A stretch of 64,000 bases of DNA from Myxococcota bacterium. Its GTDB lineage: Bacteria; Myxococcota_C; UBA6777. Position 1 is the first letter of the stretch. The number at the start of each line of letters is the position of its first letter. Of this stretch, positions 1-64,000 are shown piece after piece. The stretch is from positions 69,764-133,763 of the forward strand of contig JAKLKB010000003.1 in assembly GCA_023150835.1 (NCBI GenBank), written 5' to 3'. The position numbers were made by a program, and so were the translations under genes. Below the pieces are notes generated by a model that saw nothing but the letters and a program-made list of their open reading frames with translations, ran no database searches and was not told where the DNA came from.

Positions 1-246
1 AGATGACCCGATCTGCTCTGGGCGCTTCGCCCCTACAACAAAAAGCACACCACATCTCAAAAAAACAAAAAAGAATCAAAAGGCAAAGCACTTATCAGAC
101 ACGGATTGTTTTTTCTGCGTTGGTTTGCGCTTCGGTATCGGAGGGCTGTATGCCATGCAAAACGGCAAACAAAAAAGAGAGTGTATGCGAAAACATACAT
201 ATCGCCTATTCCGAGAGATCGTCTGCTTTGGGGGCTGTTGAGGCGA
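1..246. other. No gene seen; left edge
   Basis: I see no convincing coding frame in this stretch. Reading frames that run through it are in unlikely composition and continue antisense into the epimerase gene. A short GC-rich palindromic piece near positions 20-35 resembles the hairpin part of repeat family A. Confidence 0.4.
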
Positions 247-1560
247 TTATCCAGCGCGCTCCGCTTCGGCCATCGCCATCATCACCAAAGTTGCCGCGAT
301 CAATGGGATATTTTTGGTGAGTGGGCCAAAGGGATGCACCCAAAACGACGGGCTCCCGTACGTCAAGATCCCCATAAATCCAAACATCAACAAAAGCTGC
401 AAAGCCCCCATCCATCGGAGCCGAAACCCGATCGCGGTGCAGATCCCCAAAACGATCTCGAGATAACTCGTCCCATACAACGCGATCTTTGCAAGGATGC
501 CCGTCAAGCCAACGCCCGCAAGCAACTTGAGGCTCTCTTGTTCGGGGTAGATCCAAGCCGAGACGATGCCTGTTGCGATCCAGATGAACGCCACAGACCA
601 CTGCACAACAAGACGCAACGGTGTTAAATAAGCTGCCCATCGGGCTTCTACGCTGCGCGGCCTGCGAGAGATCCCCAATGCAAACGGCATCGGTGAAAAA
701 CCAAAGATCTGCACAAACCGCGTGTTGTCACAATGATTGCCCCGCAACAACATACCCAATTCATCGCGTGATATCGGACCTCTTCCGCCAAGCAGATCGG
801 TGATCCAAGCCAGCACGCTCATCCACCACAACGGCAGATGCAGCCGAAACGCGCCGTTGTTTTTTCCCAACCAGACAGCCAAGGTGTCCAACATCGCGTT
901 AAAAGAAAGCGCCTCCGCTCCGCCTACATCCACCGCAACATCCGCGATATCGTCGTCTTCAACGGCTCGCGTGATGGCGCTGACCAGATCTTCCACATGG
1001 ATCGGTTGCACAAGGTACTCTCCATCCCCAACCACGGGCGTCACAGGCAGCGCAGCCAACGAAGTAAAAAAAGTCATCGAGTGATCTTGCGGGCCGTACA
1101 CAAAGGACGGACGCAACACAACGTAGGGGATCCCCAAGCTCGCAAGATGCTGATCTGCGGCGCGTTTGCTTTGGTGGTAGTGACTTTTGGCCCCTTCATC
1201 CGCCCCCAACGCGCTAAGTTGAATGATCTTTTTTATACCCGCCTGTTTTGCCGCATCAAAAAACGCGATCGGAGCGGCCTGATGCAAGATATCAAATCGC
1301 GCCTCACCTTGTTCGCGGATGATCCCCACAAGGTTGATCGCGATATCATGGCCTTGCAAAGAGTTCGCCCATGCGGCGGGTTGCGCAAATTCCCCCGCCA
1401 CACACCGCACGCCCGACCACTGCATCTGCTCGACCCATCCGACTTGCTTTCCCCGCAACAACACCGTCACTCGATGGCCCCGTTTCGATAGCGCTTCCAA
1501 CACATGACGACCGATAAATCCGCTTCCACCCGTTAGAAAAATCGTCTTTCCTTCTGGCAT
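247..1560 (-). CDS. NAD(P)-dependent epimerase/SDR with C-terminal DoxX-like membrane domain
   Basis: The protein begins with a Rossmann NAD(P)-binding motif (TGGSGFIGRHV, about residues 8-18) typical of extended/atypical SDRs related to the complex I 39-kDa subunit. The body keeps the SDR pattern (INLVG, IQLSALGA, YHQSKRAAD, VLRPSFVYGP). The last ~130 residues hold four hydrophobic helices matching the DoxX-like (DoxX_3) family, so this is a fusion of a soluble dehydratase-like domain to a membrane domain. I chose ATG 1560 over the longer frame because GAGGG sits just upstream and the Rossmann motif then lies at the usual distance from the N-terminus. It is divergent from the DUF2269 gene at 1700; SDR-DoxX and DUF2269 genes are neighbours in many proteobacteria. 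Substrate unknown. Confidence 0.85.
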   Translation of the reverse strand: MPEGKTIFLTGGSGFIGRHVLEALSKRGHRVTVLLRGKQVGWVEQMQWSGVRCVAGEFAQPAAWANSLQGHDIAINLVGIIREQGEARFDILHQAAPIAFFDAAKQAGIKKIIQLSALGADEGAKSHYHQSKRAADQHLASLGIPYVVLRPSFVYGPQDHSMTFFTSLAALPVTPVVGDGEYLVQPIHVEDLVSAITRAVEDDDIADVAVDVGGAEALSFNAMLDTLAVWLGKNNGAFRLHLPLWWMSVLAWITDLLGGRGPISRDELGMLLRGNHCDNTRFVQIFGFSPMPFALGISRRPRSVEARWAAYLTPLRLVVQWSVAFIWIATGIVSAWIYPEQESLKLLAGVGLTGILAKIALYGTSYLEIVLGICTAIGFRLRWMGALQLLLMFGFMGILTYGSPSFWVHPFGPLTKNIPLIAATLVMMAMAEAERAG

Positions 1561-1699
1561 CACACCCTCGCTCTTCGTTCCCAAAAAATGCGCTTGACGT
1601 CCACAGCCAGATGCTGCAACTCTTCCCATGACGCGCCAAAAGACCATACATCGCTTTGTCTTTTTTCAATAGGACACAACGGGCAAGGAATTCTTTGAC

Positions 1700-2176
1700 A
1701 TGACTTCTTTCTATTTGCTTTTAAAAACCATCCATATCCTCGCAGCAACCTTGTTTTTCGGCACAGGATTAGGGAGTGCTTTTTTTAAGTTCCGCGCCGA
1801 TCAAAGCGGAAAGATCGAGGATATCGTGTTTGCACAAAAGAATATCGTCCTTGCAGACTGGCTTTTCACCATCCCTTCGGGGATCTTGCTTCCCCTGACG
1901 GGTTTGTGGATGGTTTGGTATCTCGGTATCCCACTAACAACACCTTGGATTATGGCGGGCCTTGGGCTGTATGCGCTTGCGGGCCTTTGTTGGGTGCCTG
2001 CCGCCTTGATGCAGATCTGGATGCGTGAAGCCGCCCTCCACGCCCAAGCCACACAAACGCCCCTCCCACCGCGCTATCACACATGGGCCTTGTGGTGGCT
2101 TCTGCTCGGCTTCCCTGCTTTTGGAGCGTCCGTTTGGACCATCTACATCATGGTCTCCAAACGTTTCCCTTGGTGA
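1700..2176 (+). CDS. DUF2269 family integral membrane protein
   Basis: A 158-residue protein with four hydrophobic segments (about residues 5-25, 50-75, 80-100 and 130-152). It has the family hallmarks: an N-terminal KTIHILAATLFFGTG helix with a conserved His, and a second helix with the FTIPSGILLPLTG pattern. The family is a predicted integral membrane protein of unknown function, sometimes thought to bind heme through its conserved His residues. AAGGA lies 8 bases upstream of the ATG. It is divergently transcribed from the epimerase/DoxX gene, a pairing that recurs in other bacteria and suggests a shared role. Confidence 0.75.
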   Translation: MTSFYLLLKTIHILAATLFFGTGLGSAFFKFRADQSGKIEDIVFAQKNIVLADWLFTIPSGILLPLTGLWMVWYLGIPLTTPWIMAGLGLYALAGLCWVPAALMQIWMREAALHAQATQTPLPPRYHTWALWWLLLGFPAFGASVWTIYIMVSKRFPW

Positions 2177-2330
2177 AAAATCGCCCAACACACAGATATC
2201 TCGCTTTTTCCGCCGCCCCCATACTCCCCAAGTACTTTCCTTGGGGCCTCAAAAGCACGTTTTTTCCCCTCCTGCGTATATCCCCGCAAGCCCGCTCTCC
2301 CCTTTTCTCACCTCTCGCAAAGGAGCCTTG

Positions 2331-3128
2331 ATGACCCCTCACAACACACGCCCCCTGTCCTCTACAACCTCCGCCCTAGAAACCAAACAAAGTACAAACA
2401 AAGTTTGTTTTTTTCATGGCATCACTTCTATTTGGACTGATGCAGTTAAATGGTTTTGTGGGGTTCCACCCCACACCCCGCAAGGGAGCGCGGCTCCCTT
2501 GACCCCGTGTTGGGCGAACAGGTCACTGTTTTCCAAACCAACGACGCTCTCGCTTGGATGGGTGCGAACACGGCTTTTTTTGGGCCGACTGCGTCGCTCC
2601 TATTCAATATTCATCCCTTGTCTTTTTTCTTTATTCGCTTTTTTTATCTGTTTCCTTGAAGATCCTGCGCCATCCTACGCGTCTTCCGTCACGTCTGCTC
2701 GTCTTCGGTGTTGGCCGATCAAAAAAAACCACAAAAGCGGGCGTATTGAAGTCACTTGGAGCCATCATTGCGCAGGAGGCCGAACTTGCAGCAAAAGAAT
2801 CGATATCACGCTGCAACTCAACAGGAAATGGTACAACGAAAGCATCGATTATCCGACGTATCCCGCTCAAAAAAATGGGGTTCAGTCCGAGGCTTTTGGG
2901 TGTTGGAAGTCCAAAAAGAAGTACTTTCGTTATCGCTTTACGCGCTGGGGAAAACGGCGGATCAGTATCGAGATCTCTCCCGAGCGTAATGAGTACAAAT
3001 TGCGTCTGCATATCAGACGAAAACACCCGATCCAAACGGGCGGCTGGTTGGGAGGGTTGCGCTGTCAAATCCACCACCGCGCACTGACGTTTCGTCGCTG
3101 TCCCCCACAGCCACCCTCGCCGCGTTAA
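2331..3128 (+). CDS. Doubtful ORF over a dispersed repeat; C-terminal half looks protein-like
   Basis: An open frame of 265 codons starts after AAAGGAGCCTTG. Its residues ~40-90 are simply the translation of repeat family B, which occurs elsewhere in non-coding DNA. After a hydrophobic stretch (FIPCLFSLFAFFICFL, a possible signal peptide) the last ~130 residues look like a real beta-rich basic protein (KYFRYRFTRWGKRRISIEI, YKLRLHIRRK). Either a short secreted protein has lost or uses a non-ATG start downstream of the repeat, or the frame is a degraded gene joined to repeat DNA. No family was recognised. The rest of 2177-3158 holds nothing else I can name. Confidence 0.3.
   Translation: MTPHNTRPLSSTTSALETKQSTNKVCFFHGITSIWTDAVKWFCGVPPHTPQGSAAPLTPCWANRSLFSKPTTLSLGWVRTRLFLGRLRRSYSIFIPCLFSLFAFFICFLEDPAPSYASSVTSARLRCWPIKKNHKSGRIEVTWSHHCAGGRTCSKRIDITLQLNRKWYNESIDYPTYPAQKNGVQSEAFGCWKSKKKYFRYRFTRWGKRRISIEISPERNEYKLRLHIRRKHPIQTGGWLGGLRCQIHHRALTFRRCPPQPPSPR
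2453..2610 (+). repeat. Dispersed repeat family B, copy 1
   Basis: About 155 bases running from GTGGGGTTCCACCCCACACC through CTTGACCCCGTGTTGGGCGAA and CAAACCAACGACGCTCTCGC to GCGAACACGGCTTTTTTGG. The same string order recurs inverted at 5195-5345 and partly at 23425-23490. It sits upstream of, or inside, the doubtful ORF 2331-3128. Confidence 0.7.
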
Positions 3129-3158
3129 GTATCGCTGCTCTCAAAAGAAAGGTATCTC

Positions 3159-3629
3159 ATGCGAAATCAATGGTTGACCCTCATCGGCCTTGGGTGCTTG
3201 GGGCTTTTTGCAGCCTGCGAAAAAAAAGAACCCGATCATCTTTGGTTGCGCGGTAATGCAACGCAACGAATCCTCACTCTTGCCAAGCACCACCGAGGGA
3301 ACGACGTGGTGATGATGGAAGTGCGTTACCGCCACGAACAACTCTACCTTGCGATCCAAAGCAAGAACACAAATTATGCGATGTATCAGCTCAACAAAAT
3401 AGAGAACGTCATGCGACACGGCGCAGAACGTCGCCCAAAAAGAAAGAAATCCTATGATTGGTTCTTTCAAACCGCCCTCCCGCCGATGAAAGCCAGTCTG
3501 GAGAAAAAGTACCAACCTGATATCGCCTTCCAGCAGTTCACTGCTCAGTGCATGGCTTGCCACATCAAAGAAAAGCTGCCCTACATCCCCGTCCCACAGC
3601 CTTGGGAAAAGCGCCGACTCCCCCCTTGA
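3159..3629 (+). CDS. Cytochrome c'-like lipoprotein
   Basis: A 156-residue exported protein with a short hydrophobic leader ending in a lipobox (LFAAC, Cys about residue 20), so it should be a lipid-anchored envelope protein. The mature part is helical and carries one c-type heme motif, CMACH, near the C-terminus (about residue 130). That is the placement found in class II cytochromes c (cytochrome c' four-helix fold). AAAGAAAGG precedes the ATG. It probably carries electrons or binds ligands in the periplasm. No partner is evident; the next gene runs on the opposite strand. The heme motif is clear, the cytochrome c' assignment is inferred from helix pattern and motif position. Confidence 0.7.
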   Translation: MRNQWLTLIGLGCLGLFAACEKKEPDHLWLRGNATQRILTLAKHHRGNDVVMMEVRYRHEQLYLAIQSKNTNYAMYQLNKIENVMRHGAERRPKRKKSYDWFFQTALPPMKASLEKKYQPDIAFQQFTAQCMACHIKEKLPYIPVPQPWEKRRLPP

Positions 3630-3666
3630 TCGGAGACCACCCAAAAGACCTCCTCACATCTTCTAC

Positions 3667-3785
3667 GAGATCCGCCCATCGTGTGATCGTAAAGCGTAGA
3701 AGCAGCCCCTGTGGCTGCCCGATAACAGGGCATCTGCGTACGATTCTTTGTGTACGTCGCTCGGATATCGTAGGACATCACGGGC
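3667..3785. repeat. Dispersed repeat family A, copy 1
   Basis: Contains the family A core CCGCCCATCGTGTGATCG, then a hairpin-forming GCAGCCCCTGTGGCTGCCC, then TTTGTGTACG and GGATATCGT. Matching copies lie at 10966-11090, 13895-13985 (inverted), 40941-40995 and 41254-41375. It lies between the convergent genes ending at 3629 and 3796. Confidence 0.75.
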
Positions 3786-3795
3786 AGATCTCGTA

Positions 3796-4638
3796 TCAAT
3801 GCACAAGATATCCCCACCCAGTCTCGGGATAGACGTTCATGTGATAAAACTCGCCCGGGATCTCGATCTGTTTTCGCCAAGCCACCAACAGCGCGTATGC
3901 AGCGCGATGAAGAAGATCAAGCCGTTCAAAGATCCGCCCAAGCACCGACGGCATCAACGGGGCTGCTCCTTTGTGACATTGGATCGCAAGCGAAACCACT
4001 TCTTCGAGCGCTCCGTCTTCGCGCAAGAAAAACGGCCACGCTTGCGTTGCGCCCCAGACTTCGGTCAAACCGCGCTCAAGGCTCGCAAGATGCTCATGGA
4101 TCGTTGTCCAAAAGCTCCCGACATCCCGTATCGTCCGACTGCACAGCACTTGATGGAAAGCCAACAAGCGCTCGACAGGGCCTTCTTGACAAAGCCCTTG
4201 GCGGTAGGCTCCCAAAGCACCGAGAAAGCGGGGTTCTTGGTGAAACAGAAAATGCGTCTCTCGAAAAGCGCTTTGCCACTCAGGTTTTTCAAGCGCCCGC
4301 TTGGTAATTCCCCGATCGCGCATAAACGGGCGCGCTTCTTGGCGGCTCGCCAACAGCGGCAGATTGCAACGCGTCGCCAAAACATCCAACAGCCGCTCCA
4401 AGTAAAACAGCGCGATATGGCTCCCCACCAAGCCATTTTCTGCGTGCATCTTGAAAAAAATCTGCGCGCCATACGAAGCAGGTCTTACTTCGATGTCACG
4501 AAAAACGATCTCTTCTGCAAAAAAAGCCTCGACTTCTTCGAGCTGAAATCGCGTACTGATCACGAACGATCCGTACACCTGCAAATCAAAATGCCAGATC
4601 GGACGATCGGCTTCCTTGCCTGCCATGGAATCAACCAT
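3796..4638 (-). CDS. Hypothetical protein, second gene of a SUKH operon
   Basis: A 280-residue soluble protein with no signal peptide and no family I recognise. It alternates predicted beta strands in the first ~100 residues (WHFDLQVYGSFVIST, IEVRPASYGAQIFF) with mostly helical sequence afterwards. GAGGAG lies 12 bases upstream of the ATG, and an internal Met at residue 5 could also serve. It starts 18 bases after the stop of the SUKH gene and on the same strand, so the two are very likely co-transcribed; its role may relate to that protein. Confidence 0.6.
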   Translation of the reverse strand: MVDSMAGKEADRPIWHFDLQVYGSFVISTRFQLEEVEAFFAEEIVFRDIEVRPASYGAQIFFKMHAENGLVGSHIALFYLERLLDVLATRCNLPLLASRQEARPFMRDRGITKRALEKPEWQSAFRETHFLFHQEPRFLGALGAYRQGLCQEGPVERLLAFHQVLCSRTIRDVGSFWTTIHEHLASLERGLTEVWGATQAWPFFLREDGALEEVVSLAIQCHKGAAPLMPSVLGRIFERLDLLHRAAYALLVAWRKQIEIPGEFYHMNVYPETGWGYLVH

Positions 4639-4656
4639 CTTGACTCATCGCTCCTC

Positions 4657-5172
4657 TCAATCCTCTTCGCTCAAAAGTGCGAAGACTTCGCCTTCTTCGA
4701 TCACTTCGTAGTGACCCGCTTCCAGCCGATCAGCCAACCCCGCCAGCCAACGCCCAAACGAAGGGGCCACCACCACCCGATCATACGGATCGTGAAAGGC
4801 TTCCAAACACTCGCCTGTATCCATATCCAGCACCAAAAAATCCCCTCCCCCGTTGCCCAACACAGGCAACCACTCAGGCAGCCACTCGTAGTCTGGATTC
4901 TCTGCGGCGATCTGATTGTTCAACTTCCACTCCGCCAAGATATCGCGTGTCCCCATCAAAAACCAACTCCCAAGCACATACGACTCATCCGAACCGTTGT
5001 TGCAAAACAAAACCGTCCGAATGTCGGAGGGGAGCCCTCGTCCCAAAGCCGTTTCCAGCGCATCGATCTGCTCATCGCTTGCAGCGGGTCGCAAAAAGTC
5101 ATACGCCACAGGAAATTTCTCTTCCAAAAAATCAACCACTCTTTTCCATGATTTCAAAGCCAGATTCGCCAT
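4657..5172 (-). CDS. SMI1/KNR4 (SUKH) family protein
   Basis: A 171-residue protein with the SUKH pattern: an N-terminal helix with AASDEQIDALETALGRGLPSD, then VLFCNNGSDE, and a C-terminal segment with GGGDFLVLD, FHDPYDRVVVAPSFGRWL. SUKH proteins often act as immunity proteins against contact-dependent or polymorphic toxins, but many are housekeeping or unknown. I chose ATG 5172 because AAAGGA is 8 bases upstream; a longer frame to 5346 is only the translation of repeat family B. No toxin gene with a recognisable nuclease or deaminase domain is adjacent. The downstream gene at 3796 is the only candidate partner. Confidence 0.75.
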   Translation of the reverse strand: MANLALKSWKRVVDFLEEKFPVAYDFLRPAASDEQIDALETALGRGLPSDIRTVLFCNNGSDESYVLGSWFLMGTRDILAEWKLNNQIAAENPDYEWLPEWLPVLGNGGGDFLVLDMDTGECLEAFHDPYDRVVVAPSFGRWLAGLADRLEAGHYEVIEEGEVFALLSEED

Positions 5173-5194
5173 CCCATATTCCTTTCTTCTGTAT

Positions 5195-5345
5195 AAATAG
5201 AAGTGACGCAGTTTCCAAAAAAGCCGTGTTCGCGAACGCCCAAGCGAGAGCGTCGTTGGTTTGAAAAACGATGCTCTGTTCGCCAATACAGGGTCAAGGG
5301 GGCAAAACTCCCTTGCAGGGCGTGGTACCTCGCCCCACAACGCCA
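5195..5345 (-). repeat. Dispersed repeat family B, copy 2
   Basis: Inverted relative to copy 1 at 2453-2610. It shares GGCGAACAG, CAAACCAACGACGCTCTCGC and GCGAACACGGCTTTTTTGG on the minus strand. It ends just upstream of the Shine-Dalgarno of the SUKH gene, so it lies in that gene's leader. Confidence 0.7.
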
Positions 5346-5379
5346 TTCAACCTCGTCCATCCTATACAAATGTCGCTTT

Positions 5380-7911
5380 TCAAGACACCCATGAAACACG
5401 ATCGATACGGTGGGCGTTTCGTCGCCTGCGCCACACACCCCAACACAACCATCCCAACAGCCAAAAAGCCAGCCCCAAAGACTCTTGCGAAAGCACAGAC
5501 TGACAAGAACATCCGAAGGCTCGGGGTTTGAACTCGGAGCCGTTGGGAACCAAGCAGACTTTCGTGCTATCGGGCTGTTGAACACAGATCGCATTGCCAT
5601 CGCAGCTTCCGTCGCTACGACAAGGGCCACCAAAGGCCCCAGCCGCCCGTTCCGTTAGATCTCCGTCAAGCGGTCCGGCATCTGGGGGGCGCGATCCATC
5701 AGGAGGCCGTGACTCGGTGCTGCTTCCGCCTTCTTCACGAACGCTTGTGTTTTCTCCGCTATTTTCGCTTGTGCTTTCGGTACTTGCGTTCCCTTCGGGA
5801 GAACTCGCTTGGCAGAGACTATCCAAACACACCTGCCCTTGGGGACATCGACAATCTTGTGGGCAAGAGTCACATGCCTCTCCTTCTGCACAACGCCCGT
5901 CTCCACAATTCGCCAACGGCTTACACAGGCCGTTGTTGCAAGCTAAACCCTCTGGGCAAAGACAGTCGGCCTTACACGCATCGCATGTTTCGTTGTTGTC
6001 ACAGATGCCGTTGCCACATTGCGGCTTATTTTCTTCGCATTTTCCTGCGTTGCAGATCTGTGTTGGCGGACACGCGCAATCTTGCGCACACGTCGCGCAA
6101 TTTTCGCTTGCATCACACGCTCCGTTGCCGCACGTGGAAGGCGTGATGCAGATCCCTCCTTGACATTGTTGTCCGCTCGGGCAGGGGCAATCCTTTGGAC
6201 ACGAACTGCAATCCTCGTTGCCATCGCAGCTTCCGTTTCCACAAACGGCTCCTCCGCTTGGAATACAAAAATTCCCATCGCACGCATACCCTGTCGGACA
6301 CGTACCGCCCCCGCGCTGTGCGCAAGCGCCAAGGCCCAGATTCCCCAGCACCTCTTTGTTGCAGTTGTATCCGCTCGCACAATCTGTATCCCCACGACAC
6401 AAACAAAACGGCGTACCGCTGTTGATCCGCCCGCAAAGTCCGCCTGCTGCTGCTGCGCACGTACTGTTGCTCGAACAGCTCCGCAAACAAGCACTCAAAC
6501 CGACGTTGTCGATGCAAGAAGTTCCCGCCGCACACGACGAACAAGACGAGCCGGGCGCTCCGTTCGGAAAGCCCCCTGTCCCTGTTCCACAAGCCACCGT
6601 ACAGATCTGCCCCTTGGAAGTGTTTTGACAGATCGTCCCCGCCACACACGGGATATTGGCATTGCAAGGCTGACCGAGGTTGGCGGGTTGTGCTTCGATA
6701 CAAGCCTGATTCTTACAGACAAAACCTGCGGCGCAATCCGCATCGCTCTGACACATTTTTTGGCAGCGACCATTTTGGCAAGTCTCGTTGCTCCCACATT
6801 CGTTGGTCGTTGCGCAAGGAGCATCGGGGCATTTGTTGGTGTCGGGCATACAAAGCATCGAAGCTCCCGAAGATTGGCACTTTGTACCCGAAGGACAACA
6901 GCCTGCGGCATCGCAGCGCAACAAACAGCGCGAACGGCCATCGACTTGGGCGCAGGCACCACCACCACAATCGGCATCTTGACGGCATGGCTTACAGTTT
7001 TGGGGTGGGATGGGAAACGTCTTAGGGCCGCACTTTCCGCCTACACAATCACGACACGTCCCGCACTGCGCCGCCGAAGTGCAGCCTGTGGTCGGGTAGA
7101 TCGTACAAACCCCCGACTCTTCGTCCGAAGTGATGCCGTTAAACAACGGCCCCACACCACGCACCGAAAAATACATCAGCGAAGAACGCGGGGCTGTATG
7201 TCCGAAACCAAGGGCATGACCGATCTCGTGCGCGGCAACGTCGGCAAAGTCCATCTCGTTGGCTTGTACGTTGGGCGTCATCCCCCACAAACGCCCCGAA
7301 GGAAGGGGGTTAAAAGCGATATCCGCATCGATCAACGAACCATTCGATGACACCGCTGGTTGCGTCACCGCAAGCACCGAAGAAGGCAGCCGCATCGCCG
7401 ACCAATCCGCACTCGACGGCAACCAACACACCAAACGCCGATCCGAAGGATTCCCTTTGGTGGTGGTTTGTCCCAGATAATTGTGCGCAAAGTCCGTACA
7501 ACTCGGCTGCTTCCAAGCATCCCAAGCCGCTTTTAAAGTTGCCTCGATGGTGGTTCCTGTCTTGCCTTGGTATCCGCCCTGCCCGGGCATGTTGTTGAGG
7601 TTGAGATACCATCCCACAGGCAAAGCAGGCCACTTGTACGGATTTCCGCCCACACATTCATTCTGCGCAGCGCAAGTCGCCAGTCCCGAACTCAGCGGAT
7701 CACAACACGCATCCGCTCCGCCCGCGTTGCCGATCGTCGTGCGACAAGAGGTCTGGGTTTGCTTGCATTGTCCGCCCGTCGTCAACGAGTGCCACGCCAA
7801 AGCCGCCGATGTACCAAAGAAAAACACCGATACACACAAACAGAAAAATACCGCACTCCACAAACCAAAGCCAAGTTCCGACCTCACCGTGCTACCCTCG
7901 TTGCGACTCAT
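5380..7911 (-). CDS. Secreted matrixin-like zinc metalloprotease with CGNG Cys repeats and MYXO-CTERM-like tail
   Basis: An 843-residue exported protein. A signal peptide (about residues 12-39) is followed by a metzincin domain with HEIGHALGFGH at 228-238 (three zinc His, catalytic Glu229) and a Met-turn (SLMYF, ~246). Long Cys-rich stretches follow. About residues 550-715 contain four copies of a CGNGxCxxxExCxxCxxDCxCPxGxxCxxGxC module. A low-complexity Ser/Glu/Pro/Asp spacer leads to a C-terminal tail with GCSC, a hydrophobic helix and RRRR, the layout of the MYXO-CTERM sorting signal, so it is probably surface-anchored. AGGAGG precedes the ATG. Its start overlaps the stop of the upstream gene (ATGA), implying translational coupling. 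Confidence 0.85.
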   Translation of the reverse strand: MSRNEGSTVRSELGFGLWSAVFFCLCVSVFFFGTSAALAWHSLTTGGQCKQTQTSCRTTIGNAGGADACCDPLSSGLATCAAQNECVGGNPYKWPALPVGWYLNLNNMPGQGGYQGKTGTTIEATLKAAWDAWKQPSCTDFAHNYLGQTTTKGNPSDRRLVCWLPSSADWSAMRLPSSVLAVTQPAVSSNGSLIDADIAFNPLPSGRLWGMTPNVQANEMDFADVAAHEIGHALGFGHTAPRSSLMYFSVRGVGPLFNGITSDEESGVCTIYPTTGCTSAAQCGTCRDCVGGKCGPKTFPIPPQNCKPCRQDADCGGGACAQVDGRSRCLLRCDAAGCCPSGTKCQSSGASMLCMPDTNKCPDAPCATTNECGSNETCQNGRCQKMCQSDADCAAGFVCKNQACIEAQPANLGQPCNANIPCVAGTICQNTSKGQICTVACGTGTGGFPNGAPGSSCSSCAAGTSCIDNVGLSACLRSCSSNSTCAAAAGGLCGRINSGTPFCLCRGDTDCASGYNCNKEVLGNLGLGACAQRGGGTCPTGYACDGNFCIPSGGAVCGNGSCDGNEDCSSCPKDCPCPSGQQCQGGICITPSTCGNGACDASENCATCAQDCACPPTQICNAGKCEENKPQCGNGICDNNETCDACKADCLCPEGLACNNGLCKPLANCGDGRCAEGEACDSCPQDCRCPQGQVCLDSLCQASSPEGNASTESTSENSGENTSVREEGGSSTESRPPDGSRPPDAGPLDGDLTERAAGAFGGPCRSDGSCDGNAICVQQPDSTKVCLVPNGSEFKPRAFGCSCQSVLSQESLGLAFWLLGWLCWGVWRRRRNAHRIDRVSWVS

Positions 7912-8720
7912 CTCCCCCCTCCTTGTCTTTTCGTCTCATGCACAGGGGCCTTTTTGCGATGGAGCGCCCAAAGCGCCCGCAAGCGCAGCGTAAATTCGCG
8001 TAGTGTCGTGTGTCGTATCTTAGAGCGATCTTGCACTGAGCGCATCTTCCGCGCCCTCGCCTCTGGCTGTTCGGATGCTGTGACTCTCCCGTCGCGTGGC
8101 TTATCGGATGGCGCGAACATCCCGCTGTGCGATTCATTGGAAGGGGTGATGTACAAACGCAGATCTTCTGCGGTGTTTTGCGCAAACGAAGCGGGCGGGG
8201 TGGCGATCTTCCAGATACCTTGTGTCCAACCTGTCAGAAGATACTCACCTCTGATGTGCGGATTGGGATACAAAAACAAGACGACTTCTTCACCCACGAC
8301 AAAACGTGGCCCGCCCTCCAATCCCATCGAATCTTTGCCAACGGTTCCCCCGTAGTGACCGACCAAAACACGCTTTGGAGCAGAGCGACCCAAAAGCTCC
8401 GAGACGACGCCCAAGGTCGCTTGCGTGACGATCGCTTGCTGTTCTTTCGTCCAAAAAGACCACTGATAAAGAACCTTCGCACGAACGATCAAGCTGGACT
8501 GTTCGAGCATTTGAGCTTCGGTCAAGCGCAAGATCGTTGCGGCACGACTGGTCATCGCACTCCCCACAAGAAAAAGCGCAACCAATCCAACACACCATGC
8601 TCTCGCTCCGCCCCAAAAAGCCCGTCGATTCGGATTGTTTCGCCACGCACACACACACGACCTTACGGTGGCGTACAGCTTTGCGATCACACACAACCCT
8701 GCGATACATCGTTCCAACAT
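7908..8720 (-). CDS. Secreted hypothetical protein coupled to the matrixin
   Basis: A 270-residue protein with a long basic N-region and a hydrophobic segment (WCVGLVALFLVGSA) ending in SRAA, a likely signal peptidase site near residue 56. The mature N-terminal half looks like a compact beta domain (SSLIVRAKVLYQWSFW, GVVSELLG, VLVGHYGG, FVVGEEVVLFLYP, YLLTGWTQGIWKI). The C-terminal ~90 residues are polar and basic. I chose ATG 8720 because GGAGGAAACG sits immediately upstream; longer starts lack a ribosome site. The stop overlaps the matrixin start by four bases, so the pair should be made together. It could be a partner or inhibitor of the protease, but that is inference from position only. 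Confidence 0.65.
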   Translation of the reverse strand: MLERCIAGLCVIAKLYATVRSCVCAWRNNPNRRAFWGGARAWCVGLVALFLVGSAMTSRAATILRLTEAQMLEQSSLIVRAKVLYQWSFWTKEQQAIVTQATLGVVSELLGRSAPKRVLVGHYGGTVGKDSMGLEGGPRFVVGEEVVLFLYPNPHIRGEYLLTGWTQGIWKIATPPASFAQNTAEDLRLYITPSNESHSGMFAPSDKPRDGRVTASEQPEARARKMRSVQDRSKIRHTTLREFTLRLRALWALHRKKAPVHETKRQGGGR

Positions 8721-8902
8721 CGTTTCCTCCATCAGCCCGTCGCCACCGCTTTGTGGTCTCTCTTGCCGAATCCAAGCAGCCAACGCGCACAGGATTGTAC
8801 TCGCCTGCGTTGCTTTTGGCAAAAGGCTTTGTTCGCCGATCGAACTCTCCATGCTATCGCTGCGTAGTGGGTTCGCCTTATCCCTACACACGGAGCTGAT
8901 CG

Positions 8903-9763
8903 ATGAGCCAAAACAACCGACAAAAACGGTCTCGAATCGCACAAGAAACCTTGGATATCCTTTCTCGTGGAAGCTACAACCTCCCCGACCAACAAAGTGT
9001 CAGCCTCCAACCCGCCCTCCAAGACGCCATCCAACGCACCGAGCTATTCTCCCCCGAAGTCTTGGATGACTTGTTGAGCGAAGCGCGAACGCTGCTGGAA
9101 ACACAACACGGCCCCCTCGCAACCATCGAAGTGACAGGCGAAACAACGTTGGCCGCAGCAAGTCGTTTGCTTCAACAAGGCCACACCGATGTCATGTGCC
9201 TTAACTTTGCTTCGGCCAAAAACCCCGGTGGCGGCTTTTTGGGCGGCAGCCAAGCCCAAGAAGAAAGCCTCGCACGCGCTTCGGGGCTTTATGCCTGTAT
9301 CGCCCCTGTTCACGGATACTACGCAACCCATCGCCATCTCAAATCTCTTCTTTATACCGACAACATGATCTATTCACCCGATGTCCCCGTGTTTCGCGAT
9401 GACAACGATCAACTTCTTGAGGTGCCTTATCGCGCAACGATGATCACCTCTGCCGCCGTCAATCGCGGTGCCATCGAGCAAAACAGCCCCGAAGAAAAAC
9501 CTCGCATCGCTGCGGTGATGTCCGAACGCATCGAAAAGATGCTCGCGCTATGCGTCCATAAAAAGCAACAAGCCCTTGTATTGGGTGCATGGGGATGCGG
9601 AGTCTTTCGCAACGATCCCTTGCAGATGGCCGAGTGGTTTCGTCAACACCTCCTCGAACACGGCTACGCACGCGCTTTCAAACACATCACCTTCGCCGTG
9701 TACGACACCTCCAAACAACAAAATACACGCAACGCTTTTCAACAGACATTTGCTCCCGCCTGA
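8903..9763 (+). CDS. Bacterial-type poly(ADP-ribose) glycohydrolase-like macrodomain protein (TIGR02452/DUF2263)
   Basis: A 286-residue cytoplasmic protein with the bacterial PARG signature: FASAKNPGGGFLGGSQAQEE at about residues 107-126, in which the GGG loop binds ADP-ribose and the second Glu of QEE is catalytic in the family. Flanking family features are also present (DMIYSPDVPVFRD, VITSAAVNRGA-like, LGAWGCGVFRNDP). It should remove ADP-ribose chains or act on related ADP-ribosylated targets. GGAG lies 10 bases upstream of the ATG. It stands alone on its strand; no ADP-ribosyltransferase or NAD-related gene is adjacent. Confidence 0.85.
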   Translation: MSQNNRQKRSRIAQETLDILSRGSYNLPDQQSVSLQPALQDAIQRTELFSPEVLDDLLSEARTLLETQHGPLATIEVTGETTLAAASRLLQQGHTDVMCLNFASAKNPGGGFLGGSQAQEESLARASGLYACIAPVHGYYATHRHLKSLLYTDNMIYSPDVPVFRDDNDQLLEVPYRATMITSAAVNRGAIEQNSPEEKPRIAAVMSERIEKMLALCVHKKQQALVLGAWGCGVFRNDPLQMAEWFRQHLLEHGYARAFKHITFAVYDTSKQQNTRNAFQQTFAPA

Positions 9764-9927
9764 TTATTCGTCCTGCTTAACAAGTTTCCGCATATCCCTA
9801 TTATCCGCCATTTTCGATCGGATCTCTTCTCTCCAACGCATCCACCATCCCTAGACAGGCAGCACACCTTGGCTAAGATGGTTTCGCCTATTTCGACCTT
9901 TTACCTCAAACACGCCGAGGAACACGA

Positions 9928-10962
9928 ATGTTTGAATCTCTGCGCCTAGCGGCCTTGGGAGGGTTGCTCAAACTGCCTCCGTCGATCCAACGCACCCTCT
10001 CAGGTCCGCCTTCCACCGATGACGGCGTGGCTTTGGACCCACAACACCACTGGTTGACTTACCTTGCCTCACGCTTCCAAGCCGACGACACTCCCCCCCC
10101 CCACAAGATCCCCCATCAGCGCCACGAACACGAGATCGCAGCCGCATTTCTTTCAGGCCCACGCCCCACAAGTGTCCGCGTCGAGGAACGCTTCGTACCA
10201 CTCGAACAGCGCACACTCGCGATGCGGATCTATCGGCCTCAACACCACGATGGAACGGCGCTGTTTTACCTTCACGGGGGCGGTTTCGTGATGGGAAGCA
10301 TCGTCGGACAGGACGGCGTTTGCGCACGCATCGCAGAAAAAGCCCGATGTACCGTCATCTCATGCAGCTACCGCCTCGCTCCAGAACACTTATTCCCTGC
10401 GGCTCATGCGGATGCCGCTGAAGCCTACGCATGGATAGTTGCAAATGCCGAAGAGATCGGCATCGATCGCTCGCGTTTGGGTATCGGCGGAGATAGCGCA
10501 GGTGGAAACCTCGCAGCTTCCGTCGTCAACACACGCCGCAAACAAAACCTCCCGCTTCCCAAGGTTCAAATGCTGCTCTACCCTGTCGCCGACGCCACAA
10601 AAGAAGCCCTATCCTACGGACTTTTTGGCGAAGGTTCTTTTCTCTCACAAAAAAGAATGCGGTGGTTTTTCGATCAATACATCCCCGAACGCGCACAACG
10701 CACAGATCCCCGAATCAGCATACTCCTCGAACCCGATCTATCGGGCGTTTCGCCTGCGTTGATCGCGACCGCAGGTTTTGACGTCTTGCGGGATGAAGGC
10801 ATCGCTTACACCCAACGCCTCCAAACATCGGGCGTTTCTGTACATCACCTGCACTTTCCGCATCTCACACACGGCAGCTTCAATTTTGCAGGCCGATTGC
10901 CTGCCGCTGCGCAAGCCCTTGATCGTGTATCCCAAACACTTTGCGACCTCTTCACCGCCTAA
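9928..10962 (+). CDS. Alpha/beta hydrolase, hormone-sensitive-lipase family esterase
   Basis: A 344-residue enzyme with the HSL-family oxyanion-hole motif YLHGGGFVMG (about 114-123) and the nucleophile elbow GGDSAGGN (Ser about residue 192). It keeps the later Asp in DVLRDEG and the His in LTHGSFNF, completing the catalytic triad. No signal peptide is seen, so it is probably cytoplasmic or peripheral. Expected activity is hydrolysis of short to medium acyl esters. GAGGAAC is upstream of the ATG. It is a single gene followed by a family A repeat. Confidence 0.85.
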   Translation: MFESLRLAALGGLLKLPPSIQRTLSGPPSTDDGVALDPQHHWLTYLASRFQADDTPPPHKIPHQRHEHEIAAAFLSGPRPTSVRVEERFVPLEQRTLAMRIYRPQHHDGTALFYLHGGGFVMGSIVGQDGVCARIAEKARCTVISCSYRLAPEHLFPAAHADAAEAYAWIVANAEEIGIDRSRLGIGGDSAGGNLAASVVNTRRKQNLPLPKVQMLLYPVADATKEALSYGLFGEGSFLSQKRMRWFFDQYIPERAQRTDPRISILLEPDLSGVSPALIATAGFDVLRDEGIAYTQRLQTSGVSVHHLHFPHLTHGSFNFAGRLPAAAQALDRVSQTLCDLFTA

Positions 10963-10965
10963 TAT

Positions 10966-11090
10966 CCGCCTATTGTGTGATCGAATGATGTAGGGGCAGC
11001 CCCCCGTGGCTGCCCAACCACAGGGCGTTTACAACGGATCACATCGACCTTTTGTGTACACTTCTCTTGGATATCGTCTATCCGCCCAAA
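10966..11090. repeat. Dispersed repeat family A, copy 2
   Basis: Shares with copy 1 the order CCGCC..TTGTGTGATCG, TAGGGGCAGCC..GTGGCTGCCC, CAGGGCGTTT, TTTTGTGTACAC, GGATATCGT. The GGCAGCC/GGCTGCC halves form a hairpin. It fills most of the gap between the esterase gene and the gene at 11160. Confidence 0.75.
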
Positions 11091-11159
11091 CGGAGATCAC
11101 ACATCTAGGATGAGGATATCCCAGAGGAGCGAGCAACCCCCACAAAAAAGGAGCGTATC

Positions 11160-11849
11160 ATGGAGTTCTTCGATCCCTTGTTTCTTGCATCAAGCGGTTC
11201 TTCCTTTGGCATGGAGATCTTGCAAAAAGTGCTTGCGTGGTTGATCGGCTTGTCGATCTCCGCAGGTGTCGTCTGGTTTTTGGCTTACCGCGAGATGATC
11301 GGAAAAAGCTTCTTTGGCCGCATTACCTTTTCGTACATCGGCCTCGAAGATGGCGAAAACAGCGAGCGGATCACCATCGACACTCTGCTCGACAAGCACC
11401 TCAGCGACGTGTGGCTCAACAATCGCATCCTTTTGCGCAGCATCGTCTCCTGCGCCCAACAATGCAACGAATCCGCACCGCTTGTTGTCCCCGAAAAACA
11501 TCACCTCTATCACGTCACCTCCGGCCTCCGCCACCAGATCTCCGAGCGCTACTCGGACGGTCTGATCGATCGCGCCCTTGGCTTCGAGATCCGCAAAGAA
11601 GAACTCTTGATCGCCCTGTGCTTTAGCGCTTCCAAAGCCGACGGTGTGCAAAAACTTCGCGCCCTCGTGCTCCATCCTCAGATCCTCAAAAAGATCGGCG
11701 AACAGGCCGATGCCTTCGAGAAAGCCAATCCAAAACAAATCCCCTTTATCAAGGCCCTCCAAGCCGCCTACAAGCGATGGCAACAAGAAGAAAACGATCC
11801 CAAAATCGATCGGCTCATCACCAAAGTCCGCGTGTACCGAAGAAAATAA
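11160..11849 (+). CDS. Hypothetical protein with one N-terminal membrane helix
   Basis: A 229-residue protein with a single hydrophobic helix (about residues 22-46, VLAWLIGLSISAGVVWFLAYR). A cytoplasm- or periplasm-facing soluble part follows, with alternating strands and helices (RITFSYIGLED, ITIDTLLDKHLSDVWLNN) and a helical, charged C-terminus. AAAGGAG gives a strong ribosome site. No family was recognised. It is followed on the same strand by the ClpP paralogue after a 160-base gap. Confidence 0.65.
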   Translation: MEFFDPLFLASSGSSFGMEILQKVLAWLIGLSISAGVVWFLAYREMIGKSFFGRITFSYIGLEDGENSERITIDTLLDKHLSDVWLNNRILLRSIVSCAQQCNESAPLVVPEKHHLYHVTSGLRHQISERYSDGLIDRALGFEIRKEELLIALCFSASKADGVQKLRALVLHPQILKKIGEQADAFEKANPKQIPFIKALQAAYKRWQQEENDPKIDRLITKVRVYRRK

Positions 11850-12009
11850 CCCCACCCCACAGATCCAAACGGCGCCCATCCGATCCATTACGTTGGCTCC
11901 CAAGTGCCTCTACCGTTTGCCAGATGGTACGGCTATGCTTATCTTCCTTGCTGCTTTGCGGCACGAAGTGGACGCTCTCGTCCCCCTACAACCAAGGAGA
12001 TCTTGCGTA

Positions 12010-12588
12010 ATGACTCGCTTGAGTGATGACTTTGCCTCCGAAAGTATGCGATCTTTCCTCGAACGCAAACTACTCGAAACCCGAACCCTGCTGATCTACG
12101 GACGCATCGATCAAAGCGTCGCCGAAGACGTCACCCAAAAGTTGCTGCTGTTATCGGCAACCTCCAATGATCCGATCAAGCTGTTTATCAACAGCCAAGG
12201 CGGACACGTCGAGTCTGGCGACACCATCTTTGACATGATCCGCTTCGTCAAACCGCGTGTAAAGATCATCGGCACAGGATGGGTGGCCAGCGCTGGGGCG
12301 TTGATCTACTCCTCCGTCCCCCTCGAAGATCGCTACAGCCTCCCCAACACCCGCTATATGCTGCACCAGCCCCTCGGCGGCGTGAGCGGCCAAGCCTCCG
12401 ATATCGCCATCGAGGCCCTTGAGATCGTCAAGATGCGCGAACGCCTCAACAAATCCTTCGCCCAACAAACAGGACAACCTCTCGAAAAGATTACAAAAGA
12501 TACCGACCGCAACTTCTGGATGTCCGCCGAAGAAGCCAAAGAATACAAACTCGTCGGCCACATCATCCAATCCATCGACGCCCTCTAA
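12010..12588 (+). CDS. clpP: ClpP-family serine protease paralogue
   Basis: A 192-residue ClpP-like subunit. Conserved landmarks are INSQGGHVESGDTIFDMI, the catalytic Ser in GWVASAGALIYSS (canonical GxAASMGA), the catalytic His in RYMLHQPLGG, and the Asp region TDRNFWMSAEEAKEYKLVG. The triad therefore appears intact. The start is ATG 12010, with AAGGAG 11 bases upstream; an upstream in-frame extension has no ClpP similarity. No clpX, clpA or trigger-factor gene is adjacent, which points to an accessory paralogue rather than the housekeeping clpP-clpX locus. The AAA+ proteins at 34521-48518 have possible ClpP-docking loops and are candidate partners, by inference only. Confidence 0.88.
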   Translation: MTRLSDDFASESMRSFLERKLLETRTLLIYGRIDQSVAEDVTQKLLLLSATSNDPIKLFINSQGGHVESGDTIFDMIRFVKPRVKIIGTGWVASAGALIYSSVPLEDRYSLPNTRYMLHQPLGGVSGQASDIAIEALEIVKMRERLNKSFAQQTGQPLEKITKDTDRNFWMSAEEAKEYKLVGHIIQSIDAL

Positions 12589-12691
12589 CCCCCTCCTCTC
12601 CGCCTTCCTCGTCTCCTGCCCCTTTCCTTTCGCTTGTTATTTCGTACATTCCCTCCGACACTCTACCCCACCCAAAAAGGGAACAACGACC

Positions 12692-13882
12692 ATGCAAACC
12701 CGACCTCTCTTTGCCCTCTTGTTTGTCCTTGTTTGGCCTCTCCAAGCCCGCGCACAAACGCCTCCACCCACACCAACACCCCAAACTTCCGCACAAATGG
12801 AACAAGCCATCCAACAAGCACGCCTTCAACACATCCAAGACGCGCAAAACAAAGACAAACAGCTTCAACGCATCCGAAAAGCCGAAACAGCCCTCCAAGC
12901 CAAACAAGCCCTCGGCACCTGCAAAGCCATCCAACTCCCCTTCGTCAAACCGATCGAACTCTGCATCAAACCCCACGAAGGCAAAAGCACACTCTTCGTC
13001 AACGGCTCCCCCAAACCCGTCCCTGCCGCCTTCCACGGCGCGGCTCTTGGACTCAAAAAAGCCTATCGCGTAGCCAAAGCCAAAGCCGATATCCTCGCAC
13101 AAAAATTATCCCACCAAGGAAAAAAACGCGCAGAACAAGTCGCAAAGCACTCCGCTTCACTTTTCGACAAAGCTCTTCAAAAATACCGAAAAAAAGCCAC
13201 CGACCTCGCGCAAAAACTCGCCAACTCCCCCGAATGGAAACAGCGACTGGCCGCGCAACTCGCAATCGTCGCGATATCCAAAGTCGACGAAGCCACCAAG
13301 CTCGCCCAACAACAGATGCAAACCAAACTTCAACGCACCCTTGAGCTTTACACCCATCCCGAAAAGATCCGCGACCTCGCGCTCAAAAAACCCACATCAA
13401 AAAAAGGCGAAACCTTCGACAACAAGGCTGTCCTCCTTGGTGTGGGGTTGATTATGGCCCATCAAGCCGCCCGTATCGCCTTCGTCTGCTGGCAACAAAG
13501 CGGCCCACAAAAGCGCGCTTGCTTCAACCGAGAGATCGCAACGAGTATGCGCGATGCCCTGTTTGATGTCCTCGCGCTGCTCGTTCGTACCGCGCTCGAT
13601 GCCCATGTGATCGCCCCGCTCTCTCACTCCCTCGCAGCCGCCCTTACCGCACACCGCCTGCTTTCGACAGCCAGCATCGGCTCCGCCGCCTATCCCACAG
13701 CCTACGCTGCCGCCAGCATCGCCTTTCACGGTATGCTCTCCACCCTCTACGAAGCCCTCTTACGCCCCGAATACAACAAGCTCTTTGAAACGCGCCTTCG
13801 CTCTCCGATCGAGCGCTTCAACAACAAACTGATCCGCCAACTCCCCGAAGCCGCATTCAAATGTTGGGGTTCATGCAAATAA
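12692..13882 (+). CDS. Secreted Lys/Gln-rich helical hypothetical protein
   Basis: A 396-residue protein with a clear signal peptide (RPLFALLFVLVWPLQARAQ, cleavage after about residue 22). A Pro/Thr stretch and a long coiled-coil-like region rich in Ala, Gln and Lys (about residues 35-75 and 115-215) follow. The C-terminal half is more hydrophobic and could insert in or lie on a membrane (LLGVGLIMAHQAARIAFVCW, SLAAALTAHRLLSTASIGSAAY). Four or more Cys are present, including a CKAIQ..ELCIK pair. AAGGGA precedes the ATG at 12692. No family was recognised; export to the periplasm is the only supported statement. Confidence 0.6.
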   Translation: MQTRPLFALLFVLVWPLQARAQTPPPTPTPQTSAQMEQAIQQARLQHIQDAQNKDKQLQRIRKAETALQAKQALGTCKAIQLPFVKPIELCIKPHEGKSTLFVNGSPKPVPAAFHGAALGLKKAYRVAKAKADILAQKLSHQGKKRAEQVAKHSASLFDKALQKYRKKATDLAQKLANSPEWKQRLAAQLAIVAISKVDEATKLAQQQMQTKLQRTLELYTHPEKIRDLALKKPTSKKGETFDNKAVLLGVGLIMAHQAARIAFVCWQQSGPQKRACFNREIATSMRDALFDVLALLVRTALDAHVIAPLSHSLAAALTAHRLLSTASIGSAAYPTAYAAASIAFHGMLSTLYEALLRPEYNKLFETRLRSPIERFNNKLIRQLPEAAFKCWGSCK

Positions 13883-13894
13883 CACGATATCCGA

Positions 13895-13985
13895 AAGATC
13901 TGTGATCGAAGGGTAGGTGCGTTCCGCTGTATATGCCCTGTTCTTGGGCAGCCACAGGAGGCTGCCCCTACGTTTTACGCACACA
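13895..13985 (-). repeat. Dispersed repeat family A, copy 3 (inverted)
   Basis: Contains GCCCTGTTCTTGGGCAGCC and GGCTGCCCCTACGTTTTACG, the reverse complement of the family A core. It occupies much of the 263-base gap between the genes ending at 13882 and starting at 14146; nothing else is visible in that gap. Confidence 0.7.
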
Positions 13986-14145
13986 CCCTGCGGATTTCGT
14001 CTAAGCCTCTCCCCCACCCCAAGGCTCTTTTCGTTTCTTTGCTCTTGCGCTATACCGACACTCCAAGCGCACAGCCAAGACACTCCGCTCCGCACGCGCC
14101 TCGCTCTCAGCCGATCCCTCACCCCCACCTACGAAAGGAAGCCCC

Positions 14146-14946
14146 ATGCTCCAAGAGATCCTCGATCTACGCGAAGAAGGTGACGCACTCTACGCCGTCT
14201 TGAAAACGATGGACGAACACCGCTGGCATACCGTCACGCAGTTCAAATCATGGACGATCCACGATGTTGTGCTTCATCTGCATTTTTCGGATTATCTTGC
14301 GATCACCACCGCACGCGATCGCTCCGCCTTTTCCGATGTCCTCTCCGCCCTTTTGACCGCGATGGGAGAAGGCCAAACCCTGATGCAATACTCCCGTGAC
14401 TGGATCGGGCCGATATCTGGGCCTGATCTGCTTGTGCGTTGGCGCGACGCGTTTGTCGAGATGTGCGATCTCTTTGTCGGCCTTGATCCGCAAACGCGCC
14501 TTGAATGGTTTGGCCCCGATATGGGCCTTCGGATGTTCGCAACCGCCCGTCAGATGGAGACTTGGGCGCACGGTCAGGAGATCTACGACCTGCTCGGACT
14601 GATCCGCCAAAACACCGACCGACTCAAAAACATCGTCGTCATCGGCCTCAAGACGTTTGCGTGGACCTTCATCAATCGCGGCCTCACCCCCCCCGCCTCC
14701 CCTCCCTACCTTCGACTCGAAGCTCCCTCTGGCGCTATTTGGGAATGGGGACAACCAAGCGATACATACGAGATCAGCGGAACTGCCGAAGCATTCGCCC
14801 AAGTCGTCACACAAACACGCAACGTCGCCGATACTTCGCTGCAAGTCATCGGCGAAGATGCCAAACATTGGATGTCCATCGCACAATGCTTTGCAGGCCC
14901 ACCCGCCGATCCACCCGCCCCCAACACACGCTTTCGTCACACCTAA
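14146..14946 (+). CDS. DinB/maleylpyruvate-isomerase-fold protein (TIGR03084-like)
   Basis: A 266-residue protein with the metal-binding MDMPI/DinB N-terminal helical bundle. A His-containing helix follows SWTIHDVVLHLHFSD (about 39-53) and a second metal-site motif, RQMETWAHGQEIYDLL, lies near residue 150. The C-terminal ~90 residues form a smaller beta domain ending in a sterol-carrier-like pattern. The family (TIGR03084) is mostly described from Actinobacteria, where related enzymes are thiol-dependent; the substrate here is unknown. AAAGGAAG precedes the ATG. It converges on the large gene at 14961. Confidence 0.7.
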   Translation: MLQEILDLREEGDALYAVLKTMDEHRWHTVTQFKSWTIHDVVLHLHFSDYLAITTARDRSAFSDVLSALLTAMGEGQTLMQYSRDWIGPISGPDLLVRWRDAFVEMCDLFVGLDPQTRLEWFGPDMGLRMFATARQMETWAHGQEIYDLLGLIRQNTDRLKNIVVIGLKTFAWTFINRGLTPPASPPYLRLEAPSGAIWEWGQPSDTYEISGTAEAFAQVVTQTRNVADTSLQVIGEDAKHWMSIAQCFAGPPADPPAPNTRFRHT

Positions 14947-14960
14947 TCTACCGAATCATC

Positions 14961-17639
14961 CTACTCCAACGGATCGAACTTGAGAATCTTGCTGATCTCG
15001 ACTTCTCCCGTCGTCGGGTTGACAGAAGCACGAACCTTGTAAGTGCCGTATTTGCCATCACAATCGAGATCCCCTTGTGCTGTTACCTCGAATTGTGACT
15101 TTACGCCCGTCCCTTCAGACTTGTAGCAATAACGGTAGTAGTGCCGCTTATTCAAGCTGAACCGCAATTGCTTCCAACAAGCATGCTCCCACTGTGCAGG
15201 ATTGGGCGTGTACAACGCTTGACCTGACGCGCAAGGCATCGCTTTGGGGGCACAAATCCATCCTTTCCCTTCACAAGGAAAATGGCGCGCCATGGGGTTG
15301 CCCTCTTTATCGGCGTGTTCATCGTCGTACCAGCGTATCGCGCCTCTCCATATCGCTCTGAGATTGGCGGTGACCTCGCTGGTTTTGGCACGCCGCGCAA
15401 AACGCAAGTAGGTGGGGATCGCCACCGCAGCGGACACACCCGACATCAAAAGCATCGGCAACCCAAGCGACAAAGTCCCCGCAGCAACAGGCAAGAGTTC
15501 TTGCGCTTGTTTGGGTGGGGTTGCGAACTCCAGCAAGTTCGGAAGAACAGCGCGTTGACCAAGGAAAGCCTCGGAGACAAGGGACTTTTCGGAAAAAGCC
15601 AACGTCCAACCATACGCATAATCCACCCCATCGACCAGATCATACACCCCAAGCAAGCGCAGATGCGACCACGCCCGCCGCGCAAATAGCTTAAACATCG
15701 GCGGCACGAACCACTCCCCTAAATCCCGCAACACCCGTGGATGCACCACCATCGCGTTTGCCGTCTTCATCAAGGCATAGTCAAACAACCCGGGAAAACT
15801 ATCCCGAAGAATGTGCGGTGTGCGCGGAGCCACGGCCTGTACTGGCATCGACAATGGCCCTGTAGATTCAGGCTTTTTGTTCGCATTGGGCGCAGACGGT
15901 GTCGGTGTTTCTCCCCCTTGTGGTTTTTCGGGAAGCTCTTGCGGCGGAAGTCCCGTAGGCACGGGCGTTTTGTTCGCGGGTTGCGCATCCGAACCTGCAT
16001 CCAGAACAGGACCCAACAGCTCCAATGCGCGCTTTGTGCGAACTCCCGCTGTATCGGTCGCTGCAAACGATGGAGCCTCACCCTTCCACACCGCTGCAAA
16101 CTGCCCAAACGTGGCTTGGTGGCCAAAGAAGAACAAAAAGCGTTGAACCGTCGAAAGATACACAGGCTGTACCCCGGGCAGATGGATCGCAAGTGCATCG
16201 CGCCCAAACAGAGACACCTTTTCCACACGAACAGGCGGTGCGCCGCGCCCTTGCGGTCCTCTCGCCAACACCGTACTCCACGCTTGAAACAACAAGCGCA
16301 AAAACCCCTTTGCTTCGACGGGAGTGTTAAAGCCCAACGCAAAGAACACACCCCGCAGATGGCCGGGGAAAAACTTCATCGAACGGTTTTGAAGCGCTAA
16401 AGCCACACGCGCCATCCCATCTTCCCATAAAAAGCCGCCTGCAACATCGCCACGCAAGCCTTTCAGCACCGAAGTCAACTCCGTCCCCAACACCTGCTTG
16501 GCCATCCCATCGGCCTTGGCTTGCTCTTTACGAAATCCTCCGATCACTTCCTTGGCTTTGGGATGAAAGTTTTCTACAAACGCCAGCAAGCGCACGATCC
16601 CCTTTGGCGAAAGATGCATACGACCAAACCAACCCGTCGTGATCGGCAACATCGAAAACCACGATGCCAACGTCGTATCCGAACGCAAGATCCCCAACAC
16701 GGGCGAAAACTCTTTCGTCATCACAAAGCGTTGTTCGGCTTGAATGCCTTCTCGCAGATCAAAGGAACTGATGCTACCGCGAAAATAGCGCTTGACCCAA
16801 GGCAAGACCGCCTCAACCATCGGAAAATTCGCTTGCTCAGGTAGCAACATATCAAGCGTCACTTTTGCGCAGATATCGGTTTGTTCAGGACAAGAAACAT
16901 CCGACAACACCGATGCTGCAAGCCCCATCCCATCGCCTTGTTTGGACCACACGCGATCCAACAAACGACCCAAACCCGCAGCATCCATCTTCACGCTGTT
17001 CGGATCAGGCCCTGCCATCGCATACAAGCGCCCTTTCCAGATCAACGCCACAGGTCGAGAGTCCGGGGCCATCAACAGCGCAAGCTCCGGTGCAAACCAC
17101 ACCAAGCGCACAGGCAGCCGCCAACGTGCAAACGCCCGCTCCAGCTTCAAAGCATCCACACCCAACGACACCAACGTCTCCACTTTGATGCCCTTTGCGT
17201 ACACGACGCTCGTCGCGGGTTGATCGAGCTCCAAACCCACACTTCGCAACAACGCGGGCAACTGCACAAACAGCGATTCAAGGTCTTTTGCGGGCTTCCC
17301 GTCCGCCATCGGACCCACCATCGCCAAGATCTCTTGGACTTTTGGACCCAACATCTCCAACGGCGCAAGCGCCCGCACCCTCAAAAAGCGGCGCAGCGCA
17401 CGACCCGGATCTTCCGACCAGATCACCGCCACCGGCGTCCCATCTTTGACCAAGCCCTTGCTGGCCACCAACGCCACAGAGGGCTGCGGTGCTTTCCCAC
17501 GCAACATCGGGCCTGATGACTTGCCCTCGACAGATGCCGGTGTCTCTTTCAAGACCCGAGATTTCGGCGGACCTGCCCATGTTTCGGCCCCTCCCCACAC
17601 GCTACAGACAAAACCCCACAACAGCACGCTCTTTCGCAT
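14961..17639 (-). CDS. Large secreted protein with C-terminal pilin-like module
   Basis: An 892-residue protein with an N-terminal signal peptide (RKSVLLWGFVCSVWGGAETWAG). The body of ~700 residues is of no recognised family, with many hydrophobic beta/alpha segments and a Pro/Thr/Lys-rich linker (about residues 540-580). Near residue 730 a hydrophobic helix (LLPVAAGTLSLGLPML continuing through VSAAVAIPTY) runs into LRFARRAKTSEVTANLRAI. That is the signature of the N-terminal helix of type IV pilins and pseudopilins, and a Cys-containing pilin-like globular domain follows. No prepilin peptidase G/E site precedes it. GGAG is 9 bases upstream of ATG 17639. Confidence 0.6.
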   Translation of the reverse strand: MRKSVLLWGFVCSVWGGAETWAGPPKSRVLKETPASVEGKSSGPMLRGKAPQPSVALVASKGLVKDGTPVAVIWSEDPGRALRRFLRVRALAPLEMLGPKVQEILAMVGPMADGKPAKDLESLFVQLPALLRSVGLELDQPATSVVYAKGIKVETLVSLGVDALKLERAFARWRLPVRLVWFAPELALLMAPDSRPVALIWKGRLYAMAGPDPNSVKMDAAGLGRLLDRVWSKQGDGMGLAASVLSDVSCPEQTDICAKVTLDMLLPEQANFPMVEAVLPWVKRYFRGSISSFDLREGIQAEQRFVMTKEFSPVLGILRSDTTLASWFSMLPITTGWFGRMHLSPKGIVRLLAFVENFHPKAKEVIGGFRKEQAKADGMAKQVLGTELTSVLKGLRGDVAGGFLWEDGMARVALALQNRSMKFFPGHLRGVFFALGFNTPVEAKGFLRLLFQAWSTVLARGPQGRGAPPVRVEKVSLFGRDALAIHLPGVQPVYLSTVQRFLFFFGHQATFGQFAAVWKGEAPSFAATDTAGVRTKRALELLGPVLDAGSDAQPANKTPVPTGLPPQELPEKPQGGETPTPSAPNANKKPESTGPLSMPVQAVAPRTPHILRDSFPGLFDYALMKTANAMVVHPRVLRDLGEWFVPPMFKLFARRAWSHLRLLGVYDLVDGVDYAYGWTLAFSEKSLVSEAFLGQRAVLPNLLEFATPPKQAQELLPVAAGTLSLGLPMLLMSGVSAAVAIPTYLRFARRAKTSEVTANLRAIWRGAIRWYDDEHADKEGNPMARHFPCEGKGWICAPKAMPCASGQALYTPNPAQWEHACWKQLRFSLNKRHYYRYCYKSEGTGVKSQFEVTAQGDLDCDGKYGTYKVRASVNPTTGEVEISKILKFDPLE

Positions 17640-17847
17640 TCCGTCTACTCCATACGTCGTTTGAACCCTGTACATCGGCCTGTTCGCAACTCACGAACGC
17701 CCACGCAGACCACTCATCAAAAAAATGCTCTTCTCTTTTAACTGATCACTCTTTACAAAACAACCCACACGAAGCCTCTTGCACAATTCCCTTCCGATCG
17801 TGCAAATCTTTTCGACACAAAGCCCGATCCATACGAAGAGAGCGCAG

Positions 17848-19023
17848 ATGCCCACAAAAACGCCCCCCATCACTTTGCTGTGGCCAAACAAGCCATCGCT
17901 TCTTCCCCCAAACGATCCGCCCGCGCCACAACGCCTCGGAACCTTTGCGGTCCCCTCTGAGCCTTCGGATGCTGCTCTTCACGTCCCGCCGAATGCTCTC
18001 TATCACGGCGACAACCTTCTTGCGCTGCAACATCTGCGTTGCTCTTGCGCGCAAAAGATCGATCTGATCTACCTCGATCCTCCTTTTGCAACAGGTCGTA
18101 TCTTTCGCACTCGCCAAACCCCAAGCAACGCTCCAACAACTGCTTACCGCGATACATGGAGCGATAAAGCACAATTCCTTTCGATGCTTTACCCTCGAAT
18201 CTACTGTATGACAGAACTTCTTTCTCCAAAAGGCGTTCTAATTATCCACACAGATACTCGATTTTCTTCTTATGTTGCAACGCTTCTTTTTGAGATCATG
18301 GGCGAAGAATCCTTACAAAACGAGATCATCTGGTCTTATGGAGGACGGGGAGCCAAAGCCCACGCCGGGCAATTCCCCCGCAACCACGACACCTTACTGG
18401 TCTTTTCCAAAGGCACACCCACTTATCACCGACAAGACCGCATCCTTCGCCATCCCAAAACACAACTCCCCAAGCATATCCTGATCGATGAACTGGGCCG
18501 CCCTTTCAAAACCAGCCCACGCGGCGATTACACCGATCAAAGCATCGATCGGCTGGCTTTAGAAGGCCGCATTTACTACACGCGCAATCGGCAGATCCGT
18601 ATCAAGTATTTCCTCGAACACGACAAACACCATGTCCTCGAACCCAAGCAGATCGGCGATGTCTGGGATGATATCCCCGATATGATGCACTGCCCCCGCA
18701 CAGAACGCTCGGGCTATCCGACCCAAAAACCGCTGGCCTTGCTCGAACGCCTGTTGCGTGCGTGGAGCAACGAAGGCGACACCATCGCGGATCTGTTCTG
18801 TGGTTCAGGCACGACCCTTCTCGCAGCGCAGCGGCTCAAACGCCGATGGATCGGCGCAGATCAAAGCGATATCGCCATCCAAACCACGCAACATCGTCTT
18901 CTTCAAACGCCCAATTGCCCAACCTTCCATCTCTACCGCTTGAACGAAGCTGCCCCCTCACCTGAACAGCCCTCGCCCGATCCGCCCGTCCCTCCGCCGA
19001 CTTCTGCACGGCGCAAGCGCTAA
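17848..19023 (+). CDS. Solitary DNA adenine/cytosine-N methyltransferase, beta class
   Basis: A 391-residue DNA methyltransferase. The catalytic motif IV LDPPFATG (about residue 75) comes before the AdoMet-binding motif I FCGSGTTLLAA (about residue 320), the motif order of the beta class. YPTQKPLALLERLL, the conserved motif X region, lies just before motif I. DPPF fits an N6-adenine enzyme, though N4-cytosine cannot be excluded. ATG 17848 has GAGAG upstream; an in-frame ATG at 17779 is possible. No restriction endonuclease gene is adjacent, so it looks like an orphan methyltransferase. Target sequence unknown. Confidence 0.85.
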   Translation: MPTKTPPITLLWPNKPSLLPPNDPPAPQRLGTFAVPSEPSDAALHVPPNALYHGDNLLALQHLRCSCAQKIDLIYLDPPFATGRIFRTRQTPSNAPTTAYRDTWSDKAQFLSMLYPRIYCMTELLSPKGVLIIHTDTRFSSYVATLLFEIMGEESLQNEIIWSYGGRGAKAHAGQFPRNHDTLLVFSKGTPTYHRQDRILRHPKTQLPKHILIDELGRPFKTSPRGDYTDQSIDRLALEGRIYYTRNRQIRIKYFLEHDKHHVLEPKQIGDVWDDIPDMMHCPRTERSGYPTQKPLALLERLLRAWSNEGDTIADLFCGSGTTLLAAQRLKRRWIGADQSDIAIQTTQHRLLQTPNCPTFHLYRLNEAAPSPEQPSPDPPVPPPTSARRKR

Positions 19024-19186
19024 ACATCCGCTGCCCGCCAAACCCCCTTGCAACACAGACACACCTCCTGCGTCCAAGAAGTTGTCTGAACCAAGGTATT
19101 GTGCTACCTATCCCAAGACAGCGATGCGTAGGACATCTTGGGCGTTCTACCTTGCATCGCATGGATGTTTGTGAAGGGATCAACCG

Positions 19187-20131
19187 ATGTGCCGATTGTT
19201 TGGATTCCGCTCCGTGATCGAAAGCCAAGTTCACCACAGTCTTCTTCATGCCGAAAATGCGCTGATGCGACAAAGTGAACGCCATCCCGATGGATGGGGC
19301 GTAGGGTACTACGTCGCGGGTGCGCCCCACATCATCAAGTCCTCCGAAGCCGCGATCACCGATATCCTTTTTCGCCGTGTATCGGGCATCGTCTCTTCGG
19401 AAACCGTCATCGCCCACATCCGCAAAGCCACCCAAGGGCAGCTCACCATCCTCAACACGCACCCTTTTCAATACGGAAACTGGGTCTTTGCACACAACGG
19501 AAATATCGCGGAGTTTGGAGGCCGACGCGAGACGCTCAAAAAGCGCATCGCCCCAAGGCTACAACGCTTTATCCTCGGTGACACCGACAGCGAAGTCCTC
19601 TTTTATCTGCTGCTCACCCATATCGCCCAACGTGCCGAACTCCACCGCCCCGGCTGCGATATCGACGCCGTCGCTGAAGCCGCTCGCGATACCGTCGACG
19701 AGATCACTTCGATCACAGGGCCGTTCTACCACCAAAACGACGGCCCCCCTCACGAAACCTATCTGACTTTTTTGCTCACCAACGGCTCCACCATGCTCGC
19801 TCATCATGGCGGAAAAGACCTCTACTACAGCACTTACAAGACGCTCTGCTCCCAACGCGACCTCTGCCCAAGCTTCTCTCAAGAATGCGAGCAAAAAACA
19901 CAAACAGGCTTCGTCAACCATCTGATCTTTTCGAGTGAACCCCTCCAAGGAGAAAATATCTGGCTGCCCATGATCCCCGGCCAGATGGTCGGTGTCGACT
20001 GGCGGATGCGCTTGCGACTTTATCCGTCTCAAATCCCTCAACATCACCAAGAGACCGAATCCATCACGGAAAATCAAAACTCTTCCACACACTCTCTCAC
20101 CCATTCTTCCCAACGCATCGCCCACACCTAG
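19187..20131 (+). CDS. Class II glutamine amidotransferase (YafJ/EgtC-like)
   Basis: A 314-residue protein starting MCRLFGFRS, which exposes Cys2 as the Ntn-type nucleophile after Met removal. It continues with the class II signatures HPDGWGVGYY, AHIRKATQG, NTHPFQYGNWVFAHNGNI and DTDSEVLFYLLL. This places it with the stand-alone glutamine amidotransferase domain proteins such as YafJ and EgtC. The true acceptor reaction is unknown. AAGGGAT is 8 bases upstream. The next gene, an MFS transporter, starts ~50 bases after the stop on the same strand, so the two may be co-transcribed. Confidence 0.85.
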   Translation: MCRLFGFRSVIESQVHHSLLHAENALMRQSERHPDGWGVGYYVAGAPHIIKSSEAAITDILFRRVSGIVSSETVIAHIRKATQGQLTILNTHPFQYGNWVFAHNGNIAEFGGRRETLKKRIAPRLQRFILGDTDSEVLFYLLLTHIAQRAELHRPGCDIDAVAEAARDTVDEITSITGPFYHQNDGPPHETYLTFLLTNGSTMLAHHGGKDLYYSTYKTLCSQRDLCPSFSQECEQKTQTGFVNHLIFSSEPLQGENIWLPMIPGQMVGVDWRMRLRLYPSQIPQHHQETESITENQNSSTHSLTHSSQRIAHT

Positions 20132-20179
20132 CCCGACGATCTCACTGTGTCCAAGGCATCCTTTTCGGAGAACCCCACC

Positions 20180-21475
20180 ATGCACGCTTCGGCGACCTCT
20201 CCTGCGTCTCCTCACAAACGTATCTTGTTTCTTGCTTTTGTGACCATCTTTCTTGATCTGCTCGGCTTCGGCATCCTTATTCCGATCCAGCCTTTTTATG
20301 CAGAAGCCTTTGGGGCGCGGCCTTTTACGGTGACGATGCTTGGCGCGTCCTACTCAGCGATGCAATTTCTCTTTGCTCCGCTTTGGGGCCGCCTCTCTGA
20401 TCGCATCGGAAGAAGACCTGTGATTTTAACGAGTATTGTGATCAACATCGTCGGTTATCTCTTGTTTGGCTTGGCAGGGAGTCTCTGGATGTTGTTTGCC
20501 GCGAGGATGCTTTCGGGCTTTGGCAGCGCCAACATCGGAGCCATCCAAGCCGTGATCGCAGACAGTACCTCTCCTTCTGAACGCGCCAAAGGCATGGGCA
20601 TCATCGGCGCGGCATTTGGTTTGGGCTTCATTTTTGGCCCTGCCATCGGTGGGATCATGGGGCAGATCAGCCCCAGCGCACCCGCTTTTTTCGCTTGCGG
20701 CATCGGCCTCTTTAACTTCTTTCTCGCTCTCCGCTTTTTGCCTGAAACACGCACTCCCCAGATATCGCCAAGCCCGATCTCACCGAACACACGGCGCTTT
20801 TCGCTCGTTCGGTGGGCTGCTTCCATCCAGTTGCCCAACGTCTTTTGGCTTTTTGCGCTGTACTTTACGATCACAACGGCCTTTTCGATGATGGAACAAG
20901 TCTTGGGACTCTACATCGACCGCATCTGGCTAACAGGCGAGCCATTTGCTCACCCAAACGACCGAATCAAACGCGCAGCCGCACTGACTAGCTCTGTGCT
21001 GATCGTCGTCGGCGTCGTCGCAACCATCGTCCAAGGCGGGCTGATCGGGCGATTGTCACGGCGCTTTGGAGAGCGTCGATTGCTGCTTGCAGGAACAACG
21101 ATCAACACCTTCGCATTTGTCGGACTAATCGCCGTCGGCTCCTCCAAGATCTTTGCTCTGATGATGCTATGCGGTGCTTGTATCGCCCTTGCCAGCGGAC
21201 TCAACAACCCTTCGCTTGGCAGCCTGCTTTCACAAAGCGCCCCCCAAGGGCAACAAGGCGCACTCCTCGGACAAGGCCAAGCCCTCTCCGCCCTTGGCCG
21301 TGTCCTTGGACCCGCTCTTGCCGGCCTTTTCTTTGAATGGCAGATCAACCTGCCCTTTGCCCTCAGCGCTTGTATGATGCTCGTTTGTATCTTCTTTGCC
21401 GCTCGCCTCCATCTTCCCGACGTACCCTCGAAACCGCTTCACGAACATCCCCATCCCACCGCCCACTCAAGCTGA
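20180..21475 (+). CDS. MFS transporter, TetA-like drug/H+ antiporter family
   Basis: A 431-residue inner-membrane protein with about 12 hydrophobic helices. The first helix FLDLLGFGILIPIQPFY and the loop 2-3 motif GRLSDRIGRRPVIL are characteristic of 12-helix drug:H+ antiporters of the TCR/Tet type. A motif C-like region lies in GAAFGLGFIFGPAIGG. The substrate cannot be told from sequence. ATG 20180 has GGAG 9 bases upstream; an in-frame GTG at 20147 is the alternative. The C-terminal tail runs into a 21-base tandem repeat array that starts before the stop codon. Confidence 0.85.
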   Translation: MHASATSPASPHKRILFLAFVTIFLDLLGFGILIPIQPFYAEAFGARPFTVTMLGASYSAMQFLFAPLWGRLSDRIGRRPVILTSIVINIVGYLLFGLAGSLWMLFAARMLSGFGSANIGAIQAVIADSTSPSERAKGMGIIGAAFGLGFIFGPAIGGIMGQISPSAPAFFACGIGLFNFFLALRFLPETRTPQISPSPISPNTRRFSLVRWAASIQLPNVFWLFALYFTITTAFSMMEQVLGLYIDRIWLTGEPFAHPNDRIKRAAALTSSVLIVVGVVATIVQGGLIGRLSRRFGERRLLLAGTTINTFAFVGLIAVGSSKIFALMMLCGACIALASGLNNPSLGSLLSQSAPQGQQGALLGQGQALSALGRVLGPALAGLFFEWQINLPFALSACMMLVCIFFAARLHLPDVPSKPLHEHPHPTAHSS

Positions 21476-21552
21476 TCCACCGCCCACTCAGCCCTATACA
21501 CCGCCCACTCAGCCCTATACACCGCCCACTCAGCCCTATACACCGCCCCATC
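21457..21552. repeat. 21-bp tandem repeat
   Basis: About three perfect copies of CACCGCCCACTCAGCCCTATA, with a degenerate first copy overlapping the last codons of the MFS transporter and a partial copy at the end. It lies between the transporter and the convergent lipoprotein gene ending at 21555. Confidence 0.85.
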
Positions 21553-21554
21553 CA

Positions 21555-23372
21555 TCAACGCACGCCATACACCGCCAAACGATGCCGCCCGTCCTCTACC
21601 CCGCGCAGGATCACATACAGATCACTCGCCATCCCCCAAGGCGTATACACCGATAGATCCACCGACGCTTTCTCTTGCTGGATCTTCCCACGCAAGAAAT
21701 CGATCAACTGCCAGCGCACCTCCTTCACTTCGCCTGTACGCAAAGCATCCAACGCCAAGATCTCGATACGTCGATTGTTTTGTGGATACTGTCGAGAGGG
21801 CAGTTCGAGGAAAGGTATCCCCGACCAAAACAACGGCTTCGGCAACGGCGCATAAAACGCCGTGTACTCCATCTTTTGCCCATCATCCGCAACATACGAA
21901 AACCCTGCATCATAACACTGCAAAAACTCTGTCATCCTGCCCATCACCGCAGGAACAAGCGCCTCTCCAACCTCGCGCAGTCGTCCGCCTTGTGGGTCAG
22001 GAAAAAACGTCCACAAACGTTGCTTTGCCCCCGAAGGCGTCACTTGATCGCGCAACACAAAGAACGGCGGAGCGGGAGCATGACCACCTCTGCCCGACGG
22101 ATGACACCCTTCGACCGATGAAAAACGCTGCAACGCTCCTTGAGGGCGCCACACCATCCGCGCCCCCTCGGCCTGCCATGCCCCCAACTCTCCGTTTTGT
22201 GCCAACGCCCACATCCGCCCGTGCGTTGCTCCCAGCCATTGGCCCACCGCAGGCACCGAAGGCAGCGGCATCTGCTGATGCTTCCCGAGCCGCGCCAAGA
22301 TCCGCACCATCTCCTTTTGCAACAAAACCCAGAAAACATCTTCTCCTGCATCATACCAACACGGCAAAGAAAAAAGGTTTTTTTCTGGCACATCGATACG
22401 AAGGATCGAACGACCGATCTCACGAGTACTTCGCAGATGAACGAACCAATATCGCGCCCCTGCCGCATCGGTTTGTGATTCTGCCAACACCAGATGCTCT
22501 TTGCCAAAACACAGATGCCCTTGCAACCAAGCACGCTCGGGCAGATCCGCTTGCGACAACACGCGCCGCTGCTCCACATCCCACACCATCGCTTGGTGAC
22601 GTTTGTCTGGGCCAAGAAAGATCACCACATCATACAAGGCTTCTTGTGCAGCCGCCGGCGAAACATGATAAAAAACAGGCTGTATATTTGCTTGTGTCGG
22701 TACTGAAAAAGTAGCTCGAAGGCTATCATAGAAAACCGTCAAATGAGGTGTCGGCTCAGAAGAAAGGCTCGTCGAAAAGTACAAAAAGCCTCTCCTCCCT
22801 AAAAAAGGAGACGACGTCGTAGGCACCCATACGCGCCCTTTTGGAGCCACCCACTCATTCTCGCCGTCAAAGTGCGTCAACCACGCCATCCGAGCGATCT
22901 CCCCTTGCGCGCCCCCTGCCTTGCGATACTCCAACAACAGCGGGAAACCCACGCTCGGGATGATCTCCAACACACCGCCCTCTTTCGAGACCAACGCCCG
23001 CCTTCGGCACGTCTCCAAATCCACAAGATGAAACGTGCTTTGCTCCCGCAAGATCAACAACTTTCCATAAGTCGCAACCGCCGCCTCCCCCGAAGCCACT
23101 TCGACAAAACAACGAAAACACGCCACTTCTTGATTGCACGTCCCGCCCTCTTCAGAAGGTTCAGCCTCTTGAGCTACTTCGCTTTGGGCCTCGGTGGACT
23201 CGATGCTCCCGCCATCTTCGACTTGACGCTCACCACCCGCAACACCTTCTTTGACCGTTCCATCGCCCACAGGAAGGGAGATATCGTACTCACAGCCTAT
23301 CGCCCCAAACACCACGACTCCGATCAGCAACGCCACCCAGCCACAGACCCGCAGGCCCTTCAAACACCACAT
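21555..23372 (-). CDS. Hypothetical lipoprotein
   Basis: A 605-residue protein with a hydrophobic leader and lipobox FGAIGC (Cys about residue 27). An acidic Glu/Ser/Gly-rich spacer (about 30-80) follows, as is common in surface lipoproteins of this lineage, and then a Cys pair (CFRCF). The rest alternates short strands with repeated aromatic/hydrophobic blocks (GKLLILRE, FHLVDLETC, LYVILRGVEDGRHRLAVYG), suggesting a beta-propeller-like fold, but I cannot assign a family. AAAGGAAGG is upstream of the ATG. It probably sits in the outer membrane or periplasm. Confidence 0.65.
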   Translation of the reverse strand: MWCLKGLRVCGWVALLIGVVVFGAIGCEYDISLPVGDGTVKEGVAGGERQVEDGGSIESTEAQSEVAQEAEPSEEGGTCNQEVACFRCFVEVASGEAAVATYGKLLILREQSTFHLVDLETCRRRALVSKEGGVLEIIPSVGFPLLLEYRKAGGAQGEIARMAWLTHFDGENEWVAPKGRVWVPTTSSPFLGRRGFLYFSTSLSSEPTPHLTVFYDSLRATFSVPTQANIQPVFYHVSPAAAQEALYDVVIFLGPDKRHQAMVWDVEQRRVLSQADLPERAWLQGHLCFGKEHLVLAESQTDAAGARYWFVHLRSTREIGRSILRIDVPEKNLFSLPCWYDAGEDVFWVLLQKEMVRILARLGKHQQMPLPSVPAVGQWLGATHGRMWALAQNGELGAWQAEGARMVWRPQGALQRFSSVEGCHPSGRGGHAPAPPFFVLRDQVTPSGAKQRLWTFFPDPQGGRLREVGEALVPAVMGRMTEFLQCYDAGFSYVADDGQKMEYTAFYAPLPKPLFWSGIPFLELPSRQYPQNNRRIEILALDALRTGEVKEVRWQLIDFLRGKIQQEKASVDLSVYTPWGMASDLYVILRGVEDGRHRLAVYGVR

Positions 23373-23424
23373 CTCTCAACCTTCCTTTCACAACCCTTCC
23401 AGTCCTTCGGTCATCCATTCCTTC

Positions 23425-23490
23425 GGTTTTGTGGGGCGTTGCCCCCTACGGAACCCCACTCTCTTGACCCCGCGTAGGCGAACCAAACCA
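23425..23490 (+). repeat. Dispersed repeat family B, partial copy 3
   Basis: Contains TTTGTGGGGCGTTGCCCC, ACCCCACTCTCTTGACCCCG and GTAGGCGAACC, matching the left half of family B copies at 2453 and 5195. It lies in the divergent region between the lipoprotein gene and the gene at 23670. Confidence 0.55.
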
Positions 23491-23669
23491 TGCCCCTACA
23501 AGACTCCTGTCGGTTGTCTGCGATCTCCTTCTTGTTCTTCATCTGCCGACACCACGCAGCCAAAACACCGCCGAATCCGACAGAAGTGGGGCTTGGTCTT
23601 GTCAAAGCCTGTCCTCGAAACTATGCTTGCGGGCGGACTCTTTTGGTAGGGCAAAGGAGAAACGATCAC

Positions 23670-24635
23670 GTGGCAGAATACATCTCGATCCACAAAGAAG
23701 ACCCCGATGAAGCAAGACTTTATGAACTAATCCCGATGATCCAGTACGCGATTGAACGAGGGGCCTTGTGTCAAGCGTGGTGGGAACTTCGCCGAGTCCT
23801 CGAAACAGCCCCCATGAGCAAAACGGGGCTGTTGTTGCTCGATCGGCTGCTTGCCGAGATCGGCGGAGACTCCGAAGGGATCTTTCGCCTGTGCGGAAAA
23901 AAACACACACAAATCGACGTTGCGCTTCACGCTTATGCGCTCGGTGCAGCCGGCCAATACAACAAAGCGCTGTATTTATTATGCGAATTAGCCCGACTCG
24001 ACCCAACGCGCCCCTTGCTTGCGTGGGCATGGCGTTGGCTTCCTCCTCAACCCACCCTCCAACCCGAAACGCTCTATCCTCCGCTCTATCACGCCATCCA
24101 AATATGCCGCGCCCAAGAAGCCGATGCTTCGGCCTTTTGGCTCCAACTGCTCGCGCTTAGCAAACTCATCCACCAATCCGATCCAACCGCGCTTTTGTGG
24201 CTCTACCTTCGCGCAGAGGCCGCACGCGAGATCGGCGATCTGCTACTGGCCCAAACTCTGGCCTTAGAACTCCGCAGCTACGGATGGACGGCTGAAAGCT
24301 TTGTCCTCCAAGCCCGCAACTGCGAAGCCGAAGCCCACCTCGAAGAAGCCACCCAACACTACCAAGCCGCACTCCGCTCTCACCTCCATCACCCCGATAT
24401 CTACGCAGAGATCATCGCCTATCTTCTCCAACGCGATCGGTGGGAGGAAGCTCAACAACATCTCCGCCAGCTTTTGCACGAACACCCCTATCATCCGCAC
24501 GCATTGGCTTTGTTCTTCTGGGCTTCTTATCGCCAAACCCCCAGCGGGGAGTGGTCGCAAAAGCTGACTTGCCTCGCTCGCGCCTACCCCCACGATCCGG
24601 CCATCCAACACATTCAAGATCACCTTCTCACCTAA
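23670..24635 (+). CDS. TPR-like helical repeat protein
   Basis: A 321-residue protein without a signal peptide, built of paired amphipathic helices of TPR type (ALHAYALGAAGQYNKALYLLCELARLDP, AEAHLEEATQHYQAALRSH, RWEEAQQHLRQLLHEHPYHP are parts of such pairs). TPR proteins act as scaffolds for protein-protein contacts; the partner is unknown. I chose GTG 23670 because AAAGGAG lies 10 bases upstream and the helical sequence begins there. Upstream in-frame sequence is the translation of repeat and leader DNA. A possible hairpin terminator follows at 24683. Confidence 0.65.
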   Translation: MAEYISIHKEDPDEARLYELIPMIQYAIERGALCQAWWELRRVLETAPMSKTGLLLLDRLLAEIGGDSEGIFRLCGKKHTQIDVALHAYALGAAGQYNKALYLLCELARLDPTRPLLAWAWRWLPPQPTLQPETLYPPLYHAIQICRAQEADASAFWLQLLALSKLIHQSDPTALLWLYLRAEAAREIGDLLLAQTLALELRSYGWTAESFVLQARNCEAEAHLEEATQHYQAALRSHLHHPDIYAEIIAYLLQRDRWEEAQQHLRQLLHEHPYHPHALALFFWASYRQTPSGEWSQKLTCLARAYPHDPAIQHIQDHLLT

Positions 24636-24682
24636 ACCCAAACTCCCATCCAACAAGGATTTGCGTACTTCCACCCTGACCT

Positions 24683-24703
24683 TGTCGCGTTGCGACAGTT
24701 TTT
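24683..24703 (+). terminator. Possible Rho-independent terminator
   Basis: TGTCGC-GTT-GCGACA is a perfect 6-base-pair stem with a 3-base loop followed by GTTTTT. It is 48 bases after the stop of the TPR-like gene and before the glycosylase gene. Confidence 0.4.
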
Positions 24704-24778
24704 CGTGTTAGCATCCGCCCCTGTTTGTTCGACCTCCAACACTTCGCCTCCCCCCTCCAACAACACAAGGAGTCCACG

Positions 24779-25618
24779 ATGCCAGAGTTCGCAGAAGTCA
24801 ATCTCCAAGTCCGCTACTTGCGAGAGCGTTGCACAGGATGGCCGATCGCCAGCATCGGCTACGAAGGTTGGTCTCACTTTCAAAATCTCCCCGAAGAAGG
24901 CCGAGAAGCCGCCATCCAAGAATTTTTCCACAACAATACCCTCGAAGCCATCACACAAAAAGGAAAACACGTCGTCATGCGCACCACCAAAGGCACGATG
25001 CTCTCCCACCTGATGTTCAAAGGGCGGTGGAGCGTCGCAGGCGATGACTTCCTTTCCAACTACAAACAACACAAAAAACCACCGACAGAAAAAAGCAATA
25101 ATTTCTGGCTGATCAACCCCGATGGAAAACGCCTCAACTTCCATGAACCCGAATACAAGGGCAAGATCACCCTCTTTCCCAAACAGTCCCCCGGCCAAGT
25201 CGAAACCCTCGAAAAACTTGGCCCCGACATCCTCATCCTCCCCGAAACCGACCCCGATCTGCGCCAAGAATGGACTGTCGACGGATTTCTCAAAGCGCTC
25301 AAACGCTCCAAACAGCCGATCAAAGTCTTCTTGCTCGATCAAAAACGCCAAGCTGGACTCGGCAATATGTATGTCTGCGAAGCTCTCTACAGCGCAGGCA
25401 TCGCTCCCCAACGACCCGCCCAAAGCCTCTCCGATCCAGAGGCCAAACGCCTCCATCAAGCCGCCCGCGACATCCTACAAGCCGCTCTCGACACCGACCT
25501 CGATTACGACAAGATCCTCAACGTCTACCGCAAAGAAGCCGATCCCGAAGGCCACCCCGTCGAAGAATCCGATGTCGGCGGACGCGACACCTTTTGGGTT
25601 CCCACCAAACAAAGCTAA
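24779..25618 (+). CDS. Fpg/Nei-family DNA glycosylase lacking the zinc-finger cysteines
   Basis: A 279-residue base-excision repair enzyme. The N-terminus MPEFAEV corresponds to the canonical MPELPEV, keeping Pro2 (Schiff-base nucleophile), Glu3 and Glu6. LSHLMFKGRW matches the HLRMTGRW loop. The helix-two-turn-helix is clear in LLDQKRQAGLGNMYVCEALYSAGI (first and second halves around residues 183-206). At the C-terminus the zinc-finger pattern CxxC...CxxC is missing, yet the tail keeps GGRDTFWVP where canonical enzymes have GGRGTYFCP. It therefore has a zincless finger that retains the DNA-contacting Arg. AAGGAG precedes the ATG. Confidence 0.88.
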   Translation: MPEFAEVNLQVRYLRERCTGWPIASIGYEGWSHFQNLPEEGREAAIQEFFHNNTLEAITQKGKHVVMRTTKGTMLSHLMFKGRWSVAGDDFLSNYKQHKKPPTEKSNNFWLINPDGKRLNFHEPEYKGKITLFPKQSPGQVETLEKLGPDILILPETDPDLRQEWTVDGFLKALKRSKQPIKVFLLDQKRQAGLGNMYVCEALYSAGIAPQRPAQSLSDPEAKRLHQAARDILQAALDTDLDYDKILNVYRKEADPEGHPVEESDVGGRDTFWVPTKQS

Positions 25619-25620
25619 AC

Positions 25621-26859
25621 TCACAACGAGCGCAAAAAGGCCAACAAAGCCTCTTGTTCCGTAGAAGAAAGCGCGAAAAATCTATCGCGACTTTTTTGTG
25701 CTTCACCGCCGTGTTCGTCGATGGCTTCTTTGAGGGTTTTGGCGCGCCCATCGTGCAAGTAAAAAGGCTGCCCTCCCATCAAATCTCCGATTACACCCAA
25801 CCCCCAAAGTGGCGTCGTTCGCCACATATCGCCTGTCGCTTGCCCCTCGGGGTATCCGTCGGCCAGCTTGGGTCCCATGTCGTGCAATAAGAGATCAGAG
25901 TACAGAGGAACCGTCTTTTCACGGAGAGCTTCGATCGCACTCTTTCCTGTTTTCATGGAAGGGACATGGCATTTTGCACACCCGACTTGCGCAAAAAAAC
26001 CTTCGCCTTGTTTCACCACGGGATTTTCCGCATCACGCCGAGGGGGTGGGCGCAAGGTCCGCATATAAAATGTCACCGATCGAACCGTTGCAGCGGATAC
26101 TTCGGGATCTGGAGCGCTGTCTCCCGAAGGTCCACCGACAAGAGGATTATGCAGATCTTTCATCAAAAAGTCGGAGGTGATCCCCATATCGTTGAGATAG
26201 GCTTCGGCTACCTGTTGCAACAAATTGATCGCCGCCGCTTTTCGCCCAAAGCGCCCCATGATCTTGCCGTCCTTTGGCGTGTGTTCGATCACAGGCTCGA
26301 AGAAACTCGGCGGAGTGACGTAGTTGGGCCGCCCTCGGATCCCATCGCCGTCTTTGTCGTCTGGATCGGCGTATCGGAGGATCTCGGATTCGGGGATCGC
26401 CTCGATCAAACCCAGCCCTGTCACGATGGGAGCGCTGCGCACAGAACGCGCTAAACCTTCCAGATTCGGTAGCTTTTCAGCTTGGTAGCCAAGGACCGCT
26501 CGGTGCTGGAGTTGAGGCCCCCCAAGGTGCAGCAAGTAATCAAAACGCGCAGCATCCGTCGGATCGCCCACCCCAAAGCGCGTCAGGTTGGTCGACGGAT
26601 GCCCCTTGCCATCGGCGGTATGACAAGCGATACACGACGCTTCCACAAAGATCGGCCCCAAGCCCGTTGCAGGTGTAAAGACACGTGCGAATTCTTCGTC
26701 TCCTGCCTTAAACGTCTGCAACTGTGCGTGAGAAAGCCCCTCGATCGGCCCATCCAGCACCGTTTCTCGTCGCGGCTCTTCTGTGAACAACACGCCGCAA
26801 CCGCTCCCACACACCATCCAAACACTCCACAAACACAAAAGCCGAAACATCCAAGACAT
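25621..26859 (-). CDS. Di-heme c-type cytochrome (DUF1111 / thiol-oxidoreductase-like family)
   Basis: A 412-residue exported protein with two c-type heme motifs, CIACH (about residue 78) and CAKCH (about residue 300). The surrounding pattern is that of the di-heme oxidoreductase family (GLGPIFVEASCIACH, GRFGRKAA, LHDGRAKTLKEAI, EQEALLAFLRSL). The leader is short and ends in a Cys (GSGC), so it may be lipid-anchored, though the lipobox is imperfect. It is the third gene of a Rieske / beta-barrel / cytochrome operon, with 40-odd bases before it. It should receive or pass electrons in the periplasm. The start at 26859 has only a weak AGG site. Confidence 0.85.
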   Translation of the reverse strand: MSWMFRLLCLWSVWMVCGSGCGVLFTEEPRRETVLDGPIEGLSHAQLQTFKAGDEEFARVFTPATGLGPIFVEASCIACHTADGKGHPSTNLTRFGVGDPTDAARFDYLLHLGGPQLQHRAVLGYQAEKLPNLEGLARSVRSAPIVTGLGLIEAIPESEILRYADPDDKDGDGIRGRPNYVTPPSFFEPVIEHTPKDGKIMGRFGRKAAAINLLQQVAEAYLNDMGITSDFLMKDLHNPLVGGPSGDSAPDPEVSAATVRSVTFYMRTLRPPPRRDAENPVVKQGEGFFAQVGCAKCHVPSMKTGKSAIEALREKTVPLYSDLLLHDMGPKLADGYPEGQATGDMWRTTPLWGLGVIGDLMGGQPFYLHDGRAKTLKEAIDEHGGEAQKSRDRFFALSSTEQEALLAFLRSL

Positions 26860-26901
26860 CGTATAAGTCCTATCTCTTTGCAAGAAACTTTTCGATTTGC
26901 C

Positions 26902-28275
26902 TCAAAAGTAGGTCGCCACGCCAAACTGTACCCCCGCACGACGCGCCACATTCCCCAAACGATCTGTGAGCCAACTGTGTTGGTACTCCACACGCAAAGA
27001 AGTCCCTTCGTAGGGGCGAAACGACAGAGCCAACGTCAAGCGCAACGTCTCGTCGCCGATATCCTGCCCCGTTGACGCAAAACGCCCGACGTGCAGATCG
27101 ACGTAATCAACGCGCCCCACAAGACGAAACGCAGCCTCTCGTAAAAATCCAAGACGCCCCTTCCAAAATTCCCAGATCACATCCGCATAAATCCCCCACT
27201 GCGTATCCGCAAACAGCTCCACCAAACCATCCGGGATATCGATCCAAGCGACCGCTGCTTCGGTGCGGATCGTGACCGGCCCAAAAGATATCTCCGCATC
27301 CACCGCAAAGATCTTGAGCCACAACGCTCGATCGATCTCTTCGGCTCCGTCCCGATAACGGTTGAAGATCCCCACATACCCCGAAAACCCGACCTCAAGC
27401 CCCAAAGGTCCTGCATACGCGATCCGACCCGTCAATGCAGGAGATCCGTTTTCATTGGCCGCAAAGATCGCCGACGATTTGCCTCGTGCGATCCGCGTCC
27501 CTTCGGCAGAATCGTTGATGATCCCGCTGCGCAACCCGTTCACTACGTAGAGTTCGTAATACAACTTGTGCCCAAGCGCAGGAAAAAAACTACCCGTCAC
27601 ACCAAAGCCGACATCCGAGTACGTCGACGGGATCACCCATGTCGAGACCAATGGCCGATCGATCACATCATAACGCGGCCCATCGTGGGCGATATTGAAA
27701 CGCCCGATAGGAGGCAGCAAGATGCCCCCTCGCAACACAAACGCCCGATGGAAGCGAAAATCCACCAGCGCCGTCTCCAACGCGATGCTCGAAGTTCCCT
27801 GCTCGAATTCCAACTCCGCCGTCAAACGTACAAAACTCCCAAGAGACGAAAAAACAAACAGATTAAAGCGCCGCGCCTCAAACGAAAAGCCATCCGTCAA
27901 CCCTTCTTGAAGGATGTATCGACCCAAAAACTCGGTATACCCGCCCAAGGCGATCGACATCCCACCAAGCGCCTCCGAAGTCCCCAGCCTACCGATATAA
28001 GGGCGATCATAAATTCCACCCCGAACCACGGGTGTCTCGGACGTTGTTGGTTTTTTCCCGAAGTTCCCTTCATATTGAAAGCTCGGAGCCTTTGGTGTAT
28101 CCGCTTTTTGAGAAGATGTCGGAAGGCTACTTGGCCTTGAAGTCGGCGGCCCATACGCGGCGTGCTCCTGAGCACGTGCAAGATCAAGCCCTGCCCAAAA
28201 CACAACCCACGCACCCAGCAGCCCAAAGCACCGACGCCACCAAATCCCCAAAAACACACAACCGCCCAGCTTCAA
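26902..28275 (-). CDS. Outer-membrane porin-like beta-barrel protein
   Basis: A 457-residue exported protein with a signal peptide ending near ARAQ (residue ~36) and a Ser/Pro/Thr-rich spacer. A long run of alternating-hydrophobicity strands with aromatic girdles follows (FVRLTAELEFEQG, ALVDFRFHRAFVLRGGILLPP, YYELYVVNGL) and it ends in a terminal Phe, as expected for an outer-membrane barrel. The pattern resembles phosphate-selective-type porins. The start codon is TTG, with a near-perfect GGAGGT 6 bases upstream, and it overlaps the TGA stop of the Rieske gene, giving tight translational coupling. Confidence 0.8.
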   Translation of the reverse strand: MKLGGCVFLGIWWRRCFGLLGAWVVFWAGLDLARAQEHAAYGPPTSRPSSLPTSSQKADTPKAPSFQYEGNFGKKPTTSETPVVRGGIYDRPYIGRLGTSEALGGMSIALGGYTEFLGRYILQEGLTDGFSFEARRFNLFVFSSLGSFVRLTAELEFEQGTSSIALETALVDFRFHRAFVLRGGILLPPIGRFNIAHDGPRYDVIDRPLVSTWVIPSTYSDVGFGVTGSFFPALGHKLYYELYVVNGLRSGIINDSAEGTRIARGKSSAIFAANENGSPALTGRIAYAGPLGLEVGFSGYVGIFNRYRDGAEEIDRALWLKIFAVDAEISFGPVTIRTEAAVAWIDIPDGLVELFADTQWGIYADVIWEFWKGRLGFLREAAFRLVGRVDYVDLHVGRFASTGQDIGDETLRLTLALSFRPYEGTSLRVEYQHSWLTDRLGNVARRAGVQFGVATYF

Positions 28276-28832
28276 CGGCCACCTCCCCGCGCTCTCAAGT
28301 CGATCCAGACGCCTTCGGCCTTCTCCACAACGGGATAGCGCACCAACCCAGACCGCGCAGGCCCGGCCAAACGCGCTCCCATCCGATCAAATCGCGCCCC
28401 ATGACACGGACATTCATAACCATCAGGCTCTGCATCGACCTCACACCCCCGATGACTGCACCGCGATAGCAAAGCAACGTACCCCTCCGAAAGCTTTCGC
28501 AAATAGATCGGCGGCCCCCATCCTCCCGCACGCAACGACAACACAGTCTGCGCGTCCTTGAGCGATACCAACTTCGCACGAGGAACCAAAGCCCATCCCC
28601 CTTGGATCGGCGCTTCATAAGCAACCTGTTTGACACACCCCACACCGCCAAATGCTGCACCACTCGCCAACACCAACGCCACCCGACCCAGCCGCCCCAA
28701 CAACGCACGGCGCGTACACTCCGCCTCACCATCCCCCGTCGCTTCGGCCTCGCCCTCCTCCCAAAGTTGCTCGGCGTTTTCGTCGCGTTGCTGACAACCC
28801 ATGCACAAAGGCGCACACTCTAATTTCTCCAT
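28272..28832 (-). CDS. Rieske [2Fe-2S] protein with Tat-like lipoprotein leader
   Basis: A 186-residue protein with the Rieske cluster motifs CSHRGC and CPCHGARF (ligands Cys-x-His and Cys-x-x-His, about residues 130-155). The N-terminus has a Cys-rich cytoplasmic-looking start (CAPLCMGC). A twin-arginine stretch TRRALLGRLGR and a hydrophobic segment ending GGVGC then suggest Tat export and lipid anchoring. ATG 28832 was chosen; a longer frame to 28961 includes a leader without ribosome site. It is the first gene of an operon with the TTG-started porin and the di-heme cytochrome, a plausible short envelope electron-transfer chain. Confidence 0.85.
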   Translation of the reverse strand: MEKLECAPLCMGCQQRDENAEQLWEEGEAEATGDGEAECTRRALLGRLGRVALVLASGAAFGGVGCVKQVAYEAPIQGGWALVPRAKLVSLKDAQTVLSLRAGGWGPPIYLRKLSEGYVALLSRCSHRGCEVDAEPDGYECPCHGARFDRMGARLAGPARSGLVRYPVVEKAEGVWIDLRARGGGR

Positions 28833-28931
28833 GTTCCGTTGCTTACCTCGGCTCTTTCTCTCAATCCAATAGAAATAAGACTTCACCTGCGCCCTTGGCG
28901 CGGCTCCAAGAAGCAAGAGGATAAAAGCAAA

Positions 28932-28959
28932 GCTAAAAGGATGCAAATCCTTTTTTAGC
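28932..28959 (-). terminator. Bidirectional-looking hairpin terminator
   Basis: GCTAAAAGGAT and ATCCTTTTTTAGC form a long A/T-flanked stem around a GCAA loop. It sits 12 bases past the stop of the PilZ-like gene (read on the minus strand) and upstream of the Rieske operon, separating the two. Confidence 0.5.
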
Positions 28960-28970
28960 AAAGGCTAAAA

Positions 28971-29843
28971 TTAGCTTTTCGACTGGATCAAAGCGCGGGC
29001 TTGTCGGCGGACGGCTTCACGCAAAGCGTTGGATTTGGCGAGGATACGCAAGTTCTCTTGGCGCAGTTGCCGCAACAATTGAAGAGCCAACGGTGTGGGC
29101 GTTTTTGGATGACGAACGGCCAACATCTTTAAGTCTTCGCTGCCTTGAAAGCGCCGATCTTTGAGGAGCATCTGGATGATCTCGCCTGTAATGTGTTTAT
29201 TTCGCATCATGCTCTGGGCTTCGTCTAAACTCAGTCGAGGATTTTGCAGCAAAAGCTTCAAGACTTGTGGATGAGCATCTTGCGTCAGCAATGCTCTTTC
29301 CTGTCGATCTGCCCGTATCGCCAAGCGTGCGCGCTCAAATGTGCCGCGTTCTTTGAGCTGATGCAGCACAGAGATATCCCCGACCCGTCGGATGGACTCG
29401 CCTTCTGTCGCCGCTTCGGCCTCCAAAGCTGCCATCTCTTCTTCCGACAACTTTTCTCCCACGTATGGCTCTTCTCCCTCGATCTCATCGGATGAGGCGA
29501 TGGCTTCGGATGCAGCCCATGCTCCCATGCGCTCGTGGGCTGTCGCAAGCTCTTTTTGTGCGTTTGGATCTTGACGGATCTGTATCGTCATGCCGACCCC
29601 TTCGGCCATACGCATCACTTGGACCACTTCGCCTCGCAACGATACCGACGTACCATCAGGCAGCAACAAAGCGATCTGCACCTGCGCAAACGCCGACAAA
29701 GCCCGTTCAAACACAGCGTACAGAAAGCCCTGTTGAAGTCCTTGTTGGTATAGCGAAACAAACGTTTGCGCTTCGCTACATACCAATTCAACCCTTGCAT
29801 CCGAAGAATCCGAACCTTCTTGCAACCCTCTTACCGACCACAT
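28971..29843 (-). CDS. PilZ-like N-terminal domain protein with helical repeat C-terminus
   Basis: A 290-residue cytoplasmic protein. About residues 15-95 have the strand pattern and spacing of PilZ-type domains (VSLYQQG, VQIALLLPDGTSVSLRGEVVQV, GVGMTIQI), although the N-terminal RxxxR c-di-GMP motif is not evident. An acidic linker (EIEGEEPYVGEKLSEEEM) follows. The C-terminal ~110 residues repeat short helices of the kind LLTQDAHPQVLKLLLQNP and MLLKDRRFQG, a HEAT/DUF2336-like pattern. GGAG is 7 bases before the ATG. It lies divergent to the exosortase gene; no functional link is evident. Confidence 0.6.
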   Translation of the reverse strand: MWSVRGLQEGSDSSDARVELVCSEAQTFVSLYQQGLQQGFLYAVFERALSAFAQVQIALLLPDGTSVSLRGEVVQVMRMAEGVGMTIQIRQDPNAQKELATAHERMGAWAASEAIASSDEIEGEEPYVGEKLSEEEMAALEAEAATEGESIRRVGDISVLHQLKERGTFERARLAIRADRQERALLTQDAHPQVLKLLLQNPRLSLDEAQSMMRNKHITGEIIQMLLKDRRFQGSEDLKMLAVRHPKTPTPLALQLLRQLRQENLRILAKSNALREAVRRQARALIQSKS

Positions 29844-30198
29844 CGCCTACTCCGTCCGTTTGGCTTGATGAAAGACCACATCCTGCTTCGACCCTACACC
29901 AAAGGCGTCGTCCTGCACACCTCTCTCCAGCCTCGAAGACGATACGCCTTGACCTTGCGGGCCTTGTTCACTACGCTATCGCCCGAATCTCGGCACGTTA
30001 TCGCCCGAATCTCAGCGATCCGAGCGACCGCCAAGATCGCCTCGCACCGTAAAACATTCTTTGCGCTGCGACCTTGCCCATGCCATGCTCGCAACTCTTC
30101 ACTCAATTTTCACGCGACGCCTACAACCCCTTCAAGTCTTCTCTGCACTTAGCGCGATGTTGCGCCACTCTTCTTTCCCGCCCAAAAAAAGAGGCCCG
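29844..30198. other. Divergent intergenic region
   Basis: A 355-base gap between the PilZ-like gene and the exosortase gene. It contains a short direct repeat, ATCGCCCGAATCTC, at about 29980 and 30000. In-frame upstream starts for the exosortase gene run through it but without a good ribosome site. No RNA gene is recognisable. Confidence 0.35.
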
Positions 30199-30747
30199 AT
30201 GAAGACACACACAACTCCTGCCTCTCTTCGCCTTCTTGCCACACTCGGCCTTTGTATGGCGTTGTTTTTCTTTGGCAAACGCTGGTATCAGCAAGCCGAG
30301 ACCTCATCGCTGCTTTGGCTACTCGGCCCCACCACGCAGGCGCTGTCTTGGTGGTCTGGAAAGACCTATCACTTCGTGGTGTCTGAAGGATTTTTACGAG
30401 AAGATGGCGCTTTGCTGATCCACAAAAACTGTTCCGGTTTTCAGTTTTTTTTACTTGCGCTGCTTGTCTCATGGTCTTCTCTGCTGTATCACGCTCGCTC
30501 TTTTCGTACAGGCTTTGTTCGCTTTTTGATCAGCAGTTGTGCAGCGTATCTGTTGACCTTGCTTGCCAATACCGCACGCATTCTTTCCGCTGAACACTTG
30601 GCTGCCATGCCATCGATCGCGTCACACATCGCCGCCGACACCCTTCATCAAAGTGTCGGGATCTTTGTGTACTTCAGCTTTTTGGTGCTCTTTTCTCTTT
30701 GCCTTTGGAGTGTACCCGATGAACGTCCCAACCCAACCCCATCTTGA
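30199..30747 (+). CDS. Exosortase/archaeosortase family protein (exosortase K-like)
   Basis: A 182-residue membrane protein with about five hydrophobic helices. It has the family's catalytic triad: Cys78 in HKNCSGFQFF, Arg127 in ANTARI, and His150 in DTLHQSVGIF. Exosortases are membrane cysteine transpeptidase-like enzymes that cleave C-terminal PEP-CTERM-type sorting signals. It is short compared with the large EpsH-type enzymes, as small dedicated exosortases are. The next gene overlaps its 3' end by 29 bases and encodes a protein with a matching sorting tail. ATG 30199 follows AAAGAGG at short spacing; upstream in-frame starts are possible. Confidence 0.85.
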   Translation: MKTHTTPASLRLLATLGLCMALFFFGKRWYQQAETSSLLWLLGPTTQALSWWSGKTYHFVVSEGFLREDGALLIHKNCSGFQFFLLALLVSWSSLLYHARSFRTGFVRFLISSCAAYLLTLLANTARILSAEHLAAMPSIASHIAADTLHQSVGIFVYFSFLVLFSLCLWSVPDERPNPTPS

Positions 30748-33700
30748 ACCCGCCGAACCATCTAGGCAACTGGATCTACAAAGCAGCAACCATCCCTACT
30801 GGCTATTGCTCAGCCTCACTCTCCCACAAGTCTTGTTGTGGTTGGCTTTTTTCTATCAATACATCTTGATCCAAAGTCTTTTATCTGACAAGAGTAAAGG
30901 CTATTGGGCAGATTATGGAATGCTGATCGGCGCAGGGATTGTTGGATCGATCTTTGTTGCATGCTTTTTCCGATACAAACGTCATCCTCTTCCTGCATGG
31001 CTCGCTCCGCTGCTTTTGTTCGGATATATCGGCCTTCTTTATTTTTCGATCAAAGATATGCCCCAGCTTTTACCGTTCAACATCCCGCAGTGGATGAGCC
31101 AACGAGAAGAATTATCACTTCTTCCTTTTGCTTTCACGATGCCTGTTCTTTTTCATGCTTTGTTGATGTTGATCGCTTACTTTACGCCGAACCAAGACGA
31201 GACGGCCTCTTTCCCTAATTTCTTTTATGCGCTGCTGATCCCGTTGATCTGGTACTTTTTTATCCAGATCCTTGTGCCGTATTTGCGAACAAAAACGTAC
31301 CTTTCGGAGCGCCTTTTTCTGATCTTTTTTATCTGCACAACGGTTTGTTTTTTCTTTTTTCTTTTGCGCGGTGTGCTGTTGGCCCTGCGAAAGAACCAAA
31401 AAACATCGCGTTATGCCCCATTCTGGCGTCTTTTGATCGCGTTGATCTTACCGCTTGCTGGGCTGGTGACCTACAACGCACGCAGCCTTTTTGGAATGCG
31501 CGGGATGCACACGCCTCAGATCGTTGGCGAACTCAGCCATCCGCTTTTCTATCTTTGCGCGATCCTCGCGGCAGGTGCGCTGCTTGCTCCATCTCCGCTG
31601 CTTCCACGCGCACGCTTGGCGCTGTTTTCGTTGCGTATGGTCGTGTATCCTTACACGCTGTTTTTCTTTGTGATCTTCTTGCCTTTCTTGCCTTTGTCGT
31701 TGCTTGCGATCTTGGTGATGGGTCTGGGTTTTCTGATGCTTGCTCCGACCCTGTTGATGATCTTGCACAGCAGGACACTCGCAGAAGAATGGAGAGCGCT
31801 TCGCCTGCATTACCGCACAACCCTGCTTGGTCTCGTTGCTGTCCTTTCCTTTTTTGCCGTCCCCTCTGGCATCCTCACTTATCTGTTCCAAGAACGCGCC
31901 ACACTCCACCGCGCACTCGCCTATCTTTATCAGCCCGATCACCTGCGCGTCCAAGCCCCCGATATCTATCCCGCTCTCCTGCGCAACAGCATCGACGCTC
32001 TGCGCCAACACCACCAGCGCAGACGTGGACGCCGTTTCGTGATCGCGGACGAAAAGCGTGTACCCTTTCTGACTTCTCTTTACAAAAGCATCGTGCTTGA
32101 CAATATGACTTTATCGCAAAACAAGATCAACGAACTCTCCCAAACCTTTTTGGGCAACACTTCTCCCTCCCAAACCACGACTGCTCGCCTCTTCCGCCCC
32201 AACAGAGCCTCTCCATCCGCTTCACTTCAGCCCATCCCCCCCCAAACCACCGCGATATCGCCCCATCAGTCGCGCTCTCCCCAAAGTACCGTCGCTTCGA
32301 CCTCTCCTCCGCGCTCTCCCCAAAGTACCGTCGCTTCGACCTCTCCTCCGCGCTCTCCCCAAAGTACCGTCGCTTCGACCTCTCAACCAAACGTGAAGAT
32401 TGCTCAACCATCCCCTGCGTCGGCCTCCAAGATGTTTACACCGTCTCCGTCTGTAAGCACCCAAACCGCCCTTTCCGCCACAAGGCCAACTTCTGCCACA
32501 GCCGCGACAGCCAGCCCCCACGCAGCCACGCAGCCCACCGTCGCCGCTGCTCAACCAGCATTTCGCATCACTACACCCAAGATCACACACTTACAAACCA
32601 GCACACACTACGATCCAACGATCCACGCTTACAAAAGCACGATCCTTCTTCGGATCACGAATTACGGGACTTGGCAGCAAGAATTCTCCACCTCTTTCCA
32701 GATCCCGCTCGGTGTTTGGGCGAGTGCCTATGCCCTTTGGATCGATGGGAAAAAAGTGGACGGTGCGCTCACCGAAAAAAAGGCGACGCTGTGGGTCTAT
32801 CAACAGATCGTTCGTGCGCGCCAAGATCCCGGCCTGTTGTACTACGAAGACGCGACCACACTACGCCTGCGGGTGTTTCCCGTCCTTGCTCGCGAGACAC
32901 GCCAAACGAGTTTCACGCTGTTGCACAAAGCGCCTTTTTCCTTTCAGATCGGCGCAAGCACACATCACCTCGACGATAGCCGTGTGCTCTCTCGGATGCA
33001 GCGCCCGATCGAACGGCTGTGGGGAGATCACCTGCTGTTCTTCCCGCACGAACAAAAAGCCAAACTCCCCACGTTGACGCGCAAGCCTTATCTGCACGCG
33101 ATCCTCGATTGTTCACAGGGACGAAAAAGCCATTATGCCCTCTACATCGAACAGATCCGCAAGCTGCACCAACGCTACAACCTCGATCCCACGCACACCC
33201 GCGTCACCTTTGCGAACTATCAAGCCCACACCAGCGCTTGGTCCGCTGACTTGCTCCAACACCTCGAAAGCTATCCTGCCCAAGGCGGACTTTTTCTTGT
33301 CCGCGTCCTCAAACGCATCTACCTCGAACACGCCACCCAAGCACGCGACTCTTTCCCTGTGGTCGTCGTACTCACCCCTCGCATCCAAGACGCGATCCTC
33401 AAACAAAGACTCCAAGGAGTCCCGTTTTTAAGTCCCGACGCTGCGTCTTTTTATAGCCTTAACCCGCAAGATCGGTTCACACGCCACAGCCTTTACGGTC
33501 CCTTACGCGATCAAGAGATCCAAAACACCGATCCTGCGACATTTCAGCCCTTTTCCTTGGGGACTGTGCGTACATGGCCAGACGCGCAGCATCCTCGCGT
33601 ATTCTTGCGCAACGATGGACAAGATAGCCTCGTATTGCGCGTCCCTTACGTGGCTCAGATGCCGCCCACCGCACTTCCCAACGATCCGTGGCAAGCGGGA

Positions 33701-34021
33701 CTTGCGATCTATGGGCGTTGGCTATTGCAACAGCTACGTTTGGGGGGACAAGAAAACTGGCTTGCGCAGATCCGTTGGAGTTGGTATGCCCGCATCCTCG
33801 GACCTCAGACCTCCTTTACTGTGCTGGAAAATCAAGCCCAATGGGAAGCCTTGCGCCGAAAACAACAGCAAGTCCTCGCAGGAAAAAGCTTTTTCGATCT
33901 GACCGAAGACGAAGGACCACGCCGTGCGGATGAACCGCCGCTCGGAGGGTTGGTGCTGTTGTTGGGGATGTTCTTCTTCTACTTTCTGCGCAAAACACGC
34001 AAAGCGCGGTCCCAGAATTAA
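30719..34021 (+). CDS. Multi-helix membrane protein with VIT domain and PEP-CTERM-like tail (probable exosortase substrate)
   Basis: A 1100-residue protein. About residues 25-390 form ten or so membrane helices. A Ser/Pro/Thr-rich linker with three 13-residue repeats (RSPQSTVASTSPP) spans ~515-560. About residues 625-745 form a vault/inter-alpha-trypsin (VIT) domain (IPLGVWASAYALWIDGKKVDG, in parts, and IVRARQDPGLLYYED), followed by a vWA-like region. The C-terminus has Glu1072-Pro-Pro, a hydrophobic helix and RKTRKAR, the PEP-CTERM layout, 29 residues from the end. This architecture matches the MSEP-CTERM/VIT proteins found beside dedicated exosortases. GGAG is 9 bases upstream of ATG 30719, inside the exosortase gene. 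Confidence 0.82.
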   Translation: MNVPTQPHLEPAEPSRQLDLQSSNHPYWLLLSLTLPQVLLWLAFFYQYILIQSLLSDKSKGYWADYGMLIGAGIVGSIFVACFFRYKRHPLPAWLAPLLLFGYIGLLYFSIKDMPQLLPFNIPQWMSQREELSLLPFAFTMPVLFHALLMLIAYFTPNQDETASFPNFFYALLIPLIWYFFIQILVPYLRTKTYLSERLFLIFFICTTVCFFFFLLRGVLLALRKNQKTSRYAPFWRLLIALILPLAGLVTYNARSLFGMRGMHTPQIVGELSHPLFYLCAILAAGALLAPSPLLPRARLALFSLRMVVYPYTLFFFVIFLPFLPLSLLAILVMGLGFLMLAPTLLMILHSRTLAEEWRALRLHYRTTLLGLVAVLSFFAVPSGILTYLFQERATLHRALAYLYQPDHLRVQAPDIYPALLRNSIDALRQHHQRRRGRRFVIADEKRVPFLTSLYKSIVLDNMTLSQNKINELSQTFLGNTSPSQTTTARLFRPNRASPSASLQPIPPQTTAISPHQSRSPQSTVASTSPPRSPQSTVASTSPPRSPQSTVASTSQPNVKIAQPSPASASKMFTPSPSVSTQTALSATRPTSATAATASPHAATQPTVAAAQPAFRITTPKITHLQTSTHYDPTIHAYKSTILLRITNYGTWQQEFSTSFQIPLGVWASAYALWIDGKKVDGALTEKKATLWVYQQIVRARQDPGLLYYEDATTLRLRVFPVLARETRQTSFTLLHKAPFSFQIGASTHHLDDSRVLSRMQRPIERLWGDHLLFFPHEQKAKLPTLTRKPYLHAILDCSQGRKSHYALYIEQIRKLHQRYNLDPTHTRVTFANYQAHTSAWSADLLQHLESYPAQGGLFLVRVLKRIYLEHATQARDSFPVVVVLTPRIQDAILKQRLQGVPFLSPDAASFYSLNPQDRFTRHSLYGPLRDQEIQNTDPATFQPFSLGTVRTWPDAQHPRVFLRNDGQDSLVLRVPYVAQMPPTALPNDPWQAGLAIYGRWLLQQLRLGGQENWLAQIRWSWYARILGPQTSFTVLENQAQWEALRRKQQQVLAGKSFFDLTEDEGPRRADEPPLGGLVLLLGMFFFYFLRKTRKARSQN
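32273..32385 (+). repeat. 39-bp in-frame tandem repeat
   Basis: Three near-identical 39-base units starting CGCTCTCCCCAAAGTACCG at 32273, 32312 and 32351. They encode a 13-residue Ser/Pro/Thr repeat in the linker between the membrane helices and the VIT domain. Confidence 0.9.
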
Positions 34022-34520
34022 GCTTGGGTCGGCCCCCCCCTCATTCCCCCCGGCCAACGGGGGGAAGTTGGAGCAGGCAAAGACGCACCCGCAGAAGTCG
34101 TACCTGCAAGAGAGACCACAGCGGCCAACGGGGGGAAGTTGGAGCAGGCAAAGACGCACCCGCAGAAGTCCAAGTGTTCGGGAACCGCCCGTGTATCGGG
34201 ACATCGAGCAGCGAACGGACACGCTCACACAACCACAGAAGTTTACGTAGGGGCGGTTCGCGAACCGCCCGTGTATCGGGACATCGAGCAGTGTTGTCTT
34301 TCCGACAGCACAGACGAAGTGTCCGAGTGTTCGGGGTGGGGGGCCAACCATCGCTTAACAAGGCGCGTATGGGGCGTCGCACAACGACGGGGTGAGGGTG
34401 AAACGAACATGGGAGGCCCTCTGGGTACTTGCCAGAACAAGCGAACCTGCGCAAGATCCATCCGTCCATAAGGCCCGCACCGATCGACCCGACGGATGCG
34501 CCCATCTTCACGGAGTTTGG
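34022..34520. repeat. Repeat-filled intergenic block with families C and A
   Basis: About 500 bases between the VIT-protein gene and the first AAA+ gene, with no credible gene. It holds a perfect 48-base direct repeat at 34052-34099 and 34123-34170 (beginning GGCCAACGGGGGGAAGTTGG), and a 30-base direct repeat at 34182-34211 and 34262-34291 (beginning GAACCGCCCGTGTATCGGG). There is also a GGCGGTTCGCGAACCGCC palindrome near 34250. The CCCCCC...GGGGGGAAGTTGG core is shared with 41045-41243. Confidence 0.85.
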
Positions 34521-37500
34521 ATGAACCCCCAAGACAGCACCCCCGCCAAAGACACCGCCCCCCAAGAAGCCCAACAAACCCAGATCATCAAGCTCAAGCT
34601 GTTTGTTCAAGAACACCACGACGGCCAATTTACCCTCGAAGTCCTCGGAAAACGCGATATCTGCGTGTACACACCCGACCTCGATCAAGGCCGCGAAGAA
34701 CTGATGTTGATGCTTGTCGATCTCGTTGAACGCAGCCATCCCCGACTCCAAAGTAGCTTCCAACCCCCCGAAGATATCGAACACCACACCATCGAGATCC
34801 CCCGTGTGGTCTATGTTTCCGATGCTTCGGGACGTAGCGCAACCCCAACCAAAGTATCGATGTTCCTTCAACGCGATCGCAAATGGCAACGTCTGTATTT
34901 TCCGCGCCTTGACTGCCATTACTGGCTATCGATCGAGGCTCCGCTCGAAGAAAATGCGATCTCCTTTCTTCAGCAACATCAGTTTAAAAAGATGAGCGAT
35001 CACGCTCGCCTCAATCAGCGCTATGAGAAAAAAGAATGGATCGAAGAGTTGGAGATCGAAGCGATCCGTCCTCCCCTCGAAGAGTTTACAGGCCGGTATC
35101 TTGGGGTAGATCTGTTGCCGACTCCTGCGGAGCGCAAAGAAGCCGAAGAAAAAGAAGAGGAAGAAAACGCCCAAAAGCAAGGAAAAAAAGGCAAGAAGCG
35201 CCCGAATACACCGACATTTAAGAAGATCGGGATCCCGATCGCACAACAAGCCAAAGACAAAGAACTCGAACATGCCTACGGACGGGACAAAGAGATCGAG
35301 TCGTTGTTTGGGATGCTGCAAGCCAAAGGCGGCAAAGCCATCGTACTAGTCGGTCCTTCGGGCTGTGGCAAAAGCGCCTTGTTGTCGGAGTTGGCCTATC
35401 GCGTGACGCACCCTGACACCCCCGAAGCCCTGCGCGAACGGCCTATTTGGTTTGCTGATGCCAACCGCGTCGTCGCAACAGACGGATGGTTCGGCGACTG
35501 GCAAAGGCAGTGCCTTGATGTCATCCAAGAAGCCATCGATGCCGAAGTGATCTGGTACATCGGCGATGTCTTGCATCTGCTTGATGCCGGAAAAAACGTT
35601 CGTTCCGAGCAAAACGTCGCGATGATGCTCAAGCCCTATCTTGCAGGCCGTCGCATCACGGTGATCGGTGAGTGTTCCTCGCGCAACTTTGCACAGCTTG
35701 AGTTGCGCGATGTCGGATTCGCCCGTATGTTCAGCCCTTTTCGCCTCGAAGATCCCCCCCCCGAAACGATCCGCTCCATCCTTCAAGAAGTCTCCAAAGA
35801 TCTCAAAAAAGAACGCGCCATCGACGTATCGAGCCAAGGCTTGGACACCACGATGGAACTCAGCCGACGCTTCCAAAGCTCCCAAAGCCTACTCGGCCAC
35901 AGCGTGGCCTTTTTGCGCCGCCTTGTGGACGACGCTTCCAGCACAGAAGCCCCCCCCAAAGAACCACTCGGACGCAACGAAGTGATCGCTCACTTTTGCT
36001 CAGAAACAGGGATGCCTGCTTTTTTGGTGCGCGATGATCTTCCCCTTGATCCCGAAGCGATCTGGATGAGCTTTCGCACCCGCTTGATCGGCCAAGAAGA
36101 AGCCATCCGCCGCATGACCGATCTTGTCGCCATGATCAAGGCTGGGCTCTCTGATCTAGGCCGTCCCCTCGGCTCTTTTCTTTTTGTCGGTCCCACCGGC
36201 GTCGGAAAAACAGAGATGGCCAAGTGCCTTACCAGCTTTTTGTTTGGCCGCGAAGACCGCTTGATCCGCTTTGATATGTCCGAGTTTATCGACGCTTCAA
36301 GCGTCTATCGCTTCCTTGGTGACGCCCAAAATGAAGGGAAATTAATTAGCGCCATCCGCCGCAACCCGTTTTCTGTGCTGTTGCTCGACGAGATCGAAAA
36401 AGCCCATCCTGCGGTCTTTGACGTCTTGCTCCAAGTCCTTGGCGAGGCCCGACTCACCGACGAAGCAGGCCGCACCGCCGATTTCCGAAACGTCGTCGTC
36501 TTGATGACCTCAAACCTTGGTGTCGGCACTTTTCGCCGCCAAGTCGGCTTCGATCAAGGCGATGCGCTGCGCTTTCGCGATCACTTTCTGGCCGAAGCCG
36601 AACGCTTCTTTCGCCCCGAATTCTTCAACCGTATCGACTACATCATCCCCTTTATGCCCCTCGAAAGCGAAGCCATCCATCAGATCACTGTGCGCGAGAT
36701 GAACAAGTTCTTGCGCCGCGAAGGCATTCAACACCGCGAACTCCAACTCCAGATCGATCCGCTCGTCCATCCGTGGCTTGCCGAACGCGGCGTCAACCCA
36801 CGCTACGGCGCACGCCCGCTCAAGCGCGTGCTTGAACAACAGCTAACCGCCCCTCTCGCACGACACCTTTCGAGCCAACGCGGCCCGCACATCGGACAGA
36901 TCGGCGTCCAACCCGAAAAAGAAGCCCTTCAATTTACCAACCTCGGACAATCCAAACGCCAAGACACCCAACAAGCGCGAGCCACACTTCAAAAGCTGCT
37001 CGAACAGATCGGACTGGTTCGCTACCGCGCTCAGCGTTGGTCGCGTACCACCCTCTTTCGCGAACTCCACCAAAAAGTCCGCTTGTTTGATCGCCTCAGC
37101 CAGTCCCCCAACTTTTGGAACGATCACCATACCGCCGAACAATACGTCAAAAACATCGACGCAGAGCGCCAAGTCATCGAACAGTACCGCAGTTTTCAAG
37201 AGATGATCTGCTCCATCGAAGACCTCGCTTACGAGACTTATTACGATCGCTCCGTCTCACAAAAACACACACTCGAAGAAGAACTTGCGCAGGCCGAAAA
37301 AAGCCTTGAAGCCTTGGAGTTTCAACTGTACGGTCAGCGCTTCCAACACCCCAACGCAGCGACCCTGTACTTTGAACCCGGCAAAAGCGCCGCAGGATTC
37401 TTGCGGGCCCTGCTTGAAACCTACATCGAGATCGCCATCGAACGCGGGTGGCAAGTGACGGCCTACGCTTCGCGCCGCGTCCTCGATGAAGAACTTGAAA

Positions 37501-38168
37501 TCCAACAGATCCCTGTCGAAGATCCCCCTCTTCCCGAGTCCTTGGCTGCTTTAGAAGAGCTTCAAAAACGCAAAGACCGCCGTCCCAACAACGCAAATGC
37601 AAGCGCAAATGCAGCTCCCTCCGAACAAGAAAACGAGCAAGAATCTATCCGCCGCGCCAACGAACAACGCCTGCTCGAATTCAAAAAGCGCAACTCTCTC
37701 GAATACCGCCGCTGGCTCTGGCGCGAGCTCGATCCCCCCGATCTCGCAGAGTCCGAGATGCGAAAACGCCGCATCGAGCGCCTACTTGATCAGCTTTACT
37801 CTTTTAGCGGCGACGAATACCCCCGTGTCATGGTCTTTGAAGGCCAGCACGCCGCAAGCCTACTCAACCACGAAAGCGGCCTCCACACCCGCATCGCCCG
37901 CGATCAAACCGAGCAAGTTAAAGTCTTTTACGCCGATCAGCGGCCCTCCAAAAAAGAACAACTCCTTCATCCCGTCGATCTTTCCGAGAAATGGAGCACA
38001 CAACGCCTTCGCACCGCCCAAGAAAACAAAAACCTCTTGATCGATCATGTCCTTGATACGCACGTCTACCTCGAACCCCGCCTCCACCTTCTTTATGCTC
38101 GCATGATGCGCAGCCACATCTACGTCAACACCTTCGGCGAACAAGCCGCCAAGTGGCTTCGCACCTAG
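34521..38168 (+). CDS. Clp/HSP100-like AAA+ ATPase 1 with release-factor-like C-terminal region
   Basis: A 1215-residue cytoplasmic protein. Residues ~20-200 form a non-Clp N-terminal region, with a HicB-like strand/helix pattern at ~22-77; a Lys/Glu linker spans 205-230. AAA module D1 has Walker A GPSGCGKS (278-285), but the Walker B position reads IWYIGD (Gly348-Asp349) instead of DE. D2 has Walker A GPTGVGKT (557-564), Walker B LLLDEIEK (Asp623-Glu624), Arg finger region FFRPEFFNRID and sensor 2 YGARPLKR. The pore-loop GYVG segment is replaced by the short DAQNEG (601-606). VGF (675-677) sits at the ClpP-loop position. Residues ~845-1215 resemble the PCRF helices and core of RF2 (PNFWNDHHTAEQYV, LLNHESGLHTRIARD) without GGQ. 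GGAG precedes the ATG. Confidence 0.8.
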   Translation: MNPQDSTPAKDTAPQEAQQTQIIKLKLFVQEHHDGQFTLEVLGKRDICVYTPDLDQGREELMLMLVDLVERSHPRLQSSFQPPEDIEHHTIEIPRVVYVSDASGRSATPTKVSMFLQRDRKWQRLYFPRLDCHYWLSIEAPLEENAISFLQQHQFKKMSDHARLNQRYEKKEWIEELEIEAIRPPLEEFTGRYLGVDLLPTPAERKEAEEKEEEENAQKQGKKGKKRPNTPTFKKIGIPIAQQAKDKELEHAYGRDKEIESLFGMLQAKGGKAIVLVGPSGCGKSALLSELAYRVTHPDTPEALRERPIWFADANRVVATDGWFGDWQRQCLDVIQEAIDAEVIWYIGDVLHLLDAGKNVRSEQNVAMMLKPYLAGRRITVIGECSSRNFAQLELRDVGFARMFSPFRLEDPPPETIRSILQEVSKDLKKERAIDVSSQGLDTTMELSRRFQSSQSLLGHSVAFLRRLVDDASSTEAPPKEPLGRNEVIAHFCSETGMPAFLVRDDLPLDPEAIWMSFRTRLIGQEEAIRRMTDLVAMIKAGLSDLGRPLGSFLFVGPTGVGKTEMAKCLTSFLFGREDRLIRFDMSEFIDASSVYRFLGDAQNEGKLISAIRRNPFSVLLLDEIEKAHPAVFDVLLQVLGEARLTDEAGRTADFRNVVVLMTSNLGVGTFRRQVGFDQGDALRFRDHFLAEAERFFRPEFFNRIDYIIPFMPLESEAIHQITVREMNKFLRREGIQHRELQLQIDPLVHPWLAERGVNPRYGARPLKRVLEQQLTAPLARHLSSQRGPHIGQIGVQPEKEALQFTNLGQSKRQDTQQARATLQKLLEQIGLVRYRAQRWSRTTLFRELHQKVRLFDRLSQSPNFWNDHHTAEQYVKNIDAERQVIEQYRSFQEMICSIEDLAYETYYDRSVSQKHTLEEELAQAEKSLEALEFQLYGQRFQHPNAATLYFEPGKSAAGFLRALLETYIEIAIERGWQVTAYASRRVLDEELEIQQIPVEDPPLPESLAALEELQKRKDRRPNNANASANAAPSEQENEQESIRRANEQRLLEFKKRNSLEYRRWLWRELDPPDLAESEMRKRRIERLLDQLYSFSGDEYPRVMVFEGQHAASLLNHESGLHTRIARDQTEQVKVFYADQRPSKKEQLLHPVDLSEKWSTQRLRTAQENKNLLIDHVLDTHVYLEPRLHLLYARMMRSHIYVNTFGEQAAKWLRT

Positions 38169-38560
38169 CCGCACAAGCAAAGTCAAGGATTCATCTAGCT
38201 CAAGGCTTCTACGAAGACCACAGGCAATCCATCGCAAATAGGGGGATGTTCGAGATCTTGAGCAAGATGTTCTCCCAAAGAAAGCGCTGAAAGATAATCG
38301 ACTTGGATTCCAACGACTTGGATGGGGACTCGTACATATCTATCTCCACGCCCCTCTGTCAATCTTCCTGTTCCCGCTTGCCCTCGTTTCTAGCGTCGCT
38401 CCTGCCCACCGCTCACCTCCACGATAATCTTGACAAAAAAGGCAAACCGTCCTATCCATCGAAACACATCGGGTTTTGCTGTGCTTTTCTTCCAAGAAAT
38501 CCAACAGCGACCACGCACCGAGAAACAATGGACTTTTTTGTCCGATAAAGGAGCCCCACC
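38169..38560. other. Intergenic region
   Basis: A 392-base gap after the first AAA+ gene. It contains a short direct repeat of CGACTTGGAT near 38298-38325. I see no coding frame, RNA gene or member of repeat families A-D. Confidence 0.4.
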
Positions 38561-39007
38561 ATGAGCGAAAACCAAGAGAGCGGATATCCTGGGAGGAGAG
38601 AAAAACAAGTCAAGTACAAAGCAATGCCGTTGGTGTATTCATGTTCGGGTTGTTCGAGTGTTGCGCAGTTGGCGAATGCGTTGGCAGTGCGACTGGATCG
38701 AGAAGAACTGGCCGAGATGTCCTGCATCGCGGGGGTGGGTGGCGGTGTCAAAGCGTTGGTCAAAACAGCCAAGTCCCAAAGACCGATCCTTGCGCTCGAT
38801 GGTTGCCCGTTGCATTGCACTCTTCATTGCTTGGAACAACAAGGCGTCGAACCCACGGTGCATGTCGATCTGTCGACTTTTGGCTTGCGCAAACGCTTTC
38901 ACGAAGACGCGCTCCCCGAAGAACAAGCCTATGCTTGGGAACAAGCCATCGAACCCGCTCTTGAACAACTCAAATCTCCCCCGATCGAGCGGGCCAAAAG
39001 CGCTTAA
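38561..39007 (+). CDS. DGC-type putative zinc-binding protein
   Basis: A 148-residue soluble protein. Its core has YSCSGCSSVAQLANALAVRLDR (start and end of the first motif), MSCIAGVGGGVKALVKTA and LALDGCPLHCTLHCL, the conserved Cys motifs of the DGC/putative zinc-binding family (CxxC-type Cys, CxAGVGG, DGCPxxC). Members are small proteins of unknown function, often near metal-reduction or sulfur genes. AAAGGAG is 7 bases upstream of ATG 38561, which adds a charged N-terminal extension of ~25 residues. It follows the first AAA+ gene on the same strand but after 392 bases. Its link to the ATPases is unproven. Confidence 0.8.
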   Translation: MSENQESGYPGRREKQVKYKAMPLVYSCSGCSSVAQLANALAVRLDREELAEMSCIAGVGGGVKALVKTAKSQRPILALDGCPLHCTLHCLEQQGVEPTVHVDLSTFGLRKRFHEDALPEEQAYAWEQAIEPALEQLKSPPIERAKSA

Positions 39008-39028
39008 AGGCAAGAGGATCGCGAACGC

Positions 39029-39472
39029 ATGGAATGCCAAGTCTGCTTCAATCGCAATCTGTACACCACTTTTCACACCCTGTGGCTGCGTTACATCCGT
39101 TGGGGCGTGGCGCGCTCCCGTCTGACGCCTCTGCTGTATCCCTTCGAGATGCTGCTCAATCCGCTGTTGTTGGCTTCGGTTCTTTGGCTGTGGACGGGTT
39201 GGTCTTGGCTGTGGGGTTGGTCGCTGTTGTTGATCAACCTGCGCGATATCAGCCAATGGTGGATACTGCGTGGAAAGCATCGGTGGTTCTGGGTCTGGAT
39301 ACTCGGCCCGTTTCGCGAGATCGTGTACTCCTGGCTTGCGGCACCTTTCTACCACACCGTCCAATGGCGCGGACACACACTGCGCGTCGGCGCTGGAACT
39401 CATCTCTTCGTCGTCTATCCACCCCAAGAACGCACGCAAGAACAACCCCAAGAAGCCCCCAAACGCTCGTAG
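39029..39472 (+). pseudogene. C-terminal fragment of a family-21-like (ceramide glucosyltransferase/HpnI-type) glycosyltransferase
   Basis: A 147-codon frame that matches only the last third of membrane glycosyltransferases of family 21 type. It has LWLRYIRWGVARSR (the Q/RxxRW-like acceptor-site motif region), two or three hydrophobic helices, then GPFREIVYSWLAAPFYHTVQWRGHTLRVG, in parts, matching the family's terminal WRGRRFRL segment. The nucleotide-sugar-binding domain with its DxD motifs is missing, and the preceding sequence is the unrelated DGC gene. AGAGG lies 11 bases before the ATG, so a stand-alone membrane protein is possible, but a truncated remnant is more likely. Confidence 0.6.
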
Positions 39473-39618
39473 TCACCGCCGATGTAGCAGAAACTTAGAC
39501 GAGATCCGCAGGGTGCGTGATCACAAAACGTCGGGGCAGACAGGTGTGACGAACACTCGGACACATCCTCTGTAAAGCCCATCCAGCAGGAGATATCTGA
39601 CAGGGACACGTTTCGTTT

Positions 39619-39698
39619 GACCCTCACCCCAGCCCTTCGGGCGTCCCCTCTCCCTGCGACGCTCGCAAAGCCTCGCTGCTGCCGCGAGGGGAAAGCAC
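39619..39698. repeat. Dispersed repeat family D, copy 1
   Basis: Contains ACCCTCACCCCAGCCCTTCG, GCGTCCCCTCTCC and GCGAGGGGAAAGC, with complementary CCCTCTCC/GAGGGG halves. A second copy lies at 52340-52416. The surrounding 39473-39749 gap holds nothing else recognisable. Confidence 0.7.
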
Positions 39699-39749
39699 AG
39701 AGCAAAGCAGAAGAGAAACAGAATGGAGCCGCGATGATTGGATTTCGTA

Positions 39750-40154
39750 CTAAGCGGACAGACCGGGGGATGGGGTTCGTTCGGGGTTGAGCGACATACG
39801 GCTGTGGGGGAGTTCTTGGTCACGGATCTTTTGCAAAGCCCGGCACATCGTGGGTTTGCTGACGCGAACCTTGGCGCACGAGTAGAAGTCTTCGCAAAGG
39901 GCTTCGAGGGTGGCTTCGGGTTTGTTCGCGACGATCTGGCGAAGTGTGGATAAACTGCCTTGATCGATGCGGGGTTGTGGGCCACGACGATAATCTTTGG
40001 GTTGAAGGTGGCCTGTATCACGGAAACGCTTGAGCCAATTTTGGACGGTGGCCAAGCACACACAAAAACGGCGGGCCAACTCACGTTGCGAGCCTTCACC
40101 GTTTTTGTAAGCATTGATCACACGGATACGCAGATCATTGGAATAAGGACGCAT
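39750..40154 (-). pseudogene. IS630-family transposase remnant (N-terminal part)
   Basis: A 134-codon frame with the N-terminal DNA-binding half of IS630/Tc1-mariner transposases: MRPYSNDLRIRVI, a helix-turn-helix SQRELARRFCVCLATVQNWLKR, and a second HTH around KPTMCRALQKI. It stops at about residue 134, before the DDE catalytic domain (full length is ~330-350), and the following DNA (39473-39749) does not encode the rest. GGAG is 6 bases before ATG 40154. IS630 elements often use two frames, so a first-ORF product is possible, but no second frame is present. Likely an inactivated insertion at the edge of the AAA+ cluster. Confidence 0.8.
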
Positions 40155-40940
40155 GGAAAACTCCTTGTGGATCGGATGCAGGGGTGGAGAGTCGCGAAAG
40201 CCAAGCAGCGACGTGAGGAGTCGGGCTTGGCTTGGCGAGCGATGGGAGGCGTTGCGAAGATATTTTTTCGGAAAATGTTGTGCTTCGGCGATCTTTTGCG
40301 ATAGCAACGGTCGCCCATCTCACAAAAATCAAACCTTGTGTGGCTTACTTCGTTTGAAGCAGTCGCCGCTGGTTTGGATACGCTTATGCGTCCAAAAAGC
40401 CCAACAACACAAAAGAATCGCTTTGGAGTGTGTTTTCAGCGAACACTTTTCCTCGAAACGACACAAAAATATCGAAACCAACGCCGTCTTGAAACGACAG
40501 CCTCAGCCCTGCGGGTTCAACTTCCCCTCTCTCCCGCGATTTACGGCGTAGAGGAAGTGGAAAACGCTGGGTGCTTTTGACAAAGAAACAAAACCACGTG
40601 GAAAAAGCCCGCAACGCAAGCCTTCCACAAAAAACCAACGAGCCAAAACATAAAAAACCAAAGAACCCAAGAGATCAGAGAATTCGATCCCGATATACGT
40701 CCTGCGACGTCAACTTTCCCTCCGATTTGAGCGTGGTGTGCGGTTGCAAACACCGAAGCATCGGCACAACACAAACCAGCGTAGAGAAAGTGGATGGCGT
40801 AGGATCGCTTTTCCAACCACCCGTCGATACGGGTCAGGGTGTGGGATAGCACACGCCCCTTTGCGCGTCAATCTTTTTTTCAGGGGCCACCGTTCGGTGT
40901 CGCTTGTAGATGGGATCTACGCCATCAAGATGCGTCATAC

Positions 40941-40995
40941 GAGATCCGCCCATTGTGTGATCGTAAAACGTAGGGGCAGCCCCCATACGCGCCTT
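40941..40995 (+). repeat. Dispersed repeat family A, partial copy 4
   Basis: Contains GAGATCCGCCCATTGTGTGA and ACGTAGGGGCAGCCCCC, nearly identical to the start of copy 1 at 3667. It breaks off before the second half of the hairpin. Confidence 0.7.
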
Positions 40996-41044
40996 GTTAA
41001 GGTGGAAACACCGGATAGTCTAGCCTGATCGCCGTTTCTTTTGT

Positions 41045-41243
41045 CGCCCCCCCCTCAATCCCCCCTCAATCCCCCCTCAATCCCCCCGTGAACGGGGGGA
41101 AGTTGGAACGGGCAGCGTCTGCGCGTCGTGCATACAGCGTGTGTCATGAAAAAACAAAATCCCCGCTGCTTCCGACTTTCGCTCCCTCCCCTGTTCACGG
41201 GGGAGGGCTGGGGGAGGGCTGGGGTGGGGGGGCCAACAAGCGC
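41045..41243. repeat. Family C element: MITE-like inverted repeat
   Basis: The left end has three CCCCCCTCAAT units followed by CCCCCCGTGAACGGGGGG. The right end has CCCCTGTTCACGGGGGAGGG and two GGGCTGGGGGA-like units, the approximate reverse complement of the left end. The ends enclose about 90 bases. This is the shape of a small non-autonomous inverted-repeat element. The GGGGGGAAGTTGG part is shared with the 34022-34170 block. Confidence 0.6.
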
Positions 41244-41253
41244 TTAACCTAAC

Positions 41254-41375
41254 GCCTATGGGGGCTGCCCCCTGTGGCTGCCCAAGAATAGGGCGATCCG
41301 CTGCCCAAGAATGGGGCGGTTCGCGAACCGCCCCTACATCATGCGATCATACATTACGCGGAGATCGTATCAGTC
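41254..41375. repeat. Dispersed repeat family A, copy 5 (compound)
   Basis: Contains GGGGGCTGCCCCCTGTGGCTGCCC, in parts, then two AAGAATRGGGCG strings and the palindrome GGGCGGTTCGCGAACCGCCC. It combines the GGCAGCC hairpin of family A with the GGTTCGCGAACC palindrome also found near 34250. Confidence 0.65.
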
Positions 41376-41473
41376 CTCTACACAAACGGCGTGCTTTGTG
41401 TAGGATACGGGAGCGCAATCGAGTCACCGCGCATCGAAACTCAAAAGATGCGCTGCATCGGGAGATTTGTTTG

Positions 41474-44400
41474 ATGAATGTTGCGATCATGGTGTCCGTC
41501 GACGCCAAAGAAAGCTACGAACTCTTTGTACCGGGACTGTCTTTGCAGCGCTTTCGCGGGGCCAGCCTCGCCGAGCAGCTCGACAACATCGCCCTTCACT
41601 TGATGGAACGGGTTCCACGCTGGCCGATTCGGGATATGCCCTTGTTGGCTTTTTGCCCTTATATCGAGCTACGTAAGATCAAGGTCGAGATCGATCTGCG
41701 CCCCTTTAAGCAAAAACTCAAAAAGACGTGGACAGGGCGCTTTGCGGTAGTTCTAAGCCGCTGGCCGGGCGACGGCTTCTACACAGCCGTGATCCCGCGC
41801 CTGAGCAACCAACGCTTTGCGCTGATGCGTACGGCTTATCTGGAGCATGCCGTCAAGCACTTTGTCGAAGCATGGGTCGAAGAGACGGGAAAGATCGAGC
41901 TTGACGACTACATCTGCCGCTCTTACGAGTACCTCGAAGTTTTGGATGTCGAGTTGGACTACCCAACGATCTTGCCGTCGCGTCCGAAGAAAAACAAAAA
42001 CAAGACCAAAAAAACCAAGCCGGGCGAACCCAAACAAAAACGCAAGCGCGAGATCGTTGCACCCACCACCTTGCGCGAAGTCGGACTGAACCTCAGCCAC
42101 CGCGCCATCGACGATCGCCTCTCTCCGGCATTTGGCCGAGAGACACTCGTCAAACAGATCCTCCAGTTGCTCCAACGAGAAGGCGCTGCGATCTTGCTTG
42201 TGGGCCCGTCGGGTGTAGGAAAAACAGCGATCATCCACGAAGTCGTTCGCAGCCTCGCCAAGCAAGAACTCCCAATCCAAGAGCGAAACGACATCTGGGA
42301 GATCGATGGCAACCGTCTGATCGCAGGAATGAGCGTGGTGGGTGCATGGGAACAACGCTGCCAAAATATGGTCCACGAACTCCAATCCCGCAACGATATC
42401 CTCTACGTCAACGATCTTCCTTCGCTCGTATACACGGGGCGTTCCGCACACTCGGACACCCACGTCGCTCAGTACCTCGAACCCCACCTCGCACGCGGTG
42501 ACTTCCGCATCCTCGGCGAATGTACTCCCGAACGCCTCGAAGCCACCCGCGAAGAAGCTCCCGGCTTCTTCGCACGCTTCCGCATCCTTCAGATCCCCGA
42601 ACTCCCCGAAAAAGACACCCTCTCGGTACTTGTTCACGCCACACGCCGCTTTGAAACGCTCGAAGATATCGTGATCGCCCCCGACACCCTCCTCACAACA
42701 CTCGCCCTCACCCGACGCTTTCAAGCCCACGAATGTTTCCCGGGAAAGGCCATCACGCTCTTGCGTCGATTGATCTCCGACCATCAAGATATCACCGAAG
42801 ACTCCTTTGGTCGCCGCTCGATCCAACGCGAACAACTCGTCCGCTTTTTTGAACGCCAAACCGGCCTACCCGGCTTTATTCTGTGGGAACAACAAGCCCG
42901 CGCCACCAGCGATATCCGCAGCCACTTTGAGCGCCGCATCATCGCCCAACAAGCCGCTGTCCACGCTGTGACAGATGTCGTCACCACCCTTCAACAAGGA
43001 CTCAACGATCCCGAAAGGCCCCTTGCCACCATGCTTTTCGTCGGCCCCACAGGTGTCGGCAAAACCGAAACCGCCAAAGCCCTCGCGGCTTATCTCTTTG
43101 GCCGAGAAGACCGCATGATCCGCTTTGATATGTCCGAATTCATGGATGGATGGGCTGTTTCGCGCCTAATCGGCGACCGCTATCAGCCCGACGGTGAACT
43201 CACCCGCCGCGTCCAACAACAGCCCTTTAGTGTGATCCTGCTCGATGAGATCGAAAAGGGCCATCCTGCCGTCTTTGACGCCATGCTCCAAGTCCTCGGT
43301 GAAGGCCGCTTGACCAACGCCGCAGGACGCACCGTCAACTTCTGCAACACCGTTGTGATCATGACTTCCAACCTCGGCGTGCGCGAAGCCAACCGCTCTC
43401 TCGGCTTTGCTGGCCCCGACGAAGAACAGATGGACACCCATTACCGCAAAGCCGCCGAAGGCTTCTTCCGCCCCGAATTCTTCAACCGCATCGATCGCAT
43501 CGTCCCTTTTCGCCGCCTCGGTCGAGACGCCATCGCTCCCCTTGTCCAACGCCTTCTCCAAGATATCTTGGGCCGCCGGGGACTTCGTCGCAGCCAAATC
43601 ATGGTCCAAGTCGATCCCGCACTCGTCGAACTGCTGATCGATCTGGGCTTTGATCCCCAATACGGCGCACGCTCCATGAAACGCTTGCTCGAACAGCGCC
43701 TCACCGTCCCGCTCGCCAAACGCCTTGTCGAATCGCCTCCCGCACAAAACACCTTGATCCAAGTCTTCGAACAAGAAAAAGATATCGCGATGGAGATCTG
43801 GAACCTCGAAGAACCCCATGTCGAACTCTTGCCCAGCCTACAGCCCGTTCAACGCTTTGAAGAACTCAAACCCCGCTTTGAAGCCGTCACAACAGGCTTT
43901 GCCCTACTCTCCAACGACCCCATGATCCAAACACTTCAGGCCGAACACACCCAACTCCTTCAAGCCTTTAACGCCCAAACACACGCTTTCCACAACCAGA
44001 CTTCCGAAACCTCTCTCTCTCCAACTCTCCCCTCCCAACAACAAGAGCGGCTCAACTTCCTCGGCGAACTCCTTGACGAGATCCGCCAAATCCAAGGAGC
44101 CATCGAGCATTTTCAAGAAGAATACCTCGCCACCTTCCATTTCCAAGAAGTCCTTGAGTACGGCGTCATGAGCACCATCAAGCACGAATACCGACGTATG
44201 CGCTCCGACTTTATCTCCGAACAACCCATCGACAGCGACTCCCAACGCTTGCTTCCTTTCGCACGCCTAGCCATCAACGATCTGCGCCTGCGCTTTGCCA
44301 GCTTGCTGTTTCGCGCACAAAACGCACACCGCTTCCAAGGCAACCACGCTCTCTTGCGCATCCTGCCCATGACAGAAGATCCCAATACTCGCCTTCAAAT

Positions 44401-45451
44401 GCTTTGTTTTGCCTACGCTTTCGCCCAATGCTGGCAACCTTGGGCCAGCCTCCAGATCTTCCGATGCGGTCCTCTAGGCTGGCAGATCGACACCACCCCC
44501 CACAACGCCCGAAAAGAAGACAGCCTCGCCAACTATCTCGATGCCAATGCCCCTCAAAGCCAATGGCACGATATCACTGCCATCGCCATCCATCTACACG
44601 GCCCCGGCATCCGCCAGTTGCTCGAAGACGAAGTCGGCTTCTGGCTCTACACCTACAGCAGCGGCCCTGATCAGATCTGTGACCTGTTGCGTATCGAAGA
44701 TGTATTCGACCAAGCCCTCCTCGCCCTTTGGCCCGATACATCCGCTCCTTCCGATATAAGCAGATCACCCGAAAACTTCGGCACCTCCGACGCCTCCAAC
44801 CCCCTTAACACATCCGAACCATCCGATACAAACAACGCACCCAGCACATCCGCTCCATCCGATACAAACAACGCACCCAGCATATCCGCTCCATCCGATA
44901 CAAACAACGCACCCAGCATATCCGCTCCATCCTACATCACCCACACATCCGAACCATCCGATGCGTCCGCTTCCTCCGACACCACCCACACATCCGAACC
45001 ATCCGATGCGCCCGCTTCCTCCGACACCACCCACACATCCGAACCATCCGATACGCCTGCTTCTTCCAACACATCTGAACCATCCGATGCTGTCGCCTCT
45101 TCCGATGCTGTCGCCTCTTCCAAGATCACCCACACAACCGAGGCATCCGTCCGAACGCCCCATCCATCCGTCCCCACCGAAGCCGAGATCGGCCAAGCGC
45201 TCACCGCGATGGATCGAGCTTATACAGATTATCTTGAAGCACGAAGACAACGCGGCGATGTCCGCAACCCACGTCCACAACTGCCGCTGTGCCGCCTATT
45301 CCACGAACACTTTTCGATCGACCCGCTGACGGGCGAAGAACTCTATCTTCCCGTTCATTCGGACCAAAACGAAACAGATCTGCTCGATCAACTCGCCCAG
45401 ACCATGCACCGTATCGCGATGTATCGCGTCCTTGCCAAATACCTCCAATAG
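41474..45451 (+). CDS. Clp/HSP100-like AAA+ ATPase 2 with release-factor-like region and Ser/Thr-rich linker
   Basis: A 1325-residue paralogue of the neighbours. Residues 1-190 are a non-Clp N-terminus with a HicB-like segment (~87-140) and a Lys-rich linker. D1 has Walker A GPSGVGKT (244-251) but Walker B reads ILYVND (Asn313-Asp314). D2 has Walker A GPTGVGKT (524-531), Walker B Asp591-Glu592, FFRPEFFNRID and YGARSMKR. The pore loop is shortened to GDRYQPDGE (567-575), and LGF (643-645) lies at the ClpP-loop site. Residues ~815-1075 resemble a decayed PCRF region (LLRILPMTEDP, IAIHLHGPGIRQLLEDEVGFW). Residues 1090-1220 are Ser/Thr/Pro/Asp repeats with 12- and 15-residue periods. A conserved-looking C-terminal piece follows. 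The next paralogue starts 22 bases downstream. Confidence 0.8.
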   Translation: MNVAIMVSVDAKESYELFVPGLSLQRFRGASLAEQLDNIALHLMERVPRWPIRDMPLLAFCPYIELRKIKVEIDLRPFKQKLKKTWTGRFAVVLSRWPGDGFYTAVIPRLSNQRFALMRTAYLEHAVKHFVEAWVEETGKIELDDYICRSYEYLEVLDVELDYPTILPSRPKKNKNKTKKTKPGEPKQKRKREIVAPTTLREVGLNLSHRAIDDRLSPAFGRETLVKQILQLLQREGAAILLVGPSGVGKTAIIHEVVRSLAKQELPIQERNDIWEIDGNRLIAGMSVVGAWEQRCQNMVHELQSRNDILYVNDLPSLVYTGRSAHSDTHVAQYLEPHLARGDFRILGECTPERLEATREEAPGFFARFRILQIPELPEKDTLSVLVHATRRFETLEDIVIAPDTLLTTLALTRRFQAHECFPGKAITLLRRLISDHQDITEDSFGRRSIQREQLVRFFERQTGLPGFILWEQQARATSDIRSHFERRIIAQQAAVHAVTDVVTTLQQGLNDPERPLATMLFVGPTGVGKTETAKALAAYLFGREDRMIRFDMSEFMDGWAVSRLIGDRYQPDGELTRRVQQQPFSVILLDEIEKGHPAVFDAMLQVLGEGRLTNAAGRTVNFCNTVVIMTSNLGVREANRSLGFAGPDEEQMDTHYRKAAEGFFRPEFFNRIDRIVPFRRLGRDAIAPLVQRLLQDILGRRGLRRSQIMVQVDPALVELLIDLGFDPQYGARSMKRLLEQRLTVPLAKRLVESPPAQNTLIQVFEQEKDIAMEIWNLEEPHVELLPSLQPVQRFEELKPRFEAVTTGFALLSNDPMIQTLQAEHTQLLQAFNAQTHAFHNQTSETSLSPTLPSQQQERLNFLGELLDEIRQIQGAIEHFQEEYLATFHFQEVLEYGVMSTIKHEYRRMRSDFISEQPIDSDSQRLLPFARLAINDLRLRFASLLFRAQNAHRFQGNHALLRILPMTEDPNTRLQMLCFAYAFAQCWQPWASLQIFRCGPLGWQIDTTPHNARKEDSLANYLDANAPQSQWHDITAIAIHLHGPGIRQLLEDEVGFWLYTYSSGPDQICDLLRIEDVFDQALLALWPDTSAPSDISRSPENFGTSDASNPLNTSEPSDTNNAPSTSAPSDTNNAPSISAPSDTNNAPSISAPSYITHTSEPSDASASSDTTHTSEPSDAPASSDTTHTSEPSDTPASSNTSEPSDAVASSDAVASSKITHTTEASVRTPHPSVPTEAEIGQALTAMDRAYTDYLEARRQRGDVRNPRPQLPLCRLFHEHFSIDPLTGEELYLPVHSDQNETDLLDQLAQTMHRIAMYRVLAKYLQ
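44822..45073 (+). repeat. In-frame 36-bp and 45-bp tandem repeats
   Basis: Three units of 36 bases (encoding SDTNNAPSISAP or near variants, 44822-44930) are followed by three units of 45 bases (encoding THTSEPSDxxASSDT, 44939-45073). They form the low-complexity linker of AAA+ protein 2 and are absent from the two paralogues. Confidence 0.9.
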
Positions 45452-45473
45452 CCCATAGCTCACGGATCGCCGC

Positions 45474-48400
45474 ATGCAACAGCGTTTTCATGTCTTCACC
45501 AAACACCACTTTAACGGATGGTATACCGCGCAAGTCCTCACCCATCCCAACTACACCACATACGCCGCCACCCTCAAACAAGCCCGCGAGGAACTTCACG
45601 AAGTCCTTGCCCGCGAACTCGCGCTCAAACGCATCACCACCCCCGAAACCGACACCTTCTTCGATCCGCTGAACCAACACGCCCTACGGCTCGAACTCAA
45701 CGCGGTCCAAAACGAGCGCCTTGTGCGTGTCCCCATGCGTTTTACTTTGTTCGAGCGCCCGCTCAAGGAAAAAGATCTCTTCGAGATCTGGATCCCTCGG
45801 ATCGAAAAGACATTTCGGATCTTCGACAAAGACAACATCATCCCTTGGTCCGAAGAGATCGTGCGCGGCTTCTTTCACTTGCGCCAAGTCGAGTCCCTGC
45901 TGCAATACCAATACGAACGCAACGAACGCCTCGAAGCCTTGGAGGTGGTGTACCACGGAGCAGGCCGCTACAAGGTTAAAAAAGAAGACGAAAAGCCCGA
46001 CGAGGATATCTTTGCCTTCCAAGAGAGCAATCCGCTCAAAGAAGTGGGCGTCAATCTGACGCTCGAAGCCTCGGAAGGACGCTTGCAACGCGCTCATTTT
46101 CGAGAAAAGCCCCTTCAACAACTGCTGTCCGTTCTCAGCGGCCACCAGCAACGCAGCCTTTTGTTGATCGGCCCGTCGGGTGTAGGCAAGAGCGCACTTG
46201 TCCACGAACTCGCCCATCGCATCGCACTCAAACAAGTCCCTGAGCGCCTTCACAACACCAATATCTGGTACGTCACAGGAGGCCGCATCATCGCAGGGAT
46301 GAAGTATCTCGGGGAGTGGCAAGAGCGATGTATGCGGATCATCGAGGAAGTTCGCGCAGAACAAGGCATCCTTTATATCGACGGCATCCTCGAAGTGATG
46401 ATGTCGGGTTCGCTGCGCAGCGGACTCAACGTTGCACAGATGCTGTTGCCGTTTTTGCAAAAAGATGACTTGGTGGTGATCGCCGAAGCAACGCCCGATG
46501 CACTCGCGATGGCTGAACAACTCAACGCCCCCTTTGTCCAAACCTTCCGACGCTTCCCTGTTCCCGCCTTTTCCGCCCAAGAATCGTTCTCCATCCTCGA
46601 ACGTTCCGCCCAAAAGCTCGGCAAAGAGAACCAGATCCTGTTTACCCGCGAAGCCCTTCAACGTGCGCTCGATATCCTCGCTCGCTTCGGCGATGCCAAT
46701 GCTCTCCCCGGCTCTGGCATCCGATTGATTGAGCAGATGGCCCACCTCTATCCCCCCGGCACACAAAAACGCAAGCTCCATCCACAAGACGCCATCCAAG
46801 CTTTTTCCCGCTCTAGCGGCTTTCCTGAGGCCCTGATCGATCCCGATCAAAACCTTGATATGGACGCTGTTCGGCAGTTCTTTTTGGATCGCATCGTCGG
46901 CCAAGACAACCCTGTCCGTTTGCTCTCGAATCTGATCATGTTGATCAAAGCCAGCCTCAATGATCCCCAAAAACCCCTCGGCTCCTTTCTCTTTATGGGA
47001 CCCACAGGAGTCGGAAAGACCGAGTCGGTCTTGGCCCTCACCGAATATCTTTTCCGCGACCGCAAACGCCTGATCCGCCTCGATATGTCCGAATACGCGG
47101 CTCACGGTTCGGCCATGCGCCTTGTCGGAGGCGTCGACGGCGAAGGCGACCTCACCCGCAAGATCCGCGAACAACCCTTCTCTGTTGTCCTCCTTGATGA
47201 GATCGAAAAAGCCGACCCAAGTGTCTTTGATATCCTACTCCAAGTCCTCGGTGAAGGCCGTCTCACCGACACCACAGGCTCCACCGTCCACTTTACCCAT
47301 GCCATCGTGATCATGACCTCCAACCTCGGGGCCGAACAAAAGAACCCCGTCGGCTTTGCAGGCCGCACTCTCAAAGGTCTCGAAGCCCATTACCGCGATG
47401 CTGCCGAGCGTTTCTTTCGGCCCGAATTCATCAACCGCATCGACTTCTTGGTCCCCTTCCATCCGCTCGAACGCGATTCTCTCCGACGCATCGCAAAGAT
47501 GATGCTCGATCAAGCCATCCAACGCGAAGGCTTCCAGCGCCGCGAGATCAAAGTCCAGTACAACGACGAACTGCTCGATCATCTCGTCTCTATCGGCTAT
47601 CAACCCCGCTACGGAGCGCGACCCATGAAGCGCGCCATCGAACAAACTGTCCTCGTCCCGCTCTCTCGACGACTGATCCGCAGAAAAGACGCACAGGCCG
47701 AAACCTTCGAGCTTTACATCGACCAAGATCACCTCGCCATCCTCTCCAACCGCACCCCCTCCACCCCCATCCCTCTGCCCTTGCGCACCGTCCAACTCCA
47801 ACACGACAACCTCTGGGAACGCTATCTCGGCGACCTCCGACGCCGACTCCAGTCTTGGGAAGAAACCCCTTTCCTGCTCGAACTCCGACAACAAGGACAT
47901 CCGCTGTTCGGGCGTTTTGCACACTTCCTCCAAGACATCCACGATATCGAGTGGCTGTCCAAACGCACTCCCTCCACCCTTCCTCCCAACACCCAAGCGG
48001 ATCTCCACGCCCGCGCCCTCGCACTCGACGCACAGCGCCTCCAACTCGAATGGGATCTCTCTGTCGCTCGGTGGCTCCTCTCCCCCCATCCCACCGCCTG
48101 TTCGCTCTTTCTCCACAGCCCCACGCTCCACCCCCAAAGCATCCGCCTGATGCTGCGCATGGCCGATGCCTACAAACAATTCGCCCAAGAACTCGACCTC
48201 TCCCTCCAGATCACCGAAGAACCCCAACGCATCGCTCTGTCCTTTCAAGGCTCTCTCGCCGCCCTCTTGCGCGCAGAGATCGGCATCCATCGCCTACAGA
48301 TCGAAGACAACGCCTCCGTCGATATCATCCTCTCCGAAACAACCCAACCACCCGACCTCACCACCACCGAAGAAGATTCCCCCCTCCCGATCCGCATCCT

Positions 48401-48518
48401 CACCGAAGATCCACCCCTGCTCTTCGATCCGCTGTCTTCTCTTGAGATCCACGCCCCCCTCACCACCCTCTCGTCCCATCTACGGACTTTTTTGCTCATG
48501 CGCTTTGACTTCGCATAG
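45474..48518 (+). CDS. Clp/HSP100-like AAA+ ATPase 3 with release-factor-like C-terminal region
   Basis: A 1014-residue paralogue. The N-terminus has a clear HicB-like look ([10 protein letters not shown]...[18 protein letters not shown], residues ~13-51). D1 has Walker A GPSGVGKS (233-240), the pore-1-like KYLGEWQ (277-283), and a Walker B position reading LYIDG (Asp303-Gly304, Glu lost). D2 has Walker A GPTGVGKT (509-516), LLDEIEK (Asp575-Glu576), [11 protein letters not shown] and YGARPMKR. The pore loop is reduced to GGVDGEGD (552-559), and VGF is at 626-628. Residues ~770-945 match the release-factor PCRF core best of the three: [16 protein letters not shown] and [23 protein letters not shown] (in parts) correspond to the RF rMY and L.G..AY..L..E.GvHR segments. 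No GGQ is present. It starts 22 bases after AAA+ gene 2 and likely shares its transcript. Confidence 0.8.
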
Positions 48519-48589
48519 AAGTCATGCGACATCGCCCAAACCAACACACGGAACACACCACTCCAAACCTACAGGAAGCTCACTCCACA

Positions 48590-51007
48590 ATGCCACTTAC
48601 CTTGCCGCAACTTGAACACCACCTCTTTAGTGCTGCCGACATCCTACGCGGTAAAATGGATGCCTCCGAGTTCAAAGAATACATCTTCGGAATGTTATTC
48701 TTGAAACGCTGTTCCGACCAATTCGAGGTTCACCACGCAGAGATCATACGCGCACAAAAAGCCAAAAACCGCCCCGAAGAAGAAGCCCTCCAACGTGCTG
48801 AAAGTGCATCCTTTTATACAGGAACCTTCTTTGTTCCTCCCATGGCCCGCTGGCCCGCCCTTCGCGACCATCTTCACACCAACGTCGGCGACGGACTCAA
48901 CAAAGCACTTGGCGCATTAGAAACAGCAAACAGCGCACTCAGCGGCGTTGTCCAACACATCGACTTTACCCGCACTGTCGGAAAAAGCCGACTCCCCGAC
49001 AAAAAACTTCTTGAGCTGATCAAACACTTTAACAAATACCGTCTCCGCAACGAAGATTTCGAGTTCCCCGACCTACTCGGAGCCGCATACGAATACCTCA
49101 TCGGCCAATTTGCAGACTCTGCTGGCAAAAAAGGCGGCGAGTTCTACACACCCCGCGCCGTCGTCAAGATGATGGTGCGACTCGCCGACCCCAAAGAAGG
49201 GATGCGTGTCTATGACCCTTGCTCTGGTTCAGGGGGTATGTTGATCCTCGCCCGCGAACACGTCGCTGAACACGGCGGAGATCCACGAAATCTCCGCCTC
49301 TTTGGGCAAGAAGACAACGGCGGTGTTTGGTCGATCTCCAAAATGAACATGATCCTCCACAGCATCCCCGACGCCATCATCGAAAACGGCGATACCCTCG
49401 GATTTCCCCTCCACAAAGAAGGCGGTGAGTTGATGCGCTTCGACCGCATTCTCACCAACCCCCCTTTCTCGCAAAACTACAAACGCGAAGACATGGAGTT
49501 CACCGAACGCTTCCACTATGGCTGGTGCCCCGAATCGGGCAAAAAAGCCGACTTGATGTTTGTCCAACACATGATCGCCGTGATGCGTCCCAACGGCATG
49601 ATCTGCACCGTCATGCCACACGGCGTCTTGTTTCGCGGTGGAGACGAAAAGACTATCCGCGCAGGTATTATCCAAGACGACCTGCTCGATGCCGTGATCG
49701 GACTTGCGCCCAATCTCTTCTATGGAACAGGCATCCCCGCTTGTATCCTCGTACTCCGCGCCAAAGGCAGCAAACCCGCCGAGCGCAAAGGCAAAGTCCT
49801 CTTTATCAACGCAGATGCAGAGTTTCGCTCAGGCCGCGCACAAAATTACCTCGACCCCGAACACATCGAAAAGATCGTCAATGCTTACCAGCGTTACGAA
49901 GAGATCCCCGGCTTTGCAGCGCTCGTCGACAACACCACGCTCGCCGAAAACGGCTACAACCTCAACATCCGACGTTATGCCGACAACGCCCCGCCTCCCG
50001 AACCCCACGACGTGCGGGCGCACTTGCAAGGCGGCATCCCCAAGGCCGAAGTCCAAGACAAACAACCGCTCTTCCAAGCCCACGGACTCGACCCGATGCG
50101 CCTCTTTGTCGAGAGAGACAAACACTACCTCGACTTCGCCCCAACCCTCCAAAGCAGAAACGACCTCAAACCGCGCATCGAACAAGATCCCGGACTCCTT
50201 GCACGCGAAGCCGAACTCTTCCAAGCCTTCGAGGTTTGGTGGAACACTTACCGCGCCCAGATCGTCGGCTTGCCCACCACCCAACGGTTGATGCTCACAC
50301 GCGCCGAACTCATGGAATCGTTCGAGAAAGCCCTTGTACCCATCGGTCTCTTGGATCGTTTCCAAGTCGCGGGAACGATTGCGCGTTGGTGGGGCGATGT
50401 CTTGTACGACCTACGGGCGGTGATGGCGCAAGGATTTATGGGCGGTATCCACAGTTGGGTCGCCTCTATCCTCTCGCTCTTGGAAAACAGGCAAAAAGCC
50501 AACAGCCCTTTCGAGCACAAACTTGCGCGCCGACTCTTGGCCGATCTCAACGAAGAAATCACTCAAAAAGAAGCCGAGATCGCCGAGTTGGATAGCCAAA
50601 TCAAAGCCGCCAAACCCAACGACGACGATGAAAACAACGACGAGAACAGCGACAACGACGAAGAAGACGCCTTGAGCGAAGAAGAGATCAAAAAACGCAA
50701 AAGCAAACTCAGCGCCGCCAAAAAACAGCTCAAACAGCTATACAACAGCTTTGAAGAAGCTCTCAAACATGCCCGCGATGCTCTCGACAATGACGAAGCC
50801 CAAGTCCTTGTCTTGGAGATCCTCTCCAGCGACCTCCGCGACGAACTCACCCGCAAAGTCCACGCACACCGACAAACCGTCACCGCCGCTTTTGAAAATT
50901 GGTGGGACAAGTACCGCGTCACCTTGCGCGAGATCGAAAGGGCACGCGACACCGCCAAAACACGGATAGACGGTTTCTTGAAGGAGTTGGGCTATGTCGT
51001 TGGTTAA
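48590..51007 (+). CDS. hsdM: Type I restriction-modification methyltransferase subunit HsdM
   Basis: An 805-residue N6-adenine methyltransferase subunit. A HsdM N-terminal helical domain (~1-150) precedes [13 protein letters not shown]. AdoMet motif I is DPCSGSGGM (209-217) and the catalytic motif is NPPF (290-293). It is longer than the usual ~500-residue HsdM. The extra C-terminal ~250 residues are helical, with a very acidic stretch (Asn/Asp/Glu run, ~680-705) and coiled-coil-like sequence that may bind HsdS. ATG 48590 has AGGAAG upstream. Its stop overlaps the hsdS start by 14 bases, so M and S are translationally coupled. Confidence 0.93.
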
Positions 51008-52271
51008 AAAATGGAGCGAATACCGACTGGGTGATCTTTCTAGGATCCGTAGAGGAGCCAGCCCCCGACCTATCTCAAATCCTGCATGGTTCGCAGAAAA
51101 AGGCCCCGGATGGATAAGGATCTCTGATGTTACCAAAACCGAGGGCAAATTAACACAAACAGAGCAAAGACTGTCACCGGAAGGGGTAAAACGAAGCGTT
51201 CCGGTACACCCCGGCCAAGTAATCATGAGCATATGCGCAACAATTGGAGAACCTATCGAAATTGGAATCGAGGCTTGTATCCACGATGGATTCGTCGTAT
51301 TTGACCAACACGAACACTGTCTAGATAAAAGGTTCCTCATACACCACTTGCGAAAAACACAATCCTTCTTCAAAGGACAAGGCCAAACAGGAACACAAGC
51401 AAACCTGAACACAGGTATTGTTGCCCAAAGCCCAATCCAACTCCCGCCCCTCGCGGAGCAGCGGCGCATCGCGGAGATCCTCGATACACTGGACGAAGCG
51501 ATACGACAGACGGAGGCGCTGTTGGCGAAGTTGCAGCAGATGAAACAGGGGTTGCTGCATGATCTGTTGACGCGGGGGATCGGCGCAGATGGGGCGCTGC
51601 GTCCGCCACACGAAGAAGTTCCCGCGCTTTACAAGGATTCGCCGCTTGGCAAGATCCCGAAAGACTGGACGGTCGGGAGGTTAGAAGATTTTTTGACAAA
51701 CTTGATCGATTATAGAGGAAAAACGCCAAACAAAACGAACCACGGGATTCCTCTGATCACAGCACGAAATGTACGGATGGGATTTATTGATCCAGAACCT
51801 AAGGAATACATAGCAGCTTCCGCGTACACACATTGGATGACACGAGGAATTCCCTCTCCGGGCGATGTGTTGTTCACGATGGAAGCTCCCTTGGGGCATG
51901 CAGCATTTTTCCCACAAGAAAAAGTGGCTCTCGCGCAACGTATCGTGACGCTCGTTCCCAACAGAAGCAAAGTGGCGGACAAATTTTTGCTATGGTTGGT
52001 GTTATGGCATGGTTCGCAAACCAGAATCTATCGTTACTCAACGGGTTCAACGGTATTGGGGATAAAACAATCTGTCCTCAGAAAGATACTATTTCAGTTC
52101 CCTACGATAGCCGAAGGTCTTTGTATATCGGACATTTTAGCGAAAGCTTCTTGCAAAATCGAGCAGGAACAAGAGGAACTCCAAAAGCTCCGCTCGCTCA
52201 AGGCGGGTTTGATGGAGGATTTGTTGACAGGGCGGGTGCGTGTGCCAGTGGTCGAAGAAGGAGAGGGTTGA
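50994..52271 (+). CDS. hsdS: Type I restriction-modification specificity subunit HsdS
   Basis: A 425-residue DNA-specificity subunit with two target-recognition domains (about residues 5-150 and 210-370). Each is followed by a conserved helical repeat: [20 protein letters not shown].. with LLHDLLTRG after TRD1, and the parallel [14 protein letters not shown].. with [12 protein letters not shown] after TRD2. It sets the bipartite target of the M2S and R2M2S complexes. The TRD-coding stretches are visibly richer in A and T than the neighbours, as is common for exchanged TRDs. The start lies inside hsdM. Confidence 0.92.
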
Positions 52272-52339
52272 GAGAGTGCCTTGACCGACGGGGGAAGCAA
52301 CAGCTAGTTTCAATCGAGAGAAGGAGTTCGGGAGGTGTT

Positions 52340-52416
52340 GAACCTCACCCCTGTCCTTCGGACATCCCCTCTCCACGCGGGCGCTCACCGCGTTCGCTGC
52401 GCAGAGAGGGGAAAGA
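52340..52416. repeat. Dispersed repeat family D, copy 2
   Basis: AACCTCACCCCTGTCCTTCG, CATCCCCTCTCC and AGAGAGGGGAAAG match the copy at 39619-39698. It fills the gap between hsdS and the AAA ATPase gene and may mark an insertion boundary of the embedded pair. Confidence 0.65.
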
Positions 52417-52436
52417 AAGCACGGAGATTGCGGTAC

Positions 52437-53606
52437 ATGGCCCCACTTCGCAGCCTGCGAATTCAAAACGTCCGTCACCTTGAAGATCTCACGCTGACGG
52501 GACTTGGTGAGATCAACCTCCTTTTTGGAACCAACGATTCGGGAAAGTCTTCGATCCTCGAAGCCATCGCAATTTGGTGCGATCCTCTCAACCCTGACAA
52601 CTGGAAACAAGTGGCCAGATATCGCAGCACTTGGCCTTTTTATGAACGGAGTTCAACGCTTTCGGATCTAGAATCGATCTCTTGGTTGTTTCGATGCACA
52701 CCACAGCAACAACACCTTCCCATTACTTTGTCGGGAGAAGGTACCGCACCTTTTCTTTCTCTCTCCGCAGAAATCGAGATTTCCGAAGTCATCCCGGAAC
52801 AAGTGGGCGAGGAATCTGACATGACTTCAAAGAAACGTATTTTCGGACGACGAGAAGACCAACCGCAGTTGATGATGGATCTAACCGTGCAAGGAGAACG
52901 ATCAGACTCTGATTACCATCTATTTCCGAAGCCCCCCGTTCACCAAACGCTACGCTATTGGGAATACCCGCTCAGAAGTATATTACTGAGGCGTCGCACC
53001 GGAGGCGAAAAATCCATTCTGTGCAAAGTTGTGAACAACCTCTCCCACAGAAGCGAAAATCTCCTCAAAAGCCAATTCAGCGATGTGATCCGCTCTAATT
53101 ACAAAGATTCTGTGCTTGAAGCTCTTCGCATCCTCGATCCAAATATCGAAGAACTCGCCATCCTGACCCCCCAAGAAGATTTGTCTGAGATGGCTCACTT
53201 GAGAGCACTGCGCGGTGACGCAAGCCTTCAGATCAGGTACAAAGAAACAGGGTTCTTGCCGCTGTCCTCTTTTGGGGATGGACTCAGAAGAATTCTCCAC
53301 ATCGCGTTTCAACTGCCCAAACTCCGTGGAGGAGTGTTGTTGATCGACGAGATCGAAGTGTCCATTCACGCGAGCAAATTGGGGATGTTTTTCGATTGGC
53401 TTGCAAAAAACTGCCAAACCTTTCAGATCCAACTCTTCGCAACCACTCACAGCTTGGAGGCCATCGACGCGATACTCGGCGAAAAGGGAGAACGCGCCGA
53501 GTCGATCACAGCGTTTCGATTGCAGCAAGGCACAGCCAAACGCTTTAGCGGCGAGCAACTAAAAAGGCTTCGATTGGATCGAGGATTAGAGGTGCGAGGA
53601 ACATGA
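52437..53606 (+). CDS. AAA/ABC-type ATPase of an OLD/PARIS-like defence pair
   Basis: A 389-residue ATPase of the AAA_15/AAA_21 (OLD, RecF-like) type. The N-terminal strand SLRIQNVRHLEDLTL leads to Walker A GTNDSGKSS (about residues 31-39). A signature-like SSFGDGLRRIL (~280) follows, with Walker B GVLLIDEIE (~305) and the H-loop in FATTHSLEA (~340). The stop overlaps the start of a TOPRIM-like gene (ATGA). An ATPase of this class directly coupled to a TOPRIM-like protein is the arrangement of OLD class 2, Gabija-like and PARIS (AriA/AriB) defence systems, and the location inside a type I R-M locus supports a defence role. The exact family cannot be fixed by eye. Confidence 0.78.
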   Translation: MAPLRSLRIQNVRHLEDLTLTGLGEINLLFGTNDSGKSSILEAIAIWCDPLNPDNWKQVARYRSTWPFYERSSTLSDLESISWLFRCTPQQQHLPITLSGEGTAPFLSLSAEIEISEVIPEQVGEESDMTSKKRIFGRREDQPQLMMDLTVQGERSDSDYHLFPKPPVHQTLRYWEYPLRSILLRRRTGGEKSILCKVVNNLSHRSENLLKSQFSDVIRSNYKDSVLEALRILDPNIEELAILTPQEDLSEMAHLRALRGDASLQIRYKETGFLPLSSFGDGLRRILHIAFQLPKLRGGVLLIDEIEVSIHASKLGMFFDWLAKNCQTFQIQLFATTHSLEAIDAILGEKGERAESITAFRLQQGTAKRFSGEQLKRLRLDRGLEVRGT

Positions 53607-54436
53607 GGTTTGGCTATTTTATCGTGGAAGGCCCACACGATCAGGAATTTGTGGGCCGATTGTTAAAGATCGAACTCGGTAAGATGCAAAGAATACGGCA
53701 AGAAGAAGACTTGGATGCTCGTTGGAAAGTATTGATCCCGCGAACCTTTCCACACGACGGCGATCTCTTGAAACGCATGCCTGTGCCCACTTTTTTCCAA
53801 AACCAAGAGTGGTCTATCGCAATCCAAAACGCCATCGGAGATACAAAACTGGCAGCGGCTTTGGCGGATGACCTAACATCCTTGGATGCACCACCCGAAT
53901 TTGTCGGTGTGTTTTTGGATGCCGACAAAGACGCACCCCAAAATCGATTCAACGCGTTACAACGAGAACTTACACAAAGAGGATTCACACTCCCCACCCT
54001 CCAAGCATCGGGCCAAGTGTGCAAACAGGCTCATTACGAAGACGAAAACCAAACCCAAGCCAAACTACGCTTGGGGATCTTCGTTCTCCCTGATAACCAA
54101 TCCATCGGCACTCTGGAGAACATTCTTCTTGAGTGCGCTGCGAACAACTACCCCACACTCCACCAAGCCGCACAAGCGTACGTGCAAAACATCGACCTGT
54201 CCGGGCTAAATTCCGATGATCTGCAAGATATCCGAAAACCAACAGGGCGCTTGAAGGCGACGGTCTCGTGTGTCTCAAACATCTTGCGCCCCGGAAAGTC
54301 GGTTCAAGTCTCCATCCAAGACAATCGGTGGATCGACAAACAAACCGAAACATTACCGAAGATACAGGCTTGCCTCTGTTTTGTGCGAGAGCTTCTTTCT
54401 TGTACTCCACCGAGCGAAAACGTGATTGGAGTATAG
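53603..54436 (+). CDS. TOPRIM-like DUF3226 protein, partner of the AAA ATPase
   Basis: A 277-residue protein. YFIVEGPHDQEFV at the N-terminus supplies the TOPRIM-type Glu, and FVGVFLDADKDAPQ (~100) supplies the DxD pair, the pattern of the DUF3226/OLD-TOPRIM fold. A further family-like segment LGIFVLPDNQSIGTLENILLE (in parts, ~165-185) follows. TOPRIM partners of AAA ATPases are usually nucleases or effectors that act when the ATPase senses infection. Its ATG overlaps the ATPase stop by four bases. No other toxin motif is seen. Confidence 0.72.
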   Translation: MRFGYFIVEGPHDQEFVGRLLKIELGKMQRIRQEEDLDARWKVLIPRTFPHDGDLLKRMPVPTFFQNQEWSIAIQNAIGDTKLAAALADDLTSLDAPPEFVGVFLDADKDAPQNRFNALQRELTQRGFTLPTLQASGQVCKQAHYEDENQTQAKLRLGIFVLPDNQSIGTLENILLECAANNYPTLHQAAQAYVQNIDLSGLNSDDLQDIRKPTGRLKATVSCVSNILRPGKSVQVSIQDNRWIDKQTETLPKIQACLCFVRELLSCTPPSENVIGV

Positions 54437-54697
54437 AGACTCCAACGTGCGACCCGCGCCAACGAAAGAAAAGCCTTGGGGGAGGTTGTTGGGTGGCTTG
54501 GGCCAAAAAAGAGCCTTGGGTGGATGGTTTTGCGGGGCGGGGCAAAAGAAAGAGTATCGACGCACCAAGTGACGGCTAGCGCGAATGAAAAAACAGCCTT
54601 GAGGGAGGTGTTTCAATGGGACGGCGACAAAAGGGAGGGTAGACGCTCCAAGCGACGCGCAGAATGGACGCAGAAGAAGACCGAAGCCTATCGTTTT

Positions 54698-55465
54698 TCA
54701 GGCGCTGGGGGGAGTGGGTGGGGCTGGGGGTTGTTCTTTGGTGGGGGTGAGGGCGTCGATCTCGTGCAGCTTTTCTTCGAGAGGCGCAAAGAACGAAGAA
54801 AACGTATCAGGTTCATCGCGCAGAAGCAAACGTGCGGCGTCTTGGAAACGCGACATCCACGCCATGAAGCTTTTGCGGGCTTCGGTGTCGCTTTGGGCTT
54901 GGCTTTCTGGGGGCAAACCGGCAAGTTCTCGCAAGCCTTCGTTCATCTGTTCGGCCACCTCAAAAAGCTCGTCAAGCAGCTTGCCAACATGGAAGCGTTC
55001 TTTGCCACAGACAAGCTCGATAGAATCAAGGGCTTTTCGTGCTTTGGGTGCGTCTTTGAGTTGCTTTTGAAGGCGAAGCGCTTCGGCGACTTCTTCGCTG
55101 CGACTGAAAGCGTTGACGCGCAGTCGATGAGGATACAGTTGTTGTTGAAGCTGCTCAAAGAAAGCGCGTTGTGCGGAATCCGCAAGGATCTGCGCGACCA
55201 CACCGAGCAAACGATACACCATGCTATTGATCAGGTCGTGACGTTGATCGAGTTGTCCGAGTCGTTCGCGGAGAGAGTTGTCCTTTGGGGTGGAAGTAAC
55301 GGTAGGGCGGCTGGCAACAAGGGCGAGATACACGTCGTGGAGGTGCGTTCTGTAGCTACTCAACAACGGGTAATTCTCCCAGACAGCTTTGTTTTCAGGG
55401 CGTTCAAGCATTTCCTTCAGAACATAGAGCATCGAAAGGGTACTGAGATCACGCAAGGCAGCCAT
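54698..55465 (-). CDS. Helical hypothetical protein on the opposite strand within the hsd locus
   Basis: A 255-residue soluble protein, almost entirely helical, with heptad-like Leu/Gln/Glu spacing (LSMLYVLKEMLERPENK, RAFFEQLQQQLYPHRL, VAEALRLQKQLKDA). It ends in a Pro/Thr-rich tail. No catalytic motif or family was recognised. GAGAAGGAG 5 bases before the ATG supports real translation. It is the only gene of the island transcribed leftward, divergent from hsdR over a 370-base region, so it could be a regulator or an independently acquired gene. Confidence 0.6.
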   Translation of the reverse strand: MAALRDLSTLSMLYVLKEMLERPENKAVWENYPLLSSYRTHLHDVYLALVASRPTVTSTPKDNSLRERLGQLDQRHDLINSMVYRLLGVVAQILADSAQRAFFEQLQQQLYPHRLRVNAFSRSEEVAEALRLQKQLKDAPKARKALDSIELVCGKERFHVGKLLDELFEVAEQMNEGLRELAGLPPESQAQSDTEARKSFMAWMSRFQDAARLLLRDEPDTFSSFFAPLEEKLHEIDALTPTKEQPPAPPTPPSA

Positions 55466-55835
55466 CGAATTCTCCTTCTCTGTTGGGATGGGAGCGTAAA
55501 ATCATGTGCGGGTATGGGTATCGAGAAAAACGCGCCGAGAAAGAGCAAGCAAAAAACACGTTGAGAAAAAAAGCAAGGAGCCAAAAAAAGAACGACTCTG
55601 TACAAGTCGAGAAAAGAAGAAAGAATCGGTTGTTTGAAGATCCACGTTGAAAACGGAAACGAACAAAAGGCGCCTTTCTCACACGGTATCTTGGTTTGAA
55701 TTGTAAACTCTGTCAGCATCTAGCATACTTTTCGTTTATAGAGAGGATAATTCTCTGAAGCGAAGGGCAGCCAAGACTTCTCTGTGAGGAGCCTTCTATT
55801 GAAACGCGGTATCTGCGCAGGAAAGGACGGAAAAG
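55466..55835. other. Divergent promoter region upstream of hsdR
   Basis: A 370-base A/T-rich region between the leftward helical-protein gene and hsdR. It contains a plausible promoter for hsdR (55701-55729) and A/T-rich runs near 55540-55620. No gene or RNA element is recognisable. Confidence 0.45.
55701..55729 (+). promoter_or_regulatory. Possible sigma-70-type promoter for hsdR
   Basis: TTGTAA (-35-like) is separated by exactly 17 bases from CATACT (-10-like), about 107 bases before the hsdR start. Seen by eye only. Confidence 0.3.
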
Positions 55836-58800
55836 ATGGTTTCACAACCCGAAAAAACGACCGTCGAGCAGCCTTTGATCGATCAGTTAGAGCGGTTGGG
55901 TTGGTCAACAAGGACAGGCAACCCGCATGAAGCAAGCGCGACAGGGCGCGAGAGCTTCCGCGATGTGTTGATAGAGGAGGAGATCAAAGATGCCCTTTTT
56001 CGGATCAACTTGCGAGACGGAGAACCTTGGCTAGACGAAGGACGGTTGAGCCAAGCGATCAGCGCGCTACGAAGGCTCCAACCCGGAAAGTTGTTGGAGA
56101 AGAACCAGTGCGCCACCGAGCTTCTATTGAAAGGGACGGTTGTGGATGGTGTGGAAGGATGGAACAAGGGGAGAGGGCAGACCATCCAATACATTGATTG
56201 GAATGATCTCAAAAACAACCGCTTTCTCGCGATGGATCAATTCCGCGTGGAGTGTCCCCCCGGCCAGTCACAAAAGTTTCTCACGCCTGACGTGGTGCTC
56301 TTTGTCAACGGCATCCCGTTGGTGGTGATCGAGTGCAAGAGTCCAGCGGCAGAAAGTCCCATCGAATCCGCCATCGACCAACTCCAACGCTACGCCAACC
56401 AACGCGAACACATCAACGAACCCGAAGGCAACGAGGCGTTGTTTTACACCAATCAATTCGTGATCGCGACCAGCTATGATCAAGCGCGTGTGGGAACGTT
56501 TACCTCCAAAGCTGCCCACTTTTTGGCGTGGAAAGACACATGTCCAACGCCCAAAGAAGAGGTTGCGTTGCTTTTGAGGAGGACACTCTCTAGTGATGGC
56601 AAAGGACTTTCGGAGCAAGAGGTTTTGGTTTCGGGAATGTTGAAGCCGAGCCATTTGCTGGATATCGTGCGACACTTTACACTGTTTCAGACAAACGGAG
56701 GCAAGACCTTCAAGATCGTGTGCCGCTACCAACAGTTTCGCGCTGTACAACGGGCCATCAAGCGTTTGTTGGAAGGAAAGACGCTACAAGAAGACAGCGA
56801 ACAAGACCGCCGAGGGGGACTGATCTGGCACACCCAAGGGAGCGGAAAGAGCCTGACGATGGTGTTCTTGATCCGAAAGATGCGCTCGGATGAAAGACTG
56901 CGCTGTTTTAAGATCGTGGTCGTAACGGATCGCATCGATCTTCAACAGCAATTGTCCGAGACAGCACAACTGACGGATGAGCCACTGACAGTGATCAAAG
57001 CGAGACGTGAGGGGAACAAGTCGATCTCTGCCCTCGAAGAGATGAGAAGAGTTTTGTCACGAGAGGGGCGCGATCTGGTCTTTGCGATGATCCAAGCCTA
57101 CCGTGGAGAAAGCAAAAGCAGCGGGATACGCGATCTGGGTGCGGTAACGGAGGATGACGAAGAGTTTGTTGAACGCGGCGAGGTGCTGGACTTTTCGGAA
57201 AAAGCAGAAGAACAAGAAGGAAACACCCCTTCTTTGACTTTGGTTGCGCCCCCAAAAAGCAGCTCCTCGAAAAGTGGCCAAAAACAAGCGGCGCCAAAAG
57301 GATTCCAAACCTTACCCGTCCTCAACGAAGGCGAGAATATCCTTGTGATCGTCGACGAAGCACATCGCTCACACACCAACACAGCCCACGCCAACATGAT
57401 GAACAGTCTGCCCAACTGTGCAAAAATCGGCTTTACAGGGACACCGATCATCATGGGGGCCAAGAAAAAAACCGCGCAAATCTTCGGGGAGTACATCGAC
57501 CGTTACACACTCAAAGAATCCGAAGAAGACGGATCGACAGTGAAGATCCTCTACGAAGGGCGAACGTCCGAGGGAGAAGTGGCGGAGGGTGAAACCTTGG
57601 ATACGGTGTTTGAGAGTATGCTGGGCGTCTACAGCGCCGAGCAGATCGAAAAGATCAAGGCAAAGTACGCCACCAAAGGAAATATTGCAGAGTCCGAGCA
57701 GATGATCGCAGCGAAGTCACGGGATATGTTGCGGCACTATGTTGAGAACATCTTGCCGAATGGTCTAAAAGCGCAGATCGTCGCAGTCAGCCGACGTGCC
57801 GCCATCCGCTATATCGCCGGACTGAGGCAAGCACAAACGGAGTTGGTGTCTCAGCTTCAAGGCTTGGGAGCCAAGCCGTTGACGCTAGGCAGCGAACAGC
57901 AAGAACGCCTTGACAAAGAACAGAGTTTCCTCGTGCGCGCCCACCCGTTTCTCGACCGCATCAAGATATTGGAATTTGCAGCGGTGATCTCAGGAAGCCA
58001 TAACGACGAGCCAAGCTGGAAAGAATGGACAGATCGCACAAAAATCGCTACGCACATCGCACGGTTCAAGAAGGCGATGCCTCAAGATCCAACGAAGTAC
58101 GAAAGCCAAAAAGAAGACTCCCTCGCCTTTTTGGTGGTGAAGTCCATGTTATTAACAGGCTTTGACGCTCCCAACGAACAAGTCATGTACCTCGACCGCC
58201 ACATCCAAGAAGCAGAGTTACTTCAAGCCATCGCACGCGTCAACCGAACCTACAGCACCAACACATACAAAAAAGAAGCAGGGCTTGTGGTGGACTATTA
58301 CGGTGTAGCGCATCACTTACAAAGCGCACTCCAAGCCTACAGCGGAGAAGATGTCGCGGGTGCTTTGCAAAGCCTCAAGGATGAGCTTCCGAAACTCCGA
58401 GACCGTCACCTCCGAGCACTGGATGTTTTTCAGACGCAAAAGCTGAGCATCCAAGATCAACATGCCTGTGTAGAAGCCCTTGAGGATCCACAGCTTCGGT
58501 GTCTTTTGCGTACAAGACTCAAAGAGTTTTTTGAGACACTGGACTTGGTGCTTCCTCGACCCGAAGGGTTGCCCTACCTCCAAGACGCAAAAACACTGGC
58601 CTTTATCCAAGCCCGTGCGCACAACAAATACCGAGCGGCTGGCCCACTCATCGGCCAAGAGATCGGGGCCAAGGTTCGTGCGTTGCTTGATGCACACATT
58701 CAAGCGACCGATCCTTTGCTGTTGGTTCCGCCCATCGAGATCACCCACCCTGACTTTGAAAAGCACGTGCGCCAACAAAAGTCCCCACGCGCCCAAGCTA

Positions 58801-59300
58801 GCGAGATGGAACATGCCTTGCGATACCATATCCGTATCCATCTAGACGAAGATCCCGCCTATTACGAAACACTCTCGGAAAAGTTGGAACGTCTATTCGC
58901 GGAGATGCGGGGGGATTGGGAGCTTGTAGCTTCCTCGCTGCAAAAGCTGCTCGAAGAAACCCTGAGAGGCCGAGGAGTCGAAGAACTCCCGCAAGGGATC
59001 ACGCCTACGGACGCCCCGTTTTACTTTCGGCTCAAGCAAAAGGTCTATGGAACATCAACCCTTTCAGAGAAGCAGATCGAGTGTTTGGCAAAGTTGACCG
59101 CCGCGTTGGTAAAAAAGATCAAAGAAGAGATTGCGCTTGTGGAATTCTGGAACAATACTCACGCACAAGAGACCTTGCGTAAAGAGATTGTTGTGAAGCT
59201 GGATGATGAGGGTCTTGTCCCTCTCGGAGAACTCGAAGAACTCGCCGATCTTTTGATGGAACTTGCAAAGACCAACGACGCCAAGCTACGGAGAACGTAG
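55836..59300 (+). CDS. hsdR: Type I restriction endonuclease subunit HsdR
   Basis: A 1154-residue motor-nuclease. The HSDR N-terminal nuclease carries TPDVVLFVNGIPLVVIECKSP (in parts, ~149-168), giving the PD-(D/E)xK residues. The SF2 translocase has Walker A HTQGSGKSLTM (~330) and DEAH in VIVDEAHRSHTN (~505); FTGTPI and later helicase motifs (LLTGFDAPN, ARVNRT) follow. A Ser/Lys-rich linker (SSSSKSGQKQAAPKG, ~475) is inserted before DEAH. The C-terminal ~250 residues are the helical HsdM/HsdS-binding part. AAAGGAC precedes ATG 55836. It is separated from hsdMS by the AAA/TOPRIM pair and an opposite-strand gene and probably has its own promoter. Confidence 0.93.
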   Translation: MVSQPEKTTVEQPLIDQLERLGWSTRTGNPHEASATGRESFRDVLIEEEIKDALFRINLRDGEPWLDEGRLSQAISALRRLQPGKLLEKNQCATELLLKGTVVDGVEGWNKGRGQTIQYIDWNDLKNNRFLAMDQFRVECPPGQSQKFLTPDVVLFVNGIPLVVIECKSPAAESPIESAIDQLQRYANQREHINEPEGNEALFYTNQFVIATSYDQARVGTFTSKAAHFLAWKDTCPTPKEEVALLLRRTLSSDGKGLSEQEVLVSGMLKPSHLLDIVRHFTLFQTNGGKTFKIVCRYQQFRAVQRAIKRLLEGKTLQEDSEQDRRGGLIWHTQGSGKSLTMVFLIRKMRSDERLRCFKIVVVTDRIDLQQQLSETAQLTDEPLTVIKARREGNKSISALEEMRRVLSREGRDLVFAMIQAYRGESKSSGIRDLGAVTEDDEEFVERGEVLDFSEKAEEQEGNTPSLTLVAPPKSSSSKSGQKQAAPKGFQTLPVLNEGENILVIVDEAHRSHTNTAHANMMNSLPNCAKIGFTGTPIIMGAKKKTAQIFGEYIDRYTLKESEEDGSTVKILYEGRTSEGEVAEGETLDTVFESMLGVYSAEQIEKIKAKYATKGNIAESEQMIAAKSRDMLRHYVENILPNGLKAQIVAVSRRAAIRYIAGLRQAQTELVSQLQGLGAKPLTLGSEQQERLDKEQSFLVRAHPFLDRIKILEFAAVISGSHNDEPSWKEWTDRTKIATHIARFKKAMPQDPTKYESQKEDSLAFLVVKSMLLTGFDAPNEQVMYLDRHIQEAELLQAIARVNRTYSTNTYKKEAGLVVDYYGVAHHLQSALQAYSGEDVAGALQSLKDELPKLRDRHLRALDVFQTQKLSIQDQHACVEALEDPQLRCLLRTRLKEFFETLDLVLPRPEGLPYLQDAKTLAFIQARAHNKYRAAGPLIGQEIGAKVRALLDAHIQATDPLLLVPPIEITHPDFEKHVRQQKSPRAQASEMEHALRYHIRIHLDEDPAYYETLSEKLERLFAEMRGDWELVASSLQKLLEETLRGRGVEELPQGITPTDAPFYFRLKQKVYGTSTLSEKQIECLAKLTAALVKKIKEEIALVEFWNNTHAQETLRKEIVVKLDDEGLVPLGELEELADLLMELAKTNDAKLRRT

Positions 59301-59339
59301 TATCCTTTACAAAATCAGGAGAAAGAGATCCAACAACCC

Positions 59340-60206
59340 ATGTCCAGCCTCTACACATCACCCAAACCTTCGCTCTTGCTTTCGGGTTCCCCTGTCTCCT
59401 CCCACCCGCTCGCGGAGTCTTTCTCGCTTTCTGGCTTGTTTTTCCACGTGACGCGGAGCGCAAAGCGCAAAACATTGGATATCGTGATCGAAAGAGACGG
59501 TACACTCTGTGTATCTGCGCCTGTGGGGGTTGGCCTCGAAACCATCGAAGCGTTGGTCACGCGCAGATTGCCCCTGCTGTACACAAAACTAGAAAAACAA
59601 GCAGCACTGCAAAAGCCCATCCCAACAAAAGAATACGTGAACGGTGAAGGTTTCTATTATCTCGGCCGCAGCTATCGACTCCTGCTTGTCGAAGAGCAAG
59701 ATAAGCCGCTCAAACTCATGGGGGGGCGCTTTCGGATGTTGCATTCTGCTTTGAAAAGCCCTTCAAACTTGGAAAACAACCATCGCCCTCCAAGAAAAGC
59801 GCAGACTCCTTTCTTGCTCAACCCAAACAACAAGGAAGAAAAAGAAAACACCCAAGCGCAAGGAAAAAAGCTTTTTGTTGCGTGGTACAAGGAACATGCA
59901 ACTGTTTGGTTGACGCGCCAAGCCACACGTTGGTCTCCCCGCTTGGCGGCAAAACCAAAAGCGGTACAACTCTGCGATCTCGGCTACCGTTGGGGTTCAT
60001 GCAACCCTGACGGCACCCTCCAATTCCATTGGCAGACGATCCTATTGCCTCCAAACATCGTCGAGTATGTGTTGGTTCACGAGATGGTTCATCTACACGA
60101 ACCAAACCACGGCAAGGCATTTTGGCAAAGGTTGGCTCGTGCGATGCCAGACTATGAAGAACGCAAAGAGTGGTTAGCGGTCAACGGGATGCGTTACGGG
60201 CTGTGA
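59340..60206 (+). CDS. YgjP-like M48-type metallopeptidase (DUF45)
   Basis: A 288-residue protein. DUF45 features run from RKTLDIVIERDG through YRWGSCNPDGTLQFHW and YVLVHEMVHLHEPNHGKAFW (in parts), with HEMVH as the zinc-binding HExxH and a downstream His/Glu-containing segment. About 60 residues between ~135 and 175 are a charged low-complexity insert (NPNNKEEKENTQAQGKK). DUF45 genes very often follow hsdR in type I loci, where their role is unsettled. It starts 39 bases after hsdR and is probably co-transcribed. The ribosome site is poor at this ATG. Confidence 0.82.
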   Translation: MSSLYTSPKPSLLLSGSPVSSHPLAESFSLSGLFFHVTRSAKRKTLDIVIERDGTLCVSAPVGVGLETIEALVTRRLPLLYTKLEKQAALQKPIPTKEYVNGEGFYYLGRSYRLLLVEEQDKPLKLMGGRFRMLHSALKSPSNLENNHRPPRKAQTPFLLNPNNKEEKENTQAQGKKLFVAWYKEHATVWLTRQATRWSPRLAAKPKAVQLCDLGYRWGSCNPDGTLQFHWQTILLPPNIVEYVLVHEMVHLHEPNHGKAFWQRLARAMPDYEERKEWLAVNGMRYGL

Positions 60207-60288
60207 GGAATCATACGACACCGAGCGGTTGGGTTCGCGTGGAAGATGGAAAGGCGGCTGGTCTCGATTCGGCAGATTCCTGTGTAGG

Positions 60289-60305
60289 GGCGTATTGCAT
60301 ACGCC
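60289..60305. repeat. Short REP-like palindrome
   Basis: GGCGTATTGCATACGCC, preceded by GTAGGG, is a 7-base-pair hairpin in the 200-base gap before the gene at 60406. The GTAGGGGC plus palindrome layout is like the family A hairpins but with a different stem. Confidence 0.5.
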
Positions 60306-60405
60306 TTAGAACATAGGGCATATAGACCATACACAAACTCGGATCTTGTAAAGAGGGCCAAAGCCAAAAAGAAGAAGTCCCACGCCCAGAAAGAAGAGCA
60401 GAGAA

Positions 60406-60855
60406 ATGGAAACAACAACGTTTATCGAACAACTCAAGGAACGGAAAGAGCAAAGAGAACAACAAGAAAAAGCCAAGCAAGCGTGGTTAAAAGAACTCCA
60501 CGCGCTCCTTGACCAAATGAAGGCTTGGCTCAAAGAGGCTCAAGACAACGGTGTCCTTCAGATCCACGACAAGAGCGTGAGCCTTTCTGAGATGGGCTTC
60601 GGTTCATACCAAGCTCCCGGATTGGTCTTGCTTCTTGGCTCTAGCGAAAAAGATGCGGTATTGGTTCATCCCCAACAAAAATCGTACATCAACGCAGACG
60701 GACGTGTAGATATCTTCACGCAGGACGAACGGTACATCCTTCTCAAACAAGTCGATGGCTGGTACATCACAGATCAAACACACCCCAAAACACCGCAAAA
60801 ACTCACAGAACAAAGCTTTCAAGCACTTTTGCTACAACTCTGGCCCGTTGAGTGA
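60406..60855 (+). CDS. Hypothetical protein coupled to a HEPN-like protein
   Basis: A 149-residue soluble protein. An N-terminal coiled-coil segment rich in Glu, Gln and Lys (KERKEQREQQEKAKQAWLK, ~10-28) is followed by a compact beta-rich region (GLVLLLGSSEKDAVLVHP, RYILLKQVDGWYITD). No family was recognised. GAGCAGAG lies just before the ATG. Its stop codon overlaps the start of the HEPN-like gene (GTGA), so the two are translationally coupled like many toxin-antitoxin pairs. Whether this is an antitoxin is inference from arrangement. Confidence 0.6.
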   Translation: METTTFIEQLKERKEQREQQEKAKQAWLKELHALLDQMKAWLKEAQDNGVLQIHDKSVSLSEMGFGSYQAPGLVLLLGSSEKDAVLVHPQQKSYINADGRVDIFTQDERYILLKQVDGWYITDQTHPKTPQKLTEQSFQALLLQLWPVE

Positions 60856-61397
60856 ATCGGATGGATGAGATTATCGAATGGTACGATTTTGTAGAGGCCA
60901 GCATCCGCCTCGCCCGCAACACAACGAAGCATTATCCGCCTCCCGAACGTGTGTACGACAGGACACTCTTCGGAAGGGCTTTTGAAGAAAGCCCTGAATC
61001 TTTCCAAGAACTCCGCCAAAAACCCTTGAAGAGCGTACTGGAACAACTTGACGAAGCAGCGGTAGTCCTGTTGTACGCAGCTTTTGAGCGCTCTCTTTTG
61101 CTACATCTCCAAGATGCGATGTTCGATATCTTGGCGGAAAAAGAACAACAACCTTGGTTGGGAGAGTTAGCACTGATGCTCCCAGAAAAGGCCGAGCGTT
61201 GGCAGATCCGCGAGATACTGGAATTGTTCCGCAAACAAGTGACGTCGAACTTGATTGGGCAGATGAAAGCCCTTTACGACTACCGCAATTGGTTGGCACA
61301 CGGGAAGAAAGGCGACGCTCCTCCACGTATCCTGCCACGAGATGCCTACACTCGATTCAAAGCCTTTTTGCAGACAGCCCAGATCCCCGAAAGATAG
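60852..61397 (+). CDS. HEPN-like protein with RxxxxH motif
   Basis: A 181-residue all-helical protein with YDYRNWLAHGKKG near residue 140. The RNWLAH string is the Rx4H motif of HEPN nucleases (the polar residue after Arg is Asn, as in active members). The upstream helix VLLYAAFERSLLLHLQ fits the first HEPN helices, and RKQVTSNLIGQMKALYDYR is typical of RiboL-PSP/MAE-type HEPN proteins. HEPN proteins are common RNases in toxin-antitoxin and phage-defence systems. The start is GTG 60852, overlapping the previous stop; ATG 60861 is the alternative. It lies at the edge of the type I R-M island. Confidence 0.7.
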   Translation: MNRMDEIIEWYDFVEASIRLARNTTKHYPPPERVYDRTLFGRAFEESPESFQELRQKPLKSVLEQLDEAAVVLLYAAFERSLLLHLQDAMFDILAEKEQQPWLGELALMLPEKAERWQIREILELFRKQVTSNLIGQMKALYDYRNWLAHGKKGDAPPRILPRDAYTRFKAFLQTAQIPER

Positions 61398-61440
61398 ACC
61401 CTACCACAAGCGTCACTTGCGAAAGTACATGAGCGGTCTT

Positions 61441-62817
61441 TCAAGCGAGATCATCCGAACGATCTTTGTGGATGCGATAGCGACGGAGCAGCTGCGTATG
61501 TGCCTTGTCTGCTGCGGCCTTGTCCATGACGATCCGAAGATTCTGGCGGGTGGTTAACTCCAATAACTTCGGAGCGCTTTCGATCGCATCGATCAACTCG
61601 CGCAGATCGCCGAGACGACGACCATTGCAATGCGTAATCATCGCGTGCTCCATCCCCTCGTAGCCGACGTTGATCTCGTCCGCCAAGATGTGCGAAAGCA
61701 CGATCACTTGGCGACATTCGGGCGTTGGATAGCCTTGAAAGTACAGATCCAACAGATCCTGCGGTGCATTCTGCTGCCAGTACTCCCACGTACACAGATA
61801 ATCCCGACTCAAGGGCTGAAACACCAACCCTCCATAGATGTAATACGAAGGCAATACATCATAACGACTACGCGGAACAAGATAACGCAACGGCTGCAAC
61901 GTAAGTTCCAACGTCTGCTCTTTCCCCTCACGCCACACCCGCAACGGCAGCTTGTCCCCCACAAATTGCTTGTGACTCAACCCCAAAAAAGAAGTGCGAT
62001 ACCGTTCTTCCAAAACCACCGTCCCATCGTTGTCCAACACCACACCGTTGATCTCCAACAACACATCCCCCTCTCGCAACACACCCCACCCCGAATTCCC
62101 AAAATGCACCCCCGCGATCAGCACCCCTGTCTTGTTCTCCGGCAAACCGATATGTTTGCGCAACATCGCATTCTCTAGGTACTGCACACTCAGCCCAAGC
62201 CCCGGGATCGTCGGCTCAACACCGCGACGATGTGCTTCCAAAAAGTGCTTGATCACAGGCATCGGGATGACTTCCCCGATGTTCTCGGCATCTTCGAGCG
62301 ATTGAAACGCCACTCCGATGATCCGATTGTCTTGGATCACCGGCCCACCACTGTTTCCCGAATTGATCGCGGCATCCACCGTCACCGCCAAAAGAGAACG
62401 CTGTGAGTGCGAATACTCCTGCACTTCCACACGAGAGACCACCCCCTCCGTGATCGATATCTCGTTGCCACCGATCGGATAACCACACACCAACACTTTG
62501 TCTCGCAAGGATGGAAGCTCACCGAGCGCAAGCGTCGGAACATCCTTGAGAAACGCCGCATCTTCGACACGCAACAGCGCCAGATCCGCATCATGGCAGA
62601 TCGCTTCGACGTGGACGACTTGGCGACGTGAGTTCGAGGTCTTTTGAACCTGCAAAAAAGTCGCGTTGGCGACGACGTGCGCAGCCGTTAGGATCAAGCC
62701 ATCGGGCAAGACGATCCCCGATCCCGTCCCTGTTCCGGGCGTGCGCGCTTGCCAAGGGCAATCATAATCAGGTTCTTGATAGGTCGCATGGATCTTGAGT
62801 ACAGAAGGGAAGGTCAT
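61441..62817 (-). CDS. HtrA/Deg-like trypsin-type serine protease with PDZ-like regions
   Basis: A 458-residue protein with an S1C protease domain: His in LTAAHVV, Asp in CHDADLALLRV, and Ser in GNSGGPV, all intact. PDZ-like segments follow (GVLIAGVHFGNSGWGVLREGDVLLEINGVV, in parts, and EHAMITHCNGRRLGDLRELIDAI). The layout resembles plant Deg9-type proteases rather than E. coli DegP. There is no signal peptide from ATG 62817, which has GAGGATATGG upstream, so it is predicted cytoplasmic, unless the longer in-frame start at 62901 is used. It is transcribed toward the HEPN-like gene and is not obviously part of the island. Confidence 0.85.
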   Translation of the reverse strand: MTFPSVLKIHATYQEPDYDCPWQARTPGTGTGSGIVLPDGLILTAAHVVANATFLQVQKTSNSRRQVVHVEAICHDADLALLRVEDAAFLKDVPTLALGELPSLRDKVLVCGYPIGGNEISITEGVVSRVEVQEYSHSQRSLLAVTVDAAINSGNSGGPVIQDNRIIGVAFQSLEDAENIGEVIPMPVIKHFLEAHRRGVEPTIPGLGLSVQYLENAMLRKHIGLPENKTGVLIAGVHFGNSGWGVLREGDVLLEINGVVLDNDGTVVLEERYRTSFLGLSHKQFVGDKLPLRVWREGKEQTLELTLQPLRYLVPRSRYDVLPSYYIYGGLVFQPLSRDYLCTWEYWQQNAPQDLLDLYFQGYPTPECRQVIVLSHILADEINVGYEGMEHAMITHCNGRRLGDLRELIDAIESAPKLLELTTRQNLRIVMDKAAADKAHTQLLRRYRIHKDRSDDLA

Positions 62818-62916
62818 CCATATCCTCGGTGTAATCGTACAAAAAAGTGAGCAAGGCGATACCATCGAAGCAAAAGCACCATCCTCCCGCATCCATGACA
62901 CGCCTCAAACAACGCA

Positions 62917-63852
62917 CTAAGGGATCTTCACCCACGGATCAAAGGTCAGATACCCTTCGCGTGAAAAGCACAAATCACGAACCGCTTGGATGGTCAACTG
63001 GTCACCGCTCAAAACAACCCGATACACCCCCTTGGGTTGGGTCGGATGCGACTTGGTGCAATTCGTCCCCGCTGCATCCAACACCTCCAACTGATCCCCC
63101 TGCAAGGTATACGTTCCTTCCGCGATCTTTTGCTGGTCGTGGAACATCTCGTAGGCTCCTCCCGACAAAAAGGTGATCTGGAATCGATACGGCGGAGCCG
63201 TCTCATTGCGACGATGCCACGATCCCACCAACACACTCACAGGCACACAACCTTCATCGACCTTGCCATCGCAGTTTTCATCCGCATTGTTCCCGCAAAC
63301 CTCCGCTTTCGGTAATACTTCTCCCACGCACCCGCCCCAACGACCGCCCTCACAGCGTTGTGTTCCTCCCTTGCACAACCCCACCCCCGACGTCCCCATC
63401 GGCCCTGTATAACACGACCGTTCGCTTCCTTCGGCTCCACAACCCTCAACCGCACAACGCCCTTCGATACACACACGCCCCTGCTCGCAACGTTGCGCAA
63501 CCCACGCATCCCCCGCTGCATTGCAAACTTCGACCGTCTGCGCATCCCGACAGCGCGAGACACTCGTCCGACAAACCACGCTCCCCTCGATCGAAACCTC
63601 CCTGCCTTCCTCCAACACAGCTTCCGCAACCCCCTCCGACTCAGAGCCTTGCGCTTCGGCCATCGTATCAAAACCCCCGTCACTTCCGCCCTCTTGTTCT
63701 GCCTTTTCTACAGTTCTTTCTTCCGATACACCGTCGCCCGCCACACAACGGCCCTGCACAAGCTGCTCCCCTCCACGACACACCAACGGACGCTCACACG
63801 CCCACAACCCACACACGCAAAAAAACACACACACAACAATCCACGCACGCAT
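62917..63852 (-). CDS. Lipoprotein with MopE-type metal-binding motif
   Basis: A 311-residue exported protein. A short hydrophobic leader ends GLWAC (Cys near residue 19, lipobox-like). An acidic Glu/Gly/Ser-rich spacer (~40-95) follows, then a Cys-rich region with CRTSVSRCRDAQTVEVC and CNAAGDAWVAQRC. The motif VCGNNADENCDGKVDEGC (~190) is the MopE/putative metal-binding repeat common in Myxococcota surface proteins. The C-terminal ~100 residues form a beta-rich lipocalin-like stretch (GSWHRRNETAPPYRFQITF.., EGTYTLQGDQLEVLD). I chose ATG 63852 with AAGGAAC upstream; an in-frame ATG lies at 63882. Confidence 0.7.
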   Translation of the reverse strand: MRAWIVVCVFFCVCGLWACERPLVCRGGEQLVQGRCVAGDGVSEERTVEKAEQEGGSDGGFDTMAEAQGSESEGVAEAVLEEGREVSIEGSVVCRTSVSRCRDAQTVEVCNAAGDAWVAQRCEQGRVCIEGRCAVEGCGAEGSERSCYTGPMGTSGVGLCKGGTQRCEGGRWGGCVGEVLPKAEVCGNNADENCDGKVDEGCVPVSVLVGSWHRRNETAPPYRFQITFLSGGAYEMFHDQQKIAEGTYTLQGDQLEVLDAAGTNCTKSHPTQPKGVYRVVLSGDQLTIQAVRDLCFSREGYLTFDPWVKIP

Positions 63853-64000
63853 CACGCACACTGTTCCTTTCACGTTGATCATTTCTGATCGACGAGGGGT
63901 AATTCGCTCTCCGTTGATGCTCCGTCCGAGCGGGGGATAGATATGCAACTGGAGTCTTGGTTGGACAGTCTCAACCGTTTGAGAAACTGCTCGGTTCTTT
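63853..64000. other. Right edge, upstream of the MopE-motif lipoprotein
   Basis: Only 148 bases; no gene start is recognisable. A short inverted match, GTTTGAGAAACTG versus CAGTCTCAACCGTTTGAGA, lies at the extreme end, too short to interpret. Confidence 0.3.

What the first reader, a model, noticed from the sequence alone, without database searches (positions are those of the whole stretch)
30199..34021. Dedicated exosortase overlapping its probable VIT-domain substrate
The exosortase has the full Cys78/Arg127/His150 triad and is small. The next gene overlaps it by 29 bases and encodes a multi-helix membrane protein with a VIT domain and an EP + helix + RKTRKAR tail. From memory, MSEP-CTERM/VIT proteins occur beside exosortase K or N. 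Here the sorting tail reads DEPPLGG, a variant.
Basis: partly seen in the sequence, partly recalled or inferred. Interest (0 to 1): 0.65.

Follow-up and report, generated by a model that had tools for sequence, protein, structure and literature searches.

The report
Exosortase K with its VIT substrate
Two overlapping genes encode a known kind of membrane enzyme (exosortase K) and the one protein whose tail it probably cuts; in relatives that lack this enzyme, the same protein carries the tail used by a different exosortase, which points to the tail's short motif as the enzyme's recognition tag.

Summary
The 182-residue protein (30199-30747) is exosortase K (TIGR04287, 98.8 bits, cut-off 55). 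The 1,100-residue VIT protein (30719-34021) is an MSEP-CTERM protein (TIGR04286, 622 bits, cut-off 150). The 29-base overlap, Cys78/Arg127/His150 triad and tail are all present. The tail's ADEP lies where MSEP lies in relatives; a Bacteroidota member has MDEP. It is the only exosortase in the genome, and in 29% of that genome no second tail of this type was found, so 'one enzyme, one substrate' holds as far as tested.

Added here: 43 of 204 genomes of one Bacteroidota family carry this VIT protein. All 15 with XrtK have an M[ST]EP tail; all 28 without it have a P[ILV]D (PID-CTERM) tail, and 27 of these 28 hold another exosortase (XrtX wherever tested). Four genomes with XrtK and a second exosortase keep MSEP. 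On the tree this is one switch, not 28. It is good comparative evidence that the EP motif is the XrtK signal and that the protein was re-addressed to another enzyme. Cleavage itself is untested. Tail exchange among bacterial VIT proteins was reported in 2011, so the theme is not new.

The parts
30199..30747 (+). xrtK, exosortase K, 182 aa; Cys78 at 30430-30432, Arg127 at 30577-30579, His150 at 30646-30648
   Evidence: TIGR04287 98.8 bits (cut-off 55), TIGR04178 30.4 bits (cut-off 23); triad invariant in 21/21
30719..34021 (+). MSEP-CTERM-family VIT protein, 1,100 aa, predicted substrate
   Evidence: TIGR04286 622.5 bits (cut-off 150)
30719..30747 (+). 29-base overlap of the two genes (translational coupling likely)
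   Evidence: sequence; overlap of 4-41 bases, mostly 17, in most relatives; a few have a short gap
30797..31876 (+). N-terminal polytopic membrane part, about 10-11 helices (residues 27-386)
   Evidence: hydropathy
32271..32384 (+). in-frame 39-base minisatellite (2.9 copies, 100% identical) in the Ser/Pro/Thr-rich linker
   Evidence: the sister locus L013 has a different repeat unit at the same place
32633..32917 (+). VIT domain (residues 639-733)
   Evidence: PF08487 E 1.4e-9; family profile matches ITIH4 structure 9c4f at E 0.001
33080..33718 (+). conserved region after VIT (residues 788-1000), possibly a vWA-like domain without a proper metal site
   Evidence: conserved in 17 members; no Pfam match besides VIT; vWA assignment is inference
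33926..33937 (+). sorting motif Ala-Asp-Glu-Pro (residues 1070-1073), equivalent of MSEP
   Evidence: alignment A3; E-P invariant in 21 XrtK-type tails
33938..33988 (+). C-terminal hydrophobic helix (residues 1074-1090)
   Evidence: hydropathy
33989..34009 (+). basic cluster RKTRKAR (residues 1091-1097)
   Evidence: sequence

Best explanation
This is a dedicated one-enzyme/one-substrate exosortase system. XrtK, an inner-membrane Cys/Arg/His protease-transpeptidase, recognises the E-P motif + helix + basic tail at the end of the neighbouring VIT protein, cuts near E-P on the periplasmic side, and probably passes the new C-terminus to an envelope acceptor of unknown identity. Shown here: the two genes, their family membership, the invariant triad, the conserved motif, the single exosortase, and the tight match between tail type and XrtK presence among relatives. 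Inferred: cleavage, the cut site, transfer to an acceptor, and a periplasmic location of the VIT part. Because the substrate is already held in the inner membrane by about ten helices, the cut cannot serve simply to anchor or release it. The likely result is a protein fixed in the inner membrane at one end and joined to another envelope component at the other. When XrtK is absent (in one Bacteroidota clade), the same protein carries the PID tail, probably served by exosortase X.
For: Family models. Only exosortase in the genome; in 29% of the genome no other EP-type tail. Pair shared with the sister genome. XrtK lies immediately upstream of the VIT gene in all 21 genomes that have it. 21/21 tails with E-P when XrtK is present, 28/28 with P[ILV]D when XrtK is absent; 27 of 28 of the latter match PID_CTERM NF046080 at E<=0.01, while no XrtK-type tail does. 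A non-K exosortase occurs in 27 of the 28, XrtX in all five of these tested by model. Small PID-tailed proteins lie beside xrtX in 12 of 30 loci. The four XrtK genomes that also hold a second exosortase (XrtX by model in the three tested) keep MSEP on the VIT protein. Aconitase-xrtK-VIT and aconitase-VIT gene orders show the same locus with and without xrtK.
Against: No biochemical evidence for any XrtK was found in the paper library. The tail/enzyme match in the well-sampled family is one evolutionary switch, not many independent ones; grouping of the 15 XrtK rows was not rejected (p 0.067), so the direction rests on all outside lineages having XrtK. The cut could be purely proteolytic. 71% of the window's genome was not scanned for tails.
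Confidence: 0.82

Rival explanations
1. The tail is only a membrane anchor or stop-transfer helix; XrtK acts on something else and the two genes are coupled for another reason.
For: The protein is already polytopic, and no cleavage has been shown. In the PEP-CTERM survey only one three-member family of integral membrane proteins bore such tails (PMC1569441).
Against: A mere anchor would not need an invariant E-P, nor would the motif change to P[ILV]D exactly in the clade without XrtK while helix and basic end stay.
Confidence: 0.08
2. The switch of tail in the XrtK-less clade is neutral drift after loss of XrtK; XrtX does not process the VIT protein.
For: One event on the tree, and one of the 28 genomes (G883) shows no exosortase at all.
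Against: The new tails are not degenerate: they match a curated sorting domain (27/28), have invariant P and D, resemble the small PID proteins beside xrtX, and persist in a diverse clade.
Confidence: 0.15
3. XrtK simply cleaves the tail (no transfer), activating or releasing the C-terminal VIT part as a regulatory signal.
For: The N-terminal part already anchors the protein, so transfer is not needed for location.
Against: Related sorting enzymes appear to leave their substrates membrane-anchored, suggesting transpeptidase action (PMC11980579).
Confidence: 0.25

Closest known systems
Exosortase K / MSEP-CTERM system (NCBIfam TIGR04287 / TIGR04286)
   Same: Both proteins score well above cut-off; adjacent overlapping genes; polytopic VIT protein; E-P + helix + basic tail
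   Different: Motif reads ADEP instead of MSEP; host lies outside Bacteroidota, in a lineage annotated as Myxococcota; long repetitive linker before the VIT domain
Exosortase N and its VIT protein (TIGR04476 / TIGR04477)
   Same: A VIT protein said to be sorted by its own exosortase
   Different: Window protein reaches 47 bits against a cut-off of 250, over the VIT part only; the enzyme is XrtK
Exosortase X / PID-CTERM (NF046081 / NF046080)
   Same: In XrtK-less relatives the orthologous VIT protein carries this tail
   Different: No XrtX or PID tail on the window's protein; XrtX also has small PID-tailed proteins beside it
Gram-negative dedicated sortase TIGR03784 with its LPXTG vault-type target (PMC3237569)
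   Same: A VIT/vWA protein as sole target of a neighbouring enzyme
   Different: Unrelated enzyme family and a different motif

Membership tests
Exosortase K (TIGR04287) | Score above the curated cut-off | tested here: met
   98.8 bits, cut-off 55
Exosortase K (TIGR04287) | Cys/Arg/His triad of exosortases | tested here: met
   C78, R127, H150, invariant in 21/21
Exosortase K (TIGR04287) | Gene next to an MSEP-CTERM protein | tested here: met
   29-base overlap
Exosortase K (TIGR04287) | Protease/transpeptidase activity on the MSEP tail | not testable with these tools
   needs biochemistry
MSEP-CTERM protein (TIGR04286) | Score above the curated cut-off over the length of the model | tested here: met
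   622.5 bits, cut-off 150; sister protein likewise
MSEP-CTERM protein (TIGR04286) | C-terminal motif M-S-E-P, helix, basic end | tested here: met
   E-P, helix and basic end present; M-S replaced by A-D. MDEP and MTEP occur in other members
XrtN-sorted VIT protein (TIGR04477) | Score above the curated cut-off | tested here: not met
   47.4 bits, cut-off 250
PID-CTERM protein (NF046080) | P-I/L/V-D tail | tested here: not met
   No match for the window tail
One-substrate (dedicated) sorting system | Single exosortase and single tail in the genome | tested here: inconclusive
   Single exosortase in the whole assembly, 93% complete; single EP-type tail in 29% of the genome

The most novel reading that the evidence does not exclude
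The VIT protein must be processed by some exosortase, whichever is at hand: when its dedicated XrtK was lost, the same protein had its tail rewritten from MSEP to PID and became a client of exosortase X. This would be a natural re-addressing between two orthogonal exosortases, and would mean that processing of a multi-helix membrane protein serves a conserved function other than anchoring or release.
Probability: 0.65. Interest if true: 0.62.

Novelty: new member of a known kind. Interest (0 to 1): 0.5.

Why it matters
Exosortase specificity has been worked out mostly by comparing which signals and enzymes occur together, and no experiment on XrtK or XrtX was found in the library searched. This pair and its Bacteroidota relatives give a simple test of specificity: one protein, two tails, two enzymes, with some genomes holding both enzymes. 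It also sharpens the question of why a protein already fixed in the membrane by about ten helices needs its tail cut at all.

Tried and rejected
Structure prediction of the VIT-to-tail region and of XrtK with three sequences each gave unusable models (mean pLDDT 38 and 49), so no fold search was made. Sequence search of solved structures found nothing for XrtK and only the VIT part of ITIH4 for the family profile. A second, order-level search for independent tail switches found none (1 of 128 genomes). A set of 386 genomes centred on the window's genome (its phylum plus a sample of the domain) gave the system only in the window's genus. Searches of plasmids for the PID-type VIT protein and XrtX found nothing. 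No paper on XrtK, MSEP-CTERM, XrtX or PID-CTERM was found in the library; the 2012 archaeosortase/exosortase paper is not held. The idea that DEPPLGG is a new signal class was dropped after alignment.

Full report
What is there. xrtK spans 30199-30747 (182 aa) and the VIT gene 30719-34021 (1,100 aa from ATG 30719), overlapping by 29 bases. NCBIfam names both: exosortase K (TIGR04287, 98.8 bits, cut-off 55) and MSEP-CTERM protein (TIGR04286, 622.5 bits, cut-off 150). Pfam finds the VIT domain. Hydropathy gives about ten to eleven helices in the first 390 residues and one at the end, followed by RKTRKAR.

Host. The window's assembly has 7.56 Mb in 239 contigs and is 93% complete. Only four relatives of its phylum are held, and only the one in the same genus has the pair. 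That sister contig is titled 'Myxococcota bacterium isolate KLAP109'. Between the two genomes both genes are under purifying selection (dN/dS about 0.10 and 0.14), except the linker (0.47) and, on only 36 codons, the tail (0.48).

One enzyme, one substrate? XrtK is the only exosortase/archaeosortase match in the assembly. I fetched 2.2 Mb (29% of the genome, window included) and listed ORFs ending in a single helix plus basic residues: 16, of which the window's VIT protein is the only one with a Cys-free E-P motif. Of ten others tested, most match MYXO-CTERM models at or near cut-off, the usual tag of Myxococcota (PMC11980579). A dedicated system is therefore likely but not proven for the whole genome.

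Relatives. MSEP-CTERM proteins are rare and patchy: 5 of 395 Bacteroidota genomes, and none outside the window's genus in a 386-genome set made up of the window's phylum and a sample of the domain. The window pair may have come from Bacteroidota by transfer; this is inference from the distribution and the tree, with long branches. In relatives the two genes overlap, most often by 17 bases; a few have a short gap. The window's ADEP aligns with MSEP; another member has MDEP, two have MTEP.

Natural experiment. XrtK is present in 15, always beside it, and absent from 28. All 15 tails read M[ST]EP; all 28 others read P[ILV]D. Counting the other lineages, 21 of 21 XrtK genomes have E-P. 27 of the 28 other tails match PID_CTERM NF046080 at E<=0.01, and none of the 21 XrtK-type tails does. 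Of the 28 XrtK-less genomes 27 hold another exosortase. Eight exosortases of this family (five from XrtK-less genomes, three from XrtK genomes) were tested by model, and all are exosortase X, NF046081. Small proteins with nearly the same P[IL]DGGASLLLA tail lie beside xrtX in 12 of 30 loci. Four genomes hold XrtK plus a second exosortase (XrtX by model in the three tested) and keep MSEP on the VIT protein.

How strong is it? A tree of the VIT proteins without their tails puts all PID-type rows in one clade (98), nested among XrtK-type rows; one change explains everything. So this is a single event kept in many descendants, not 28 events. Holding the 15 XrtK rows of the family together is not rejected (p 0.067), but all outside lineages have XrtK, so loss of XrtK is the simpler direction. 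In several genomes of each state the aconitase gene lies directly upstream, with xrtK between it and the VIT gene in one state and absent in the other, which fits loss in place.

Mechanism. Exosortases are regarded as membrane Cys proteases that probably act as transpeptidases (PMC11980579). By analogy XrtK cuts at E-P. Since the substrate is already multi-helical, the cut neither anchors nor frees it; joining its C-terminus to an envelope component would make a two-ended tether, and simple cleavage would expose or activate the VIT part. I favour transfer, but cannot test it.

What is new and what is not. The pair is a member of a curated family. The 2011 rhombosortase paper already showed that bacterial vault-type (VIT/vWA) proteins carry GlyGly, PEP or LPXTG tails in different species, some beside dedicated enzymes (PMC3237569). 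The addition here is an orthologous protein, at a locus shared in several genomes, whose tail differs between two exosortase-type signals in step with the enzyme present. NCBI's TIGR04286 model also names the PID-tailed proteins 'MSEP-CTERM', which is misleading.

Noticed in passing
32271-32384: A perfect 39-base tandem repeat (2.9 copies) lies in frame in the linker before the VIT domain; the sister locus L013 has a different repeat unit there, so the linker is a fast-changing minisatellite.
   Followed up: partly
34251-34270 and 41314-41333: A 19-base near-palindrome GGCGGTTCGCGAACCGCCC occurs at two places in the window with none expected by chance; the one after the VIT gene lies among other repeated intergenic units (34050-34350).
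   Followed up: partly
L183, L216, L112, L185, L173, L120, L192, L195, L152, L142: Many large proteins of this genome end in GCxC-type + helix + RRR tails close to MYXO-CTERM, so a separate sorting system seems to be in use.
   Followed up: partly
L043, L057 and the other XrtK-less loci: NCBIfam TIGR04286 scores these proteins far above cut-off although their tail is PID-CTERM, so automatic naming as MSEP-CTERM proteins would be wrong about the signal.
   Followed up: yes
L069 (genome G883): A PID-tailed VIT protein in a genome where no exosortase was found; possibly an incomplete assembly.
   Followed up: no

Follow-up and report, generated by a model that had tools for sequence, protein, structure and literature searches.

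Three large genes in the window, by which we mean the whole 64,000-nucleotide stretch of DNA analysed here, are best explained as encoding members of a new Clp/HSP100-type AAA+ family that combines a ClpA/ClpB-like double ring with a fused, RF2-derived "pseudo-release factor". That a Clp-like double AAA+ motor is joined to a module derived from the release factor RF2 is, as a statement of architecture, close to certain. The three open reading frames (Table 1) are in frame and free of stops at the positions claimed for them, and the order of parts proposed by the sequence-only reading, namely N-terminus, AAA D1, AAA D2 and an extra C-terminus, was borne out by the reading frames and by the Pfam and NCBIfam matches. 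Each protein matches AAA_2, ClpB_D2-small and, more weakly, a D1 profile, while a Pfam search with the approximately 200-aa N-terminus of each returned zero matches. The possession of two AAA+ modules with a D2-small domain places the proteins in the Clp/HSP100 class I AAA+ group, but in the NCBIfam curated ClpA/ClpB scoring they reach 343-395 bits versus 993-1232, i.e., about one third, and are not equivalogs of ClpA or ClpB. Beyond the Clp core they extend by about 400, 570 and 260 aa (proteins 1, 2 and 3, respectively), and the extension of protein 2 contains a Ser/Pro/Thr repeat insert of approximately 150 aa.

Table 1. Positions of the three fused proteins and of their RF2-related segments in the window.
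Feature	Positions	Strand	Description
Protein 1	34521..38168	+	1215 aa: N-domain, AAA D1, AAA D2, D2-small, RF2-derived C-terminus
RF2-derived module, protein 1	36957..38165	+	Pfam PCRF at about 37071-37469, 29.8 bits on the isolated piece
Second half of PCRF fold, protein 1	37827..37943	+	MVFEGQHAASLLNHESGLH..., counterpart of RF2 G..AYG.L..E.GVHR; without SPF loop
Spacer between proteins 1 and 2	38169..41473	.	3.3 kb: DGC-like ORF, glycosyltransferase fragment, transposase fragment
Protein 2	41474..45451	+	1325 aa: N-domain, D1, D2, long C-terminus with Ser/Pro/Thr repeat insert
Part of protein 2 aligning best with RF2/pseudo-RF2	44576..44653	+	'AIAIHLHGPGIRQLLEDEVGFW'; from profile alignments; suggestive
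Protein 3	45474..48518	+	1014 aa: N-domain, D1, D2, RF2-derived C-terminus
RF2-derived module, protein 3	47742..48515	+	Helical domain 1, then beta-alpha-beta-beta-alpha-beta-beta PCRF core (about 48096-48335)

The evidence for the release-factor origin is most direct in protein 1. Residues 852-984 match the Pfam PCRF domain with 27.3 bits (cut-off 24), and residues 840-983 match the NCBIfam family TIGR00020 (prfB) with an E-value of 1e-8. In the PDB, the single sequence finds RF2 at 3e-5, and a profile of the orthologous C-termini finds RF2 at 3.5e-8 and RF1 at 0.03; a profile-profile comparison (hhalign) of the module with RF2 gives P 6.5e-11. The second motif (E.G.H) sits beyond a poorly conserved insert of approximately 130 aa, where the alignment resumes with the RF2 segment that comes next: this second in-order stretch of protein 1, running from 'gdeyp' to 'glhtri', is aligned to RF2 'GIDYAQILVKGENAYGLLSPEAGVHRLV'. 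Protein 3 required profile-profile comparison because a PDB sequence search with its profile returned zero release-factor matches. In an orthologue, Pfam PCRF is matched below its cut-off, with an E-value of 0.0031. The protein 3 profile aligned with a profile of 28 RF2 sequences from many families along 125 columns, up to 'EIGIHRLQ', with a score of 43.7 (P 1.9e-5), whereas the highest score among 60 decoys (column-shuffled or reversed) was 23.3. In the AlphaFold model of protein 3 (two orthologues only, pLDDT 62.7), the PCRF topology comes after a bundle of helices. When this model was compared with the PDB, Foldseek ranked release factors in all of the first 28 places, led by RF2 with an E-value of 1.2e-5. 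VIA-align gave a Z of about 10 over 208-220 residues; this is moderate, as helical bundles reach such scores too, and we therefore rely on the Foldseek ranking and the sequence profiles. Profile and structure searches thus found release factors for proteins 1 and 3, where the lack of any such match or a better match to another fold had been named beforehand as the outcome that would count against the idea.

In protein 2, a relation to RF2 is weak and at most suggestive. A PDB sequence search with its profile returned zero release-factor matches, most alignments fall on one element (HGPGIRQLLEDEVGF), and the protein slightly exceeds the decoys with pooled profiles only (31.2 vs. 20.5), no single test being significant. 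The AlphaFold model of an orthologue is poor (pLDDT 45); its best match was RF2, but the E-value of 0.03 is not significant. Accordingly, the original claim of release-factor-derived C-termini stands for proteins 1 and 3, by profiles and, for the latter, by the model, and is only suggestive for protein 2. According to Pfam, NCBIfam and the profile alignments, the motifs named in support of that claim do exist in proteins 1 and 3 and follow the RF2 order. One of them, 'P.FWND', had however been assigned to the PCRF core of RF1/RF2 and in fact belongs to the N-terminal helices (domain 1) of RF2; the module is therefore RF2-like rather than RF1-like.

The module is more legible elsewhere. The fusion is present in at least five phyla, namely that of the window and at least four others, and relatives of 940-1,361 residues in four other GTDB phyla carry an unequivocal full-length RF2 module, which is the decisive evidence, with prfB E-values of 4e-23, 3e-40, 2e-38 and 2e-25 (prfA being far weaker) and PCRF E-values of 2e-15 to 2e-20. 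A 940-aa single-chain version (locus L018 of genome G032) recurs in about 80 sampled genomes of essentially one family of its phylum, which we infer to be the Myxococcaceae; almost all of the large Myxococcaceae genomes sampled have the fusion, as a stand-alone gene, and the hhalign comparison of their module with RF2 spans 299 columns, from RF2 position 14 to 354, with P 1e-25. The fusion also occurs in 11 genomes of a second phylum (G526 and 10 more), in both genomes of a third (G314 and G450), and in two of the eight genomes of a fourth (G330 and one more); TPR repeats are found at the N-terminus in the last two lineages. A scan of genome contigs recovered only two true relatives, both in the phylum of the window; locus L087 proved to be an ordinary ClpB. 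In the Clps of G559 and G294 and in a 625-aa Clp of G467, no release-factor module follows D2.

An alignment of these lineages indicates what was kept and what was lost. The 'P.FWDD' motif of the domain 1 helices and the 'G..A(F/Y)G.L..E.G.HR' motif of the domain 2/4 core are retained, and the C-terminal tail 'V.DPRT......L.GElDxFI' is kept in most lineages, not all. The GGQ loop, the SPF stop-codon loop and the GGTE helix tip are lost in all fused lineages, which confirms, for the three proteins and every fused relative, the earlier observation that GGQ is missing; in the modules of the window's phylum, no trace of the GGQ domain is detectable. By its PCRF domain, the module belongs with the bacterial class I factor RF2 (protein 1, protein 3 by profile and structure, and the relatives), and by the GGQ motif, the SPF loop and the GGTE helix tip it does not. 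With these three elements gone, the module has the appearance of an RF2 that is catalytically dead and codon-blind. In addition, the genome has its own prfA and prfB besides the fusions, and the fusion is therefore not the RF2 of the cell. The modules could not be placed within RF2 in a release-factor tree because their branches are very long. They are under purifying selection, with dN/dS between two species of the window's genus of 0.05-0.19 (0.05-0.10 for protein 1 and 0.19 for protein 3).

Alignment of the fused proteins with ordinary Clps showed that the motor has been altered as well. Walker A of D1 is retained in every fused protein, the DE pair of D1 Walker B is intact in none, and D1 probably binds ATP without hydrolysing it. 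The Walker A and B motifs, sensors and Arg finger of D2 are retained throughout, so that of the two intact modules required in class I, D2 alone is intact. The GYVG pore loop of D2 is shortened or replaced in all of the proteins, and the corresponding aromatic loop was not found; in the Myxococcaceae, an invariant Trp occupies the position. The pore tyrosine of D1 survives in protein 3 and some relatives (KYLG/KYIG), and the D1 pore loop is degenerate in several lineages. What had been called an HSP100 engine is thus a double AAA+ protein that keeps D2 catalysis but has neither an intact D1 Walker B pair nor the D2 threading loop, and for these two reasons canonical unfolding should not be assumed. 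In ClpA, an xGF tripeptide docks ClpP. The tripeptide expected in ClpA/ClpC, [IVL]GF/L, was found in all fused members examined; in the form [VLIMW]GF, it is present in these and in the genome's ClpA-like proteins and absent from its ClpB. In a tree of the AAA+ cores, a single branch (SH-aLRT 100) separates all 26 fused or cassette sequences from 18 ordinary Clps, and this grouping implies that the fusion arose once or a few times. The simplest reading of the sequences would be one fusion, then loss, and triplication in the phylum of the window, long branches blurring the details.

Within that phylum, cassette members occur in all five of the genomes sampled. Genes 1 and 2 of G003 are 52 bp apart, the 3.3-kb spacer being missing, and 9 bp separate the next pair in the tandem; in G004, the tandem has a 4-bp overlap and then a 35-bp gap. 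The third protein of G002 and of G004 ends at 755 aa without a release-factor module, and trees did not recover one-to-one orthology of the three paralogues between G000/G001/G003 and G002/G004. Two ClpP genes are present in all five genomes, and one of them lies in the window. No conserved partner gene of the fusion was found in the Myxococcaceae, and no conserved translation gene was seen next to it there or at loci L043 and L044. A reading as a defence system was rejected since the PADLOC matches are to generic AAA only (DolB, PDC-M37B) and the neighbouring type I RM system is not conserved.

In RF2, domain 1 faces the base of the ribosomal stalk and RF3, the decoding centre is occupied by domain 2/4, and hydrolysis of peptidyl-tRNA is the task of the GGQ domain. 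With codon reading and catalysis removed and the core kept, docking at the factor site or to the partners of RF2 would be the most useful property remaining. We therefore favour, at a probability of roughly 0.4, the reading that these proteins are motors which a pseudo-RF2 docking module tethers to translation; the step to a ribosome- or nascent-chain-directed machine, already suggested by the sequence-only reading, is conjectural. The pseudo-RF2 would bind the factor site of the ribosome (the GTPase-associated centre or A site) or a partner of RF2, where it would neither read a codon nor cleave peptidyl-tRNA, and the ATP-driven ring would remodel or remove a stalled component at that site, possibly with ClpP, as a non-homologous counterpart in bacteria of the Cdc48-Vms1 pair. 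Docking to either the ribosome or a termination factor falls a little short of even odds, and docking to the ribosome itself is slightly less probable; the best-known residues that touch the decoding centre are lost, and A-site binding is thus not implied by homology alone. ATP-driven remodelling at the docking site is a more tentative proposal. Because three divergent paralogues are so tightly coupled in the window's phylum, the ring there may be mixed, but a mixed hexamer of the three is rather unlikely. The lack of a conserved translation neighbour and the third paralogue without a module in two of five genomes both weigh against the favoured reading.

These same two observations, together with the loss of catalytic and codon-reading residues in every lineage, speak for the main rival, in which the RF2-derived fold is purely a protein-protein or oligomerisation module and the machine acts on clients away from the ribosome. 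We regard this as a serious but doubtful explanation, since the preservation of domain 1, of the domain 2/4 core and mostly of the tail across phyla, under purifying selection, exceeds what a generic scaffold would need. The tripeptide, present in the fused members and ClpA-like proteins and not in ClpB, and the two ClpP genes throughout the window's phylum could instead point to an adaptor partnered with ClpP, whose pseudo-RF2 would recruit termination or rescue complexes (nascent chain, RF3, ArfA-like) for degradation via the xGF loop. However, the missing aromatic pore loop of D2 argues against ordinary threading into ClpP, the D1 loop is degenerate in several lineages, and the tripeptide could be an ancestral remnant; we consider such an adaptor improbable. 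Somewhat more improbable is a non-catalytic regulator whose pseudo-RF2 would act as a competitor of RF2 or obstruct the A site, as a hibernation or starvation brake, with the ATPase serving only as its switch. The joint loss of GGQ and SPF does resemble that of inactive release-factor paralogues discussed as regulators inserting into the A site, although these have the unrelated aeRF-1 fold (PMC6514570), and a D1 that probably binds ATP without hydrolysis also speaks for this reading, but for a simple competitor, an ATPase of two rings in which D2 catalysis is intact is an expensive device. Finally, a chance or generic alpha/beta resemblance, to which only the non-significance of protein 2 lends itself, is refuted for proteins 1 and 3 by their RF2-specific scores, by the overwhelming scores of the relatives and by the far lower ones of the decoys, and its probability is negligible overall.

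Among known systems, ClpA/ClpC and ClpB share with the fusions the D1-D2 double AAA+ core, D2-small, the catalytic and sensor motifs of D2 and, in ClpA, the xGF tripeptide, but the fusions differ in the degenerate D1 Walker B, the absence of the GYVG loop and the added module. RF2 (PrfB) shares 'P.FWDD' of domain 1, the PCRF core and the C-terminal 'V.D.RT...LDG.LD.FI', and prfB outscores prfA; unlike RF2, the module lacks GGQ, the SPF loop and the GGTE helix tip, its domain 3 is eroded (undetectable in the proteins of the window), and it is fused to a motor. ArfB (YaeJ) and PrfH are likewise specialised derivatives of release factors, but they keep the catalytic glutamine and have no AAA+ fusion (PMC6514570). 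The Cdc48-Vms1 pair of eukaryotic ribosome quality control also combines an AAA+ unfoldase with a release-factor-like protein (PMC6514570), but its release-factor fold is non-homologous and catalytically active, and the two are separate polypeptides. A fuller version of the favoured reading, in which a catalytically dead, codon-blind RF2 would hold AAA+ motors on the ribosome as a hitherto unrecognised class of bacterial machine, non-homologous but analogous to Cdc48-Vms1 in quality control, single-chain in the Myxococcaceae and three-subunit in the window's phylum, is more doubtful. Clp appears nowhere in a survey of release-factor evolution (PMC6514570), and no description of a Clp-RF2 fusion was found in the open literature covered, a collection of 5.4 million papers; within it, the initial impression that no such system had been described held. 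The automatic domain databases very likely already display the PCRF+AAA_2 combination, and the fusion should be called undescribed, not unseen.

In this family, a single polypeptide joins a protein-remodelling motor to translation termination, and the combination is conserved across phyla. If the docking is true, the fusion would represent a new ribosome-associated AAA+ system; if it has no role in translation, a whole release factor would have been recycled as a scaffold.

Between genes 1 and 2 of the cassette lies a stretch of DNA (see the table) that is absent from G003, another genome of the same phylum; the DGC-like, HpnI-like and IS630-like names used for its contents were assigned from sequence and should be considered putative. 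Direct repeats of 33-49 nt are located upstream of gene 1 (window 34047-34291) and occur again upstream of gene 2 (41082-41354). In addition, protein 2 contains a Ser/Pro/Thr-rich repeat insert (window ~44700-45200) composed of the units TSEPSD/NNAPS, and the G003 orthologue of this protein does not carry it.

Features around and within the cassette, in window coordinates
Feature	Position	Strand	Remark
ClpP-type peptidase, second one	11644-12588	+	~22 kb upstream of cassette
Exosortase-like protein, then large membrane protein with VIT domain	30061-34021		
Gene 1-gene 2 intervening stretch	38169-41473		DGC-like ORF, HpnI-like glycosyltransferase fragment, IS630-like transposase fragment
Type I restriction-modification genes	48524-59300		

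The type I restriction-modification genes enclose an AAA_15/DUF3226 pair, with HsdS on one side and HsdR on the other, and this pair corresponds to the PADLOC candidate PDC-M38A/B.

The genes that neighbour the fusion of the Clp-type motor and the RF2-derived module were also considered in other genomes. Genes that appear to be pyrR-like and pyrB-like directly flank the fusion gene in G526, a genome of another phylum (L148:8066-12715), and a probable DUF2058/YaiL-like gene is found close to or directly downstream of the fusion in each of two further genomes (L149:1448-2068 and L150:9588-10697).

A further Clp is encoded in the window's own genome (L005:1486-4881, minus strand), and the N-terminal region fused to it appears, judged from sequence alone, to resemble a CHAT/caspase-like protease. 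Two ClpPs per genome were found in all five of the five genomes of the window's phylum.
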